DNA of 51,615 nt, taken from the IMG/VR virus record IMGVR_UViG_3300046535_000970, positions 1-51,615 of that record; one strand, given 5' to 3'. Below are positions 1 through 51,615 of the stretch, one piece after another (position 1 is the stretch's first letter; each line of letters starts with the position of its first letter). The translations under genes and the position numbers were made by a program. The notes beneath the pieces are model-generated. The model saw only the letters and a list, made by a program, of their open reading frames with translations. It was not told the DNA's origin and ran no database searches. This DNA comes from a virus.

Positions 1-46
1 CCTGCCACACTTCCCAATACTCCGGTTCTTCTGCTCGTTTACTCAT
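1..46 (-). CDS. small hypothetical protein, 5' fragment (complete copy at 51364-51534)
   Basis: This is the first 46 bases of the gene that reads leftward through the circle junction; the full copy lies at 51364-51534. It begins with ATG and the residues MSKRAEEPEY, with GAGGGAG a few bases upstream as ribosome binding site. Its ATG overlaps the TGA of the preceding gene (ATGA), so the two genes are probably translationally coupled. The protein is not recognised. Confidence 0.7.
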   Translation of the reverse strand, partial: MSKRAEEPEYWEVWQ

Positions 47-127
47 TGTGACTCCCTCGCATCTAATCGTTCTTGAATCCACTGTTCGACAACTTCTGAA
101 TTCAGCCCAAGCCCATGAAGGTATTCT
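1..127. repeat. terminal direct repeat (left copy)
   Basis: Bases 1-127 are identical to 51489-51615. The length equals a k-mer size commonly used by short-read assemblers, so this is most simply the overlap left when a circular or circularly permuted genome is assembled. It means that the genes cut at both window ends are one continuous gene. Confidence 0.93.
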
Positions 128-387
128 TGACAGTTATCACAACGAACCTCTGTCTCGATTCCACCTGTCTCGCCGCCTTCGTCGTATTCAACCATCATCG
201 AGAATGTCAGGTGGCCTCCGCATCGAACAGCCCTCGCTCTTTGCGCCTCTCGCTTTGTGCGTAACGTGCCTTTCACTTCAGAGATAAAGCGATCCCAGTC
301 GAGATGATAAGTCCCGATGCTTGACCGCGCAGTTGGCTTACCCTTCTTATTGAACTTGTCGGGATCAACCCATGCCTGACACTTCAT
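43..387 (-). CDS. hypothetical protein with a CxxC motif, 114 aa
   Basis: A leftward gene starting at 387 behind AGGAGAACAGTC, a leader almost identical to those before 885 and 50955. The middle is basic (KREAQRARAVRCGGH) and is followed by an acidic segment and VRCDNCQEYLHG, so C57, C83 and C86 could form part of a metal site. It overlaps both neighbours by ATGA. No family is recognised. The tight packing in the leftward operon, good start signal and sensible composition support it as a real gene. Confidence 0.7.
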   Translation of the reverse strand: MKCQAWVDPDKFNKKGKPTARSSIGTYHLDWDRFISEVKGTLRTKREAQRARAVRCGGHLTFSMMVEYDEGGETGGIETEVRCDNCQEYLHGLGLNSEVVEQWIQERLDARESQ

Positions 388-680
388 GACTGTTCTCCTG
401 CGTCGTCTACCATGAAGTCTAGCCAGTTTCGTCCCGTGCGCCCGACTCCGCCTTTTTTGGAGATGTACACCGTCACTCTTCGGCTATCGCGTGGAGCGCG
501 TTCTATCGGCCCGTAGATTTGCCCCGCTATGTGTTTTTGAAGAAATGCCACAGCTTCGGTCTGAGTTAGAATTTTGGTTGATTTCCGCGGCTCCGACGCG
601 ATAATGCCGTTCAAATCTACTGCGCTAATATGGTTTAGATTGTTCATGGCTTTATGCAGAGCAAGTTTCGCGCCCCGCAT
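384..680 (-). CDS. hypothetical basic protein, 98 aa
   Basis: Leftward gene overlapping its downstream neighbour by four bases. Two starts are possible: ATG at 680 (98 aa), which overlaps the upstream gene by 29 bases, or ATG at 647 (MNNLNHIS, 87 aa), which would leave a normal short spacer. Neither has a strong ribosome binding site. Visible features are a Q-T-E-A-V-A-F-L-Q-K helix in the middle and the glycine-containing segment KKGGVGRTGRNWLDF near the C-terminus. No family is recognised. Confidence 0.6.
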   Translation of the reverse strand: MRGAKLALHKAMNNLNHISAVDLNGIIASEPRKSTKILTQTEAVAFLQKHIAGQIYGPIERAPRDSRRVTVYISKKGGVGRTGRNWLDFMVDDAGEQS

Positions 681-885
681 CGATCACCCGAAGTTTGGCG
701 TCATCAGCGGGAATGAACGGCCCTGCGTCACTACGTCCAACCTCCGCGTACTCATAACCGCCAACCTTCCTTTGGGCCACGATGTCCTGCACTTCCTTTA
801 CGACTTCCACTGCGCGAATTAATGAACGGTAGCGCCAATCGCCGACCTTTTGGCCTTGCAAATATAAATCAACGAAAATCTTCAT
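652..885 (-). CDS. hypothetical protein, 77 aa
   Basis: The start was chosen at ATG 885 because it overlaps the stop of the upstream gene (ATGA). The frame stays open upstream, but that extension is an arginine-rich shadow. The protein begins MKIFVDLYLQGQKVGDWRYR and looks like a small alpha/beta fold with a helix (VEVVKEVQDIVAQRK). No conserved domain is recognised. It belongs to the leftward early block transcribed from about 6.05 kb. Confidence 0.62.
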   Translation of the reverse strand: MKIFVDLYLQGQKVGDWRYRSLIRAVEVVKEVQDIVAQRKVGGYEYAEVGRSDAGPFIPADDAKLRVIDAGRETCSA

Positions 886-1172
886 GACTGTGACTGTTCT
901 CCTTCTGGTGGGAATAATTCGTCGCGCAGATTGTTGGCGATGTGAATTGCAAGTCTGCACTCAGGACAGTTTTCAGTATAAGGATGGGTTCGATAAACTT
1001 GATGCTCAATCGCAGTCACAAAGTTTATTATCTCTGCTCGGTCGTCCACGTCGCTTTCTAATCGTTCCATGATCTTATTCAGAATAAACTCCTTGTCGTA
1101 ATCTCCCCATCTCGCCCACACATCTTTTACTGCTTGAATAGCAGCCGCCCTGGTTGGTTCTGATTTGCTCAT
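882..1172 (-). CDS. hypothetical helical protein, 96 aa
   Basis: A leftward gene that is acidic and mostly helical, with EHQVYRTHPYTENCPECR (one CxxC) towards the C-terminus and a QSQS tail. AGGAAGGA lies about 14 bases upstream of ATG 1172, which is a long spacing. It overlaps the next gene by ATGA. Function is unknown; the CPEC pair alone is not enough to assign a zinc ribbon. Confidence 0.62.
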   Translation of the reverse strand: MSKSEPTRAAAIQAVKDVWARWGDYDKEFILNKIMERLESDVDDRAEIINFVTAIEHQVYRTHPYTENCPECRLAIHIANNLRDELFPPEGEQSQS

Positions 1173-1225
1173 AAGCTATTCAAATCCTTCCTCGTGCGCG
1201 ACCATAGGGCTACTCACGGCGCTCG

Positions 1226-1456
1226 TTACTTCTCAGACGACCGCTCGCTTTTCGCTCGCAAAGATTCTTTCTTCAACGGTCGATAACTTGGCGCAGGGAT
1301 GTTCAATCCTTTGAATCCGCCATTATCAGCTGCCTTCTTGCGCTCAGGGTAACGGTCTGAGAAGCGAGTCAGAGGCGAGAATAATTGCTCAGTGGCGCAA
1401 CCCAATTCGCCGGCGCACACGTCTAAATCTTCGCTTGTGTCGAGTAGGGCGATCAT
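1226..1456 (-). CDS. hypothetical basic protein, 76 aa
   Basis: Starts at ATG 1456, overlapping the stop of the 233-residue gene (ATGA), which supports coupling. The C-terminal half is lysine- and serine-rich (PLKKESLRAKSERSSEK). No domain is recognised. A gap of 53 bases separates it from the next gene downstream, and I see nothing in that gap. Confidence 0.58.
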   Translation of the reverse strand: MIALLDTSEDLDVCAGELGCATEQLFSPLTRFSDRYPERKKAADNGGFKGLNIPAPSYRPLKKESLRAKSERSSEK

Positions 1457-2154
1457 TTCTCCTCATGTGCTGCCCGCATTCGGCCACAACAAACGGGAAA
1501 TCCTTCACCATCCCTCTCGACAGGAACGGTACAAACGTCATCGCCATCCGTGGAATAGAAACCGTGGCCTCGCTCTGCATCTAGCACTATAACGCGGTCG
1601 TCGCCCGTCAGTGGTTTGTAATAATATGGACAGGTATTTTCATGGAAGATAAGTTGTCCACATTTGGAGCACGCTTCGGATTTGAGAAACCGATGCCCGT
1701 TAAGACAATACTGGCGACACCGCTCCGCCAAGTCAAGATAGCCCCCAGCTTCGTTCCATCGAGCATTAGATTCGCATTGCAGACAAACCTGATTCATTAT
1801 AATCACCCCTTCAACTTGCCTTCTTTGATTAACTTCTCCTGGTAGCGAGGAATCTTCCCTTTGAGTTTGCGAAATCGGCGCCGGGAATGGATCGCCTAGA
1901 ACCTCGCGGACCTTCTTATGCCAAGCCCCGTCGCCAGTCTTATCCAGCGATTCACGAAGTAAAGTCTCTAACTCCAAAATGCGCGTGGCTGAGTCGTAGT
2001 TCGTTCGGGCTAACTCTGTGACGGTGCCGTGGATTAAAAGTAATTTGCTCATCTCAGTTTTGAATACTCCACATCTTATGCAGTACCTTCCGTTGACGTG
2101 CCATACGTGTTGTCCATCATCGCTATCACGCGGCAATATCGGCTTACAATTCAT
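1453..2154 (-). CDS. cysteine-rich hypothetical protein, 233 aa (possible internal start)
   Basis: ATG 2154 is the first start downstream of the interrupted gene; the frame stays open further upstream only because it runs into the transposon. Cysteine pairs occur at CIRC near the N-terminus and at CLQC, CSKC and CPYYY in the C-terminal half, so several zinc ribbons are likely. An unusually good ribosome binding site (AAGGGGTGAT) precedes an in-frame ATG at 1797 (MNQVCLQCES), which would give a separate 114-residue product. It may therefore be a fusion of two small genes that can still be translated separately. Function is unknown. Confidence 0.6.
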   Translation of the reverse strand: MNCKPILPRDSDDGQHVWHVNGRYCIRCGVFKTEMSKLLLIHGTVTELARTNYDSATRILELETLLRESLDKTGDGAWHKKVREVLGDPFPAPISQTQREDSSLPGEVNQRRQVEGVIIMNQVCLQCESNARWNEAGGYLDLAERCRQYCLNGHRFLKSEACSKCGQLIFHENTCPYYYKPLTGDDRVIVLDAERGHGFYSTDGDDVCTVPVERDGEGFPVCCGRMRAAHEEK

Positions 2155-2177
2155 CAGCTGCGAATCCCTGAATCCCG

Positions 2178-2210
2178 CTCCGTTCTCAAGACGTTCGCTC
2201 CGGCTCAGGT
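2178..2210. repeat. 33-bp direct repeat, copy 1
   Basis: Identical to 51356-51388. On the minus strand it encodes the C-terminal residues EPERTS and stop of the interrupted 81-residue protein, plus a few bases beyond. The second copy does the same for an otherwise unrelated 56-residue protein. Confidence 0.85.
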
Positions 2211-2325
2211 TCGTGGCTTTTCGTGTGCTTATTGCGGCATCTTCTACACAGCAGCACGTTATCTTCTCGCGCCCGCCAACCGTTATTGTAGAAGGCCGTT
2301 GAAGCTCCGTCCGTATCGAAACTCT
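2186..2325 (-). pseudogene. 3' part of phage CxxC protein gene interrupted by the transposon
   Basis: Reading through the insertion, 4984-4871 joined to 2317-2186 gives an uninterrupted 81-residue frame: 38 codons upstream, then 43 codons and TGA. The rebuilt protein has CALC in the first half and CRRC in the second, a typical zinc-ribbon spacing, and ends PEPERTS. The join is exact after removing one copy of the 8-bp duplication GAAACTCT. The gene is presumably inactive in this genome. Confidence 0.85.
2318..2325. repeat. target site duplication GAAACTCT, left
   Basis: The eight bases directly before the left terminal inverted repeat equal the eight bases directly after the right one (4871-4878). 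Eight-base duplications are typical of IS1595-family insertion. Confidence 0.95.
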
Positions 2326-2348
2326 GGCAATAATATACTTGACTCCGC
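2326..2348 (+). repeat. left terminal inverted repeat
   Basis: Begins GGCAATA and continues into ATACTTGACTCCGC. Against the right end it differs only at positions 5 and 6 of 23. It contains the -35 box (TTGACT) of the transposase promoter. Confidence 0.94.
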
Positions 2349-2367
2349 AGAGGTTCTCCAGTATAGT
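2339..2367 (+). promoter_or_regulatory. transposase promoter, -35 inside the inverted repeat
   Basis: TTGACT (2339-2344), a 17-bp spacer and TATAGT (2362-2367) are followed after seven bases by ATG 2375. There is no ribosome binding site, so the transcript would start at or next to the start codon (leaderless). Confidence 0.7.
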
Positions 2368-2374
2368 TCTATAC

Positions 2375-3340
2375 ATGATGAAGAACGCGGAACCGACAAG
2401 CCTTCAAGAAGCAATCGTTTACTTCTCGAATCCTGATAACTGCATTAACTATTTGGTTGAACGCCGCTGGCCAGATGGCGTGACCTGTCCGTATTGCGGA
2501 TCGGATCAAGTTACGTTCATGCCAAAGCGCCGCTTGTGGCAATGCAAAGGCCGTCACTCCAAGGCTCAATTTTCGATTAAGGTCGGAACGATTTTCGAGG
2601 ACTCTGCTATCCGCCTCGACAAGTGGCTGTGCGCCATGTGGATGCTCGCCAACTGCAAGAACGGCGTTAGCAGTTGGGAGATTCACCGCTCGATCAAGGT
2701 CACGCAAAAGTCCGCATGGTTCATGCTGCAACGCCTGAGACTTGCTCTTCAAGATGACGGTTCTGGCGGCAAGCTGAGCGGCCACGTTGAAGTAGATGAA
2801 ACCTACATCGGCGGCAAGGCGCGCAATATGCACAAGGCCCGAAAGCAGAGAGCCAGACTGTCGCCCACAGGCATGGTCGGCAAGGTTGCCGTTATGGGAT
2901 TGCTTGAGCGTCACGGTCGCGTGCGCACAATGGTTGTTCCTGAAACTACGCGTGCCGTCCTGCAACCGAGAGTGCGCCAGCACGTCGAATACGGTTCTGC
3001 CCTTTACTCTGACTCGCATCGCGCATACGAAGAGATGGAGGACGCTTACGTTCGTGGAGTTATCAATCACGCGGAACGATACGTTGACGGTTTGGTTCAT
3101 ACGAACGGAATGGAAAACTTCTGGTCGCTTCTCAAGCGCGGTTTGAAGGGCACGTATATCTCTGTTGAGCCGTTCCATCTGTTTCGCTATCTCGATGAAC
3201 AAAGTTTCCGTTTCAACAACCGCAAAGAGAACGATGCTTATCGTTTTGATCTCGCGGTCTCTCAAATCGTCGGCAAGCGCCTTACCTACGCGCAAGTAAC
3301 TGGTAAGAGCAGCGATGCCGACCGTAAATTATCGTGCTAA
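2375..3340 (+). CDS. IS1595-family (ISXO2-like) transposase, 321 aa
   Basis: DDE-type transposase expected to cut and join the ends of this element. The N-terminus has a zinc ribbon (CPYCG near residue 38, WQCKGRH near 56-61), then a helix-turn-helix (about 96-125). The catalytic domain starts at VDETYIGG (D141), continues with YSDSHRAY (D213) and ends with VHTNGMENFWSLLKRGLKG (H242, N244, E247), the diagnostic C-terminal signature of the ISXO2-like domain. Length and domain order are those of complete family members. ATG 2375 was chosen because it sits seven bases after the -10 box; the frame is open to 2339, but that part is inverted repeat. No frameshift or missing catalytic residue is seen. 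Confidence 0.95.
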   Translation: MMKNAEPTSLQEAIVYFSNPDNCINYLVERRWPDGVTCPYCGSDQVTFMPKRRLWQCKGRHSKAQFSIKVGTIFEDSAIRLDKWLCAMWMLANCKNGVSSWEIHRSIKVTQKSAWFMLQRLRLALQDDGSGGKLSGHVEVDETYIGGKARNMHKARKQRARLSPTGMVGKVAVMGLLERHGRVRTMVVPETTRAVLQPRVRQHVEYGSALYSDSHRAYEEMEDAYVRGVINHAERYVDGLVHTNGMENFWSLLKRGLKGTYISVEPFHLFRYLDEQSFRFNNRKENDAYRFDLAVSQIVGKRLTYAQVTGKSSDADRKLSC

Positions 3341-3546
3341 GCAACGCGCTTTGTCCGTGACGAAGCAACGCGGGAAGAAGCGGTCAAGCTAGGCCGCTTC
3401 TTTTTTTTCGGGCCACGTTTGCGAGGGTTGTTATCCGCTAATTCCCGTGCCTCGGCTACGCGTTTTTGAATGACTGAATGAGGAACCGCCAAGACGCGGC
3501 TGACTAAGTGATCGAAGGCGTCAAACTCTTCGTTACGTTTACTCAA
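3337..3546 (-). CDS. small basic cargo protein, 69 aa (TTG start)
   Basis: The last cargo gene of the transposon. TTG 3546 is preferred: it overlaps the TGA of the DUF1828 gene and is preceded by GGCGAGAG, whereas longer readings would use DUF1828 coding sequence. The protein has an acidic helical N-terminus (KRNEEFDAFDHLVSRVL, then a conserved-looking PHSVIQKRVAEARE) and a strongly basic tail (KRGPKKKKRP) that could bind nucleic acid. Its stop overlaps the end of the transposase by four bases. Similar small basic proteins are widespread in bacteria, but no function is known to me. Confidence 0.72.
   Translation of the reverse strand: MSKRNEEFDAFDHLVSRVLAVPHSVIQKRVAEARELADNNPRKRGPKKKKRPSLTASSRVASSRTKRVA
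3377..3408 (+). terminator. rho-independent terminator of the transposase gene
   Basis: GAAGCGG (3377-3383) pairs with CCGCTTC (3394-3400) across a ten-base loop and is followed by eight T. It lies inside the coding sequence of the convergent cargo gene, where the T run encodes a lysine tract. Confidence 0.85.
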
Positions 3547-4307
3547 TGTATACTCTCGCCTTTGAGATCGGCAACCAAAGTTTCCCGCGCAGTCCACCGG
3601 TAAACATCAGACTTGCTGCCTAACAAATTAACATCTTCAGAGCGAACGGTAACCACGTCATCATTAAAGAGGGTGTATTTGTCTCGATGGTCGCTTACGT
3701 CCGACCACATTCTGAAAATGCCATTAACTTTAGACACCATGCCAGCGGGCGTTCTAGGGGACACCGTGGCAATTAAAGTCTCCCGAGTATCAAATCTCGC
3801 CTTCAGGCTTACTTTGTAATTCGATCCAGATGCGCCTTGGATCGGGAAGTGGCGCTCGACAAAAATCTTCTCGCCAGTTAAATAGTCCGCCACTTCTTCA
3901 TTGAAAACCGCGGGTGAGTACGCCTTGCTTCCATATACCAAATCGCTGATCGCTTTACAGGCGGTAACCACTTCAAAAAGCAGGTCGGCGACATCCTCTA
4001 AACGCCCACGCTTTACAATAACGCCGCGGTCTACACTCACGCCTAGACCTTCCGCAATCCGATTCGCGGTAAATTGTCTCGTTGAATATCCGATAACCTC
4101 AAAGCCAACTGTTTCCAGGTAACGCATCGTTTCACCCAAATCACTGACTGTGAGTATGTCGCCATCCGTCTTAACGAATAGCTCGATCCGATCGTGATCT
4201 GGGTAAAGGTAAGGCGTTATGATGCGCAAACGATCACCACTTGGCAGGCAAGCAAATTCGCCCTGCAACTGCTTAACATAACTGCCGATGATTTCGTCGC
4301 AGGTCAT
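3543..4307 (-). CDS. DUF1828-domain cargo protein, 254 aa
   Basis: The N-terminal ~100 residues match the DUF1828 pattern: a helical start, ITPYLYPDHDRIELFV, then DGDILTVSDLGETMRYLETVG, followed by a helical segment with a RGVIV turn. The C-terminal half (KVSLKARFDTRETLIATVSP) is a second alpha/beta domain of the kind seen in longer DUF1828 proteins. It overlaps both cargo neighbours (ATGA upstream, CATTGA downstream), so the three form one coupled operon. DUF1828 proteins have no established biochemical function. A selfish or defence-related role is only an inference from their mobile context. Confidence 0.85.
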   Translation of the reverse strand: MTCDEIIGSYVKQLQGEFACLPSGDRLRIITPYLYPDHDRIELFVKTDGDILTVSDLGETMRYLETVGFEVIGYSTRQFTANRIAEGLGVSVDRGVIVKRGRLEDVADLLFEVVTACKAISDLVYGSKAYSPAVFNEEVADYLTGEKIFVERHFPIQGASGSNYKVSLKARFDTRETLIATVSPRTPAGMVSKVNGIFRMWSDVSDHRDKYTLFNDDVVTVRSEDVNLLGSKSDVYRWTARETLVADLKGESIH

Positions 4308-4774
4308 AGCACTAACTCCATCTGGGTTGGCGGCAAATCCGCAAGGCGCACACTACACTGTATTCCAAATTCTTTACAGAAATATTCCAAGCTATCTTGG
4401 ATGCTTTTGCCAACGTCTGCGGTTGGGCTATAAGCAAAGCGATCATGACATAGGTCAGTCCAGCGATGATAATGAGACTGGCCAAGCCACTTTTCTTTAT
4501 TTGTATGCCTGTTCGAGTGGCTCCCGTTGATATCAAGACCACGAATTCTAGCAGCGTTATTCAACAACAACGCTATCGAGTACCGATCTGAAATTATCTG
4601 ACTTGCCGTTATAACCACTCTGAGACTGGCGCTCTTGTTGTTCTCAACTGGAATGTCAATCTTCACCCATGATTTGTTTGCGGAGCTGTGCCACAAATAC
4701 GTACCGTCAATGGTTAACTCCCCGTCATGGATGAGAGCATCAACATTAGGTTCACGTACTTGAGGAACGGCCAT
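4304..4774 (-). CDS. cargo protein paired with DUF1828, 156 aa
   Basis: First gene of the cargo operon, overlapping DUF1828 by ATGA. Visible features are a beta-rich N-terminal half (DGELTIDGTYLWHSS, SWVKIDIPVEN), a central LDINGSHSNRHTN segment and a histidine-rich turn WLGQSHYHRWTD that could coordinate metal or form an active site. A C-terminal helix is followed by a beta strand. It resembles hypothetical proteins often encoded beside DUF1828 genes, but I cannot name the family with certainty. The start at 4774 has only a weak upstream AAGG. Confidence 0.75.
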   Translation of the reverse strand: MAVPQVREPNVDALIHDGELTIDGTYLWHSSANKSWVKIDIPVENNKSASLRVVITASQIISDRYSIALLLNNAARIRGLDINGSHSNRHTNKEKWLGQSHYHRWTDLCHDRFAYSPTADVGKSIQDSLEYFCKEFGIQCSVRLADLPPTQMELVL

Positions 4775-4828
4775 AGAGGACGACGCCTTGTGACACGGCA
4801 GGGACTCTGGACTTCAATTTCGGGTCGG

Positions 4829-4857
4829 AGCATAATCTCAAAGCTTCGCGGAGTCAA
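4829..4857 (-). promoter_or_regulatory. cargo-operon promoter, -35 inside the right inverted repeat
   Basis: On the minus strand TTGACT (4857-4852), a 17-bp spacer and TATGCT (4834-4829) point at the cargo genes starting at 4774. It mirrors the transposase promoter at the other end, so each inverted repeat donates a -35 box. Confidence 0.6.
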
Positions 4858-4870
4858 GTATATTTATGCC
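4848..4870 (-). repeat. right terminal inverted repeat
   Basis: Read inward on the minus strand it begins GGCATAA and shares ATATACTTGACTCCGC with the left end. It supplies TTGACT as -35 box for the cargo operon. Confidence 0.94.
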
Positions 4871-4878
4871 GAAACTCT
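4871..4878. repeat. target site duplication GAAACTCT, right
   Basis: Exact partner of 2318-2325. Deleting one copy and the element between restores an open frame of 81 codons. Confidence 0.95.
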
Positions 4879-4984
4879 CAATAGCGTCTTGTTTGCCACA
4901 CAGAGCGCACACAGCCTTAAAAGTCCCGATTAGACATTCCGAAATAAGAAATTCTTGCCGATTTAGGAATGAGGCTCGTTTCAT
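4871..4984 (-). pseudogene. 5' part of phage CxxC protein gene interrupted by the transposon
   Basis: Starts at ATG 4984, overlapping the stop of the 57-residue gene upstream (ATGA), and reads MKRASFLNRQ before entering the transposon's right end after codon 38. See 2186-2325 for the other half. Its translated N-terminal fragment would now run on into transposon sequence. Confidence 0.83.
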
Positions 4985-5154
4985 TGCTCTAGCTCGCTCG
5001 GTTCCTCGACTGGAACTGGCAATGGAACAATCATCAATCCATGCTGAACAAGTGGATTGTCATCGATTGCGGCCTCGTACTGCTCATCACAATGCGGGCA
5101 TCTCAGAATGATATGATGACCCACAACTGCGGTTGTTAGTTTTCTTTCGTCCAC
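4981..5154 (-). CDS. zinc-ribbon-like small protein, 57 aa (GTG start)
   Basis: GTG 5154 follows the leader GAGGGAGAGAAGG. The sequence includes HHIILRCPHCDEQYEAA (CPHC) and a proline-rich acidic tail (PVPVEEPSELEQ). Its TGA overlaps the ATG of the interrupted gene. The leader contains a hairpin also found before the gene at 9080. No specific function is recognised. Confidence 0.65.
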   Translation of the reverse strand: MDERKLTTAVVGHHIILRCPHCDEQYEAAIDDNPLVQHGLMIVPLPVPVEEPSELEQ

Positions 5155-5164
5155 CCTTCTCTCC

Positions 5165-5185
5165 CTCGCCGGTTTACCGGCTCAC
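5165..5185 (-). promoter_or_regulatory. 21-bp hairpin leader element, copy 1
   Basis: Read on the minus strand, the 21 bases equal 9048-9068 on the plus strand. The core GCCGG-TAAA-CCGGC can form a five-pair hairpin with a four-base loop, directly upstream of a purine-rich ribosome binding site and a start codon in both places. Confidence 0.7.
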
Positions 5186-5213
5186 GAATCGTTGCTGAAA
5201 AGGGCGTCTCAAG

Positions 5214-5273
5214 TCACCCTTTGCTTTGAATCTCTGCATCCTTCTCTACCTTAGCCACTTCTTGTTCACTCAT
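5214..5273 (-). CDS. possible 19-residue peptide gene
   Basis: ATG 5273 has GAGGG about nine bases upstream and opens a 19-codon frame of charged residues (MSEQEVAKVEKDAEIQSKG) ending in TGA. It fits the gap between two operon genes and has a normal ribosome binding site, but a frame this short can arise by chance. Confidence 0.35.
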   Translation of the reverse strand: MSEQEVAKVEKDAEIQSKG

Positions 5274-5291
5274 AATCAATCCCTCACCCTT

Positions 5292-5510
5292 TCACTGGCT
5301 CTCCTTGATTCGCTTAAGGAGAACATTAGCGACCTCGTCGCAGAAATCAGTACGTTGTTCATTTACGTCGCCCGATTCGTCCATGTGCCAGTCACCGGGG
5401 CCGTAGAAGCTCCACGGTTCTCTCTTACCATTGACCAGCCGGCCTTCGTCAAGACAGTGAAGGATCGCGCCACGGATTTCTGCGAGTTCATGGATGGATA
5501 GATCAATCAT
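5292..5510 (-). CDS. hypothetical acidic protein, 72 aa
   Basis: A leftward gene starting at ATG 5510, overlapping the stop of its upstream neighbour (ATGA). An N-terminal helix (DLSIHELAEIRGAILHCLDEG) is followed by a tryptophan-rich segment (WSFYGPGDWHMDESGD) and a C-terminal helix. No family is recognised. Confidence 0.62.
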   Translation of the reverse strand: MIDLSIHELAEIRGAILHCLDEGRLVNGKREPWSFYGPGDWHMDESGDVNEQRTDFCDEVANVLLKRIKESQ

Positions 5511-5770
5511 TTGCAGCCGCCTTTCAGAGAGTCACAAATCCACTGACAGTTCACGTATCGACCAGGATCGCCCACGAAGTCATAATCAACCTCGGCGCAC
5601 TCACTACAAACAGGCCGCTCGCATCGGTCACATTCCTGCACTTGGCAGTCGATATTGAAACTGGCAGCGAATCCGCAGAGATAGCACGTATCTTCCTTGT
5701 CATCGCCAACACTCGGCAAATTGAAATGCGGATCGTTATCAGTCACGCCAGCGGGATAATTACTCATCAT
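5507..5770 (-). CDS. zinc-binding protein with three cysteine pairs, 87 aa
   Basis: The start is ATG 5770 or 5767, both placed behind a strong GGAGGAG; ATG 5767 directly overlaps the TAA of the upstream gene. Cysteine motifs are CYLC, CQVQECDRC and CSEC, followed by a last pair around WICDSLKGGCK, a pattern like a B-box or LIM-type zinc finger. It is probably a small protein-binding zinc module. Its target is unknown. Confidence 0.7.
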   Translation of the reverse strand: MMSNYPAGVTDNDPHFNLPSVGDDKEDTCYLCGFAASFNIDCQVQECDRCERPVCSECAEVDYDFVGDPGRYVNCQWICDSLKGGCK

Positions 5771-6008
5771 CTTCTCCTCCAACTACTCCAGATTTCCTAC
5801 AATCAGGACAAGGTATCCATTCTGTCTTACGCCCGAAGTGGTCAATCTCAACCTCTATAAAGCCCGTTCCTTCGCAGCGTTCGCAGGGACGTTCTTCCCG
5901 CCGCGCCTCTACCGCATTGGCCGCCTCTCGGTATGCTTGAATGCGCTTACCAGACTCAACCAATCGCCTAATGGCGTTCTCAAGTGCTATTGGCCCTGCG
6001 TATCCCAT
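5760..6008 (-). CDS. DnaJ-type zinc-ribbon protein, 82 aa
   Basis: ATG 6008 is preceded by AAAGGAGAGAGAG; longer readings lack such a site. The N-terminal half is helical. The C-terminal half has CERCEGTGF and CPDCRKSG, the CxxCxGxG pattern of DnaJ cysteine-rich domains, here as two repeats. It is the first gene of the leftward block and is transcribed from the promoter at 6077-6049. Confidence 0.7.
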   Translation of the reverse strand: MGYAGPIALENAIRRLVESGKRIQAYREAANAVEARREERPCERCEGTGFIEVEIDHFGRKTEWIPCPDCRKSGVVGGEDDE

Positions 6009-6048
6009 CTCTCTCTCCTTTGAGTCGCCCCAGCTTTGACATGCCCGC

Positions 6049-6077
6049 ATTTTGAACCTGTCCGTTAGGTTTGTCAA
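6049..6077 (-). promoter_or_regulatory. leftward early promoter with operator in its spacer
   Basis: TTGACA (6077-6072), exactly 17 bp, then CAAAAT (6054-6049). The spacer is the dyad AACCT-N7-AGGTT (6055-6071), so a bound repressor would sit between the two boxes. The transcript would begin near 6042 and reach the first gene at 6008. Confidence 0.68.
6055..6072. promoter_or_regulatory. operator site 1
   Basis: AACCTGTCCGTTAGGTTT, an imperfect palindrome (AACCT/AGGTT) that fills the spacer of the leftward promoter. Two similar sites follow at 38- and 39-bp steps. Confidence 0.62.
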
Positions 6078-6092
6078 CATACTATTTCGTGC

Positions 6093-6110
6093 AACCTGTC
6101 CGTTGGGATT
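6093..6110. promoter_or_regulatory. operator site 2
   Basis: AACCTGTCCGTTGGGATT, 15 of 18 bases identical to site 1. It lies midway between the two divergent promoters and is not itself in a recognisable promoter. Confidence 0.55.
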
Positions 6111-6125
6111 CGGTCACATTGACAC

Positions 6126-6154
6126 TTTACAAATCTATCCGTTAGGTTTAACGT
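6126..6154 (+). promoter_or_regulatory. possible rightward promoter
   Basis: TTTACA (6126-6131), a 17-bp spacer and TAACGT (6149-6154). The -10 box is weak. GTG 6163 follows after eight bases without a ribosome binding site, consistent with a leaderless start. Confidence 0.42.
6132..6149. promoter_or_regulatory. operator site 3
   Basis: AATCTATCCGTTAGGTTT shares the CCGTTAGGTTT half with site 1. It fills the spacer of the possible rightward promoter. Confidence 0.55.
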
Positions 6155-6162
6155 CTGAATCC

Positions 6163-6309
6163 GTGAAAGTCACACCAGAAATCAGCGCGGTCATGGCCGA
6201 ACTTGGCCGCATTAAAAGCAAGAAGAAAGCTGCGGCCTCGCGGAAGAACGGCAAAAAAGGCGGCCGCCCTAAATCCCGCAACGGCAAGGGCCAGAAGAGG
6301 GGCAAATGA
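6163..6309 (+). CDS. small basic protein, 48 aa, first gene of the rightward block
   Basis: GTG 6163 is the probable start (ATG 6193 is an alternative). The protein is very basic, with KSKKKAAASRKNGKKGGRP and a lysine/arginine tail, a composition common in small phage and plasmid DNA-binding proteins. Its position at the divergent operator region makes it a candidate regulator, but no helix-turn-helix is visible. Its stop overlaps the next start (ATGA). Confidence 0.58.
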   Translation: MKVTPEISAVMAELGRIKSKKKAAASRKNGKKGGRPKSRNGKGQKRGK

Positions 6310-6473
6310 ACAAAGAATGTCAAACATGTGATGGTGGCGGCGAAGTGCAGGAAGAATGCTCTTGCTGCGGCGGTAGCGGCGTCGAATATGACGAGTGTTA
6401 CGACTGTGGTGGCACTGGCGAAGTTGAGGAAAAGCCAGGGATTGAAGCCACTGGCAACGAGGGGAGTTCGTAA
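6306..6473 (+). CDS. DnaJ cysteine-rich-domain-like protein, 55 aa
   Basis: ATG 6306 follows AGAGGGGC and overlaps the previous stop. The short protein is almost only a zinc domain: CQTCDGGGE, CSCCGGSGVE and CYDCGGTGE, three CxxCxGxG-type repeats like those of the DnaJ chaperone zinc centre, with an acidic tail. No J-domain is present. It faces a related two-repeat protein across the control region. Confidence 0.68.
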   Translation: MNKECQTCDGGGEVQEECSCCGGSGVEYDECYDCGGTGEVEEKPGIEATGNEGSS

Positions 6474-6519
6474 CGTCTAAAGATTGTGGGCCGTAAACGG
6501 CGAGGAGATAGGGCACAAA

Positions 6520-6720
6520 ATGGCATTCAAAATCACCATTCAACAAACTCTTGATGAACAGCGACATATCGGCAAAGAATGGCGACTGGTTGAGAAAGAC
6601 CGCTACGACTACACGCCGGAAACAGACACGGTTGCGACTGTTACGCGGATACTTTACGAGCAGACAGTTAGCGACTTAGACCTGTGGGCAGTTGTCTCGG
6701 CGGTAAACGGGAAGGATTAA
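6520..6720 (+). CDS. hypothetical protein, 66 aa
   Basis: ATG 6520 was chosen over the upstream in-frame ATG because AGGGCA lies just before it. The sequence MAFKITIQQTLDEQRHIGKE, followed by alternating strands and helices, suggests a compact alpha/beta fold. No family is recognised. Confidence 0.62.
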   Translation: MAFKITIQQTLDEQRHIGKEWRLVEKDRYDYTPETDTVATVTRILYEQTVSDLDLWAVVSAVNGKD

Positions 6721-6724
6721 CCCC

Positions 6725-6838
6725 ATGAGATTCGCATACGAAGAAGAATACGCCCGCATGGTGCAGAAATATGGAATTCCAAACACGCGAGTTCCGCTAT
6801 GGCGCAGATTACTTAAGTTTCTACGAATTATGAGTTGA
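6725..6838 (+). CDS. small hypothetical protein, 37 aa
   Basis: ATG 6725 has GGAAGGA about eight bases upstream and follows the previous stop by four bases. The product is aromatic and basic (EEEYARMVQKYG, then PLWRRLLKFLRIMS). It is too short for a family call. Confidence 0.5.
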   Translation: MRFAYEEEYARMVQKYGIPNTRVPLWRRLLKFLRIMS

Positions 6839-6903
6839 AGGATTTTGCTGCGGCGGAGTGGACAGTGACACTCTCCGAGTCGAGTAGAGAGGCAGACCCT
6901 AAC

Positions 6904-7206
6904 ATGGGCAGACCAAGCGATAAAAGTCGTGCGGCACGACGACCAGGACAGCGTGAACGAGCGCGGGTAAAGAAGCACAGGCGGGGAACATCCACCTGTT
7001 ATGTGGCTGGCGCTTGCCTCTACACGCTCAAGGCTGGTCGAAAGAAGTGGGATGAGTTCTATCGTTCGCGAAGGAATCCGCTTAACATGCGGAATCTGGA
7101 AGCGGACAATGACACTCTAGCCATGCGCCCATCAGTAGGGGAACCAGTTAATCTCGAAAGCCGGAACATAAACCGAAACGGCCAGCCTATAACGGTAGTC
7201 GGGTGA
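6904..7206 (+). CDS. hypothetical basic protein, 100 aa
   Basis: The start is uncertain. ATG 6904 (MGRPSDKSRAARRPGQRE) looks natural, but TTG 6835 would overlap the previous stop and add 23 residues. The N-terminal third is strongly basic; the rest has no recognisable domain. It may bind nucleic acid, which is an inference from charge only. Confidence 0.5.
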   Translation: MGRPSDKSRAARRPGQRERARVKKHRRGTSTCYVAGACLYTLKAGRKKWDEFYRSRRNPLNMRNLEADNDTLAMRPSVGEPVNLESRNINRNGQPITVVG

Positions 7207-7260
7207 CATTAAAACAATTCCCGATCCGCAGCATTACAAAGATAGCTGAGGTTAATTGAA

Positions 7261-7398
7261 ATGACTGAAACAACTGGAATCCACGATTCAAACGAATGTG
7301 ATTGTGAGATGTGCAGATGGGCTGACAGCGTTGAAAAACGCCACGCAGCCGAACAACAGGCCGAGCAGGAAAGGCTTCAGGTCGTCAATGCTTCCTAG
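7261..7398 (+). CDS. small cysteine-containing protein, 45 aa
   Basis: ATG 7261 has GAGGT eight bases upstream. The product contains ECDCEMCRWADSVEKRH and a glutamate/glutamine-rich helix. It overlaps the start of the following nuclease gene by 11 bases, suggesting coupling. Confidence 0.52.
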   Translation: MTETTGIHDSNECDCEMCRWADSVEKRHAAEQQAEQERLQVVNAS

Positions 7399-8155
7399 GG
7401 TTCAGGACATCCTGTTTGATTATCTCGCTTCCGCGCAGAAGCAGTATCTTGCACCGACTGAGATACGTTCCCGCGTCTCGTCTGCTGGTAAGTGCGCCAG
7501 AGCGATCGGTTTACAGATTTCCGGCTTGACTGCGACGAATCCGCCAGATGGGTATTCCCTGGTGAATTTCCATATCGGGGACGCGATTCACGACATGGTT
7601 CAGAAGGCGATCATTGCCCACTGGCCGGACGCTCAGACTGAGGTTGAAGGTTCTATTGATGACTTCCTGACAGGACATTGTGACGTGCTTTATACCGCCG
7701 AAGACGGGGAGAAGGTTGTCTGTGAGATTAAGTCGATAGCTGATTTCGGGTTTGAACTCGCTACAGGGGCGGAATTGAAGTCGAACGGGCGGTGGAAGAA
7801 GAAGGAAAAGGTCATTGAAGGGCCGAAGCGCGAACACAAGTTACAAGCGTCGATATACGCCATCATGTTAAGGGCTAAATACGTCGCCATTGTCTACGTG
7901 AGAAAGACTGCTACAAAGGGCGAAGTCGTGACGTGGGAATGGCGTTTTAACCTAAGAGAGCTATATGACATAGCTTCTGAGGAAATCTCGCGTCAAAGGG
8001 CGATTGTGGCGCAAGTAAGGGCTAGTGAACTGCCTGAGAGAGAGTGGGAAGGGGCGATAATCACCGATCCAGCTAAAACCAAGTGGCCGTGTGGTTATTG
8101 TGACTTTCAGGATGCGTGTTTAAAACTCGGCCCGGGAGTGGTGAAAATTGCGTGA
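7388..8155 (+). CDS. Cas4/RecB-like PD-(D/E)XK exonuclease with Fe-S cysteines, 255 aa
   Basis: The core motifs of the PD-(D/E)XK nuclease superfamily are visible in order: H69 in GDAIHDM, D99 in TGHCDV, E113-x-K115 in VCEIKS and the QxxxY motif at Q153/Y157 (LQASIYAIM). One cysteine near the N-terminus (C36, AGKCARAIG) and three at the C-terminus (C235, C238, C244 in CGYCDFQDAC) match the four ligands of the 4Fe-4S cluster in Cas4 and AddB-type enzymes. It probably resects DNA ends for phage recombination or replication. ATG 7388 was chosen for its place after AGGTCG and because upstream codons belong to the previous gene. It is followed by coiled-coil and SSB-like genes, as in recombination cassettes. 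Confidence 0.85.
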   Translation: MLPRVQDILFDYLASAQKQYLAPTEIRSRVSSAGKCARAIGLQISGLTATNPPDGYSLVNFHIGDAIHDMVQKAIIAHWPDAQTEVEGSIDDFLTGHCDVLYTAEDGEKVVCEIKSIADFGFELATGAELKSNGRWKKKEKVIEGPKREHKLQASIYAIMLRAKYVAIVYVRKTATKGEVVTWEWRFNLRELYDIASEEISRQRAIVAQVRASELPEREWEGAIITDPAKTKWPCGYCDFQDACLKLGPGVVKIA

Positions 8156-8493
8156 ACGACATCATCTCAGTCCATCAGGAACTTTTAAGGCTCTCCAAGT
8201 CTCTCGCCACGGCGGTTAATGAATATGCCGAGGCCGCTAAAGACGCTGCCGAGAAACGAACCGCTTACGATGTCCTCTGGGCGCAGGCGATGATTCAGGC
8301 CGATGATGATTGGACGCAAAAGATTAAGGAAGCTCAGGCAACTAAAGCATGTTCGACACAGATGCTTGAAGCGCGGGTTGCCGAAGCGGTACGCGATGCG
8401 CTGAAGGAACGTATCAGAGCGCTTGAAACTGTACTTTCTGTGCAGCAAAGCAGGCTCAGATACATGGAATCAACTGAAAAAGACTACAACTAA
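8152..8493 (+). CDS. coiled-coil protein of the recombination cassette, 113 aa
   Basis: GTG 8152 overlaps the stop of the nuclease gene (GTGA), with GGAGTGG upstream. The sequence is almost entirely alpha-helical with heptad-like spacing (ELLRLSKSLATAVNEYAEAA; RVAEAVRDALKERIRALE), indicating a coiled coil. The location between a Cas4-like nuclease and an SSB-like gene suggests an accessory role in DNA processing, but no family is recognised. Confidence 0.68.
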   Translation: MNDIISVHQELLRLSKSLATAVNEYAEAAKDAAEKRTAYDVLWAQAMIQADDDWTQKIKEAQATKACSTQMLEARVAEAVRDALKERIRALETVLSVQQSRLRYMESTEKDYN

Positions 8494-8507
8494 CAAAGGA
8501 CACGAAC

Positions 8508-8897
8508 ATGAACATAAATGATGCATTTCCCAGTAAGTACCTGAAAACCGCAGACCTCAAAGGCCGCGATGTCACGGTCACAATCGACGCGGTGGAGATG
8601 ATTACCCTGCCGAACGATCAAGGGCGCAAGCTGGCTCTCAGGTTTGAAGGCAAAGACAAGCAGTGGATCGTGAACAAGACCAACGCCAACACCATCGCCA
8701 AGCTGCTCAATTCGGGCGTGATGGAAGATTGGATTGGCAAGCAAATCACGATCTACCCGACAGAAACGGCATACCAGGGCGAGATGGTTGACTGCATCCG
8801 GGTGCGACGAAACAAAGCAGCAGACAGTTGGGAAGAGCCGCCGCGGAGCGTTGCGCCGGCAGCGCCACCTGATGACCTCAGCGATATCCCGTTCTAA
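8508..8897 (+). CDS. single-stranded DNA-binding-like protein, 129 aa
   Basis: The N-terminal ~100 residues are strand-rich and OB-fold-like (GRDVTVTIDAVEMIT, KLALRFEGKDKQWIV, WIGKQITIYP). The last residues, PPDDLSDIPF, match the acidic DDDIPF tip by which bacterial SSB proteins recruit partners. AAAGGACACGAAC gives a ribosome binding site for ATG 8508. It probably coats ssDNA during phage replication or recombination. The OB fold is inferred from pattern, while the C-terminal tip is directly visible. Confidence 0.75.
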   Translation: MNINDAFPSKYLKTADLKGRDVTVTIDAVEMITLPNDQGRKLALRFEGKDKQWIVNKTNANTIAKLLNSGVMEDWIGKQITIYPTETAYQGEMVDCIRVRRNKAADSWEEPPRSVAPAAPPDDLSDIPF

Positions 8898-8905
8898 AGT
8901 TCCCT

Positions 8906-8938
8906 GACGCCTCCTTTTGGGGAAGAGGTAAAGGCGTC
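8906..8938 (+). other. stem-loop 1 after the SSB-like gene
   Basis: GACGCC (8906-8911) can pair with GGCGTC (8933-8938). No T run follows, so it is not a standard terminator. Confidence 0.4.
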
Positions 8939-8945
8939 AATGGAA

Positions 8946-8987
8946 GCGGAGCAGGTTCTTCCTATTCGCATGGTTAGCTTGCTCCGC
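8946..8987 (+). other. stem-loop 2 after the SSB-like gene
   Basis: GCGGAGCA (8946-8953) pairs perfectly with TGCTCCGC (8980-8987) across 26 bases, followed by ATTTAAG. Two adjacent stems in a 182-base gap before the gene at 9080 suggest a structured leader, RNA element or processing site. Confidence 0.45.
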
Positions 8988-9047
8988 ATTTAAGATTTGA
9001 AGTGTGCGATCAAAGGGAAATCTCAAGACGACCTACTATTTCAGAGT

Positions 9048-9068
9048 GTGAGCCGGTAAACCGGCGAG
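9048..9068 (+). promoter_or_regulatory. 21-bp hairpin leader element, copy 2
   Basis: Same 21 bases as the reverse strand of 5165-5185, including the GCCGG-TAAA-CCGGC hairpin. It ends just before GAGAGGGA and ATG 9080, which decides that start. Confidence 0.7.
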
Positions 9069-9079
9069 AGGGAAACCAA

Positions 9080-9559
9080 ATGTTGAGTAAGTGGGATAAT
9101 TTGAAAGAGTGGGCAGAGCGTAAATTGCGCAAGTTGATTGGGCGCGTTTTGGCTGTTGAGGGCGAGGATGGACATAACCGCCTTTGCCGCTTTAATACTT
9201 GGGTTTGTCATTACGGGCCACATGGAACCTTTGAATATGTCAGCCATATCAACCTAAAAGCGGGTGGTCATTTGTGCCTGATAGGAACCTGTTGCGGCGA
9301 GCCTACCGAAAGTCACATGCGTCAAATGGATGAACAGTTGATGTGGTTTCACGCCACCGAAAAAGTCTTGCGCGAGTCGGGCGCATTGCAGACGTTTGTT
9401 TGGGAGAACTCACGATTCTCAGCGTCTACGCTTTGCAACTGCGGCCAGCCTGACAATCCACGATTGCCAGAACATCAGCCACTTTGTCCGTATCGTGTCG
9501 AACACGATTTTCAGCCGAGCATCGAAGAGTACCGCGAGGCTCTAGCTTCGGTGAACTAA
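9080..9559 (+). CDS. hypothetical cysteine-rich protein, 159 aa
   Basis: ATG 9080 was chosen because GAGAGGGA and the shared hairpin leader directly precede it. The basic helical N-terminus (WAERKLRKLIGRVLAV) is followed by a region with several cysteines (RLCRFNTWVCHYG, CLIGTCCGE, LCNCGQPDNP, LCPYR), probably metal-binding. No family is recognised. The gene shares its leader with the 57-residue gene at 4981, so both may respond to the same control. Confidence 0.62.
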   Translation: MLSKWDNLKEWAERKLRKLIGRVLAVEGEDGHNRLCRFNTWVCHYGPHGTFEYVSHINLKAGGHLCLIGTCCGEPTESHMRQMDEQLMWFHATEKVLRESGALQTFVWENSRFSASTLCNCGQPDNPRLPEHQPLCPYRVEHDFQPSIEEYREALASVN

Positions 9560-10046
9560 TCCGGCGCGGGACGCGGGGACAACGACGGAGAAGCATCCGC
9601 CTAAAACACTTCGACCGCCAAAACTCGTGTGAGTTCTGACGGCCTCGGTGTGACTAGGTATCTGAATGCGCAAGCGGACGGAGAGAGCCTAGCAAAAAAC
9701 CTGTTGACGCGCAAGTTAATTCGGCGTAATGTTCTGGTCGACTACGGTATTTGAAAAAGTGGATTCCAGCCTTTCAAAGAATCCCTAACATAGTCCGTCT
9801 CCAAAGGAAGCACTTGCAGCATACGGTCTGACAAGCCGGAATTGCAGATAACGTCGCTGTAAAGAGTCGCCATAGGATAAGCCGCCGTTGTTCACTCAGG
9901 GGCGCATCACAGACGATAGCGACGCTGTAGTTCGTGCCTCTCGGATAGAGACGTAAATAATCAGAAATGTCGGCCCGCTTGTCTTAGATACCGGAAGACA
10001 AGAACTACACCGAGAGGGAACCTGCACCAAGTACCGCGATCCATAC
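9560..10046. other. 487-bp region without a convincing gene; several hairpins
   Basis: Stops are frequent in all frames. Possible secondary structures include AACTC-GTGT-GAGTT near 9623-9636, GGATTC...GAATCC at 9761-9784 and GTCTT...AAGAC at 9981-9999. A possible promoter is TTGACG (9704-9709), 17 bp, then TAATGT. It may hold a non-coding RNA, an origin or the leader of the GNAT gene; none is proven. Confidence 0.45.
9561..9580. repeat. GC-rich dispersed repeat, related copy
   Basis: CCGGCGCGGGACGCGGGGAC resembles the two longer copies at 15313-15339 and 51027-51053 (reverse strand). Here it is non-coding, immediately downstream of a stop codon. Confidence 0.5.
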
Positions 10047-10673
10047 GTGGACGTGGCGGGTAGAGCTAGGAAGGTCTACCTGCGCCCGCTTACCGCCGTA
10101 GACGTGATGGTTATGAGTGATACGATCCTCAGAGAAGGTATTGCAAGTGATTGGCTGTTTATTGATTCTCTGCGAAAACGAGAAGGCTCTGCGCTTGGGT
10201 TTCTACCTAAGGATACCTATTGCACCGTTTTGGAGAACCGACCTCTCCGCGTGCGTGACATGCGGGCTTACAAAACAAATCGAATCATTGTCACGGAAGA
10301 TAACGGTGATTTAACTGGTTATGCCTATTACACGATGGCTTCTGATTGGTTAATAGTCGTGCAGATTGTTGTCCAAGAAGATGCGCGGAGATGGTATCGA
10401 GCAATGCTAATGATTAATGAGATAGAGGACGATGCTAATCGGTACGGTAAACACGGCGTCACTGCCCGCGTTGCTTATGATCTCGAAAGTAATTTCTTTT
10501 GGAGGGCAATCGGATATGTTCCGATTAAGCAAATAACGAGCACTTGGCTCAATCAGAAGGAAAGCAAGTCCAAACGACCGCTCTGGATTTACAGGAAAGA
10601 AATTGGAGGATTATTCACAGATGGACAGCAAGCCTGTGGAAATGTGGAGATGTCAATTTCACTTGAACCTTAG
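10047..10673 (+). CDS. GNAT-fold acetyltransferase-like protein, 208 aa (GTG start)
   Basis: The N-terminus YLRPLTAVDVMVM is the usual first strand and helix of GNAT enzymes. GDLTGYAYYTM and a core strand WLIVVQIVVQEDARRWYRAM follow, then a helix and RVAYDLESNFFWRAIGYVP, which matches the GNAT motif B region where the partner strand ends in a G-Y/F-x-P. The classical acetyl-CoA loop (Q/RxxGxG/A) is replaced by EDARRWYRA, so activity is uncertain. GTG 10047 is the only reasonable start in the frame. The substrate is unknown. A second GNAT-like gene lies at 41932. Confidence 0.65.
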   Translation: MDVAGRARKVYLRPLTAVDVMVMSDTILREGIASDWLFIDSLRKREGSALGFLPKDTYCTVLENRPLRVRDMRAYKTNRIIVTEDNGDLTGYAYYTMASDWLIVVQIVVQEDARRWYRAMLMINEIEDDANRYGKHGVTARVAYDLESNFFWRAIGYVPIKQITSTWLNQKESKSKRPLWIYRKEIGGLFTDGQQACGNVEMSISLEP

Positions 10674-10944
10674 TGCTTCATGGAAAGCAGATGTAGATAA
10701 GACGGTTACAGACGTGGAGTTATGGAGAGAAATCTTAGCAAATTGGCATTACTGGAAAAACGGTCGCAAGATTAAAAAATCACCCGGAATCAAACAATTA
10801 CTTTCAGAATACGAACGGCAATCAATGAATCATGAAATTCGAGAGCAAAGAGATATACCAGAACGCAGTAGAGAAGGGATGGCCGAACGGAGCTATAGCC
10901 CGCTGCCATCGTTGCGGATTTCAGCGGCCGGCTGGAAAGGATGA
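10621..10944 (+). CDS. hypothetical protein, 107 aa, overlapping the next gene
   Basis: ATG 10621 has GGAGG nine bases upstream. The first ~70 residues (MDSKPVEMWRCQFH to GIKQLLSEYERQ) look like a normal small helical domain. The last ~37 overlap the next gene by 113 bases in another frame and look like a shadow of it, so the original stop may have been lost by a frameshift. No family is recognised. Confidence 0.5.
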   Translation: MDSKPVEMWRCQFHLNLSASWKADVDKTVTDVELWREILANWHYWKNGRKIKKSPGIKQLLSEYERQSMNHEIREQRDIPERSREGMAERSYSPLPSLRISAAGWKG

Positions 10945-11044
10945 ACTGGCGTTCTGGTTCGAGAATGGCTTCCCGCGGTGCAAGTGCGACGAACGCAACC
11001 CGCCGCGGATCGACATTATTCAACCCTGTGAGGTAAAGAGATGA
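10832..11044 (+). CDS. zinc-ribbon protein, 70 aa
   Basis: Contains ARCHRCGFQRPAGKDELAFW and GFPRCKCDERNPP, two cysteine pairs about 25 residues apart, a compact zinc ribbon. ATG 10832 starts inside the upstream frame. It overlaps the next gene by ATGA. Its role is unknown. Confidence 0.65.
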   Translation: MKFESKEIYQNAVEKGWPNGAIARCHRCGFQRPAGKDELAFWFENGFPRCKCDERNPPRIDIIQPCEVKR

Positions 11045-11283
11045 CTCCAGAAACCAAATCGCAAGAGCAACTTATATTGCAGGCGCTTTTGGCCGGTCGG
11101 AAGCTTACACCAATCGATGCATTAAACGATTTCTCGTGTTTCAGACTTGGGGCAAGGATTTTCAACTTGAAGGCGCAGGGAGTACCGATTTTGGATGAAT
11201 GGTTCACGACCGCGAGCGGCAAGAAAGTAAAAGCCTACTTCATGAACGTATCTAATCCAGCGCAGCCGGAGTTGTTTTCATGA
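11041..11283 (+). CDS. helix-turn-helix protein, 80 aa
   Basis: The pattern SQEQLILQALLAGRKLTPID, then ALNDFSCFRLGARIFNLKAQ and GVPILDEWF, is the small winged-helix domain common in phage and prophage early regions, where the second helix carries the F-x-C-x-R-L-x-A-R-I motif. It probably binds DNA. It lies in a run of genes coupled by ATGA overlaps. Confidence 0.75.
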   Translation: MTPETKSQEQLILQALLAGRKLTPIDALNDFSCFRLGARIFNLKAQGVPILDEWFTTASGKKVKAYFMNVSNPAQPELFS

Positions 11284-11663
11284 AACCAGGCCCATCAGTT
11301 CGTATCAATTGGAACTCTCCTGTGCGAGTCTGTCCAAGTTGCCCATCTGAAGTCGGCCCTCAGCCTCTGGACGCATTCTATCGATGTGCTACACGTCCGA
11401 ATGGAAAGACAAGCCAATGCAAGGTATGTATCGACAAGCGTGACCGGAACGCATATCGAAAGGCATGTGTGATGTCAGCACCTAAAGACCGAAGGGCAAA
11501 AATCAAGTGGGCAATAACTCAAGGCGCGAGAACGAGAGAAGCGATACAGGCAGTAACCCGGATACCGTGGGATGAGTTGTGCGACCTATTGGCGATGCTG
11601 AGATTTGATGATGGGGAATTAACATTTGATCGAGTAACGAGAGAATTCGGAGTAGCGGCGTGA
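11280..11663 (+). CDS. zinc-finger protein with C-terminal helical domain, 127 aa
   Basis: N-terminal cysteines CPSC...RCATRPNG...CKVCIDKRDR resemble the metal-binding start of phage HNH proteins, but no catalytic HH-N-H core follows. The C-terminal half (GARTREAIQAVTRIPWDELC) looks like a winged helix. It is probably nucleic-acid binding and precedes an HNH-type gene. Confidence 0.6.
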   Translation: MKPGPSVRINWNSPVRVCPSCPSEVGPQPLDAFYRCATRPNGKTSQCKVCIDKRDRNAYRKACVMSAPKDRRAKIKWAITQGARTREAIQAVTRIPWDELCDLLAMLRFDDGELTFDRVTREFGVAA

Positions 11664-11971
11664 AACGGTCTTATCTCAAGCGTGGCACTAAACGTCTCGG
11701 CCCGGGTAAAAAGGTGAGGGACTGGGAATCTGCGCGTCGTAAGCTCAAGATGAGATTTGAGATTGCCGGGATTACGAGTTGCGAGCTTCGATGGGGTGAT
11801 TGTGCTTTTGATAACTATCTCGGCTTTGCTCATGCCCAGAAGCGCAGGAACGTGAAAGACCTGAACGTAGTCATTCTGGCCTGCAACTTCTGCCACGACC
11901 AGCTGGAGATTATGCCGAACATGGAACGGATCGTGACGGGCGTAATCGCCGCAAGAAAGGTTCAGCCATGA
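11660..11971 (+). CDS. HNH-like nuclease, 103 aa
   Basis: A basic N-terminus (KRSYLKRGTKRLGPGKKVRD) leads to TSCELRWGDCAFDNYLGFAH, then RRNVKDLNVVILACNFCHDQ. Two cysteine pairs frame a histidine (FAHAQKRR) and a final CHDQLE, the layout of compact phage HNH endonucleases in which AH is the catalytic histidine. It could act as a resolvase-like or nicking nuclease. Its neighbours are another zinc protein and a VRR-NUC-like nuclease. Confidence 0.7.
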   Translation: MKRSYLKRGTKRLGPGKKVRDWESARRKLKMRFEIAGITSCELRWGDCAFDNYLGFAHAQKRRNVKDLNVVILACNFCHDQLEIMPNMERIVTGVIAARKVQP

Positions 11972-12156
11972 AGAGATGCCATGCCTGCACACTCGTTCTT
12001 CCGCTAGACTGTTTCAATTATCCTAATGATGTGTGCAATCTGTGTTTGGAGACGCCTCGATATCGAGAACCTGTTGAAAGTCGTGGAGAGTGGCAGGAGA
12101 TGAACACAGTGAGCAAGATTAACGACTTATTTATGAGGCAAGGACGGCACAAATGA
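11968..12156 (+). CDS. small zinc-ribbon protein, 62 aa
   Basis: MKRCHACTLVLPLDCFNYPN is followed by DVCNLCLETPRYRE, so two CxxC pairs form a small ribbon at the N-terminus; the rest is helical. It overlaps both neighbours by four bases. Function is unknown. Confidence 0.65.
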   Translation: MKRCHACTLVLPLDCFNYPNDVCNLCLETPRYREPVESRGEWQEMNTVSKINDLFMRQGRHK

Positions 12157-12443
12157 ACCGACGCGCAGCTCGCAAGGACAGTAATCACCGGGAGATTGTC
12201 AAATCACTTGAGAGTGTCGGCGCAAGCGTGCTTTGCATCAACGAGAAGGACGCTCCAGACCTTTTGGTGGGGTATCGCGGATCTAACTACCTTCTGGAAA
12301 TAAAGGATGGTTCTAAGCCTCCTAGTCGCCGCAAGCTCAGGCCGGGTCAACAAGAATTCGCAAAAACGTGGAGAGGTCGTCCGCCTGTTAAGGTTGAAGA
12401 TATCTATGAAGCATTTCGCGCCATTGGAACTCAGGTGCGCTGA
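12153..12443 (+). CDS. VRR-NUC-like PD-(D/E)XK nuclease, 96 aa
   Basis: The core is visible: an N-terminal helix ending in SVGASVLCIN, the catalytic DAPDLLVGYRG, NYLLEIKDG (E-x-K) and a glutamine helix (RPGQQEFAKTW). This D...ExK...Q arrangement is the minimal PD-(D/E)XK fold of VRR-NUC or Holliday-junction resolvase-like phage nucleases. It is the last gene of the block; likely roles are branch resolution or host DNA cleavage. Confidence 0.75.
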   Translation: MNRRAARKDSNHREIVKSLESVGASVLCINEKDAPDLLVGYRGSNYLLEIKDGSKPPSRRKLRPGQQEFAKTWRGRPPVKVEDIYEAFRAIGTQVR

Positions 12444-12452
12444 AAAAGATTC

Positions 12453-12479
12453 TTGCAAATGGTGGATTAAGCGTATAAT
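12453..12479 (+). promoter_or_regulatory. promoter before the membrane-protein block
   Basis: A perfect TATAAT (12474-12479) follows TTGCAA (12453-12458) at a short 15-bp spacing. The 110-base leader then ends in GGGAGG nine to ten bases before ATG 12590. This is the only TATAAT consensus I noticed before an operon. Confidence 0.55.
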
Positions 12480-12589
12480 GCCGAACTGCGGCTGAGATTT
12501 TCTAACGGGGTAGTTTGGGAACGGGGTCTTGATTACGCGCCAGTTAGGGAGTTGAGGCCGCAACAACTAACGGGAGGACATTATCACAA

Positions 12590-12808
12590 ATGCTTCTACT
12601 CTTAGCACCGATAGCCTTGGGGGGAATTGTTACGCTGCTGGTGTACATCGTGGTGATTTGTCTTGTGGCGTGGTTGTTCTACTGGCTCATCAACTACATC
12701 GGGCCACCTGAACCAATCAAGAAGATCGCGGTCGTGATTCTCGTCGTCGTGTTTGTGATTGTCCTGCTTTACCTATTGCTCGGAGCAGTACCAATGTTGG
12801 GGAGGTGA
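12590..12808 (+). CDS. Thivi_2564-like small membrane protein, 72 aa
   Basis: Two long hydrophobic segments (residues ~4-32 and ~46-66) surround a short polar loop NYIGPPEPIKKIAV. This architecture and the IKKI loop resemble the Thivi_2564 family of phage membrane proteins. Position at the head of a run of membrane genes suggests a role in lysis or membrane change. It has a good GGGAGG ribosome binding site. Confidence 0.65.
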   Translation: MLLLLAPIALGGIVTLLVYIVVICLVAWLFYWLINYIGPPEPIKKIAVVILVVVFVIVLLYLLLGAVPMLGR

Positions 12809-12811
12809 TAA

Positions 12812-13072
12812 ATGTTTGGCCGCGAACCAGCATTGATAATCGGCGCGATACAGGCGATTGTAGCCCTCGGGATAGGATTTGGGCTGCATGTTACCCCTGA
12901 GCAATTTGGATTGATTATGGCGGCAGTGACGGCCCTTCTCGCCGTACTCACGCGAAGTCAGACAGTTTCAAACCCTCAATCAGACGCCCTCATTAAGACC
13001 GCTGTAGAGATGCCCACTAACACCCCGGTTGAAGTAGTAAAATCAGTTCAAGCAGAAAAGGACGCACAATGA
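12812..13072 (+). CDS. holin-like membrane protein, 86 aa
   Basis: Begins FGREPALIIGAIQAIVALGI and continues LHVTPEQFGLIMAAVTALLA, two transmembrane helices separated by a short T-P-E-Q turn, then a polar tail. This layout is typical of small phage holins. It is the best holin candidate here, although no endolysin gene is next to it. Confidence 0.65.
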   Translation: MFGREPALIIGAIQAIVALGIGFGLHVTPEQFGLIMAAVTALLAVLTRSQTVSNPQSDALIKTAVEMPTNTPVEVVKSVQAEKDAQ

Positions 13073-13236
13073 ATTTCTTTATACCAATCGCACTGTCCAT
13101 ATTGCTCGCGCTAATTCAGAGTGGGAAGATACCCGCGTCGGCAGTCAAGGGACTACTGAAGCTTCGGGATGCTTTAAACCTGGCATTTCCGTCCGGCACG
13201 ACGCCCGCGGCGCATATTCAAATCACAGAGCAATGA
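13069..13236 (+). CDS. small protein with N-terminal membrane helix, 55 aa
   Basis: ATG 13069 overlaps the holin-like gene (ATGA). MNFFIPIALSILLALIQSGK is a membrane anchor; the remainder (PASAVKGLLKLRDALNLAF) is amphipathic. Its stop overlaps the next start. No family is recognised. Confidence 0.58.
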   Translation: MNFFIPIALSILLALIQSGKIPASAVKGLLKLRDALNLAFPSGTTPAAHIQITEQ

Positions 13237-13478
13237 CCCTCGGATTACTAACCGCGATCCTAATCGGGATTGCATTTATCATTTGGAGGCTAGAGAAAAT
13301 CATGGCTACATTGGCAGAAGTACAGGCAAGTTTCGCAAAGTTCGTGGCAGACATTAAAGCAGAAGTCGATGCATTACAGGCAAAGATTGACGCCGGGAAC
13401 ACGGTTGAAAGTGCCGATCTTGACACACTGAAGGCCCAAATTGACGCGGCAGACGCGGCAGTACCGCCGGCAGCGTAA
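13233..13478 (+). CDS. membrane-anchored coiled-coil protein, 81 aa
   Basis: One transmembrane helix (LGLLTAILIGIAFIIWRLE) is followed by a heptad-rich region (FAKFVADIKAEVDALQAKID) and an alanine-rich tail. The internal ATG 13302 could give a soluble form lacking the anchor. Similar anchor-plus-coil proteins recur in the next genes. Confidence 0.6.
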   Translation: MTLGLLTAILIGIAFIIWRLEKIMATLAEVQASFAKFVADIKAEVDALQAKIDAGNTVESADLDTLKAQIDAADAAVPPAA

Positions 13479-13487
13479 TCGCAATGA

Positions 13488-13775
13488 ATGTCCCCCGAAC
13501 TCACTCAGTTAATGGCTGGGGGAGCACTGGCGATCATCGTTATCGACCGAGTGTTTGGTCTGATTAAGCCATTGATCCAAAAGTCTCCAGACGGGGAGAC
13601 TGCTGGAAGTCAGAACAAGAACTATTGGATCGTGATATCTCAGCAATTAATGAAGGATGCGTTAATTCCTTTAGTTGAAATTATGCTGAGGTTAGAGCGA
13701 AACCAGACGGAGATGGTAAAGCTCCTTACGCGAGTCCGAAGCGATCAGAAGCGGCGAGAGGATGACGAAGATTAG
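13488..13775 (+). CDS. membrane protein with charged tail, 95 aa
   Basis: A short periplasmic or cytoplasmic start (MSPELTQLMAGG), a hydrophobic helix (ALAIIVIDRVFGLI), a polar linker, a second amphipathic helix and a charged end (RSDQKRREDDED). Two ATGs are close (13484 in another frame, 13488 used). No family is recognised. Confidence 0.58.
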   Translation: MSPELTQLMAGGALAIIVIDRVFGLIKPLIQKSPDGETAGSQNKNYWIVISQQLMKDALIPLVEIMLRLERNQTEMVKLLTRVRSDQKRREDDED

Positions 13776-13801
13776 TACGGGAGTTGCAGAGATGTTCGGG
13801 G

Positions 13802-14023
13802 ATGGATCGACTAGCGATTATAATGGCCATAATAGGCCTGCTGATAGCGTTAGCGACGTTTTTACTGACGCTCTCAGGACTTATCTACCCCAAGCCGTTA
13901 ATCGACTTAAAGAAGGAGTTTGAGCAATTCAAGGATACATACCGAGAGAAACACGAAAAGTTGGCGCGTGATGTCGCGCATCTCGAAGGGCAGCAGTCAG
14001 CTTCAATGAGTGAGAAAAAGTAA
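13802..14023 (+). CDS. membrane-anchored coiled-coil protein, 73 aa
   Basis: ATG 13802 gives an N-terminal transmembrane helix (RLAIIMAIIGLLIALATFLL) and a charged coiled coil (DLKKEFEQFKDTYREKHEKL). TTG 13784 is an alternative start adding six residues. Same plan as 13233-13478. Confidence 0.55.
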   Translation: MDRLAIIMAIIGLLIALATFLLTLSGLIYPKPLIDLKKEFEQFKDTYREKHEKLARDVAHLEGQQSASMSEKK

Positions 14024-14068
14024 GATGATCGTAACCAACTCCCGACACGTTGAAACGACAATGATTCA

Positions 14069-14521
14069 ATGAGTCAGAACTATGTCAAGTCAACCGTGCA
14101 TGAAATCTCCCAGAACGGCCAGAAAACGGCACAATCGTTGCCTAAAAACGCGCAAGGCTCATTCTGGGATTTCCTTATTCCGCGATGGGAGAAGCTCATA
14201 GTGGAAGGCCGAGAGGTCAAAGGGTTTGTAGTCTCGCCCGCGATGGCCGCGGTCGTACTGGCTTTTGCTTTGGGTTTGGCGGCGACTATTTACTGGCGGC
14301 TGAGCGATCAGATGTCGAGTCAGCACGACTTAATCATCGAGTTACGGACTTCATTGAGGGACCACACAGACGCGGAGACTGAATACCGCCGGGAAACCAA
14401 AGAAACGATAGCCACGCAGAAGGTTTATTTCGACTCACTAAGTAATCAGGTATATGCGCTCAAGGGTATTTTGACACCTGAGCAATCACGGAGACTGGAA
14501 GCGGCCACGCGCCGCAACTAA
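14069..14521 (+). CDS. single-pass membrane protein with coiled-coil domain, 150 aa
   Basis: About 50 polar residues precede a transmembrane helix (AMAAVVLAFALGLAATIYW), then a long helical domain rich in charge (LIIELRTSLRDHTDAETEYR). It could span the envelope like an inner-membrane spanin, but no outer-membrane partner with a lipobox is visible nearby. Confidence 0.55.
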   Translation: MSQNYVKSTVHEISQNGQKTAQSLPKNAQGSFWDFLIPRWEKLIVEGREVKGFVVSPAMAAVVLAFALGLAATIYWRLSDQMSSQHDLIIELRTSLRDHTDAETEYRRETKETIATQKVYFDSLSNQVYALKGILTPEQSRRLEAATRRN

Positions 14522-14532
14522 GGAGAATCCCC

Positions 14533-14808
14533 TTGTCTAACGGAAATGACCCCGAACCTTGCGATGCGAGCTGTCAGGCCAAGATTATCCTCAACGGTGA
14601 CAACGCTGCGGCCTTAATCACAGCAGTATGTGAAGCCTCTCAACACTTCACGTCAAATGGTGGGAAACTGAAGCGGGGTAAAGAGCTAATCGACCGTCTA
14701 AACAGCCTGGAAGATGGTGCCGTTGAGTTACAGCAATTCTTTCTGCGAGAATGTGTAGGGTACACGGGTGAAGTCGGCGCAATGCTGCAAGGTTCTAACA
14801 AAGAATAA
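14533..14808 (+). CDS. hypothetical protein, 91 aa (TTG start)
   Basis: TTG 14533 is placed ideally behind AAGGAGAATCCCC, so this non-ATG start is well supported. The product contains CDASCQAK near the N-terminus and then predominantly helical sequence. It is the last gene before a strong hairpin and the convergent operon. Not recognised. Confidence 0.6.
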   Translation: MSNGNDPEPCDASCQAKIILNGDNAAALITAVCEASQHFTSNGGKLKRGKELIDRLNSLEDGAVELQQFFLRECVGYTGEVGAMLQGSNKE

Positions 14809-14830
14809 GCCGCTGGCGCGAACCAGCGGC
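14809..14830. terminator. hairpin between convergent operons
   Basis: GCCGCTGG (14809-14816) and CCAGCGGC (14823-14830) form a perfect eight-pair stem with loop CGCGAA. It lies directly after the stop of the rightward block and downstream of the leftward operon. On the minus strand TTATTCTTTG follows, so it may end transcription from both sides. Confidence 0.6.
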
Positions 14831-14868
14831 CTAATAGAGCAAGTCACTTACCAGTTAAATTGCCCCGT

Positions 14869-15036
14869 CTAATCTCTAACGATTACACCTTTCACGACTT
14901 TCTCCTTTTTAGCCTTAGCCCATCGAGCCAGGACAGCTTTACGAGCGATAGCAGACCGTTGGGCGGCATTTAATGACTTAGCTCGTGCTTTGCCGCCTAA
15001 TTTGCCCATCTCGACTGCGGCGGGATTTTTAGGCAT
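14869..15036 (-). CDS. small basic KLGGKARA-type protein, 55 aa
   Basis: ATG 15036 has the strong site GGAGGTG and overlaps the upstream stop (TAATG). The sequence has AVEMGKLGGKARAKSLNAAQ followed by RSAIARKAVLARW, a motif common in small basic proteins of bacteria and phages that are thought to contact nucleic acid. It is the last gene of the leftward four-gene operon. Confidence 0.65.
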   Translation of the reverse strand: MPKNPAAVEMGKLGGKARAKSLNAAQRSAIARKAVLARWAKAKKEKVVKGVIVRD

Positions 15037-15386
15037 TAGGACACCTCCGCAAGTTTGAGAGCTTCGCGAGCTATTTCACGCGGGCAAGAAGGCGTCGGGC
15101 CGTGGTCGCAAGGTTCTGCCGCTATTTGTCGCAATTTCAAGACGATGTTGTGGTCGGTAACGATTTGCTTAAGGTTGTCTTGAGATGCTTGACGGACGGA
15201 TTGATATTGGAATGCGTTCAATAGTCCAAAGTGTTTTGGGTTCGGGGCGCGAACTATTGAGCGTTGGCCATCATTGATTTCGTATTCATCAACGCGCCAG
15301 ACGGACGCCATACCAGCGCGGGACGCGGGCGACTCAGACGATACGTTAGAAGGGTTCTTTTCTTCATTTACCTGAAGTTTTTGCAT
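15036..15386 (-). CDS. hypothetical protein, 116 aa
   Basis: AAAAGGAGAAAATC precedes ATG 15386, a leader shared in style with the next two upstream genes. The N-terminus is polar; SPASRAGMASV is encoded by the GC-rich dispersed repeat at 15313-15339. The C-terminal part is helical with CDHGPTPSCP. Not recognised. Confidence 0.6.
   Translation of the reverse strand: MQKLQVNEEKNPSNVSSESPASRAGMASVWRVDEYEINDGQRSIVRAPNPKHFGLLNAFQYQSVRQASQDNLKQIVTDHNIVLKLRQIAAEPCDHGPTPSCPREIAREALKLAEVS
15313..15339. repeat. GC-rich dispersed repeat, coding copy
   Basis: CCAGCGCGGGACGCGGGCGA and the next seven bases match the reverse strand of 51027-51053 except for one inserted base in each. Here it lies inside a gene; at 51 kb it is between genes. 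Confidence 0.65.
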
Positions 15387-15441
15387 GATTTTCTCCTTTT
15401 GTTGAGTGAATAGATGTTAGAATGTCTCTAGCTCTTTGAGA

Positions 15442-15915
15442 TTAGGCAGCTTTAGCGATTGGCTTGAAGTCCCACGCGGCTTGATCGTATTCGGGAGACT
15501 CGCAAGCGATCGACAGTGCGATGCTATAGATTAGCTTTTCAAGCCGTTTGTAGATTTCCGACTGTGGGACATCGCCTTCACTCATTTGATAGTTCAAGCA
15601 GGTCAAATGCTTGAGAAGTTGATAGGGCGACCATTGCGGCCAAAAGCCTGTGCGCGTAATATTGACTGTCTCTGGCTCCGACGAATCGTTGTAGCGTTGT
15701 CCGACTGCTCGCACGTTGGCCGCGTACAGCTCACCAGTGACCTTCTGAGCGGTTTCAAAGGCATCGGACGCATAATCGCCTAAGCCTAAGAATTGGCGAA
15801 CGTCGCGGGCGACAGAGTAGTTTAGATCGCAGACGTTGTTTGAATGCTCAGCGCGGCAAGCTAATTCGGTCGCTAACTGGCTGAATCCTTCGGAAAGCAT
15901 TACAAAAGCTGACAT
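15442..15915 (-). CDS. hypothetical helical protein, 157 aa
   Basis: A strong leader, TAAGGAGAAAAC, precedes ATG 15915. The sequence is mainly helical (MLSEGFSQLATELACRAEH; YKRLEKLIYSIALSIACES) with scattered cysteines but no clear metal motif. Its neighbours in the operon are small and unknown. Not recognised. Confidence 0.62.
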   Translation of the reverse strand: MSAFVMLSEGFSQLATELACRAEHSNNVCDLNYSVARDVRQFLGLGDYASDAFETAQKVTGELYAANVRAVGQRYNDSSEPETVNITRTGFWPQWSPYQLLKHLTCLNYQMSEGDVPQSEIYKRLEKLIYSIALSIACESPEYDQAAWDFKPIAKAA

Positions 15916-15947
15916 GATGTTTTCTCCTTAGTAGTTAATCGAACGGG

Positions 15948-16154
15948 TTAGTACAAGTTGTTAGCTCTTTGACTTCGAGCTTGACGAGTTTCGCGGCCTA
16001 CCTGCTCGAACAGGTTAGACTCGACATAGACGCGTTGATTCCCGCAGAACGTACAGATTGATTGCTGCATTGCTTCCTTTGCTGCGTCAGTTACGGGTTC
16101 GAGGGAATTGGTCAGGCATCTGTCGTTTGAGCATTTTGTCTTTTGAGTGTTCAT
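15948..16154 (-). CDS. small zinc-ribbon-like protein, 68 aa
   Basis: ATG 16154 was chosen for AAAAGGAGAAACAACAA; upstream codons are promoter DNA. CSNDRCL and CTFCGNQRV give a four-cysteine set separated by about 27 residues. It is the first gene of the leftward operon; role unknown. Confidence 0.62.
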   Translation of the reverse strand: MNTQKTKCSNDRCLTNSLEPVTDAAKEAMQQSICTFCGNQRVYVESNLFEQVGRETRQARSQRANNLY

Positions 16155-16197
16155 TTGTTGTTTCTCCTTTTGGGTTAATCGAACAAACACAAGATAA

Positions 16198-16226
16198 TGC
16201 TTAACGGTAAGAATGTCTAGTGTCAA
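16198..16226 (-). promoter_or_regulatory. possible leftward promoter with dyad
   Basis: TTGACA (16226-16221), 17 bp and TAAGCA (16203-16198; weak). The dyad CTTA-ACGG-TAAG overlaps the -10 box and resembles the CCTAACGGACAG operators at 6.05-6.15 kb. Confidence 0.4.
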
Positions 16227-16246
16227 GATGACCGAATGAAGATTTA

Positions 16247-16275
16247 TTTTCACTTTCACGGATTAGGTGTAGAAT
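16247..16275 (+). promoter_or_regulatory. possible promoter of the terminase operon
   Basis: TTTTCA (16247-16252), 17 bp and TAGAAT (16270-16275), nine bases before ATG 16285. A short AAGGA also lies just before that ATG, so either leaderless or very short-leader initiation is possible. Confidence 0.45.
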
Positions 16276-16284
16276 GCTAAGGAA

Positions 16285-16791
16285 ATGAGGCCGCAGCACA
16301 GAAAGTTTGCCGCAGAGTACATCAAGAACGGCTTTAATGGCGTGCAGGCGGTCTACGCAGCCGGCTACAAACTCGGATACGACGCAGCTTGCGTCAGGGC
16401 ATCTACGCTATTAAGGAATATTAAGGTGGCTGAACAAATCGACAAACACATCAATAAATCCAAAATGAGCGCTGATGAAGTACTCGAAGAACTCAGCTCA
16501 GTTGCAAACTCACAAACCAAAATCAGCGAACAATCTAAGATGAAAGCTCTCGAAATGTTAGCTAAAGCTCACAACCTGGTTGATAAACGCGCCGAACAAC
16601 CCAGAGAATCTAACCGCGACAACCAACTCCACCAAGCTAAATCCTCCTACATACTAGCCGCCCTTCCTGAACTCCAACTGAATAACCCAGATTTGCCCAT
16701 AATTGACCTCCAGGTCCTTGCTGAGCAGAAGTTCAACGACTGGCTTAACTCGCTGAATCTAACGCCTGTAATCACAGACCAAGTGCAATAA
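16285..16791 (+). CDS. terS: terminase small subunit, 168 aa
   Basis: The N-terminal HTH domain has the terminase-small pattern RPQHRKFAAEYIKNGFNGVQ, then AVYAAGYK, a helix ending in LLRNIKVAEQIDKHI, and a charged coiled coil (SADEVLEELSSVAN; KMKALEMLAKAHNLV). Such proteins recognise the packaging site and present DNA to the large subunit. The large subunit is 8 kb downstream at 24801, an unusually wide separation. Confidence 0.78.
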   Translation: MRPQHRKFAAEYIKNGFNGVQAVYAAGYKLGYDAACVRASTLLRNIKVAEQIDKHINKSKMSADEVLEELSSVANSQTKISEQSKMKALEMLAKAHNLVDKRAEQPRESNRDNQLHQAKSSYILAALPELQLNNPDLPIIDLQVLAEQKFNDWLNSLNLTPVITDQVQ

Positions 16792-16817
16792 GTGTTTAAC
16801 TATCAGCTACTTAGCTG

Positions 16818-16826
16818 TGATATACT
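16818..16826 (+). promoter_or_regulatory. extended -10 promoter TGATATACT
   Basis: TG-n-TATACT ends six bases before ATG 16833. No good -35 box and no standard ribosome binding site are present, so a leaderless transcript is likely. Confidence 0.52.
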
Positions 16827-16832
16827 GGTGAA

Positions 16833-17198
16833 ATGAAACCGCGCAAACCACGAGGCGTTCCGGCTGGTAGACATGTTGGAACGGTCTATCTCATCACCGA
16901 CGGAACATTCTGTAAAATAGGCTTCGCAAAGGACTTAGCCGCACGATTGCAGACGCTTCAGAACGCCACGCCGTATGAACTGCGCGTGGTTGACGCGATC
17001 CAGACTGATGATGTGCGCGGTCTTGAAGCCTTCCTGCACGGCCTGTTCGCCGCTAAACACCATAGGAATGAGTGGTTTACCAATATCACATTAACCGAGT
17101 GGCGAGCCAAGGCAGCGCATGCGCAACAGCTGCTGGTCGAGTCATATCAAGACTACCTACCTCTGCGCTTAGTTGCTAACGCTAGGCAACTCAACTAG
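16833..17198 (+). CDS. T5orf172/GIY-YIG-type nuclease-like protein, 121 aa
   Basis: The sequence HVGTVYLITDGTFCKIGFAK matches the GxVYLI...f-x-KIG core of the T5orf172/Mug113 branch of the GIY-YIG superfamily; it continues with RLQTLQNATPYEL, then GLEAFLHGLFAAK and RNEWF, which are its later conserved blocks (E-x-x-L-H and EWF). These proteins are presumed DNA endonucleases and are frequent in phages. It is located between terminase and a regulator gene. Confidence 0.8.
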   Translation: MKPRKPRGVPAGRHVGTVYLITDGTFCKIGFAKDLAARLQTLQNATPYELRVVDAIQTDDVRGLEAFLHGLFAAKHHRNEWFTNITLTEWRAKAAHAQQLLVESYQDYLPLRLVANARQLN

Positions 17199-17387
17199 AT
17201 AGCTCTACATTATCAGACGCACATTGTTGAACTGTGCCGTCTGTGCAACCGACTGACCTGGCACGACTTGAGCCGTGCACCCTGGCCCGGGGAAAGCATG
17301 CTTACCTGCGACGAGAAGGTTATTGTCTCTGTAAGCGCGTGGGAGTAGTGTCAGATTTGAAAAAATTTAAAACTTTTTCTGGGGTGT

Positions 17388-17432
17388 GTTATACGGCTGC
17401 TATACAAACTGCTATACACTGGCTATGCGATG
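17388..17432 (+). promoter_or_regulatory. four tandem 11-12 bp repeats, probable operator
   Basis: GTTATACGGCT, GCTATACAAACT, GCTATACACTG and GCTATGCGATG follow head to tail at 17388-17432. They overlap a possible promoter (TTTAAA, 18 bp, TATACG) and end 17 bases before a ribbon-helix-helix gene. Such regulators typically bind short direct repeats, so autoregulation is likely. The rest of 17199-17387 shows no convincing gene. Confidence 0.6.
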
Positions 17433-17449
17433 TGGTAGAGTGGGTGGGG

Positions 17450-17815
17450 ATGGCAAAGCAGCAATTCAATCGGCGGTTATCAGCGGAGGCGATAGCGGCA
17501 ATTAATTGGTGGGCGAAGGAAGATTCGACGCCTGCGCGGAGGGTAACGGACACGGAGATAGTTGAGCGGGCGATAGCGATGTACGACTTGCACCGTCAGA
17601 GGGTGGTAGAGGCAAAGCCGCCCACGGTGGTAGCCGTGCCGATGGTGGTGGAGTCGAAGCAGGAAGCGCCGTTTCATCCGACGTGTCGGCACTGTGGGGA
17701 GACGTTTGGGGCGTGGAACCGGGCAGCGTCGATATGTTCGGAGTGTAAGCGGAGTGGGCATGGCGGGGATGCGCGAGAGTGTTCGGTGTGTCTATTGAGA
17801 CAGGGAGGGTTATGA
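17450..17815 (+). CDS. ribbon-helix-helix regulator with C-terminal zinc ribbon, 121 aa
   Basis: ATG 17450 directly follows GGTGGGG. The first ~45 residues, QQFNRRLSAEAIAAINWWAK, then VTDTEIVERAIAMYDL, show the RHH layout: one beta strand followed by two helices. The C-terminus has CRHCGETF, CSECKRSG and ECSVC, a zinc ribbon. It is probably a DNA-binding regulator acting on the tandem repeats upstream. The upstream frame extension to 17234 overlaps those repeats and is not used. Confidence 0.68.
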   Translation: MAKQQFNRRLSAEAIAAINWWAKEDSTPARRVTDTEIVERAIAMYDLHRQRVVEAKPPTVVAVPMVVESKQEAPFHPTCRHCGETFGAWNRAASICSECKRSGHGGDARECSVCLLRQGGL

Positions 17816-17988
17816 CAAAAGCGGAAGTGGCATTTCAGATTGGCGAGTTGTTGAAGTCGTCCGGGTTAGGGTATGACGATCAGGTTAAAGCAATCTCGAT
17901 GGCGCGGGTGGCATTACAGCCGCGGGTAGGGTTGGAAGAGTGGCGCAATAGTCGGAAGCCGCTGACGAAGCCGGGAGAGAAGAAATGA
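17812..17988 (+). CDS. hypothetical protein, 58 aa
   Basis: ATG 17812 follows GGGAGGG and overlaps the RHH stop (ATGA). Helical (KAEVAFQIGELLKSSG; DDQVKAISMARVAL) with a basic tail. Not recognised. Confidence 0.6.
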   Translation: MTKAEVAFQIGELLKSSGLGYDDQVKAISMARVALQPRVGLEEWRNSRKPLTKPGEKK

Positions 17989-18440
17989 GTCCTAACGACA
18001 TTGAAGTTCTGCTGTATTATCATCGTTCTCGTGACCCGCACGAACGAATTGATGCTCCCGCGGTTCAGGACGCAACAGATCGATTCTTGGAAGCGCGATT
18101 GATTATTCCGCGCAACGAATCTCTGGTGCCCGACGCTTACAAGTTGACCGAAGGCGGGGAAATGTTGGTCAAGCAACTGTGTGCTGTTCCTTTTCCCGTT
18201 TTGAAGTGGGTTGCGGGTGATGAACTTGTGGGGTGCGGTGTTCTCACCAGAGGAAGTAATAGTGAGGCTGAATTAAAGAATGAGATAGTAGAAGCAGCGG
18301 TGCAGTACGTTAAGGGCGTTGGCTATGACGGTAGTTCGTTGCAGCAAGAGCATGAAGCGACTGCGCAGTTTGTGGACAATTACAACGCCTTCATGTCGTC
18401 AGTTCGTGCGTTAATCAAAGCTCGTGAGGAATCAAAATGA
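17985..18440 (+). CDS. hypothetical protein with winged-helix-like N-terminus, 151 aa
   Basis: The first ~70 residues (NDIEVLLYYHRSRDPHERID, ATDRFLEARLIIPRNES, YKLTEGGEMLV) follow the helix-helix-wing pattern of small phage wHTH modules in which LTEGGEML is the wing end. The rest is helical. It overlaps both neighbours by four bases. Confidence 0.6.
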   Translation: MSPNDIEVLLYYHRSRDPHERIDAPAVQDATDRFLEARLIIPRNESLVPDAYKLTEGGEMLVKQLCAVPFPVLKWVAGDELVGCGVLTRGSNSEAELKNEIVEAAVQYVKGVGYDGSSLQQEHEATAQFVDNYNAFMSSVRALIKAREESK

Positions 18441-18589
18441 AAATCTGGCTGATCGTTCTGACTGTTCTGGTTGTGTTGTTAATCTTGCGGGCTATTCTCA
18501 GGGCGGTTCAAGACGCGCATCACGCCGCGGAGTTAGAAAAACTTTGCGAACGCGCTAAGCAGATGAAGAAGGATCGAGGAATTTTATGA
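18437..18589 (+). CDS. small membrane protein, 50 aa
   Basis: ATG 18437 overlaps the previous stop. The N-terminal hydrophobic helix (IWLIVLTVLVVLLILRAIL) is followed by a charged amphipathic helix. Probably an inner-membrane protein of unknown role. Confidence 0.58.
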   Translation: MKIWLIVLTVLVVLLILRAILRAVQDAHHAAELEKLCERAKQMKKDRGIL

Positions 18590-18762
18590 ACGACGAAGAG
18601 TTGAAACTGGCGAAGAATGTCGGCGAACAAATGAGCGGGAAGATTCTTTGTCCTCGTGAGTGCGTTGAGGGGCAGACACTTTCTACGTTTGGGGATTTTG
18701 AAGATCAACTATTTTGTCCTCATTGCGAAATGGAAGTTCATCTCACGGTAAAATATGGGTGA
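18586..18762 (+). CDS. small zinc-ribbon protein, 58 aa
   Basis: ATG 18586 overlaps the previous stop (ATGA). CPREC and CPHCEMEVHL are separated by about 24 residues, a rubredoxin-like zinc ribbon. Function unknown. Confidence 0.6.
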   Translation: MNDEELKLAKNVGEQMSGKILCPRECVEGQTLSTFGDFEDQLFCPHCEMEVHLTVKYG

Positions 18763-18793
18763 CGAAGCGCGGTTTTGGTAGTATTCTGCGTTC

Positions 18794-20032
18794 ATGCCAA
18801 TCACCACGGACATTCTTGCGCAGTTGAAGAAGATACAGCAGCCGACGAGTGAAGCGCCGAGTCTATTTCTAAAAGTTCCGAATTCAGATTTAATGAGCAA
18901 GGTAACGCGGGGGAACCCTGATGCTCCTGCGCCGATTTCAGTTCCACAGCCGGCAGATGTGACATCTTCTCTTGGTGACGTACAGAGGGTTGATCCGACG
19001 GCGAGGCCGGGGCAGTCTTTGTTGGACGTGTTAAGGACGGCAGGGGTGCGGAGTCCGGTAACGCAGACACCTGAGGGAGTAACGGAAGGTGCGCCGACGC
19101 CGATGGGCCATGGATTCTGGAATCGGTTAAAGAAGGTTGGTGAAGGGGCGGTAATTGGGATGGGGCAGCAGGCGCGGCTGAACGCTCAGTCAGGACGTCC
19201 GCAGAGTTTAGAGAGTTTGTTGGGAGCTGGCGCTGCGGGTGGAGTTGTTGGGGGAGTAAATCCGATTTCGATTGATGTGTTGAGGCGACAGAACGAGATT
19301 GGGCAGGCAGAGAGTGATCAGTTCCGTCAGGGCGAGTTAGATAAACAGCAGGCAGAGGCTGAGGGGGCGAGGCAGAAGCCATTAATTGATTTGGCGAGAG
19401 TTCAGCAGGAAGCACAGAGAGCACAGGATGCGGCGGCGAGAGAGAACGCCCGGACGGATGAGATTGCACGACACAATCGGGCGACCGAGGGTAAGACGCC
19501 AACCACCAAGGTTGGAACGCACGTGGTCGGCGGGAAGTTAGTAGATGACACGGGGAAAGTTATTTACGATTCTGGCCCGCAGGCTGACAAGGTGGACATT
19601 CGTCAAGGAGAAGAACGTCAACGCAAGTTCGACGCAGCGCAACGGGAGTTGGGTACTTTAATCGAACAAGAAAAGAACGCGGCGTCGTTAAAAGACCAGA
19701 AGGCGACGGCATTGACTACCTTGGAAGCACAGGACGCGGCGGGAGATGCCAATATGCGGGCAACTCTAAAACCTCAACTGGATCGCGCTCGGTCAGAATA
19801 TGAAAACGCGCAGAAGTTTTATGAGGGATTTGGCGCGCAGAAAACAAAAGCCCAGAAAGCGGTGGATGAAAATGCGCCAACCCAAGCACCACCGGCGACT
19901 GGCCCGATTAAGCCCGCAAAAGATGGGAAGTACCATTACACGACCGACCAGATCAGGGCGGCAGCAGGAGCAAACTTTGACAAAGTCTACGCACAGTTAA
20001 AAGCCAATCCAAAGGTTAAAATAGACGAGTAG
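18794..20032 (+). CDS. internal virion (ejection) protein candidate, 412 aa
   Basis: A proline/glycine-rich N-terminal third is followed by a long charged helical domain rich in Q, E and A (about residues 150-250 and 280-370), the composition of podovirus internal or ejection proteins. No catalytic motif is seen. It overlaps the transglycosylase gene by a TAGTG junction, and the two probably enter the same complex. There is no ribosome binding site before ATG 18794. TAGTAT lies nine bases upstream, or TATTCT six bases upstream, so it may be leaderless. Confidence 0.6.
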   Translation: MPITTDILAQLKKIQQPTSEAPSLFLKVPNSDLMSKVTRGNPDAPAPISVPQPADVTSSLGDVQRVDPTARPGQSLLDVLRTAGVRSPVTQTPEGVTEGAPTPMGHGFWNRLKKVGEGAVIGMGQQARLNAQSGRPQSLESLLGAGAAGGVVGGVNPISIDVLRRQNEIGQAESDQFRQGELDKQQAEAEGARQKPLIDLARVQQEAQRAQDAAARENARTDEIARHNRATEGKTPTTKVGTHVVGGKLVDDTGKVIYDSGPQADKVDIRQGEERQRKFDAAQRELGTLIEQEKNAASLKDQKATALTTLEAQDAAGDANMRATLKPQLDRARSEYENAQKFYEGFGAQKTKAQKAVDENAPTQAPPATGPIKPAKDGKYHYTTDQIRAAAGANFDKVYAQLKANPKVKIDE

Positions 20033-22482
20033 TGCCTGACCTCGATCCTCTTTCTGCGTTAACTCAACCAGCTAACTCGCTGGACTCTCTCATTGCGAAA
20101 CACTCTGAACGCACCGGACTCGATCCCGAGTTAGTGCGGAGACTTGTGTCTCAGGAATCTCGTGGACACTCGAATGCTGTGAGTCCCAAGGGTGCGGGTG
20201 GCACAATGCAGTTAATGCCCGCGACCGCGGCGAGTCTTGGAGTTAAAAACCGTTTCGACCCTGATGAGAATATTCGCGGCGGGACGGACTATCTAAAACA
20301 ACAACTCGACAAGTTTGGCGACGTGAACCTCGCACTGGCAGCGTATAACGCAGGGCCGGGAGCGGTAGCGAAGTATGGCGGTGTGCCTCCTTATAAAGAG
20401 ACACAGGACTACGTGAAGAAGATTGGCGGTGGATATCAGGGCACGGGCTACGCCCAAGACCCGTTGACCGCGCTGACGAAACCGCAGACAACTCAAACAG
20501 TTGATCCGTTGGCTGAATTAACCCAACCCTCTCCGCGACAACAAACACCACGCGCACCGACAACGCCCGGGGGTGTCGCTGGAATCGTTCAGCGAGAGAT
20601 GGCCCGCACCCGCCCAAAGAAAAGCATTCTTTCTGCGGCGACAGGAGGCATGGAAGGGCAGAAGCAGGGGATTGAAGTAGGTGGAAAGGTAGGTCAACCG
20701 TCTCAGGCGGAACAAACCAGGGGCGGGTTGCGTGGATTGGCGGCGATGGCTGGTAGTCCGACTCAGTTATTGCCGAATCAGGTTCAGGACTGGATTGACG
20801 AACCCGTAGCGGCGGGCACTGCTCAATTAATGCAGCAAGGCGCAGGGATAGCACGTCAACTCCCAACCGACCCGTTCGAGAAAAACCAAGTCACACAAGG
20901 CGCAGCGAACGCGCTTCAGCGGGGAAGCCAGCAGATAACGGATCAACTACAACCGACTCAAGCCGACCGTGGAAAGATATCCCGCGCAGCGCAGAATCTG
21001 GTGGCCGGAAGTATCGGATCGGCCCCGGCGATGATTCTCACGTCTCTTGGTGTGCCCGCGCCTATCGCGTTTGGGTTGCAGTCGGAGTTGGAAGCGTCGG
21101 GTAGGGATGCGGATTTCAAGGACATTATTAAGGAGACGGCGAAAGGCGCGACAATTGGAGCGTTGTTTGAAATTCCACTACCAGCCAAGGCGGGGCTGTT
21201 GAATGCGATTGGACAGCGACTTACGAAGGCAGGGATCGTCGGTGGAGGCGGGGCGTTAATTGATAAAGTTTCAGGACAGCCAGTTGGAACTGGCAATTTG
21301 ATTAATGCCGTATTCGCTGGTCTGGGCGGTAAGGGTGAAGCACCTGAAGCGAAGGGTGAAACCTTAACCCAAGTTCCTGACATTAACGCTCAACTCGCCG
21401 CGAGAGAAGCAGCAGTCCAACCGACGTTAAGTGCGCGGAACATTCCTGAATTACGGTCACAGTTAAGAACGAGAGCCGACCTGAACGCACCCACGGAAGC
21501 TCAAGCAGCGGTTACAGGTCAACGCGCTCCACTGCCACGCGGACAAGTTGAAGAAGGTGTGTTACCTCCTTTGTCAGCGCGGAATCTTCCCGATTTACGA
21601 ACGCAACTCAGAACAAGAGCTGATGTGTTAGCCGAAAGGAAAGCAAATGAATCTACAAATGTGGGACTTACTGAGACAGGAGTACCGGAAGGAGCTGTTG
21701 CAGAACCAGCAGCCACAGAGCCGCACCACTCCACTCTTCAGAACCGCAGAGTTAGGAACGTGGCTGGAGGAACAGCCGGACAGTTCAAACCAGGATTCAA
21801 AGCAGGAACCGAAGCACCCGCAGAGCAACCCACGGGACAACTAGACACTGTTCCCTCAACGCCCCAACCCGAACCATCCGCGGCGGTATCGCCGTCACAA
21901 CCTCTTGAGGCCGCAAGTACACCGTCGCCCGATAAGGGTGCGGCTACGGCCACCAACCTCAAGCCAAGTAGATTAGCTCAAGGCGTCGAAGCTAAGGCCG
22001 TGGCCGCGAATCTCACGCAAGGCTTTGAGGATTTGCCTGAGTACCAAACGGTAAATGTGAAAGACCAAGCCGCGAAAGCCGTGGCCCTGTTAGAATCCGA
22101 TCCTGAGCGAGCTAGAAACATCGCCATGGGTCAGGGAGCGCAACCACCTAAAGGACTGCTGCCTGAAAGCGTATTCGTCGCCGTAGAGAATCGAGCGTTA
22201 CAAAGTGGAGACGTACAGACACTTCAAGACCTCGCAAGTCAGTCAACTCGTTCCATGCAAGCGACTCGAATGGGGCAGCGTATCCGACTTCTTGGCGAGC
22301 GCAACCCTAATTCCCCGGTTAAAGCAATTCAAGATATCGAGAGAGCACGAAGTGCGGGTATTTCAGATGAGAAGCTCGCGCAGACTCGCAATAAAATCCA
22401 GACCGAGCTCTCGGTGGAAATGAAGAAAGTCGCACCTAAAGTGAAAGACTGGGCCACGTTTTTGGAGTCGATTAAATGTTAG
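20032..22482 (+). CDS. internal virion protein with lytic transglycosylase domain, N-terminal piece of a split protein, 816 aa
   Basis: Residues ~15-140 form a soluble lytic transglycosylase (SLT) domain: LVSQESRGHS with catalytic E42, then GTMQLMPATAASLG, NIRGGTDYLK and LALAAYNAGPGAVAKYGG. It would cut peptidoglycan during DNA entry. Long low-complexity linkers, a glycine/alanine-rich hydrophobic stretch (about residues 325-400) and two copies of ARN-[IL]-P-[ED]-LR-[ST]-QLRTRAD follow. GTG 20032 overlaps the previous stop. The protein stops at ESIKC just before an HNH gene, and the frame resumes downstream in the same phase, so the original protein was about 1,400 residues. Confidence 0.82.
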   Translation: MPDLDPLSALTQPANSLDSLIAKHSERTGLDPELVRRLVSQESRGHSNAVSPKGAGGTMQLMPATAASLGVKNRFDPDENIRGGTDYLKQQLDKFGDVNLALAAYNAGPGAVAKYGGVPPYKETQDYVKKIGGGYQGTGYAQDPLTALTKPQTTQTVDPLAELTQPSPRQQTPRAPTTPGGVAGIVQREMARTRPKKSILSAATGGMEGQKQGIEVGGKVGQPSQAEQTRGGLRGLAAMAGSPTQLLPNQVQDWIDEPVAAGTAQLMQQGAGIARQLPTDPFEKNQVTQGAANALQRGSQQITDQLQPTQADRGKISRAAQNLVAGSIGSAPAMILTSLGVPAPIAFGLQSELEASGRDADFKDIIKETAKGATIGALFEIPLPAKAGLLNAIGQRLTKAGIVGGGGALIDKVSGQPVGTGNLINAVFAGLGGKGEAPEAKGETLTQVPDINAQLAAREAAVQPTLSARNIPELRSQLRTRADLNAPTEAQAAVTGQRAPLPRGQVEEGVLPPLSARNLPDLRTQLRTRADVLAERKANESTNVGLTETGVPEGAVAEPAATEPHHSTLQNRRVRNVAGGTAGQFKPGFKAGTEAPAEQPTGQLDTVPSTPQPEPSAAVSPSQPLEAASTPSPDKGAATATNLKPSRLAQGVEAKAVAANLTQGFEDLPEYQTVNVKDQAAKAVALLESDPERARNIAMGQGAQPPKGLLPESVFVAVENRALQSGDVQTLQDLASQSTRSMQATRMGQRIRLLGERNPNSPVKAIQDIERARSAGISDEKLAQTRNKIQTELSVEMKKVAPKVKDWATFLESIKC

Positions 22483-22490
22483 AATGAGCT

Positions 22491-23036
22491 ATGCCAACTG
22501 GTGTATATCCACGCACTAAGCCCGTGTCACTGGAAACCAGACTCAAGTTGAGTCGTATTGGGAAAGGTCATCCCGTCTCAGCGGAGACTCGCAAGAAGTT
22601 GGGTGTGGCAAGGAAAGGCAAGCGCTTCACTGATGAATGGAAGAAAAACATAGGAGACGCTGCGCGAGGCAGAAAGCATTCATCTGAAACGCGAGCAAAG
22701 ATGAGTAAGTCCCAAAAGGGGAAGCGACTTTCACCTGAGCACCGCGAAAAACTCAGAGCTTCTAAGCGCGGGTCTAAAAACCCCCAATGGAAGGGTGGGG
22801 TTACGCCAGTTCACTTAACTATCCGAAAGTCGATTGAGTATAAGCTATGGAGACGGTCTGTGCTGGAGCGCGATAACTACACTTGCATTTGGTGCGAATC
22901 GAAAAAGCAACTTGAAGCCGATCATATCAAGCCGTTTGCTTCCTATCCCGAGTTGCGATTTGCCATAGACAACGGCAGAACTTTATGTCGAAAGTGCCAT
23001 CAATCCACAAGTACGTGGGGAACTAATCATGGGTAA
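22491..23036 (+). CDS. HNH homing endonuclease with NUMOD3-like repeats, 181 aa
   Basis: The N-terminal 90 residues carry three to four repeats of the type SAETRKKLGVARKGK, SSETRAKMSKSQKGK and SPEHREKLRASKRG, the DNA-recognition modules (NUMOD3) of phage homing nucleases. The C-terminal domain is HNH: CIWCESKKQLEADHIKPF followed by LCRKCHQSTS. It lies between two pieces of one large gene. It starts nine bases after the first piece stops and overlaps the second piece's start by eight bases. That leaves no room for a group I intron core, so it is a free-standing homing gene that split its target. Confidence 0.88.
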   Translation: MPTGVYPRTKPVSLETRLKLSRIGKGHPVSAETRKKLGVARKGKRFTDEWKKNIGDAARGRKHSSETRAKMSKSQKGKRLSPEHREKLRASKRGSKNPQWKGGVTPVHLTIRKSIEYKLWRRSVLERDNYTCIWCESKKQLEADHIKPFASYPELRFAIDNGRTLCRKCHQSTSTWGTNHG

Positions 23037-24804
23037 TTGGTGCCTACCACCTAGTCAAGTTGATCGCTTCAAGAACGCGATCCGCTCAGGGCGTATCAAT
23101 CCTGACGACCTCGCAAGCATGTCCTCTGCTGAGCGTCGGGCTGCGTTCGAGAAAGAACTAGGCCCGGAGAACGCCCAACAAATCAACACCGAGTTTGAAA
23201 GCAAGCTATTGTTGAAAAACCAACAAGCCGGATTTGTGAATTGGGCCAAGAAATTCTTAGGCGAGAACACCCCCGCAGGCAGAGACATTATTTCCCGTGT
23301 GCAGCGAATGGATAAGATACTCTCTCCTGCTGATGAGAAGTCATTCCTTGAGGACTTGGCAGCGCGACGGTTAGGAACTCGCGTGACCGCAGAAGAAGCG
23401 CAGAAGATTGCCAGTCTGAGCAAAGCGGTAACTGATACGAAAGAAGCGGGTGGTACTGAGTATGGTAAGGCTGCGCTTGACCTGCGAAACTACGTTGGCA
23501 AATTACGCTCTGACGCAGAGTGGGCCAACAAGTCAATCGGTGCTAAGGCTCTGCAAACTGCATCGAATACATTCTTCAACATCGCCACCTTTGCACACGG
23601 CACGGTTGGGCCAATTACTCACGCGGGTGAGAACATCTTTCATCCGTCTCGGTGGGGGAACTACGCAAAGAACGTCGGTCGAACCTGGGGCAATGCTTTC
23701 AGTCCAAAGTTCTATAAGGAGCAGATGGCGAACCTGATTTCTGAGCCGAACTTTGAGATGTGGCGCAAGGCAGGGTTGGCAAACGATCCGAGTGTTCATT
23801 ATGACGAATACCAGAGTGCTCCAAAGATATTCGGCTTCGTCGGGAAGATGGGCGCACGAGGATTCGACGCGCTCAAGACGATGCGAGAAGATTTTGCTAA
23901 CGCGAGATGGAATAGATTAGACGAATCGCAAAGAACGCCAGAGATGGCGAAAGCTATCGCAGATTTGGCTAATCACTCCACGGGAGCAGTTCGCACGAAA
24001 GCGTTGTCTGGGCCAGTTACCAGGGGATTATTTTTTGCTGCGCCGTTAGAGGCTTCACGGTGGGCCAGAATCTTAGGCGATCCAGTGCGAGCGGCAAATA
24101 CATATTCGCAGTGGGGGAAAGCATCGCCAAGTGAAAGACTATTTGCTAAGAGCGTCGTCAAGAACCACGCAGAATTCCTCGCTACTTATCTTGGTGCATT
24201 AGCTCTAAACGCGGCAGTTCTGAAAGCGAGTGGAAGTGACGACAAGGTTAATTTCACTGACCCCACAAAGTCTGATTGGCTGAGGTTTAAGGTGAAAGGC
24301 CGCGCCGTTGATCCAACCGGGGGAATAATCAGCACGATTGGATTTCTTGGTAAGTTAGGCGGTCAATTAGCGTCTAAAAAGCCTGACTTTGGCGAGATGG
24401 GTAAGACGGTCGCAGAGCAGGCCCGAAACAAATTATCTCCCGCGGCGGGATTGGCGGTGGACGTAGCAACGCGCTCTGACTTTCGTGGGCGACCATTGCC
24501 GTTTTCATCGAATGCAGGCACTCCAGCGAAGCCAAGATACAGTTACCCTGAATATGTTTCCGGCCGCATCGCGCCGATTCCTATGAGTGCGGGGTTGCGA
24601 GATTTCTACGACCAGATGGAGAAGCAGGGTGTGCCAACCGATACCATCAAACAGATTATCAACGCTGCGGTAAGCCATCCTCGACAAGCAGCCACAGCAG
24701 CAGGAATAGGAGCGGCGGCGGGCGCAACGGGCATTCATATCGGCGCAGAATATACCCCTCGCGCATCCAAGACTGCTCCTATGCGAACTCGAAGAATCAG
24801 ATGA
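23029..24804 (+). CDS. internal virion protein, C-terminal piece of a split protein, 591 aa
   Basis: In the same reading phase as the upstream piece (start positions differ by a multiple of three). The residues after the new start (MGNWC) continue LPPSQVDRFKNAIRSG, and the segment with FESKLLLKNQQAGFVNWAKK is a large helical domain seen in polyvalent and ejection proteins of phages. A hydrophobic region near residues 365-385 and a glycine/alanine-rich C-terminus (AGIGAAAGATG) may insert in membranes. No ribosome binding site is obvious; translation may be coupled to the HNH gene. If both pieces are made, they probably reassemble. Confidence 0.72.
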   Translation: MGNWCLPPSQVDRFKNAIRSGRINPDDLASMSSAERRAAFEKELGPENAQQINTEFESKLLLKNQQAGFVNWAKKFLGENTPAGRDIISRVQRMDKILSPADEKSFLEDLAARRLGTRVTAEEAQKIASLSKAVTDTKEAGGTEYGKAALDLRNYVGKLRSDAEWANKSIGAKALQTASNTFFNIATFAHGTVGPITHAGENIFHPSRWGNYAKNVGRTWGNAFSPKFYKEQMANLISEPNFEMWRKAGLANDPSVHYDEYQSAPKIFGFVGKMGARGFDALKTMREDFANARWNRLDESQRTPEMAKAIADLANHSTGAVRTKALSGPVTRGLFFAAPLEASRWARILGDPVRAANTYSQWGKASPSERLFAKSVVKNHAEFLATYLGALALNAAVLKASGSDDKVNFTDPTKSDWLRFKVKGRAVDPTGGIISTIGFLGKLGGQLASKKPDFGEMGKTVAEQARNKLSPAAGLAVDVATRSDFRGRPLPFSSNAGTPAKPRYSYPEYVSGRIAPIPMSAGLRDFYDQMEKQGVPTDTIKQIINAAVSHPRQAATAAGIGAAAGATGIHIGAEYTPRASKTAPMRTRRIR

Positions 24805-26723
24805 TAGATAACGAATTTCCACAAGCATCTGAGGCGGCATTTAACGATCTTCCTTCCGACATTCGCGCACGAGTGAATGAGCAGGAATGGGAACGCTGGC
24901 TCAGGTTCTATTTTCCTAAACCTTTTTCACGCCCGTTCACGAGTTATCAGAAAGCCTTCTGGGAATGGGGATGGAGAATCTTACCTGATAGATATTATCA
25001 ACCTCGCGTCGAATGCGAACCTCGCGGCGTCGGGAAATCCACGAACGCTGAATGTCTGGTGATTGCCTTACTTGCTCGCAAACGCAAACAGGCTATCGGG
25101 TACGTGTCAGGCACGGACGACAAGGCTACAAAGCACTTCAATTCAATCAAACGCAAACTGGAAAGTGAATCACTGCTCCGAGATTATCCCCACTTAAAAC
25201 CAAAAGTTCAGAAGTACCGAAACGCTTTTAATGGATGGTCACAGGATCGGCTGATAACCGATGGCGGGCAGATGATTATTCCCATCACCCTCCAAGGCTC
25301 TAATCGCGGATTCAAGTCAGAAGATGACACTCGCTTTGACATGATCATCCTCGACGATATTGACTCGTTAGGCGAAAGTCCCGATGTCGTTCAGAAGAAC
25401 ATTGAATTGCTCAAATCAGAAATTCTTCTCGCCGGGTATGCAAACACTACGATCATCTTTCCGCAGAACTTAATCTATCGAGACTCCATCTGTTCAATGG
25501 TTCTGGATCACCGCGCAGACATGTTGACTGACCGTGAATTTGTTGGCCCATTTCCCATGATGAAATGGTACGACGCGGAGAAGATGGATTTACCTGGTGG
25601 CGGAAAGCGATGGGTCATCACTGCTGGAGAAGTATTTGACGAAGCCATTCCGCTTGAGTATTGCGAGTCAGTCTTAAACCAGATTGGTAAAGACCTGTTC
25701 GACCGAGAGTGTCAGCAGGACGTAACGAAGGTTGGGGATGATAAAGACTTCCGTGAATGGAACGAGATTTACCATATTATCACCCAATCGGAGATGGTTC
25801 AGGGATTCCCTAAAGTCCAGATGAAAGACGCGAATGGGTTCTTCATTCCTTCACGGTGGCACGTAGGCAGGGGGTTTGACTTGGGAACAACTCGCGGCCA
25901 TCCCACATCCGTATGTTTTGTGACTCGTCCTGACCAGACGTGTCCGAATGATGACTGTCACTTTGTTTTTGCTGAAGTGGTGATGCCGAGATTCCCTTAC
26001 GATCCAAGTATCACCGCCGAAGTGGTCAGTCCCGGTCGTATCGCAGCGGCGATTAAAAACAATCATCGAAAGTTCCGGCTTCATGGCGAACCTGAACAGT
26101 CAAAGATGTCGCATGAAGCCAGCGCCGCGCAGAGTACGTTAATGCTGGACTTGCCTGACGAGCTTCAGGTGTTCTTCAAGAAATGGAAAGCCGCTAAAGG
26201 TTCAGGAGTGCCGCAGATTCAGAACATGCTGGAGATTGACCATACGAAACCTCATCCGTTCCGAAAGTTTCCTAAAGGTCATCAACGAGAAGGCCAGTCA
26301 TTAATGGGCAGACCCAGAATCTATTTTGTGGTTGAAGATGAGCAGGGAGAACTGTACATCGACGGCAATGGAAAGATGCGAGTAACAGGCGCAAAAGACT
26401 CTGGAGGTTTCGCCCGGGCACGGTATGAAATGCCGTTGTATTCGCATCGGAACGCCGGCCAGAAAAAGATAGATGATGATTTTGTCGATTCGCTCAGAGG
26501 ATTAATGGCGACATTTGGCGTCGAAAGTGATAAATTGACGCAGAGCGAGCAGTTGGATGCGTTGATACCGGAGAAGTACAAGCCCGAAACCTTGAAAGAG
26601 AACTACAGCCACGCGAGGGAGATGAGCATTAATTACCAGATGGCCCAAGCCAAAAAGAAGCTCGAACCTGACGTGTACATATTCAACGAAGCCCTGGAAC
26701 TGGAGGCGGATGTATGGCAGTAG
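24801..26723 (+). CDS. terL: terminase large subunit, 640 aa
   Basis: ATP-driven DNA packaging motor and head-full nuclease. Walker A is EPRGVGKST (residues ~73-81), Walker B with catalytic acid is MIILDDID (181-188). The nuclease domain begins at GRGFDLGTT (D360) and ends with DDDFVDSLRG (about 570-580), giving the RNase H-like acidic residues. Length is somewhat above typical because of a long insertion around residues 400-540. ATG 24801 overlaps the preceding stop by four bases. It acts with the small subunit at 16285 and the portal at 28367. Confidence 0.92.
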   Translation: MIDNEFPQASEAAFNDLPSDIRARVNEQEWERWLRFYFPKPFSRPFTSYQKAFWEWGWRILPDRYYQPRVECEPRGVGKSTNAECLVIALLARKRKQAIGYVSGTDDKATKHFNSIKRKLESESLLRDYPHLKPKVQKYRNAFNGWSQDRLITDGGQMIIPITLQGSNRGFKSEDDTRFDMIILDDIDSLGESPDVVQKNIELLKSEILLAGYANTTIIFPQNLIYRDSICSMVLDHRADMLTDREFVGPFPMMKWYDAEKMDLPGGGKRWVITAGEVFDEAIPLEYCESVLNQIGKDLFDRECQQDVTKVGDDKDFREWNEIYHIITQSEMVQGFPKVQMKDANGFFIPSRWHVGRGFDLGTTRGHPTSVCFVTRPDQTCPNDDCHFVFAEVVMPRFPYDPSITAEVVSPGRIAAAIKNNHRKFRLHGEPEQSKMSHEASAAQSTLMLDLPDELQVFFKKWKAAKGSGVPQIQNMLEIDHTKPHPFRKFPKGHQREGQSLMGRPRIYFVVEDEQGELYIDGNGKMRVTGAKDSGGFARARYEMPLYSHRNAGQKKIDDDFVDSLRGLMATFGVESDKLTQSEQLDALIPEKYKPETLKENYSHAREMSINYQMAQAKKKLEPDVYIFNEALELEADVWQ

Positions 26724-26884
26724 ACTTCAAAGATATTTCCAATCTCAAGCGTCAGCCAGTCCAGCGCGGGCCTGAGTTGCCATCGTTGAAACAGGAGATG
26801 AAGGGATTTCCCGTGCCAATGGGCAAGCAGATGAATCAACCACCACGGAAATTGCGTTTCCCGAAACTCAAACAGGTGAAGTGA
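26714..26884 (+). CDS. small basic protein with RKLRFP tail, 56 aa
   Basis: ATG 26714 overlaps the end of terL by ten bases. The product is short, proline-rich and basic and ends in PPRKLRFPKLKQVK, almost the same tail as the next protein (RRKLRFPSLKGKK). The two stop and start in a TGATG junction. It may be a virion or packaging accessory; no family is recognised. Confidence 0.6.
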   Translation: MAVDFKDISNLKRQPVQRGPELPSLKQEMKGFPVPMGKQMNQPPRKLRFPKLKQVK

Positions 26885-27087
26885 TGCCAGCTAAATCAGT
26901 AGCCCAACAGCGTCTTATGCAAATAGCCGAACACGCACCCGAGAAGCTGTATGCTCGCAATAAAGGCGCAGCCAACATGACCCACCAGCAATTACACGAC
27001 TTTGCTTCAGGCAGCGAAAAGGGAAAGCCTGAGCACGTAGCCCCTCGGAGAAAATTGCGGTTTCCGTCACTAAAGGGGAAGAAATGA
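26884..27087 (+). CDS. DUF3008-like protein, 67 aa
   Basis: MPAKSVAQQRLMQIAEHAPE, MTHQQLHDFASGSEKG and the tail follow the pattern of the DUF3008 family (MPAKS-x-QQR-x-M at the start, QL-x-DFA-x-T/S near the end), found near phage structural genes. Its tail RKLRFPSLKGKK repeats that of the preceding protein. Biochemical role unknown. Confidence 0.72.
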   Translation: MPAKSVAQQRLMQIAEHAPEKLYARNKGAANMTHQQLHDFASGSEKGKPEHVAPRRKLRFPSLKGKK

Positions 27088-27434
27088 CTACAACGCGCAA
27101 AACAGAACCAAAGGTTAAGGTGGTAAAGAAAACCGAAGCCAAGAAGGACAATGGTAAGCACGATGCTAAAGTCCCTGAGCCAAAGATTGAGGCGAAGAAG
27201 GAAGAGACTCCCGCGCCCGTCGTGTCGAAGCCCGCATCGCTGGTGCGAATTGCGGAGAAGGCGTGGAACAAGGTTAAGGGCAACGGTGATGTGTCATTTG
27301 CTGAATGCCAACCCGCTTTTATCTGGGTGCTGATGGCCCACGCCGAGAGCGTTGAAAAGACCCACACAGCATTGGAAGGCGACACTTCACATGCCCGTTT
27401 TGAACAAGAAGTTCTAAGACTGATAGGAGAATAA
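27084..27434 (+). CDS. lysine-rich hypothetical protein, 116 aa
   Basis: The first 50 residues are a lysine/glutamate/proline-rich disordered region (KVKVVKKTEAKKDN). The rest is an alpha-helical domain (SLVRIAEKAWNKVKG; PAFIWVLMAHAESVEKTH). It overlaps its upstream neighbour by four bases. Possibly a DNA- or capsid-associated virion protein; inference only. Confidence 0.6.
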   Translation: MTTTRKTEPKVKVVKKTEAKKDNGKHDAKVPEPKIEAKKEETPAPVVSKPASLVRIAEKAWNKVKGNGDVSFAECQPAFIWVLMAHAESVEKTHTALEGDTSHARFEQEVLRLIGE

Positions 27435-27436
27435 TC

Positions 27437-27793
27437 ATGGCCGTACTCGCAGGCGTACATTTCGACGCACAGCAGTTGTCAGCACAGTATATCGGTGGGG
27501 CGTGTAAGGGGGCATTGGCCGCTTATGCTGCGCCACCGTTTCTAACGGACGTTACGATTGCCGCGGCAGACACCAACGCCGGACTTCAAGCGGCAGTGAC
27601 GGCGGCAAAAGCCACTCGCCACGCTGATGAACAGCCAATGGCTGACCGTATCAATCTCGGCATCACGCTGGGTAAGTACAGTGGTGAGTTGAGCGATGCC
27701 CGCATTCTCTCGCTCACGACCGGAGCTGGACTCGTAGGTTTGACCTACGCAGACCCGAACGTCGTTCCTGGTGCTGGATATCCACCTGAGTAA
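27437..27793 (+). CDS. hypothetical protein, 118 aa
   Basis: GGAGAATAATC precedes ATG 27437. An alanine-rich sequence (GGACKGALAAYAAPPFLTD; DTNAGLQAAVTAAKATRHAD) with a C-terminal glycine/proline segment. The setting between terminase and portal suggests a virion protein. Not recognised. Confidence 0.6.
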   Translation: MAVLAGVHFDAQQLSAQYIGGACKGALAAYAAPPFLTDVTIAAADTNAGLQAAVTAAKATRHADEQPMADRINLGITLGKYSGELSDARILSLTTGAGLVGLTYADPNVVPGAGYPPE

Positions 27794-28155
27794 TGTGGTT
27801 ATCGCGTAGAGAGTTAGCCCGTCTGGAGCGTGAGCTTAACGCTGCGCTCCAGCGGGCTAAGGGTGCAGAAGATGCTCTGGCGGCGGAACGTCAGCGGCAT
27901 GATTGGCTAATTCTGCAACTGACTAACCGGGTAGTCACTAAACATGGCGGGTACGGGCTGGAAGAGGCGAAGCCTGAACCCGTCGAGCCTAATCCGAAAG
28001 GCTTTACCCGCGAACCAACGCAGGAAGATATAGATGTGCTGAACTTCTACAAAAACTGCGCTGCGGAAGCGGGACTGGATGACGCCAAGGCTACTGAATG
28101 GTGGGAAGCGCACATGCGCGGAGAAGCAATTCCCGCAGAAAGCAGGGAGATGTGA
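27793..28155 (+). CDS. coiled-coil hypothetical protein, 120 aa
   Basis: Starts at a TAATG junction. The first 45 residues are a clear coiled coil (RRELARLERELNAALQRAKG); then a proline-rich linker and an acidic helix (DIDVLNFYKNCAAEAGLDD). Possibly a head accessory or chaperone; not recognised. Confidence 0.6.
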   Translation: MWLSRRELARLERELNAALQRAKGAEDALAAERQRHDWLILQLTNRVVTKHGGYGLEEAKPEPVEPNPKGFTREPTQEDIDVLNFYKNCAAEAGLDDAKATEWWEAHMRGEAIPAESREM

Positions 28156-28367
28156 TGACAGTACAAGAAGTCAACGCGCAAATCACCGAGTTACAGCACG
28201 CCAGCCCCAAGAAACTTAATCATCTTCGTCGGGAAAAGAAGCTGGGTTTTTACTTGCGAGAAAGTGAATCGAGGCTGCTTGCTCGTGTCGGTGATTATAC
28301 AGACGGCCACACTCGTTATCACGAGACGGCGAACGGCAAGTGCATATTTGCTGACTGTGAACATTGA
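28155..28367 (+). CDS. hypothetical protein, 70 aa
   Basis: ATG 28155 follows GCAGGGAGATGTG and touches the previous stop (TGATG). Begins TVQEVNAQITELQHASPKKL and ends with CIFADCEH, which together with YHETANGK may bind metal. It precedes the portal with the same TGATG overlap. Confidence 0.6.
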   Translation: MTVQEVNAQITELQHASPKKLNHLRREKKLGFYLRESESRLLARVGDYTDGHTRYHETANGKCIFADCEH

Positions 28368-30997
28368 TGGCGACCCCCGCAACTCAACTTCAAGCCCCCA
28401 CCAAAAACCTAGCACCATTGCGCCCGCTGCTTGAATTAGAGCGTGGTGGGAAGTGCCCTGAAACCTATCTCCAGAAAGCAATTCAAAAGAAGTTCACCTA
28501 CTTCCACGGGAAAGACAAGGACATCTACCGCGAGATAATTAATGTCGGGCAGTTAATCTCTCTTTTCATCAACGGCAAGCAGTTCCCAATAATGAATCCT
28601 GCCGATGGATCGTGGGGCGTCCTTCCGGTACGGGCGAATTCTGATTCATCTCGACGGGCTTTGAACGTGATGCGAGACATCGTTCAGGGACTTCTGGGAA
28701 AGTGGGAGCAGTCGAATCCTGACATCGTCGTGAGTCCCGGCAGAAATCTCGACAAATGTGCTCTAGCCGCGAAGTCTGCCGATGCCATTCTTCAGTATTA
28801 CGAACGTCAATTCTATAATCCGTGGTTCTCCCAACAAGAAGCGTTAATGGGGATGACGTTTGGGACTTACATCGACCGCTACAGGTTTGATGAGAATAAA
28901 GTCTCCATGTCGGTGATTCAGGACATCTTCGGGACGAAGAATGTTCAGTTTGGGCAAGGAAGTGCCGCGTGTGCTGAGTGTGGGGCGAGCGGAGGTTATC
29001 AGGACTTCACCCACTCATCTCAGGAGTTGGGCGCAGTGGGCGGGCAAGGGCCGCTCAGTCAACCCAAATGTCCCGAGTGTGGGGCAACCGCGATAATTGC
29101 CGACAAGCCCGCGCAAGGCGATTTAATGAGCGTTACAGGGCAAGAGAAGAAGCAGATAGGCGACCTTGTATGTGAACTTCTCCCGATGCCGAGTTGCCGG
29201 TGGGACTTAGCAAAACGACCCGAAGAGTCCAGTTATCTCATCTATCGCCAGAACGTTCCGAAAGGTGCGATTACTCGCATCATGGGGAACGTATTAATTC
29301 CCAAAGGTGAAGTGGACGAAGATCATGGTTTAGAGGTTCTGAGAGCACTACAAAAAGAGGGTCAAGCCCTTTCGGGATACTCAAACTATGGCAATCGTCG
29401 GAAGATGTACGACCTTGAAACTAGAGATGATGGGCAGACCTTTGATGAAATGTGGCTTAGTCCTGATGACTATGCCGACGTGAATCTCATCGGGGATGAG
29501 GAAACAGTAGATGGAGAACCCGTTCCAAAAGGGAAACTTACGGATGTATTTCCTGACGGACTCTGCGCTGTGGGTCTTAATGGGATGGCAGTGGTGCTGG
29601 CTCTCTATCCTGAGCGGCATAAAGACCATATCGTCAGCGGGACGTGGTTTGCTCAAGCCCAAACAGGATCGGGACGTGGATTAGCCGACTCGGTAGAAAT
29701 TCAAAAACAATTTAACTCGCTGAACAATCAAGCTCTTGCCTACATGAGTTCCACGTATACGCCCGCTGTGGGATACGACAATCAAATCTGGGCCGGGTCA
29801 AAGATGAAGTATCTCGGCACTCCGAGACAGAACATTCCATTTGACCTGACGAAACTTCCTGATGGACGCAAGCTTCAAGACTCAATTTATCAATTCTCTC
29901 CACAGTCAATTCCATCTCAATTCTTTCAATATGCCCAGAACTTTCTGAATGTGATGTTTCAGAAAACGAGTGGGAAGTCAGACTATCAACAAGGCGAACC
30001 GGGGATAACTGCTACGAACACCACCGCGACCGCAGCACAGATTGATCAGGGGAACGCGGACTCGATTAATCAACCAATTTTCCTGATTAAAGCCGACGTG
30101 CGCCGGCGGGCTGCGGAGATTACGCTAAGCCTGTTTCGGAAATGCTTCCCAATGAAGCGATATTTTGACTTAGGCGGGAAGTACGGGAAAGTTCAGGGGA
30201 TGGAGTTATCGAGTGCCGATCTGGATGCAGATTTACTCTTTACGGTAGCCCGCCATTCGGAGATGCCGAAAGGCCCATTTACGAGGTTGCAGAACCTCAA
30301 TTCGGTGGCGCAGGGATTTGGGGGATATCCGATACTTCTACAGTCGCTCGCGCAGATGCCTAAAGAAGTGAGCATGATTCTTCAGACTTATGACGTGGAT
30401 TTAGACTTCGAGAACTTTGATGAAGTCGGGGATTTGTGCCGCAAGCGATTGAATCAGATGAAAGAAGCTGCCAAGGTTGGAGTGACTGACCCAGAAGTGT
30501 TGATTCAGGCCATTCAACCCCCGATTGACGAGGCCGAACCGCATCTTGACCAGAAGGCGAAATGGTTTTCAGACGCTCTGGATTGGGACGAGCTTCAGGA
30601 AGCCTCAATGCCGCTGAGACAAGCGGTGTCGATGTTGGCTAAAGGACAGTTCCAGAGTGGAATTCAGCAACAGTCAGAGATGGCCTTCCAGCAGGGCATG
30701 GTGGGAGCGGCAGCACAAGCACCAATGGCTCTCGGTCAGCACTTACTTGAACAGAACGCCGCTCAGGGACAACAGGAACAGCCCCCGCCACCTGTTGATC
30801 CAAATCAGGTAATTCAGGGCGCACAGCAGCAGGATGAGCAAGCCCACGAGCAGCAGATGGCCCAGAACGAGATGGCGATGGAGCAGATGACCCACAGCCA
30901 CAATTTAGAGAAGGCCAAGGTTGAGGCTGACCACAAAATCAGGGTAGAGAAGGCCAAGCCTAAGCCCAAACCTGCAGCCAAGGCGAAGGCTAAATAA
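28367..30997 (+). CDS. portal protein with zinc-ribbon insertion, 876 aa
   Basis: Forms the dodecameric DNA gate at the capsid vertex. Large size, position after terminase and before scaffold/capsid, and segments such as GSGRGLADSVEIQKQFNSLN and NTTATAAQIDQGNADSINQP are characteristic of P22-type and related portals. Around residues 203-246 two pairs, CAECGASGG and CPECGATAI, form a zinc ribbon inside the clip/wing region, which is unusual. The C-terminus is glutamine-rich (AQGQQEQPPPPVDPNQ) and ends in a lysine/proline/alanine tail, probably inside the capsid. ATG 28367 overlaps the previous stop. Confidence 0.85.
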   Translation: MATPATQLQAPTKNLAPLRPLLELERGGKCPETYLQKAIQKKFTYFHGKDKDIYREIINVGQLISLFINGKQFPIMNPADGSWGVLPVRANSDSSRRALNVMRDIVQGLLGKWEQSNPDIVVSPGRNLDKCALAAKSADAILQYYERQFYNPWFSQQEALMGMTFGTYIDRYRFDENKVSMSVIQDIFGTKNVQFGQGSAACAECGASGGYQDFTHSSQELGAVGGQGPLSQPKCPECGATAIIADKPAQGDLMSVTGQEKKQIGDLVCELLPMPSCRWDLAKRPEESSYLIYRQNVPKGAITRIMGNVLIPKGEVDEDHGLEVLRALQKEGQALSGYSNYGNRRKMYDLETRDDGQTFDEMWLSPDDYADVNLIGDEETVDGEPVPKGKLTDVFPDGLCAVGLNGMAVVLALYPERHKDHIVSGTWFAQAQTGSGRGLADSVEIQKQFNSLNNQALAYMSSTYTPAVGYDNQIWAGSKMKYLGTPRQNIPFDLTKLPDGRKLQDSIYQFSPQSIPSQFFQYAQNFLNVMFQKTSGKSDYQQGEPGITATNTTATAAQIDQGNADSINQPIFLIKADVRRRAAEITLSLFRKCFPMKRYFDLGGKYGKVQGMELSSADLDADLLFTVARHSEMPKGPFTRLQNLNSVAQGFGGYPILLQSLAQMPKEVSMILQTYDVDLDFENFDEVGDLCRKRLNQMKEAAKVGVTDPEVLIQAIQPPIDEAEPHLDQKAKWFSDALDWDELQEASMPLRQAVSMLAKGQFQSGIQQQSEMAFQQGMVGAAAQAPMALGQHLLEQNAAQGQQEQPPPPVDPNQVIQGAQQQDEQAHEQQMAQNEMAMEQMTHSHNLEKAKVEADHKIRVEKAKPKPKPAAKAKAK

Positions 30998-31201
30998 ATG
31001 GATATTCATACACAGCTTGAACTAGCCCGTAACAAGATAACGAATCGGTATTTGGCTGAGAACGTGGATTTGGCTGAAGCTGAGAAGTTAAGGCACGACC
31101 TGACAGAAGTGTGTCGATACATCGAGCGCCGGATAGCGAGAGAAAAGATTGCAGAGCATAAATCTGTGATAACATCGCCAACCGGAGCAAGGGCGTTTTG
31201 A
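30998..31201 (+). CDS. hypothetical helical protein, 67 aa
   Basis: Starts immediately after the portal stop (TAAATG). The sequence is one or two charged helices (NVDLAEAEKLRHDLTEVCRY) and then KSVITSPTG. Not recognised; possibly a head accessory. Confidence 0.55.
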   Translation: MDIHTQLELARNKITNRYLAENVDLAEAEKLRHDLTEVCRYIERRIAREKIAEHKSVITSPTGARAF

Positions 31202-31233
31202 CAATTTAGCTTTATCCTGCGAATGCGGGAAGG

Positions 31234-31293
31234 GCCGCGAGAGCATGAACCGAGTCTGAATAGACTTCTTCATGTTGTCGCGGCTTTTTATTT
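31234..31293 (+). terminator. rho-independent terminator after the portal operon
   Basis: GCCGCGA (31234-31240) pairs with TCGCGGC (31278-31284); an inner CATGAA/TTCATG stem and AGTCT/AGACT extend it. TTTTTATTT follows at 31285. It separates portal from scaffold/capsid expression. Confidence 0.85.
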
Positions 31294-31299
31294 AAAGTC

Positions 31300-32727
31300 G
31301 TGACTACTATGGAAGAAACACAAACAGACGTAGAGACTACTCCAAGTCTCACCGCCGATGCGGCCACCGACTCGTCCTCGGTAACTACGGAGACTTCTAC
31401 TGCCAATGGCAACGCTGGCGACGTAATCGCTGTGGATGTGGCGGCTGAGGATGACCCCTTAAAGGACATCCCCACTCTTGAGGAACTTAAACAGCAAGCG
31501 GAACAAAAGATTCCGGGCGCTGCGGGTTTAGCAAGTTTACGGGCCGCTTATGAATCGGTCGCTCCATTGAAATCGTGGCAGGAAGTCGCTACCCAAATTG
31601 GCGACCCTTCGATAGCGAAGGACTACTACGAACTGATGGAGGCTTTACGCACTCCGGTTGAAGGTCAGCCGAATGAATACACCACCCGACCTTTTATTGA
31701 GAAGTTGGATTCACTGAGTCCGGGGATAGCCAATGAGCTGTTCTTTGAGTTAATGAGTTACGAGCTTCCCGATGAAAACGGGCGAGTGGATCGGATGACC
31801 AATCATTTTGTGCGGTCTTTGGGCCTTGACCCAACTCGCATAGATGATTACCGGAACATTGACACGGTTCGCGCATCTGGGGCCGTAACATCTGACGACC
31901 TCGCGGGGATACCTGAACGATTCCACTCTGCGTTTCGCGCACTTTCAAGTGCCCAACGAGACGACTTCATTTTGCAGAAAGATGCCAACGGTCAGTATTC
32001 GCTGGCTTCTATGGAATACCTGCAAGACAAAGCCGAAGCTCTTGAGGCTCGACAGTGGCGAGAACAGCAAGCCGAACAGCAGAAGCAGGTTGCCGAACAG
32101 CAGCAGCAGGCATTTGAGACTCAGCTACAGCAAGAAATCGTTGAGGATGTTACCAGCGAAGCGAAGTCAGTATACGACTCTATCCTTCAGAATTTGTCGT
32201 CACAGGTGACTTTTTCAAGTGATCCGGTGCAGGACAAAATCACCAAGGCAGGCATGATGGCGCTGCTTTCTCAGGTTCAATCTCCCTACCCCTATCAGCA
32301 GCAAGAAGCAGTAAACACGCTGAAAGAGGCAGGGATTGAGCTTAACGGGTTTGGGGAACTTCTGAACCGTTTCGAGGAACGGCGGGCAGCATACAAGCGA
32401 TTTGAGAGGATGGGAGATCAGTTGCAGGCGAGACGTGCGCTCTCCGAGTACACAATTGTCAAACAACAGGTTCTCGCTAAATCCAACGATTTCGCTTTGA
32501 GGCTGGCGAAAGCCAATGGTGAGAGAGTCGCTACGCAGGCAGCACAGCAGAATGGTCAACTAGCGACGGCAGCGGCGCGTTACGTACCAAGTGGAAGTCA
32601 GGCCCAGAACGGATCACCTAATCCCTATGAGCAGAACCCCCACCCGGTAGGTAGTCAGGAATATTTTGCTTACAACCGGAATCTGGACAAGCAATTCAAG
32701 CTGACAGGCGCGTCGATGTTTGGTTAG
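31300..32727 (+). CDS. scaffolding protein, 475 aa
   Basis: Directly upstream of the major capsid protein. The N-terminal ~60 residues are an acidic, threonine/serine-rich disordered region; the middle is helical; a glutamine/glutamate-rich coiled coil (ARQWREQQAEQQKQVAEQQQ) lies near residue 250. The C-terminus has a basic patch. This matches scaffolds of short-tailed phages that template the procapsid. The start could be GTG 31300 or ATG 31309; neither has a ribosome binding site. Confidence 0.75.
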   Translation: MTTMEETQTDVETTPSLTADAATDSSSVTTETSTANGNAGDVIAVDVAAEDDPLKDIPTLEELKQQAEQKIPGAAGLASLRAAYESVAPLKSWQEVATQIGDPSIAKDYYELMEALRTPVEGQPNEYTTRPFIEKLDSLSPGIANELFFELMSYELPDENGRVDRMTNHFVRSLGLDPTRIDDYRNIDTVRASGAVTSDDLAGIPERFHSAFRALSSAQRDDFILQKDANGQYSLASMEYLQDKAEALEARQWREQQAEQQKQVAEQQQQAFETQLQQEIVEDVTSEAKSVYDSILQNLSSQVTFSSDPVQDKITKAGMMALLSQVQSPYPYQQQEAVNTLKEAGIELNGFGELLNRFEERRAAYKRFERMGDQLQARRALSEYTIVKQQVLAKSNDFALRLAKANGERVATQAAQQNGQLATAAARYVPSGSQAQNGSPNPYEQNPHPVGSQEYFAYNRNLDKQFKLTGASMFG

Positions 32728-32736
32728 GAGAACATC

Positions 32737-34014
32737 ATGGCAGCAGTAACATTTTCCGAGATTACCGATCTGAAACGGCAAGCCGTCGAAAAAGACGTGC
32801 GCCAGTTTTACGAGAACAACGATCCGGGGATGCGAGCGTTTGGCAAGGCAGTAGACAAACCCGCTCTGACAGAAAAGGGTTATCGACTCCCTGACTATTC
32901 TCGCCGCCCAACCGGAATGACGTGGTTTACCCCGTCGAATTCCGACTTCAACGCCGCAGTTGGCCCGCAGACCGTATCGATGTGGGTCTATCCCACCATG
33001 AGCGCGTGGCCGATGATCTGGACAGGTTCAGCCATCGAGTCGATGGAGAACGACACGCAGGACAACGTTCAGAGCTACGACCAAATCATGGTGCAATATA
33101 CGGAGACGTTCCGTAAGAGGATGAATGAGTACTTCTACGGCACGGGTACTGGCTCGGTGGCTTTCTCGGCCACCACCACGACCACGCTGGGTTCGCAGAG
33201 TATTTCCCTGACGACTACCGCATCCACGACTCCGGGTCAAACCAAAGGCGGAGTATGGCTGTGGGAAGGTGAAACCTATCAGGGCATCAACGCTTCGACT
33301 GGAGCAGTCCGGGGAACTTTCGTAGTTACGACTCCGGGAACTTCAAGCGTTACCGCCAACGTCCTGAGCGGAACGATCAGCTCAGGCGATCCGATTGTGA
33401 TTCAGGGAAGCTATCAACTTGCCATGCGCGGCCTGGGATGGCTCATCTCCGACCAGAATCGGGTGCTCCAGGGACTTGACACGAGTGTGTACCTCGACCT
33501 GAACGCTCCGATGGTCGATCTGAACGGGGCTTTGTTGACTCCAGCGGCGATTGAGAATGCGAAAGCACTGCTCCAGACCCGCAACAACGAAGTCAAGGCT
33601 TCAAACAACCTGACGGCATTCCTGACGGACGGTCAGTACAGCACGATTCGCAAGCAGGGCTACAACCTTGGCTACTACCTCCGCGAAGATGCCGGTTCTG
33701 ACACGATGAAGGGCGTACAGGGTGACTACACAGACGGCGACACTCGATTCATCTGTGACGCAGACATGGACGAGGATCGCGTCTACTTCGCCAAGACCAA
33801 GGACTACAAAATCTACGAGATGAAGCCGTTCGGTAAGTACAACCGCGACGGATTGGATTCTCGTATGTTGCTGGGCGCAAACCAGACAGGTTCTGACAAC
33901 TGGCAGAGTGCTTTGGGGTGGAAGGGCAACCCAGCCACCTTGAGTGCTCGCGGCAGTGCGTTCATCAAGAGAGCGCAGTTGGCTTATGCCACGCAAGTTA
34001 CTGCCGGACTCTAA
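32737..34014 (+). CDS. major capsid protein, 425 aa
   Basis: ATG 32737 follows GGAGAACATC, a strong site. The protein has an N-terminal arm (EITDLKRQAVEKDVRQFYEN), strand-rich core segments (ASWPM-like MSAWPMIWTGSA; SLTTTASTTPGQTKGG insertion domain) and a C-terminal region with AIENAKALLQTRNNEVKASN. Position after scaffold, length and composition fit an HK97-fold capsid protein, but no single motif proves it. A hairpin follows the gene. Confidence 0.78.
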   Translation: MAAVTFSEITDLKRQAVEKDVRQFYENNDPGMRAFGKAVDKPALTEKGYRLPDYSRRPTGMTWFTPSNSDFNAAVGPQTVSMWVYPTMSAWPMIWTGSAIESMENDTQDNVQSYDQIMVQYTETFRKRMNEYFYGTGTGSVAFSATTTTTLGSQSISLTTTASTTPGQTKGGVWLWEGETYQGINASTGAVRGTFVVTTPGTSSVTANVLSGTISSGDPIVIQGSYQLAMRGLGWLISDQNRVLQGLDTSVYLDLNAPMVDLNGALLTPAAIENAKALLQTRNNEVKASNNLTAFLTDGQYSTIRKQGYNLGYYLREDAGSDTMKGVQGDYTDGDTRFICDADMDEDRVYFAKTKDYKIYEMKPFGKYNRDGLDSRMLLGANQTGSDNWQSALGWKGNPATLSARGSAFIKRAQLAYATQVTAGL

Positions 34015-34048
34015 TCAGTTGCCTCTTGAACGTGGTCGCTGATTTACA

Positions 34049-34071
34049 GGGGCGTTGCTCATGGACGCCCC
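34049..34071 (+). other. stem-loop after the capsid gene
   Basis: GGGGCGT (34049-34055) and ACGCCCC (34065-34071) form a seven-pair stem followed by ACTTTCCC. The T content is low, so it may be a weak terminator or a barrier that stabilises the capsid mRNA 3' end. Confidence 0.55.
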
Positions 34072-34128
34072 ACTTTCCCGCACTATCATCTGTCGGTGCG
34101 TAATGGTGACAGCGACAAAGGAGGAAAG

Positions 34129-34513
34129 ATGAGTTTATTTTGCACACCAAATGTGGTCGTTCAGACGGCAACTACCTCGGCCACTATTCTTGGCACAACC
34201 GACCTCGCACAATTCACAATTACCGCCGCGTCAAATGCCACGCTCCCGACTACATCAGGCCAGTACGCCGGATATGTCATGTCTAACCGCACGGGCGGAC
34301 AGGGACTTTGCTATATTGAGAATGTCGCTACATCAACCGCAAACGTTACTCTCGTAGCGGCGAGTGGTGATACGAATTTCGGCACTACGAATCGTGGTAG
34401 GGACGCAGAATTGGGTCATTGCCGACAGTGGGTGCTCGGCCTATTGCATTCGCATCGGCGCTCCATCCCTGAATAAGTGGGCAATCATCGGAGCAAAGAC
34501 CTGTACGGCGTAA
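34129..34513 (+). CDS. capsid-adjacent virion protein, apparent +1 frameshift, ~127 aa when joined
   Basis: ATG 34129 is preceded by AAAGGAGGAAAG. The strand-rich, T/A/S-rich first part (TDLAQFTITAASNATLPTTS) is followed in frame by an arginine-rich tail ending at 34476. In the +1 frame the sequence from about 34397 reads VGTQNWVIADSGCSAYCIRI and ends IIGAKTCTA at TAA 34511-34513, three bases before the next ATG. That looks like the true C-terminus, so either one extra base lies between 34381 and 34399 or a programmed +1 shift is used. The role may be capsid decoration or head completion. Confidence 0.65.
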
Positions 34514-34516
34514 CTG

Positions 34517-35368
34517 ATGCACGAGATATACGACGATCAAAAGAAGTGGGCGGCTGCTGGCATTTACAAGCCGCCCGACTTCGACATTCAAGCCTACCAG
34601 AAGAAGATTGATGCTGCGGTGGGTCTGTCTCCGTCAGGACATTCCATTGTTCGCGTTCTGTGGGCATGGGATGCGCGGAAGTGGGAGAACACTGAATGGG
34701 ACTCTTTTGGAGTTGCCAAGGCGGGAGAATGGCGGCAGAAGTATCGGGCTTTGTCAGTAGATATTGGCAACGATGACTATGTGGACATTTCTCCCCCAAG
34801 GTGGATTCTTGAAGAACGGTATGAACCTGAAGCCATCGCAATGAGTTGGGAGCTGACTCGTTATCGAAAGAAGGTCACAAGCATTCCTAACATGTTCTGT
34901 CATGGCTGTGGAAGGATGAGTTGGGTAGACATGGACAAGTCAGAGAGCGAGAACGCTGTCTGTCATTTCTGTGATTACACCCAAGTCCTGAATTGTGTGA
35001 ATGAAGATGTCTGGGGGGCAGTACCGAGAGAAGGGTGGTACAACCTGCTTCCCCACATCGGAATTATCGCCCAACACCGAAATCATTGCTGTAAGAAAGC
35101 ATGGCTAGACACGAGAGAGATTTGCTACGGGGAATACAAACTTCCCGATGGGCGAGAACTCAAGCGGCTGAAGAAAGCCGTTTACCGCAGAGACAAGGAA
35201 TTAGCCACAAATCCCCACATCAAGCCTGAGTTGAACGAAGTAGCATTGCAACAGGCAAAGATGATGGGTTTACAGGCGATGCAGGATGCGAAGGTCAGAA
35301 AGCGATCTGAGTTAGCTGAGATTCGCAGAGAGCATCGCTACGATCATTTAAACCGAGTGTCCGTTTAA
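34517..35368 (+). CDS. zinc-binding virion-associated protein, 283 aa
   Basis: The N-terminal half contains PRWILEERYEPEAIAMSWEL; the middle has a four-cysteine ribbon (MFCHGCGRMSW and CHFCDYTQVL) and a further HRNHCCKKAW. The C-terminus is basic and helical (LKRLKKAVYRRDKEL; RKRSELAEIRREHRYD). It is placed between capsid accessory and connector genes. No family is recognised. Confidence 0.62.
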   Translation: MHEIYDDQKKWAAAGIYKPPDFDIQAYQKKIDAAVGLSPSGHSIVRVLWAWDARKWENTEWDSFGVAKAGEWRQKYRALSVDIGNDDYVDISPPRWILEERYEPEAIAMSWELTRYRKKVTSIPNMFCHGCGRMSWVDMDKSESENAVCHFCDYTQVLNCVNEDVWGAVPREGWYNLLPHIGIIAQHRNHCCKKAWLDTREICYGEYKLPDGRELKRLKKAVYRRDKELATNPHIKPELNEVALQQAKMMGLQAMQDAKVRKRSELAEIRREHRYDHLNRVSV

Positions 35369-35382
35369 AGGAGAACACTAGA

Positions 35383-36426
35383 ATGTCAGCAGTCCTGGAA
35401 CGTAAACCAGAAGTCTTTGAATCAGTTAATTATTTCGACAAGCGCAGGCTCACGAACGCAGCAAAGCGATGGGTCTTTTTTGCCCTTGATGTCATTCAGC
35501 CCGAACGCAAGGCGGAACTCTCGTGGCTCGCCGTTGGCGGGGAAGAAAGCTCTTGTCCGTGCCTGATGAAGTACGGACGAGGATTCGTACCTCGTGGCCG
35601 CGCTGCCATTCTGGAGATGGGTGGCGAACCTATTCCCATGAGGCACATGGGCGACCTTTCGGCGGTGGCGTGGCAAGGTCTGCCGTCCGATAGCCACACC
35701 ACATCTCACAACTTCGGATATGTCCCGGTCTACCCTGGCGATGGTTTGAGACTCCTAAAGAAGTACTCAAGCATTGGCCGTAAGGGTCTGGATGAACTAA
35801 CGGCCCTGGAAGGCAAAGAATGGGAAGAATGCCACACCCCTGTCGAGGACGGAATTCTCGACGTGGTGGAATTGGCGCAGTTCGGGGACGGGATGTCCAG
35901 AACGCTCCGAGGACTTGAGGAGCAAATCAAGTTTGCCAAGGTCAACGATCCGCGAGTTGATTACGGGAAGTTGGCTGAAGAGGAACTGAGGCTCTGCGAA
36001 GATTCCCGCAATTGGGCGACACGGCTTATCAGTATCGAGCACGGTCTACTGAAACTCGGTCACGTCGGAGAATGGCAGGGTGGGCATTCTTACGCATACT
36101 CTCCCGTGGTGGAGATGTTGATTGAGCAGTTGGAATTGAAACGCCAAGACCAGCCGATTCAGGAAATGGCCGACATGGTGAGCCAGATTATCGCCAAGAC
36201 TACGCCGGCATCAGGCATGAGTGCGGCTGACTTCGACTTCCTGATGGATCAGAAACTCGCAAAGGTACGAGAAGCTGATGCTCTGAAGATTGCGGAACTC
36301 GAAGCCAAGCTCGCCGCGGCGACCGCTGAAACCTTTGTTTGCGTGTGCGGCAATGAAGCCAAGTCATTAGCAGGACTCAAGGCGCACCAACGAGCGTGTG
36401 AGGTATTTAACGCGAAGGAGGAATAA
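35383..36426 (+). CDS. hypothetical protein with C-terminal C2H2-like finger, 347 aa
   Basis: AAAGGAGAACACTAG precedes ATG 35383. A central acidic helical region is followed by a coiled coil (LKIAELEAKLAAATAE) and ends with CVCGNEAKSLAGLKAHQRAC, a C2H2-type zinc finger. DNA- or protein-binding is possible. It overlaps the next gene by one base. Role in the virion unknown. Confidence 0.62.
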   Translation: MSAVLERKPEVFESVNYFDKRRLTNAAKRWVFFALDVIQPERKAELSWLAVGGEESSCPCLMKYGRGFVPRGRAAILEMGGEPIPMRHMGDLSAVAWQGLPSDSHTTSHNFGYVPVYPGDGLRLLKKYSSIGRKGLDELTALEGKEWEECHTPVEDGILDVVELAQFGDGMSRTLRGLEEQIKFAKVNDPRVDYGKLAEEELRLCEDSRNWATRLISIEHGLLKLGHVGEWQGGHSYAYSPVVEMLIEQLELKRQDQPIQEMADMVSQIIAKTTPASGMSAADFDFLMDQKLAKVREADALKIAELEAKLAAATAETFVCVCGNEAKSLAGLKAHQRACEVFNAKEE

Positions 36427-37187
36427 TGCCAAGTCTCCAGCAGATGTGTCAGGAAGCGCGGCTGCGGTGTGACCAACCATTACCGCAGCAGCCTTCCATG
36501 CGTCGCACACTTTTGGCCGTCCTCGACTCCGTTCAGAACTTCTATTCTCGATTAGGAAACACGGGACAAGCGTGGAGTCTCAACCCTGATTACCCTCTGA
36601 ACGTTAGCGGAAACACGTCTGACTTTCTCTTAGCCATAGACGATTCTTACGGTAAGCCGATTCAGGTACTCTCCACTTACCCAACGAACCCTTCTTACAT
36701 TCAGAGATACATTCCTTTTCGAGAGTTTGCGTCGATGAATTTCGATTGGGCCTACCCACAGAACCTTGCTTCGTGGATGTGGACAGATGGCTCTCCATGT
36801 ACCGCAATGAGAATGGCGTTCTACTACCGGGATGATGGGTCACGGTGGGTCAGGGTGCTACCTCAGCCCCAGTTGGCAGCGACTTATGTAATCACGTTTG
36901 CGAGCGGAGATTGGGCGTCTACGGCGGGGATGGAACAGTCTGCGGTACTCAGCCAGTTTCATTCATTAATCGAGACGTGGGCGGCGCAGTCTATGCTGCC
37001 GTCGTGTCAATGGTCAGACGATGAAGATCGGAACATCGGCCATCGCAAAGAACTGTTTGTGGCGCTCAAGAATGATGAAATGAGACTGAGTGAAGAGTTC
37101 GACAGGTACGTGCGGAATCTCGTGGTTGACCAGATGGGTACAAGAGACTCAAGCATGGACGATGATTCTTTGATGATGTGGGGTTGA
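36426..37187 (+). CDS. head-tail connector/adaptor candidate, 253 aa
   Basis: GGAGGAATA gives a strong start. N-terminal helices (PSLQQMCQEARLRC; MRRTLLAVLDSVQNFYSRLG) followed by beta-rich sequence and acidic C-terminal helices resemble the adaptor proteins that attach below the portal. It is the first of three consecutive genes of the same kind. Assignment is by position and fold pattern only. Confidence 0.52.
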   Translation: MPSLQQMCQEARLRCDQPLPQQPSMRRTLLAVLDSVQNFYSRLGNTGQAWSLNPDYPLNVSGNTSDFLLAIDDSYGKPIQVLSTYPTNPSYIQRYIPFREFASMNFDWAYPQNLASWMWTDGSPCTAMRMAFYYRDDGSRWVRVLPQPQLAATYVITFASGDWASTAGMEQSAVLSQFHSLIETWAAQSMLPSCQWSDDEDRNIGHRKELFVALKNDEMRLSEEFDRYVRNLVVDQMGTRDSSMDDDSLMMWG

Positions 37188-37191
37188 CATC

Positions 37192-37923
37192 GTGTCGTGT
37201 ACCTACAGTGAGATAATCAGACAAGTTTCAGTTCGCATAAACGCGATCACAGGTCCCGTTGCGTCCACGCTTCAATCTACCTACATCAGCACGTTTACCT
37301 CGGCCAGCGTGGGGAGTTCAATCTTTCCTTATGCCGCCATCACTGATGCGGTTCTCAACATCGAGGGAAGATTGGCGGACGCAATCGCGTCAACGGGGGA
37401 TCATCCTTATCGAGCGTATTTAATCTCCACGACGGACGCTTTAGCAAATGCCGCGGTGTTGCCAAGTCTGGATGCTAGTGGAGAGCAAATTATCGGGGTG
37501 TGGGGAGCGGTTTACGACGCTTCCGATACTACGAAAGTCTATCGGGCTAAAGACGTTTCTCAGGTGATGCGAAGAACTACAAACCCAAACAGTAAATACA
37601 AGGTCACAGTCTATTGGTATTTCATGGACGATCTGAACATCTATCACACCGGAACGACGGTGAAGATTAAGGTGTGTGTGTACAGTCGAGACAATCAGGC
37701 GACGATTCTTGCCGCGAATGGAGCAATGCTATTGCCTGATACGCTGGCTGACGCGCTCGTGTGCGGAGCGGTGAGTGAGCTAGTCAGAGACGATGAGTTT
37801 ATGGGTCAGGCTTCAGTCTATCGACAGTATTACGATCAGGTCGATGGAGCAATTCGCAAAGGTCTAACGTCGATTCCTGCGAAAGCAGAAGTGGGGCCAT
37901 TACTGACAGCAGCGAGTTTCTAA
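37192..37923 (+). CDS. connector/neck protein candidate, 243 aa (GTG start)
   Basis: GTG 37192 is the only start near the preceding stop. The sequence begins with a helix (YSEIIRQVSVRINAITG), contains many strands and ends with SVYRQYYDQVDGAIRKGLTS. This mixture is common in head-completion proteins. Not matched to a specific family. Confidence 0.52.
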   Translation: MSCTYSEIIRQVSVRINAITGPVASTLQSTYISTFTSASVGSSIFPYAAITDAVLNIEGRLADAIASTGDHPYRAYLISTTDALANAAVLPSLDASGEQIIGVWGAVYDASDTTKVYRAKDVSQVMRRTTNPNSKYKVTVYWYFMDDLNIYHTGTTVKIKVCVYSRDNQATILAANGAMLLPDTLADALVCGAVSELVRDDEFMGQASVYRQYYDQVDGAIRKGLTSIPAKAEVGPLLTAASF

Positions 37924-37924
37924 G

Positions 37925-38491
37925 ATGACACTTCAGGAATTAGTCTACGCGGTTGAAGATTGGGCTGCTAACACGGCCAACATTTCCATTCAAGATGCAG
38001 AGACGGTGATTGAAGATATCCTTCCGTCAGCGATGCAGGCGGTGGCTCTTAAAGCTGCGAGCGACCCAAAGACCGAATCTCTTTTAAGACGAAACTTCAC
38101 TGTCACCTTGGCGAGCGGGACGGGCACGGTCGATCCATTAATTCTCACGTCCTGCTGGAAAGGTGCGTCAGTTTACGTTACTGCCGAACCGACTATAGGG
38201 CCGTTGATGAGTTACGTTCCCAACTGGAATGATTTTATGAGTCCGATGGATACTCGGTTGGGTTACTGGACATTCCAGAGTGACGACACGATTTACTGGA
38301 TTGACCCCGGCGAAACATTTGACATTACCAGTGGACGTTCAGGAGATATCGTGATGAACATAGCCAGCGTGCCGGCAGTTCCGACCACGCAAACCGCCAC
38401 GCTGGACATGCCGGATGAACTTACCAGTAACCTGACAGCTTACCTGGTGGATGTGCTGAGGCAACGATCTAACCCAACAAAGGATGCGTAA
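37925..38491 (+). CDS. tail/neck protein candidate, 188 aa
   Basis: ATG 37925 follows the previous stop by one base. Helical start (QELVYAVEDWAANTANISIQ), strand-rich centre with aromatic residues (GYWTFQSDDTIYWIDPG) and a C-terminal helix. Probably part of the connector or tail hub. Not recognised. Confidence 0.52.
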   Translation: MTLQELVYAVEDWAANTANISIQDAETVIEDILPSAMQAVALKAASDPKTESLLRRNFTVTLASGTGTVDPLILTSCWKGASVYVTAEPTIGPLMSYVPNWNDFMSPMDTRLGYWTFQSDDTIYWIDPGETFDITSGRSGDIVMNIASVPAVPTTQTATLDMPDELTSNLTAYLVDVLRQRSNPTKDA

Positions 38492-40591
38492 GTGGGGCAG
38501 AATCTAAATCCCAGAGTTATTCGCCCATCAGCGTTCGTGCCGACTCAGCCAAGAAGCGGCTCGGTGAATGATGACGTGATTTACCGCATGAGCAACATGA
38601 TAATTCAGGGAAACAATCCTCTAACATATCTAAACACCTACGCGGGTTCTAACAGCATGTCGGAAACGATTGCCACGGCAGACCTGACGGGGACTCTTTC
38701 TCTTGCCACAGGTTCAGCCACGGTGACAGGGGCAGGCACACAGTTCATTCAGGAGTTGAATCCCGGTCAGTATGTCTTGGTGGTCGATACTGCCACGCAC
38801 AAGTCTTATCTGCTTGGAGTGCGAACGATTGTCTCAGCTACGTCATTCATCGCGTGGCGAGCGGTGGATGAAACCGCGTCAGGATTAACCGGAAAACGAT
38901 TACCTTTAATCTTTGCGGTGGATCAGGATCGGGGTACGTCAATCTGGGGCAATGTTGTGCGAAACGATAAAGGCACTCTGTTGGGCGTCGGAGCGGGAGT
39001 GTTTCGGATTAACGGCTCCGCGTTGACCGCTTCTTTGACGCTAACCCGCGCACCTCAGATTGCCCTGAACAGCTCAGGAACCTACACCGAGTTTACGTTA
39101 GGGATGGCGACTTCCGCTGCGCCAACTGCGGCGGGTGCGGGTGGTGGTACGAAGGGAATGCAAGCGGGTAATTACTCGATTGTGATTACTCCCGCAAGAA
39201 CGCAGACACTTGGCTACAACAACCCCTCACCTAAAGTCGTAGTCACGATTGCCACGAATGACAAGATTAATCTGACTGTTCCGGCAATGGACACTTCCAA
39301 AGGGCAGAATGCGTGGGACGTGTGGGTCACTCGCTATCAGGATTCGTTGGGGTCTGATCTGAACTATCTTGAAGGGCCATGGTATTACCAGAGCCAAATC
39401 ACCGGAAGTTCGGCGGGATTTACCGCAGCAATCGAGTGGCTTGATGCCGAAGTTGAACGAAATGATTTAGTTACCTTCAATAATGACGCTCCACCTTCAG
39501 CGGGTTGGGTGGCAACGCTGAACAATGTCCCAATATGGATTTCCTGTCAGGGGATTAACTCATCTATCGGGGCATCAAGTTCCGTGCCGGGGCCGTTCAT
39601 CTTCCCTGCAAAACCGAACAACATCGAAGCCGCTCCAGCAGACATTGCATTTTCTTCAAGTCCACCAGAAACGATTCTTGGCGTGGTGTCGGCAGACGGC
39701 AGGCTTTACCTGCTAACGACAAACAGTCTCCAGATAGCCCAAGGCACACCGCAACAAGATGTTCCCATACTGATCCGCCCGTTTTGGAATGTGGGATTTG
39801 CGCGGCCTGACCAGCTCGTGTTTGTTAATAGTCAGCTATACGGACATTCTGTCCAAGGGCCGGCACGTTCTTCCAGTGACGGAGTGCCAGGTTCAGAGCA
39901 GTTTGATTTTGCGGTAGATGTTTCTGAGATCACCGATCCGTGGATAGCGGGACATGTCACAGTAACTTACGACCCGAAGAACAATGCCGTGTGTTATTTC
40001 CACGCTGCAAATGAATTGAATTCAAGTGGGTTCTGGACAACGCGAGTCTTGATGTTCGGATTAAGGCAGAACCGTTGGATTGGGGATATCACTTTAAGCT
40101 CAACGACTCAGGACATGATCGTCACCTCCGCGGCGATGGTACACAATAAACTCTACATGCTCATGGGCGGAAGATTAGCAAACGACACAGTTTCGGTGGG
40201 TACTTATCAGTGGGACACCGCATCGGGTTCTGCCGTGTCGTATTACGCCGCGGCGGTATTTTCAGATCAGGGAGTAGAGACGCGAAGTCACGTAGTCAAG
40301 CGGGTGAGAGTAACGGCGAAAAGCACCAGCGGGACTCTGGGAGTGTTTGGAGCGCAGCCTACGGAGTCTATTCCTGTAACTACTCTGGAAGCGGGTAATA
40401 GCTCAAGTCTTACGGGGGCAATTTCGGTAACAAACAGTTCGACTCCAAGTCAATCTCAGCAGTTTCAGGTGAATTGTCCTAACCTCGTTCAGAGCACGGT
40501 GAGGTTTGAAGGTTCATATTCAGGGTCAGGCACGGTGGATTCTGTGCATGAGATTGTTATTCAGTCCGCAGTGGAAGGTGTAAGGCTCTAG
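38492..40591 (+). CDS. large strand-rich tail protein (hub/propeller-like), 699 aa (GTG start)
   Basis: GTG 38492 immediately follows the upstream TAA. The protein is almost entirely beta-stranded with repeated aromatic motifs (ADGRLYLLTTNSLQIAQG; FVNSQLYGHSVQGPARSSSD; NNAVCYFHAAN), typical of the beta-propeller tail hub or stabilisation proteins of short-tailed phages (P22 gp10-like role). It sits between connector candidates and fibres. The family call is by architecture. Confidence 0.6.
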   Translation: MGQNLNPRVIRPSAFVPTQPRSGSVNDDVIYRMSNMIIQGNNPLTYLNTYAGSNSMSETIATADLTGTLSLATGSATVTGAGTQFIQELNPGQYVLVVDTATHKSYLLGVRTIVSATSFIAWRAVDETASGLTGKRLPLIFAVDQDRGTSIWGNVVRNDKGTLLGVGAGVFRINGSALTASLTLTRAPQIALNSSGTYTEFTLGMATSAAPTAAGAGGGTKGMQAGNYSIVITPARTQTLGYNNPSPKVVVTIATNDKINLTVPAMDTSKGQNAWDVWVTRYQDSLGSDLNYLEGPWYYQSQITGSSAGFTAAIEWLDAEVERNDLVTFNNDAPPSAGWVATLNNVPIWISCQGINSSIGASSSVPGPFIFPAKPNNIEAAPADIAFSSSPPETILGVVSADGRLYLLTTNSLQIAQGTPQQDVPILIRPFWNVGFARPDQLVFVNSQLYGHSVQGPARSSSDGVPGSEQFDFAVDVSEITDPWIAGHVTVTYDPKNNAVCYFHAANELNSSGFWTTRVLMFGLRQNRWIGDITLSSTTQDMIVTSAAMVHNKLYMLMGGRLANDTVSVGTYQWDTASGSAVSYYAAAVFSDQGVETRSHVVKRVRVTAKSTSGTLGVFGAQPTESIPVTTLEAGNSSSLTGAISVTNSSTPSQSQQFQVNCPNLVQSTVRFEGSYSGSGTVDSVHEIVIQSAVEGVRL

Positions 40592-41733
40592 TGGCAGTAG
40601 ACGTATATCTTGAAAACAACGTTACTTACGACTCGTATTTAGAGCCGGAGATTCCCTTGTCAGGAACTATCATTGGGCAAGGCACTGCGGTTACGTCTAT
40701 CAATGGCATCTCCGGGCCGACGGTCACGTTCGCGGGGGGCACATCGGGGTTTTCTTTCGCTCCGGGTGGAACGACAATTACACTTGTCAGCCCACTCACG
40801 ACCAAAGGTGATTTGTACACTCACAACAGCACCGTGGGAATAGGCTTGCCCGTAGGAGCGGACACGTTCATTCTAACTGCCGACTCTGCTCAAACTACAG
40901 GGATGAAATGGGCCGCTCCAGCTACAGCAGGAACGGTTACTCATACCGGAACGCTCACTGCCAATCAATTAATTCTCGGTAATGGTGGAGCAGACGTAGC
41001 CGCTCTGGGTACTTCAGGGACTGATCATACGGTGTTACATGGAAACACCATTGGAGGAGCACCACTATATTCGGCGGTGGATATGGGGAACGAGGTTGCG
41101 GGTACGCTGGCTGCACTCAACGGCGGAACAGGACTCGCCACCTACACCATTGGGGATATGCTTTACGCGGGTAGTACGGGGGCGTTCACGAGTCTCAGTA
41201 TTTTGACTCTGGCGGCCACGGGTAATGCACTGATTGCCGGGCCAACCACTCCGCAGTGGGGAAAGATAGGATTAACCACTCACGTCTCAGGAACACTCCC
41301 GGTCGGCAATGGTGGTACGGGCACAGCTACAGCATTCACTGCGGGTTCTGTGGTATTCGCAGGAGGGTCGGGAATCTACGCGCAGGACAACGCTAATCTC
41401 TTTTTCGATGATACGAACAATCGGTTAGGTGTTGGTACAGCAAGCCCCGGCGAACGACTTGACGTGGTGGGAACGATTCGTGCCGCAGGACAAAACACTG
41501 CGCCCGGCTCAGGGCATGGAATCGAAATCAGTCACGATGGAACGACGGGGTACATTCAGTCTTTCGACCGAGCTGCGTCAGACACGGATTTATACATCTC
41601 TGGTAAGTTGGTCTCTATTGTTACCAGTACCCATCATCTTGATCTCTCCAGCCTGCCCACGTCATCGGCGGGTTTGGCAGCGGGGGAAGTCTGGGTCGAT
41701 ACCGGGGCTGCGAATGTCCTGAAAAGAGTATGA
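40591..41733 (+). CDS. tail fibre protein, 380 aa (GTG start)
   Basis: GTG 40591 overlaps the previous stop (TAGTG). It contains several glycine-rich shaft repeats (LNGGTGLATYTIGDMLYAG; VSGTLPVGNGGTGTATAF) and then DDTNNRLGVGTASPGERLDV, a motif widely seen in phage fibre and adhesin tips. It ends LPTSSAGLAAGEVWVDTG, a common C-terminal segment of fibre proteins. It probably mediates host attachment. It overlaps the next gene by ATGA. Confidence 0.82.
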   Translation: MAVDVYLENNVTYDSYLEPEIPLSGTIIGQGTAVTSINGISGPTVTFAGGTSGFSFAPGGTTITLVSPLTTKGDLYTHNSTVGIGLPVGADTFILTADSAQTTGMKWAAPATAGTVTHTGTLTANQLILGNGGADVAALGTSGTDHTVLHGNTIGGAPLYSAVDMGNEVAGTLAALNGGTGLATYTIGDMLYAGSTGAFTSLSILTLAATGNALIAGPTTPQWGKIGLTTHVSGTLPVGNGGTGTATAFTAGSVVFAGGSGIYAQDNANLFFDDTNNRLGVGTASPGERLDVVGTIRAAGQNTAPGSGHGIEISHDGTTGYIQSFDRAASDTDLYISGKLVSIVTSTHHLDLSSLPTSSAGLAAGEVWVDTGAANVLKRV

Positions 41734-41948
41734 CAAAGACGCGCACAAAGATTGAGACGAATGGTCATAAACCATTAACCGCAGACCATCGGGTGTTGAA
41801 GTGTGGCGAGGAAATCAAGGCAGCATTGGATAAGTATAACTGTCGGATATTTACGGCACTAAGAATTGGCAACGCTGAATCTCCGTTAATGGAAATCGGC
41901 GGATTGCCCATTGTGATAAAGGTATCGGCAAATGCTGAGAAGGCTTGA
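41730..41948 (+). CDS. small conserved phage protein, 72 aa
   Basis: HRVLKCGEEIKAALDKYNCR, followed by FTALRIGNAESPLMEIGGLP, resembles a small protein commonly found among phage structural genes, in which a helix precedes two or three strands. Function unknown. It overlaps both neighbours. Confidence 0.6.
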   Translation: MTKTRTKIETNGHKPLTADHRVLKCGEEIKAALDKYNCRIFTALRIGNAESPLMEIGGLPIVIKVSANAEKA

Positions 41949-42429
41949 CCCTGAAAAAGACCGAGAATGCTTTGTTGAGGCGTGGCTATGGGAGACTTCC
42001 GGGCCGCGGTGGTACAAGCAATCAGGCAAGGTGTTTGGCCCGTCCACGTTAGAAGATTTCATTGAAGCATCGAAAGAAGAAACTCGGTTGACCTTTGGAA
42101 TCTTTGATAACGAGTTAATCGGAATGATTGAATTGACGTTGTGCGGAAACAGCCTTGAGGCTGACCTGATGGCGAAGCCGAGATGCAATCCTGACGCGAT
42201 TCTCTCTCACGCGATGGCCTTACGTGATCGCATCTTTGACGATTTAGGAATTGCGGAGATATACGTTTGGCTTTCTAAGAAAAATATTCCCACTCGCAGG
42301 TTATGTGCAATAATGGGCTTCCGTGAAACAGGATTGACACTGATTCGAGGAATCTATCACGAGCGAGTTATTGAATGGGTTCACATGTCTATCCCGCGTG
42401 AAGCGGTGGCAATGTTGAAGGCGGCATAA
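41932..42429 (+). CDS. GNAT-like acetyltransferase domain protein, 165 aa
   Basis: Layout of a GNAT fold: MLRRLDPEKDRECFVEAW at the start, TFGIFDNELIGMIELTLCGN (strands 2-4) and a C-terminal AEIYVWLSKKNIPTRRLCAI then MGFRETG, the usual helix plus GF signature. The acetyl-CoA loop is poorly conserved. In the tail region it may modify a glycan or virion protein; the substrate is unknown. It overlaps the upstream gene by 17 bases. Confidence 0.65.
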   Translation: MLRRLDPEKDRECFVEAWLWETSGPRWYKQSGKVFGPSTLEDFIEASKEETRLTFGIFDNELIGMIELTLCGNSLEADLMAKPRCNPDAILSHAMALRDRIFDDLGIAEIYVWLSKKNIPTRRLCAIMGFRETGLTLIRGIYHERVIEWVHMSIPREAVAMLKAA

Positions 42430-42921
42430 ATGGGAAAGAAGAAAACCACCCAAACCACCACGCAGAACCAACAGCAAGCCTATAACGCGAATACTGCCAG
42501 CTCGTCCAGCGTTCCCGACACTCCTGACATTCAAGCCTATCGAGCATTTCAGCCACAAGTCGATCCGGGATTGGGTTATCAGTACGCCAACGCCCGCAAC
42601 AAACTCAACCAATCGTTCGACAATCCTCTCGGAGGATATGCAACTCCAGAGATGCGCGACGCCATGTTGAGGACGGGCAATCGCCAATTGAATCAGGATG
42701 AAGCCCAAGCCTTCCGCGCAGGGACGTATGACGTAAACCAACAAAAGGCGGGACAGTTAGGAAATCTGGCCTCTTTGACGCGAGGGACGAACACGACTGG
42801 AACGTCAAGCGGTACGGGTACGATGACAGGGACAGGAACGGGAACGACGCAGCAGAGCGGGATTTCGTGGGGAGAGGTTTTAGGGGCCGCGGCGAACGTC
42901 GGCGGATCGTATTTAGGATGA
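42430..42921 (+). CDS. low-complexity virion protein, 163 aa
   Basis: Basic start (MGKKKTTQTTTQNQQQ), a central region with PQVDPGLGYQYANARNKLNQ and MRDAMLRTGNRQLNQDEAQA, and a C-terminal glycine/threonine-rich stretch (GTSSGTGTMTGTGTGTT). Similar small proteins occur in tail regions of podoviruses. It overlaps the next gene by ATGA. Confidence 0.6.
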   Translation: MGKKKTTQTTTQNQQQAYNANTASSSSVPDTPDIQAYRAFQPQVDPGLGYQYANARNKLNQSFDNPLGGYATPEMRDAMLRTGNRQLNQDEAQAFRAGTYDVNQQKAGQLGNLASLTRGTNTTGTSSGTGTMTGTGTGTTQQSGISWGEVLGAAANVGGSYLG

Positions 42922-43502
42922 GAGAGAAGATACAGGAAATCTTATCCAAAGCTAAGAATCCTTGTGTGTTGGTTAGTTTCGGGAAAGACAGTCTCGTACT
43001 TCTCAAAACGATTTTAGATATGGGCTACAGTCCTGACATTCTCTGGTTTCGTGACCATCTGAACCCTTTCGCGGAAAAGATAATCCGTGAATGGGATTTG
43101 ACCGTGAAAGGCTATGCTCCCGCGGTTAGATACCGTGTTGAGGATACGGTCATTTCGGAGTACGCCATAGGGAACGCAAGACTTCCAATGCTTCAGGACA
43201 TCTCAGAACACGGTAGACCTATAGGAATGGTGACGACACCTCAATTCAGCTATCCGTGGGACTACACGTTATTTGGCTATCGCAAGACTGACTCACACCC
43301 GCTAATCGGCAGAAACTTAGAGTCTGAGATTACGTTAGGGCCGACTGAGTTAATCGCCCCGATGTATGACCTGACAGATGCGGACGTGTTCAATCTGATA
43401 GATGAACTGAACATTCCCTATGAACCGTTTTGCGATGATGTTTTACCATGCGATTTACCAAGAATGCCGCGAGAGACATTCAAGCAGAGGTTTGATTTCT
43501 AA
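42918..43502 (+). CDS. PAPS reductase/ATP-pyrophosphatase-family protein, 194 aa
   Basis: ATG 42918 overlaps the previous stop. Residues 16-28, CVLVSFGKDSLVL, contain the SFGKDS PP-loop (usually SGGKDS) that binds ATP in the PAPS reductase/DndC-type adenylyl transferase superfamily. DILWFRDHLNPFAEKIIREW follows as in PAPS reductases. The C-terminal CDDVLPCDLPRMPRE has two cysteines. It may activate or reduce sulfate or modify DNA, nucleotide or glycan; the reaction cannot be fixed from sequence. Its location among fibre genes is notable. Confidence 0.8.
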   Translation: MREKIQEILSKAKNPCVLVSFGKDSLVLLKTILDMGYSPDILWFRDHLNPFAEKIIREWDLTVKGYAPAVRYRVEDTVISEYAIGNARLPMLQDISEHGRPIGMVTTPQFSYPWDYTLFGYRKTDSHPLIGRNLESEITLGPTELIAPMYDLTDADVFNLIDELNIPYEPFCDDVLPCDLPRMPRETFKQRFDF

Positions 43503-43514
43503 GGAGACAAAATT

Positions 43515-44678
43515 ATGACCGCACCGATAGGCTCAATCAGCCGAAACATGTCGTCACGAACAGTCACGGCAAGCACCACAGCCACCACAGATGACTTTCT
43601 GATTAAAGCAGACTGTACATCCAATGTGATTACGGTCACGTTGTTTACCAACGTCACTGACTACGCTTTCTATCAGATTGAGGTCACTAAAACCGATTCA
43701 TCTGCGAACGCGGTCACGGTCACTGACGGGACGTTCACGTTCTCGCTTACCAATCAGTATGATGCGGTGATTTGCCAACTCGACTCCGCGGGCGTCTGGA
43801 CAGGCATTGCCTCATTCGACGTGGGCGGATCGGGTAACGTAACCGGGCCGGGATCGGCTACGGCGGATGACATCGCTACCTTCAGCGGCACGACTGGAAA
43901 AGTAATCAAGGATTCCGGTATTGCAGTTGCCAACATTGCGACTGCCGACTCGAAAGCGGTTTCAGCGGGAACCACCGGAGCTTCAGCAGCTTCGGCGGCA
44001 GTGGTGGCGGATTCTAAGGCAGTTTCAGCGGCGAAGGGTTCACCCCTTGCCGTGGTGGTTATCTCCGCAACCAGCGTTTTCACGCCTACCGCCTCTGCTA
44101 CTTGCGCGTTCTTTGAGTGTTGGGGCGGCGGTGGTGGTGGGGGGGGGACGTCACAGGGAGGCGCAGGGTCTGCTGCCGCGGGTGGTGGCGGTGGCGCTGG
44201 GGGCTACTCGGCTAAGTTTGTTGCTGCGATCACGGGTTCGGTTTACTCGATTACGATTGGTGCTTCGGGGGCCGGTGGCCCGGCGGCAAGTTCAGGAGGC
44301 ACGGGCGGGTCTACACTAGTATCAACCGTCATCTCGGCGGCTGGGGGAGTAGGTGGCGCGGTGATGAATGCCAGCACCTTTTTCCTTCCCGTTGCGGGTG
44401 GAGCGGGTGGCGCAGTAACAACTGGAGGCGACATCAACATTGCTGGAAATCCCGGCCAGCCGGGACTACGAGGTTCTGGTACGTCTGCAATGGCGGGCAA
44501 TGGCGGCGTCGGAAACAAACTCGGCGGTGGCGGCTTAGGCGCTGTCGCGGACGGTGCTGGCGGGGCCGCGGGGCCTGGAAGTGGCGCGGGCGGTGGTGGC
44601 GGCATGTGCTCTGGCGGCACTAGTCGCGCAGGCGGGGATGGCAGCGTTGGTTGTGTGGTGGTCACTCTTTACAGATGA
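43515..44678 (+). CDS. glycine-rich tail tip/adhesin protein, 387 aa
   Basis: AAGGAGACAAAATT precedes ATG 43515. The N-terminal half is strand-rich (SNVITVTLFTNVTDYAFYQI) and has two copies of ADSKAVSA. The C-terminal ~200 residues are a glycine-rich domain (ECWGGGGGGGGTSQGG; GGGGGAGGYSAKF) of the type that forms polyglycine II sandwiches in phage adhesins. It is probably receptor-binding. Such loops often vary. It overlaps the glycosyltransferase gene by ATGA. Confidence 0.8.
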   Translation: MTAPIGSISRNMSSRTVTASTTATTDDFLIKADCTSNVITVTLFTNVTDYAFYQIEVTKTDSSANAVTVTDGTFTFSLTNQYDAVICQLDSAGVWTGIASFDVGGSGNVTGPGSATADDIATFSGTTGKVIKDSGIAVANIATADSKAVSAGTTGASAASAAVVADSKAVSAAKGSPLAVVVISATSVFTPTASATCAFFECWGGGGGGGGTSQGGAGSAAAGGGGGAGGYSAKFVAAITGSVYSITIGASGAGGPAASSGGTGGSTLVSTVISAAGGVGGAVMNASTFFLPVAGGAGGAVTTGGDINIAGNPGQPGLRGSGTSAMAGNGGVGNKLGGGGLGAVADGAGGAAGPGSGAGGGGGMCSGGTSRAGGDGSVGCVVVTLYR

Positions 44679-45748
44679 GGATAGCCCACTGGTCAGACAA
44701 GGCACTGCCTTCAGGGTTAGGAGAGACGGCGAACCATATCTGCGCCGCCGAACGGAAGTTGGGTATGGATTCCGTTGTTATTGATGCTCAACGTGAATCT
44801 GATTGGGTGAATGCTGATGGTGCTGATGTCCATGTGATTCATTTGTTCATGCCGCCCAAGGTGATTCACAAGACCAAAGCACCGTTTGTCTGGGTATCAC
44901 ACGGCACTCCAGAAGTAATGAGTGAAGGAAGTATTGTTGAAGCCTCCAAGGGTGGATATGGCCCTGCTGATGGATGGATGATTGCTCAATGGTGGCTACA
45001 ACACGCAGATGTGACTGTGACTTTCTGGCCGCGACATGAAGCTATCTGGAAGTCTTTATGTGACAAGAACACCAGAGTTGAGGGAGTTCCTTTGGGGGTA
45101 GACAGAGACTTCTGGAAACCGATTGAATCGGCAGGGAAGTTCGCAGGCGAACCTTCAGTGTTCTCAGCAGAGAATTGTTACATGATTAAGTGGCCATGGG
45201 ACTTGATCGTAGCGTGGCCGTGGGTGGTAGCGAATGGGTTTTCTGATGCGAAGTTGCATTTAGTGAACGTCCCTTACGATCAAAGTCGAGTATGGTGGCC
45301 GCTGATGAACCGAAACGGATCGGGATATCACGCATATTTGACCAACAGACGTTTTAGCCCCGACGAGCTTAGACACGCATTTGCTTCAACGGATTATTTT
45401 TGTGGTTTGGTGCGGTATGGAGATGTTAATTATCTGGCGCTTCAGGCTAACGCCTGTGGAGCTAAGACAATCAGTTACAAAGGAAATCCGTATTCAGATT
45501 ATCACGTAGACTTTGGCGACCAGCGGATACTGGCTAATCAGTTATTGGCAATCATGCGTGGAGAAGTCGAAGCGAGAGAGAAAGAACCTGTCCCGTCGAT
45601 TCTAAGGACGGCAGATAGGCTGAGGGATATTTATTTATCACTGGCGAAGGATACGGTGATAATTGACCCAAAGGTCTTAGCCCCAAAGAAACGCAAGCGG
45701 AAGATAATCCCGAAGGACACATCACTGGCAACCTTAACAGTACAATGA
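44675..45748 (+). CDS. GT-B-type glycosyltransferase, 357 aa
   Basis: ATG 44675 overlaps the previous stop. MRIAHWSDKALPSGLGETAN with the glycine-containing loop is the usual N-terminal nucleotide-sugar-domain start of GT-B enzymes; a HGTPEVM segment, NTRVEGVPLGVDRDFWKP (linker to the second domain) and YLALQANACGAKTISYKG (E/N-x7-G-type C-terminal motif) follow. It ends with a basic tail. It probably modifies a phage or host surface glycan, possibly the tail itself. It is followed by a hexapeptide transferase. Confidence 0.82.
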   Translation: MRIAHWSDKALPSGLGETANHICAAERKLGMDSVVIDAQRESDWVNADGADVHVIHLFMPPKVIHKTKAPFVWVSHGTPEVMSEGSIVEASKGGYGPADGWMIAQWWLQHADVTVTFWPRHEAIWKSLCDKNTRVEGVPLGVDRDFWKPIESAGKFAGEPSVFSAENCYMIKWPWDLIVAWPWVVANGFSDAKLHLVNVPYDQSRVWWPLMNRNGSGYHAYLTNRRFSPDELRHAFASTDYFCGLVRYGDVNYLALQANACGAKTISYKGNPYSDYHVDFGDQRILANQLLAIMRGEVEAREKEPVPSILRTADRLRDIYLSLAKDTVIIDPKVLAPKKRKRKIIPKDTSLATLTVQ

Positions 45749-46269
45749 TTAACTTCATCGATGACACGGCGCAGATTGGGAAGCTCACAAAGATTTGGCA
45801 TTTCGCGGTAATACTTGCCAATGTGGTTATTGGGGAATGTTGCAATATCGGCTCGCATGTGGAGATAGGTCATGGATGCAAAATCGGAAACAGAGTTCGC
45901 ATTAGCCATGGGGTATTTCTCCCACCAAATTCCGTGGTGGAAGATGACGTATTCCTGGCCCCCGGCGTACTGGCTTCCGATGATCGGTATCCACGAGCGA
46001 ATAACCCTGACTATCACGCCCAGCCTCCACATTTTGAACGCGGGTGCTCTGTCGGCATCGGCAGTGTCATTCTCCCCGGGGTCAGAATCGGCGCAGGAAG
46101 CCTCGTAGGGGCGGGATCGATAGTCACTAAGGATGTACCCCCGCAAGGGCATGTACGGGGCGAGCCAGCGCGAGAAAAGGCATACTCAGGGATTCACCAT
46201 GAGGAGTTTCACGAACTGGCAGTCATTCCGGTCGCAACCAAGAACGATTCACACTTGATGCCCACTTAG
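45745..46269 (+). CDS. left-handed beta-helix acyl/acetyltransferase, 174 aa
   Basis: Hexapeptide repeats are clear: AVILANVVIGECCNIGSHVE, IGHGCKIGNRVRISHG, VEDDVFLAPGV and IGSVILPGVRIGAGSLVGAG, followed by the cap TKDVPPQGHVRGEPAR. This is the WbpD/VioB-like O- or N-acetyltransferase fold that acts on nucleotide or lipid-linked sugars. It overlaps the glycosyltransferase gene (ATGA), so both likely act in one sugar-modification pathway. Confidence 0.88.
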   Translation: MINFIDDTAQIGKLTKIWHFAVILANVVIGECCNIGSHVEIGHGCKIGNRVRISHGVFLPPNSVVEDDVFLAPGVLASDDRYPRANNPDYHAQPPHFERGCSVGIGSVILPGVRIGAGSLVGAGSIVTKDVPPQGHVRGEPAREKAYSGIHHEEFHELAVIPVATKNDSHLMPT

Positions 46270-46277
46270 GAGACGAT

Positions 46278-46628
46278 ATGGCATTAGCACAAGTCGGCGG
46301 AAAGATTTACTCGAACACGGCATTGGCGGAAACGAAAGCGGCGGCGGTGACGAGTCGGTGTCTGGTGTTTAATTTCCTTTGCGTCAATCCTGACGCGACG
46401 ACGATTTCTTATCTGCAATTCTTTGATTTGGCTTCGGCTGATGTCACGGTGGGAACGACTACACCAACCTTCGTCATGGCATTGAGTCCCAAGACTGGAT
46501 ACAACATCGGACTGACGTGTCCGGTGCAATTCACTACCGCAATGACGGTTGCCAACACCTCGACACCAACGGGAAACGGTGCTCCTGCTACAGCGGCAGT
46601 GGTTAGCTTGCATTACGTAAGTGGTTAA
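46278..46628 (+). CDS. hypothetical tail-associated protein, 116 aa
   Basis: GGAGACGAT precedes ATG 46278. A beta-rich protein (CLVFNFLCVNPDATTISYLQ; TPTFVMALSPKTGYNIGLTC) ending VVSLHYVSG, like small beta-sandwich proteins found next to phage fibres. Not recognised. Confidence 0.6.
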   Translation: MALAQVGGKIYSNTALAETKAAAVTSRCLVFNFLCVNPDATTISYLQFFDLASADVTVGTTTPTFVMALSPKTGYNIGLTCPVQFTTAMTVANTSTPTGNGAPATAAVVSLHYVSG

Positions 46629-48661
46629 TGTCTCTCATCACCATTCAACAATTCTCTTTACCTTCCGACAATCTGGCGGATGGGAATAGCTACGTCCTGA
46701 GACTCTGGTATAACCAGGGATTTCTGGACAGCTCAGGTCAGGCTGTAGCACCCGGCACGAGCACGACGGGAACATATCTCACGACCAGCGCGACAGTCGC
46801 CGGCGGATTTATCACCTTCGACCCGTTTGCGGTCTACACAACTCTTGATGCGGAAGTTCCTAACCCTCAATCCATTGGAATTCAATGTCAGTTATTCAAG
46901 GGCAATTCATCTCTTCCAATTAATCCCTTCAACCAAAACGGCACACCGAATACGTGGATTGTGCCTGACGATTTAGGCGGAACGATCAGCTTTGAAGATT
47001 GGACGATTGCCAACCAGAGGATTGTATTAGCAAATCCTCCACAGACGCTCTACACCGCGGCTCAGGTAGACGCGTTGATTGCGGCGAACGATATTCAGGT
47101 AGCATTCAATCAGGACTATGTAATCTCTGCTTATGCGACCTTCGCGGCAGCGGTAGCGGCGGCAACGGTCACAGGTGGAACGTTGGTTATTAATCAATCC
47201 ACCACCACAAGCAATCAAACAGTCCCGGCAAATGTGACGCTAAGGTTCACTCGTAAAGGCTCGATTACGGTCAATCCCACAACAACTTTAACGATTGTCG
47301 GGCCAGTTGAGGCTGATCCGGTAAGGATATTCTTCGGAACGGGAACGGTGTCATTTACGGGGAACGTTGCTCTTACCGCGGTATATCCGAACTGGTGGGG
47401 GAATAATACAGTTCCGGGCACGACTAACATGGGTACGGCAATTACCGCAGCCATGACTGCAGCAGCTACATGTTCAGCGGACGTTGCTATCGTTGGCGGG
47501 CTTTATGCTTACTCCACAGCACCGAATTTAGGTATCGCCAATGTCACGGTACGGTCAGATGGAGCAGTAAACCTCAAACACACTGGTTCAGGCGCCATTC
47601 TTCAAGTGGGGCCAGTTGGTAGTGGTGTTTACAACGCCAACATCATCGGAGATTTCACTGTCACCGGAAATGCCGCCAGTAGCTCAGCGGGAATAGTGCT
47701 TGAGGGCATCGCCCAAAGCCGAATCGAGTTGAAATGTGGCGGCGCACCGGGAGCGGCATTCACCATTAAAGGCGCAGAAAAGGCTTCTTTTGACTTAGTT
47801 GCTTCATGGTCTGCATTACCAGGGGCTGCATGGCCTGCTGGACTGACCCCGACCAAGGGGGTTGTAGTCGATAGTGGAGCGGGTTTTGGTCGCACTACAA
47901 ACTGCAACTTTCATGTTATTGCGGAGGCTGTTTCAACCCGCGGACTGGATGTGGTCGCAGCGGATTCGTGCATATTCACCGGAACCAGCGAGGGCAACGG
48001 ATCGGGCTTAATTGAGGCAGCAAACTGCTTAGGCAACACCTACAACGCATTTTACTTTGATGTTAATTCAGTGGTTGACGCGGACATTGCGGGTACAGGG
48101 GCACTCTTCACTGAAGTAGTCGCTAAGACCAATACGATCACCCCGAATATCCTGATAGACGGAACCGGAAAGGGCGTTAGTTTCAATGGCGGATATATTC
48201 GCTCCATAGACGGCACGGCAGGCATCACTCCCAAGTTCACCGCTGTCCGCACGTCGCCATCGCCGTTGGGCATCATAGCACCACAAGCAATCTGGGACGC
48301 AACTTGTGCTTATGTAGATGGCAACGGACTCATCACTTCTTATTATTCGGATTACAGAGCACCGACACTATTGAATAGTTGGGTGAATTTTGGATCGGGC
48401 TATTCAGTTGCGGGCTATCAGAAGAGTGATGGTATTGTTCGACTGAAGGGACTGATTAAGAGCGGCACGACCACAGGCGGGACGGTGTTGTTCACATTGC
48501 CTTCAGGTTTCCGGCCCGCCGCCACACTTCAGTTTATGACCGAAGCTAACAGCACTTTAGCCGTACTTGAAATCCTGTCTACTGGAGATGTGACGATTGC
48601 AGTAGTAGGGTCAAGTGCTTTCTTGACTCTTTCAGGGATTAGCTTCGTGGCGGAAGGTTAA
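46628..48661 (+). CDS. tailspike with beta-helix domain, 677 aa
   Basis: An N-terminal beta-rich virion-binding domain (to about residue 140) is followed by a linker helix (YTAAQVDALIAANDIQ) and a long series of strands with the rhythm of a right-handed beta-helix (GGTLVINQSTTTSNQTVPAN; TGKGVSFNGGYIRSIDGTAG), then a C-terminal beta-sandwich-like tip. This is the layout of tailspikes that bind or degrade surface polysaccharide. No glycosidase residues can be assigned by eye. It starts at a TAATG junction. Confidence 0.82.
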   Translation: MSLITIQQFSLPSDNLADGNSYVLRLWYNQGFLDSSGQAVAPGTSTTGTYLTTSATVAGGFITFDPFAVYTTLDAEVPNPQSIGIQCQLFKGNSSLPINPFNQNGTPNTWIVPDDLGGTISFEDWTIANQRIVLANPPQTLYTAAQVDALIAANDIQVAFNQDYVISAYATFAAAVAAATVTGGTLVINQSTTTSNQTVPANVTLRFTRKGSITVNPTTTLTIVGPVEADPVRIFFGTGTVSFTGNVALTAVYPNWWGNNTVPGTTNMGTAITAAMTAAATCSADVAIVGGLYAYSTAPNLGIANVTVRSDGAVNLKHTGSGAILQVGPVGSGVYNANIIGDFTVTGNAASSSAGIVLEGIAQSRIELKCGGAPGAAFTIKGAEKASFDLVASWSALPGAAWPAGLTPTKGVVVDSGAGFGRTTNCNFHVIAEAVSTRGLDVVAADSCIFTGTSEGNGSGLIEAANCLGNTYNAFYFDVNSVVDADIAGTGALFTEVVAKTNTITPNILIDGTGKGVSFNGGYIRSIDGTAGITPKFTAVRTSPSPLGIIAPQAIWDATCAYVDGNGLITSYYSDYRAPTLLNSWVNFGSGYSVAGYQKSDGIVRLKGLIKSGTTTGGTVLFTLPSGFRPAATLQFMTEANSTLAVLEILSTGDVTIAVVGSSAFLTLSGISFVAEG

Positions 48662-48702
48662 TCTCTCTAATCCTTCTCGGGTAGTGGGGTATAGATGTGC
48701 AT

Positions 48703-48891
48703 ATGATTGAAAAAGAATTGAGTGGTGCTGCTGCGAAGGCGATTTTGGAACAAGCCGGTGAGATCATCCGGTGCACGGATTCGCCTGAGATGCGTATTCA
48801 AATCGCGGATGAGGCCGCAGAAGCGGTTAAAATCGTGCTTAGGGTGCTACATTCTCCGCCTCAGCCAGAAGCTTTTCCCATACCTGACTAG
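48703..48891 (+). CDS. hypothetical helical protein, 62 aa
   Basis: ATG 48703 lies seven bases after TATAGA; GTG 48697 is an alternative. The protein is mainly one acidic helical region (GAAAKAILEQAGEIIRCTDS; IQIADEAAEAVKIVL) with a proline-rich tail. Its last 53 bases overlap the convergent gene. Not recognised. Confidence 0.48.
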   Translation: MIEKELSGAAAKAILEQAGEIIRCTDSPEMRIQIADEAAEAVKIVLRVLHSPPQPEAFPIPD

Positions 48892-49048
48892 CCTCTCGGC
48901 CCTCTAGTCCCAGCTCAGGGCTACCCTGATTGTATCGGTCAAACCACAACCAAAGGCCGACTACGGTTTCGTGGGTTGGGTTGGGTTTAAGCTCCGCACA
49001 AACAATGCGATCCGAGTTGATGATTCGGTTGCCAATTTTGATAAGCAT
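48839..49048 (-). CDS. hypothetical protein, 69 aa
   Basis: ATG 49048 lies eight bases after the extended -10 box TGATATAAG, with no ribosome binding site. The sequence LIKIGNRIINSDRIVCAELK, followed by VVGLWLWFDRYN and REASQVWEKLLAEAE, is a small strand-strand-helix fold. Not recognised. It shares its promoter element with the gene at 49113. Confidence 0.62.
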   Translation of the reverse strand: MLIKIGNRIINSDRIVCAELKPNPTHETVVGLWLWFDRYNQGSPELGLEGREASQVWEKLLAEAENVAP

Positions 49049-49056
49049 ATCGCGGC

Positions 49057-49071
49057 CTTATATCACCGATC
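49057..49071 (-). promoter_or_regulatory. repeated extended -10 promoter element, copy 1
   Basis: GATCGGTGATATAAG, identical to 49330-49316. TG-A-TATAAG is an extended -10 box; eight bases later comes ATG 49048. Confidence 0.68.
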
Positions 49072-49112
49072 TGCTCATCATTCCTAACTAGAAAACACGG
49101 GTGAATTAGTCT

Positions 49113-49307
49113 TTAGGCGTCGTTCTTTCCCATGTGCCACCAAATCACCAGAATAACTAATGCCGCACAGAACACGAGAAAGTATATTCGGGATTCGTGA
49201 TAAACCGCTCTAGTTCCTGCGAAAAGAATATAAATCAGCGTGGTCAGGCAAAATAACACCAATCCGTACAGGAATAGTTCTCCAATCGTTTTTAGCCAGC
49301 TCAGCAC
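49113..49307 (-). CDS. two-helix membrane protein, 64 aa (GTG start)
   Basis: GTG 49307 lies eight bases after the second TGATATAAG element. Two transmembrane helices (LFLYGLVLFCLTTLIYILFA and IYFLVFCAALVILVIWW) are joined by TRAVYHESR. It might act in lysis control or superinfection exclusion, but nothing proves it. Confidence 0.62.
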   Translation of the reverse strand: MLSWLKTIGELFLYGLVLFCLTTLIYILFAGTRAVYHESRIYFLVFCAALVILVIWWHMGKNDA

Positions 49308-49315
49308 GGTTGGGG

Positions 49316-49330
49316 CTTATATCACCGATC
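49316..49330 (-). promoter_or_regulatory. repeated extended -10 promoter element, copy 2
   Basis: GATCGGTGATATAAG again, eight bases before GTG 49307. A weak -35 (TTGCCT) lies 17 bp upstream of the TATAAG. Confidence 0.68.
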
Positions 49331-49447
49331 CAAAGGGTAGGCAAAGGTAAAGGCCGATTCGCTTTGCAAGCGCCTCTTAGTCACTTGCTCCGGCTTATCG
49401 GCCCTCGTAGTATTTGGATTTCGCCCGAAATTGCCCAGACGGAACCA

Positions 49448-49559
49448 AACGCTTGTCTGTTGAATAGAAGTTTAGACGGCGAGCGGCAGCAGTGTCAAGA
49501 AAAGGGTGCGGGCCGGACGGGATTCGAACCCGCGACTACTTGTTTAACAGACAAGCGTT
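49448..49559. repeat. 14-bp inverted repeat that includes the tRNA-Asn anticodon arm
   Basis: AACGCTTGTCTGTT at 49448-49461 is the inverted copy of 49546-49559, which lies in the tRNA-Asn anticodon region. The interval 49331-49508 has no convincing gene. Confidence 0.6.
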
Positions 49560-49581
49560 CTAACCGCTGAACTACCGGCCC
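49509..49581 (-). tRNA. tRNA-Asn (GTT)
   Basis: Read on the minus strand, GGGCCGG pairs with CCGGCCC as acceptor stem. The D stem is GTTC/GAAC, the anticodon stem CTTGT/ACAAG encloses CTGTTAA with anticodon GTT, and the T arm is GCGGG-TTCGAAT-CCCGT. The CCA end is not encoded. All stems pair, so the tRNA should be functional. Confidence 0.95.
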
Positions 49582-49654
49582 TGCAAAATCAAGTCGAATG
49601 CTACCACGAATCCTCCAGTTGAGTCTACCTCACGTTATGGATCATGTTTTCCGG

Positions 49655-49683
49655 TTGACACTGGAGTGACATTTCCCTATTAT
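49655..49683 (+). promoter_or_regulatory. strong promoter of the winged-helix regulator
   Basis: TTGACA (49655-49660), 17 bp and TATTAT (49678-49683). ATG 49691 follows after seven bases, so the mRNA should be leaderless. The dyad CACT-GG-AGTG overlaps the -35/spacer and may be an operator. Confidence 0.78.
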
Positions 49684-49690
49684 CCAATAC

Positions 49691-50080
49691 ATGAAACTCC
49701 AAGATATTACCGCGGCACGTGATGAGGCCAAGCTTGAGTGGAAAGAACATCAGGGTAAGGCCAATCACTACCGAGAACTATACTTAACATTAGATGCTCT
49801 CGTGCGGCTAACTAGAGGCCCACAAAAGCAGGCTCCTGAGCAAACTGATACGGCGGAGCAGGCAGCAAGCACTAATGGCGAGAGTCCGGCCACAAGAAAG
49901 GATGCGCTAAAAGAGTTAATCCGTGAAAAGGGGGGCATGACCTCTATTCAGATTTTTGAAGCTCTCATCGCGCAGGGAATAGAGATTAAGAAGCAATATG
50001 CCTATAACTTGCTCACGTGGCTGGTAAAAGACGGCACGTTGAAGCGGAAAGACGGAAAGTATTATTTCGGGAAAGAGTAG
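49691..50080 (+). CDS. winged-helix regulator candidate, 129 aa
   Basis: The first ~45 residues are a charged helix (ITAARDEAKLEWKEHQGKAN), then a glutamine/threonine-rich linker. The last ~60 residues form a winged helix: RKDALKELIREKGGMTSIQI, then FEALIAQGIEIKKQYAYNLL and VKDGTLKRKDGKYYF as the wing. It is a lone rightward gene with its own strong promoter and a terminator, the usual setting of a phage repressor. Leaderless expression recalls lambda cI from its maintenance promoter. Which operators it binds is unknown. Confidence 0.72.
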   Translation: MKLQDITAARDEAKLEWKEHQGKANHYRELYLTLDALVRLTRGPQKQAPEQTDTAEQAASTNGESPATRKDALKELIREKGGMTSIQIFEALIAQGIEIKKQYAYNLLTWLVKDGTLKRKDGKYYFGKE

Positions 50081-50094
50081 GACTTAAATAAAAT

Positions 50095-50123
50095 AGGGTT
50101 GGCAGTTACGAGCTACCAACCCT
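50095..50123. terminator. terminator after the regulator gene
   Basis: AGGGTTGG (50095-50102) and CCAACCCT (50116-50123) form an eight-pair stem, with an A/T-rich flank on each side (TTAAATAAAAT before, TATTC after). It may work in both directions. Confidence 0.68.
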
Positions 50124-50166
50124 TATTCACAACCAACTTCGCGGACTAGGCAAAGAGGGTCGTCGT

Positions 50167-50182
50167 GTATCCGATAGTATAC
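50167..50182. promoter_or_regulatory. operator-like site related to 50540-50608
   Basis: GTATCCGATAGTATAC shares TATCC-GATAGTAT with the two promoter copies near 50.55 kb, but has no -35 box. It may be an extra binding site for the same regulator. Confidence 0.45.
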
Positions 50183-50219
50183 CGCGCCAGAGGGCCACCA
50201 CCAACCAAAAATCGGTCAA

Positions 50220-50266
50220 TCACTGTGCAGTGAGCGCAGAGGGGAGCGGGTTTCCCTGCTCCCCTC
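50220..50266. other. dyad and strong hairpin before tRNA-Gln
   Basis: TCACTG-TG-CAGTGA (50220-50233) is a near-perfect dyad with the same CACTG half-site as the regulator promoter. GAGGGGAGCGGG / CCCTGCTCCCCTC (50239-50266) forms a strong stem with a TTT loop. No gene is seen in 50124-50274. Confidence 0.5.
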
Positions 50267-50274
50267 GCCCTAAC

Positions 50275-50349
50275 CCCGCGTTAGTTTACCGGCTAGAACA
50301 CCCGACTTTGGATCGGGCGAAAGGGGTTCGACACCCTTATGCGGGGCCA
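50275..50349 (+). tRNA. tRNA-Gln (TTG)
   Basis: CCCGCGT pairs with ATGCGGG (one G-T), D stem GTTT/GAAC, anticodon stem CCCGA/TCGGG around CTTTGGA with anticodon TTG, four-base variable loop and T arm AGGGG-TTCGACA-CCCTT (one G-T). CCA is encoded (50347-50349). The T11-A24 and T12-A23 pairs and the C1-G72 end are acceptable for Gln. Confidence 0.88.
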
Positions 50350-50353
50350 AACT

Positions 50354-50533
50354 CTAAGATTTTGGCTTCAAAGATCGTTTCTTGCTTCTATCCTGGTATT
50401 CCTTATTCCAGTATGGTGATTTGCATTTTGGCCCGGGGCATCGCTTAGGTTCAATATCGGAATCTCGCGGTAACCATTCATAGCCACAACGGGAACATTG
50501 CCAGAGCCAGACTGCTTTCTTAACCTTTGGCAC
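50354..50533 (-). CDS. zinc-ribbon protein, 59 aa (leaderless GTG start)
   Basis: GTG 50533 gives WQCSRCGYEWLPRD, then RCPGPKCKSPYWNKEY, a clear two-pair zinc ribbon in a different frame from the longer open frame starting at 50586. The -10 box TAGCAT ends six bases before the GTG, so initiation should be leaderless. Its stop is four bases from the end of tRNA-Gln. CxxC-WLPR ribbons of this type occur in many phages; they are thought to bind nucleic acid or protein. Confidence 0.72.
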   Translation of the reverse strand: MPKVKKAVWLWQCSRCGYEWLPRDSDIEPKRCPGPKCKSPYWNKEYQDRSKKRSLKPKS

Positions 50534-50539
50534 GTAACT

Positions 50540-50568
50540 ATGCTATCCGAAATAGTATGCTCTGTCAA
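50540..50568 (-). promoter_or_regulatory. leftward member of divergent promoter pair
   Basis: TTGACA (50568-50563), 17 bp and TAGCAT (50545-50540). The spacer and -10 (ATACTATTTCGGATAGCAT) form a dyad with CTAT/ATAG halves. It matches the rightward partner in 23 of 29 positions. Confidence 0.68.
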
Positions 50569-50579
50569 GTAGATTCTCG

Positions 50580-50608
50580 TTGACATAGTATGCTATCTCA
50601 GATAGTAT
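50580..50608 (+). promoter_or_regulatory. rightward member of divergent promoter pair
   Basis: TTGACA (50580-50585), 17 bp and TAGTAT (50603-50608), with the dyad CTATCT-C-AGATAG in the spacer. It points into the antisense strand of the Lar-like gene, so it would make an antisense RNA to the leftward operon. Confidence 0.62.
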
Positions 50609-50955
50609 AGCGGTACATTGATAAGGGCCTTATCGGCGCTAACCGACAAGATGGTGGGGGAGCGAGTGTTCCAATGTCTTGCTGCTTCTTCAATAGTAAA
50701 GTCTTGTCCACTGGCGGGGTTGATATAACAACCTACGTGCTCACATTCAATCCAATACCAAGTACGCTCGCCTTGTATTTCACTTTTAGGGACAGGCTGC
50801 TTCTGGCAAAATGGACACGGCAACAGTTCCGGCTCGGCTATGCTCTGGGCCTCAGCCTCTAACGGCAAGCGTGGATGGTCTTTAACGCGATGTCCTTCTC
50901 CTAGGTCGAACGGGCAATCTGAATCGCAAATTTGCTCACTTGATTCGTTACTCAT
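50593..50955 (-). CDS. Lar-like restriction alleviation family protein, 120 aa
   Basis: GGAGGAACAGTC precedes ATG 50955. An acidic N-terminal half leads to ELLPCPFCQKQPVPKSEIQG, then TWYWIECEHVGC and TIEEAARHWNTRSP: the CPFC...C-x4-C...EEA-x2-WN-R pattern of the Lar family. In some phages such proteins counter type I restriction, but most members are only inferred. The stop lies inside the rightward promoter region. Confidence 0.75.
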   Translation of the reverse strand: MSNESSEQICDSDCPFDLGEGHRVKDHPRLPLEAEAQSIAEPELLPCPFCQKQPVPKSEIQGERTWYWIECEHVGCYINPASGQDFTIEEAARHWNTRSPTILSVSADKALINVPLYYLR

Positions 50956-51026
50956 GACTGTTCCTCCAATCTCTGAAACCGATCATCGTTCTGTTAATGA
51001 AGAAAACAACAACCCTTCGGCTCACG

Positions 51027-51053
51027 GTCTGAGTCCCCGCGTCCCCGCGCTGG
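51027..51053. repeat. GC-rich dispersed repeat, intergenic copy
   Basis: The reverse strand reads CCAGCGCGGGGACGCGGGGA plus CTCAGAC, matching 15313-15339 except for one inserted base in each. It lies just downstream of the gene at 51065. Confidence 0.65.
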
Positions 51054-51064
51054 CGCGGCATCCT

Positions 51065-51271
51065 CTATTGATTCAAGAGTCCTTCGCGCTTCAAGTACCC
51101 TTGCGCGTCCTCTACAGCCTCGATGGCCGAAAAGGCAGCGGTTGCCATGAGGTTCACAGTCTCATCTCCGATGTAGCAGTCGAACGGCCATTCGCCATCC
51201 TGCGTGTAATTCACCCACTGGTCTATTACATCAACTAACGATTGCTTGACCTTCTGCTTATTTGCTTTCAT
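51065..51271 (-). CDS. hypothetical protein, 68 aa
   Basis: AAAAGGAA precedes ATG 51271. Contains VKQSLVDVIDQWVNYTQDGE, FDCYIGDETVNLMATAAFSA and a C-terminal helix. A compact small fold; not recognised. The 92-base gap to the upstream gene (51272-51363) shows nothing. Confidence 0.6.
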   Translation of the reverse strand: MKANKQKVKQSLVDVIDQWVNYTQDGEWPFDCYIGDETVNLMATAAFSAIEAVEDAQGYLKREGLLNQ

Positions 51272-51355
51272 TTCCTTTTCCCCTTCGCGCGGAACGCGCT
51301 CCTAACCTTCCAAAAGTCGGTCGTCTTGAGAGTTCCCTTTGCTCTGCATCCCTGA

Positions 51356-51388
51356 CTCCGTTCTCAAGACGTTCGCTCCGGCTCAGGT
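51356..51388. repeat. 33-bp direct repeat, copy 2
   Basis: Identical to 2178-2210. Here it encodes the last residues (EPERTS, stop) of the 56-residue protein. Confidence 0.85.
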
Positions 51389-51534
51389 CGCGCTTCCATT
51401 ATCACGCCGTGCCGCGCTTCATTTGCGACTTTGTTCCGAGCGTCGTGTTCGGTCATCTTTTGCTTGGCACTGCATATCAACGTCGAACCCTGCCACACTT
51501 CCCAATACTCCGGTTCTTCTGCTCGTTTACTCAT
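51364..51534 (-). CDS. small hypothetical protein with PEPERTS tail, 56 aa
   Basis: ATG 51534 follows GAGGGAGTCACA; upstream codons belong to the neighbouring gene at 43-387 (repeated here). MSKRAEEPEYWEVWQGSTLI is followed by KMTEHDARNKVANEARHG and ends PEPERTS. The same tail ends the unrelated interrupted 81-residue protein. Function unknown. Confidence 0.68.
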   Translation of the reverse strand: MSKRAEEPEYWEVWQGSTLICSAKQKMTEHDARNKVANEARHGVIMEARPEPERTS

Positions 51535-51615
51535 TGTGACTCCCTCGCATCTAATCGTTCTTGAATCCACTGTTCGACAACTTCTGAATTCAGCCCAAGC
51601 CCATGAAGGTATTCT
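51489..51615. repeat. terminal direct repeat (right copy)
   Basis: Exact copy of bases 1-127. Removing one copy gives a 51,488-base circle. The sequence cannot distinguish true terminal redundancy from an assembly overlap, but the length of exactly 127 favours the overlap. Confidence 0.93.

Follow-up and report, generated by a model that had tools for sequence, protein, structure and literature searches.

Positions 2326–4870 of a 51,615-bp phage record in IMG/VR (hereafter the window, the whole stretch of DNA that was analysed) hold an intact IS1595-family transposon of 2,545 bp. The account that we regard as probable, taken as a whole, is that of an autonomous IS1595-family transposon which combines a fixed core with exchangeable cargo, belongs to a separate and mainly acidobacterial lineage of transporter insertion sequences (tIS) and is hitchhiking in the phage.

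Element boundaries and insertion site

The element is bounded by terminal inverted repeats at 2326–2348 (plus strand, starting GGCAATAATATACTTGACTCCGC, an end found also in relatives) and 4848–4870 (minus strand), which agree at 21 of 23 positions and, when extended, at 25 of 30. Directly outside them lie the two copies of an 8-bp target duplication, GAAACTCT, at 2318–2325 and 4871–4878, an octamer that occurs nowhere else on either strand of the window. Identical 8-mer pairs spaced 0.7–6 kb apart number 6,026 in the record, and only the element's own pair is accompanied by inverted ends with 21 of 23 matches, the runner-up reaching 14 of 23, the level of shuffled sequence. Short inverted repeats and an 8-bp target duplication, as expected of the IS1595 family, are therefore both present. 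A preliminary description made from the sequence alone had reported the exact duplications and the repeat match, and both are borne out; the span of 2318–4878 that it gave to the element does contain all of these features, but the duplications lie outside the element proper. It had also proposed that the insertion split an 81-codon gene. Fusing the two flanks indeed restores an 81-codon, minus-strand ORF with a Zn-ribbon-like product, its 5′ part at 4879–4984 and its 3′ part at 2186–2325. No relatives of this interrupted ORF were found.

Transposase

The plus-strand gene at 2375–3340 encodes an intact, 321-residue DDE transposase of the IS1595 family (ISXO2-like), with a full DDE_Tnp_IS1595 domain (PF12762, 1.9e-39), an N-terminal IS1595 zinc ribbon (PF12760, 1.2e-10) and a match to the NCBIfam IS1595 model NF033547 (2e-50). 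The VEVDET, YSD and MEN motifs align with those of relatives and the catalytic motifs are kept, in agreement with the earlier recognition of an intact ISXO2-like transposase. It is the sole transposase between the ends, where no Tn7-like TnsA, TnsB or TnsC core genes were found. Ends, duplication, transposase and domains together support the original view of an intact IS1595-family transposon with cargo inside a phage genome. The nearest transposases are acidobacterial, both from Blastocatellia, at 75% and 71% identity; in annotated phage and plasmid collections no close relatives were found, the best matches being 31–38% identical.

The lineage and its tail gene

Relatives were sampled around transposases, the nearest 80 from bacterial genomes and a further 80 from viral contigs, and delimited via their ends and duplications. 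The census counts delimited elements only, unresolved boundaries occurring mainly in short or distant contigs, and members of the lineage have transposases mostly at least 48% identical to that of the phage-borne element. It comprises 87 delimited elements of 1.73–4.9 kb, mostly acidobacterial, and an exact 8-bp duplication is present in 72 of the 86 other than the phage-borne one (consensus CTAATTAG). No bare IS of ca. 1 kb occurs among these 87, the smallest measuring 1,727 bp. A second, more distant IS1595 lineage was seen in viral contigs (L113–L166; 34–44% identity, ends GGGAATTATATAC); its cargo, too, is short and varied, but the tail gene described below is missing from it.

The preliminary description counted three passenger genes on the strand opposite the transposase. 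All three ORFs are present on the minus strand, but the third, a 69-codon gene with a TTG start at 3337–3546, which we call the tail gene, is specific to the lineage. Homologues, with products of 38–83 residues, occur in 84 of the 87 delimited elements and are absent from all distant IS1595 elements examined. Across 12 whole genomes the gene lies beside 32 of 34 lineage transposases as against none of 15 distant IS1595 transposases (p 9e-11), and 36 of 43 tail-gene hits fall within 4.5 kb of a transposase match. Judged by its distribution in sequence, the third “passenger” is a gene of the transposon core and not cargo.

The tail gene tends to close the cargo operon at its 3′ end, whichever strand the operon uses, lying no more than 60 nt from it in 48 of 84 elements and overlapping it by exactly 4 nt in 18. 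These overlaps suggest that its translation is probably coupled to that of the cargo. The structural model of the product consists of a helical hairpin, predicted confidently, and a less certain basic tail, and the family has no match in the family libraries used; the protein probably has an accessory or regulatory role in the element.

Cargo exchange

Elements whose transposases are 80–98% identical nearly always differ in cargo, the genes being unrelated. With both lineages counted, cargo is common to none of 23 pairs whose transposases are 80–90% identical and to 4 of 42 pairs at 90% identity or above. Four elements with transposases 94–96% identical (L005–L008) contain four different cargoes, and the closest element to the phage-borne one (L002) likewise differs from it in cargo. 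In 51 pairs within the lineage, homology from the left side stops inside the tail gene, a median of 9 nt from its start, and returns over ca. 30 nt at the right end. On these alignments the whole cargo is exchanged en bloc, from the start codon of the tail gene to the right repeat.

Cargo content

Approximately half of the cargo belongs to no recognised family. The families that are recognised are nearly all nucleases, restriction or methylation proteins, toxin-antitoxin components or anti-phage proteins, and include GmrSD, AIPR, Mrr, RhuM, AlbA_2, PIN, RelA/SpoT and SocA as well as DNA methylases, PD-Lambda-5 and PD-Lambda-2, DruM, HEC-06 and others. PADLOC families gave 121 and 94 for cargo versus 1 for length-matched ORFs just outside the elements, figures which are per family rather than per protein and are inflated by methylases, so that they do not measure enrichment cleanly. 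Counted conservatively by protein (at least 9 of 81 for cargo versus 1 of 41 for flanking ORFs), the difference would not reach significance by itself.

The commonest cargo consists of DUF3800-like genes, in 23 elements, followed by a HEPN-like family in 16. Two members of the 23-element cluster match Pfam DUF3800 and others show an acidic xDES-type motif; DUF3800 has been modelled as an RNase H fold (PMC10910872). The HEPN-like family (L011, L012, L061 and 13 more) has products of ca. 290 residues with no Pfam match identified, and 14 of its 16 members have a C-terminal, HEPN-like RNxxxH motif. An assignment of this family to DUF3800 was dropped, none of the four members tested giving a match.

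The cargo pair of the phage-borne element

Two minus-strand cargo genes are present in the phage-borne element. That at 4304–4774 encodes a DUF6978-like protein, slightly below the Pfam cut-off, which matches PADLOC PDC-M24A (2.8e-17); that at 3543–4307 encodes a DUF1828 protein matching PDC-M24B (1.2e-35). With the tail gene they form three minus-strand ORFs with consecutive 4-nt overlaps (4304–4307 and 3543–3546). The A and B components are thus adjacent, as the PDC-M24 model has them, and the two passengers lie between IS-type ends, as in tIS. PDC-M24 is a candidate defence system only, even in PADLOC-DB 2.0, and no report of its activity was found in the literature searched. The HxN...HxH motif of the DUF6978-like protein, a pattern invariant across nine homologues of the family (L185–L203), could mark an active site or a metal site. 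When profiles of DUF1828, DUF6978 and the tail family were searched against solved structures, nothing useful emerged; a structure predicted for the DUF1828 protein from its sequence alone had a pLDDT of 36, too low for use, and no Rfam motifs, including those associated with DUF3800, were found in the element.

The pair also occurs as neighbouring genes in acidobacterial chromosomes. Of 396 genomes from the phylum Acidobacteria, 15 gave PDC-M24B matches; of 19 DUF1828 loci that were retrieved, 10 contain DUF6978 homologues, mostly directly adjoining the DUF1828 gene. No IS1595 transposase lies near the three chromosomal loci examined more widely, so the pair exists outside the transposon too. 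One chromosomal locus adjoins, by eye, an apparent type I methylase and HigBA pair. DUF1828 genes are also present in another virus, Humcor1, and as one annotated prophage protein; a search for DUF1828 relatives in viral contigs found none. Judging by its families, its gene neighbours and what sister elements carry, PDC-M24A/B is most likely an anti-phage or toxin-type system.

Phage genome and carriage in phages

The host record contains terminase, head and lysis-type genes, and thus the head and packaging genes expected of a virulent phage; matches were obtained for the large (3e-20) and small (2.9e-17) terminase subunits and the major head protein (5.5e-6), with a weak one for the portal (4e-4). 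Five related records of 72–75 kb have major head proteins 85–89% identical, and the four that were read in pieces have much of the structural block in common with the 51.6-kb phage. Despite this shared block the genome is ca. 21 kb shorter, and its early region (1–16000) is unlike that of the relatives. The first and last 127 bp (1–127 and 51489–51615) are exact repeats, a length seen also in the related record of L082, so that an assembler overlap, indicative of a circular contig, may account for them instead of a genuine terminal repeat. A phosphoadenosine phosphosulfate reductase-like gene lies among the structural genes (42867–43502) and is kept in three relatives. Near the record's end are tRNA-Asn(gtt) (49508–49581) and tRNA-Gln(ttg) (50275–50349), and an Rfam search found nothing but tRNAs in the record and nine relatives.

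Two attributes that the preliminary description gave the phage and its insertion fared differently. A search for tyrosine integrases, the type covered, found none in the record or its five relatives, and “lytic-looking” stands to that extent only. “Fixed” is not supported: the insertion is known from one assembled genome, an exact scan for an empty site gave nothing, and the five relatives lack the early region in which such a site could be compared. The same gene order with DUF1828 but without repeats in related phages, which would have spoken against a transposon, was not seen, the four relatives read having neither a DUF1828 nor a transposase gene.

Twenty elements of the lineage lie in viral records. 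Besides the 51.6-kb record and its relatives, a Terminase_6N gene is present in 9 of the 26 viral records searched, which may include prophages, and five of these nine (L089, L093, L095, L108 and L142) have an element with an exact duplication; carriage of the lineage by phages therefore recurs. The Blastocatellia affinity of the element's nearest relatives makes an acidobacterial host for the phage plausible.

Interpretation

In the proposed mechanism, each element is built from a fixed core, made up of the left repeat, the transposase and the small tail gene; a cargo cassette that can be exchanged comes next, and ca. 30 bp form the right end. Both ends would serve as recognition sites for the transposase, which would integrate the complete element and thereby duplicate 8 bp of target, in this case within an ORF of the phage early region; ends, duplication and motifs are seen, and the activity of the transposase is presumed from them. 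The tail protein would act as an accessory or regulator, translated by coupling to the cargo. It is further conceivable, although we think it improbable, that the tail gene, besides marking the boundary of the cargo, links the element to that cargo through translation, an arrangement distinct from integrons and Tn7-like islands. If so, the accessory protein would be made only by elements with expressed cargo, and such dependence would account for both the absence of bare copies and the clean replacement of cargo.

The element is most likely a hitchhiker in the phage, derived from an acidobacterial host, and its cargo could exclude rival phages. That PDC-M24A/B serves the phage, in superinfection exclusion or inter-phage competition, and that the insertion persists for this reason, would agree with the match of the pair to candidate anti-phage models, the DUF1828 genes in Humcor1 and a prophage, and the five exact-duplication elements in terminase-bearing viral records; but it is unlikely given a single phage genome, no relative with the cargo, and the same kind of element being common in bacterial chromosomes without a phage. 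It is possible, if doubtful, that the pair is instead a toxin-antitoxin or addiction module which stabilises the transposon, as its two small overlapping genes, the PIN, RelA/SpoT and SocA-type genes of sister elements and the apparent HigBA beside one chromosomal copy could indicate. PADLOC, on the other hand, models the pair as a defence candidate, and the searches of solved structures gave no toxin fold; the addiction and defence readings also overlap, many such modules countering phages as well.

For the tail gene, its place directly after the cargo operon on either strand, often with a 4-nt overlap, would also suit a gene that serves the cargo, as its antitoxin or immunity partner, and does not belong to the transposon. 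We consider this quite unlikely, as one tail family accompanies unrelated cargo types, and the gene is collinear with the transposase in close relatives and missing from distant IS1595 elements. Lastly, a bacterial transposon misjoined to a phage contig might be suspected in a metagenome assembly whose end repeat could stem from assembler overlap. A chimeric join would produce neither flanks that fuse into one ORF nor an exact 8-bp duplication found nowhere else in the record; this explanation is extremely improbable and was rejected because of that duplication.

The lineage points to a minimal vehicle by which anti-phage and toxin-type genes may spread among Acidobacteria, an important yet poorly understood group in soil, and at times enter phages. 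With it come a new protein family linked to transposons and a precise, directly testable boundary for cargo exchange, and since cargo is sharply bounded by the tail gene and the ca. 30-bp end, it provides a practical route for mining unknown defence-like genes.

Comparison with known systems

The gene cassettes of integrons are single-operon units exchanged at a defined boundary beside a fixed core, as here; the present elements, unlike integrons, have one cassette each, and no integrase or attC site was found. PDC-M24 as modelled in PADLOC-DB 2.0 has both genes in the same order, but here an IS1595 element carried by a phage contains the pair, and the tail gene follows it. The lineage, its tail gene and the exchange boundary were not described in the literature searched, from which most subscription journals were missing, the founding paper on IS1595 among them; a lineage combining a tail gene with cassette-like cargo exchange appears to have been undescribed until now.

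Passenger-carrying IS1595 elements are known as tIS (PMC11891212), one example being ISNha5, whose passenger is a regulator (Siguier et al., 2009, cited in PMC11891212 and PMC12888890). These resemble the phage-borne element in the IS1595-type DDE transposase, short inverted ends, 8-bp duplication and internal passengers. The present lineage differs in that no bare relatives were seen, in its lineage-specific tail gene, in swapping a cargo unit at a fixed boundary, in its defence-type cargo and in having one copy in a phage. Tn7-like transposons likewise have varied defence and toxin-antitoxin genes as cargo; they carry many defence systems, with the defence class enriched, and 26% of those surveyed contain known innate immune systems (Benler et al., 2021, PMC8649781). 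Unlike their TnsABC machinery, the present lineage has a single small DDE transposase and no target-selection genes, and its elements, of 1.7–4.9 kb, hold one to few cargo genes. IS1595 passengers and Tn7-like defence cargo are thus known, whereas the tail gene and the cassette-like exchange appear to be new.
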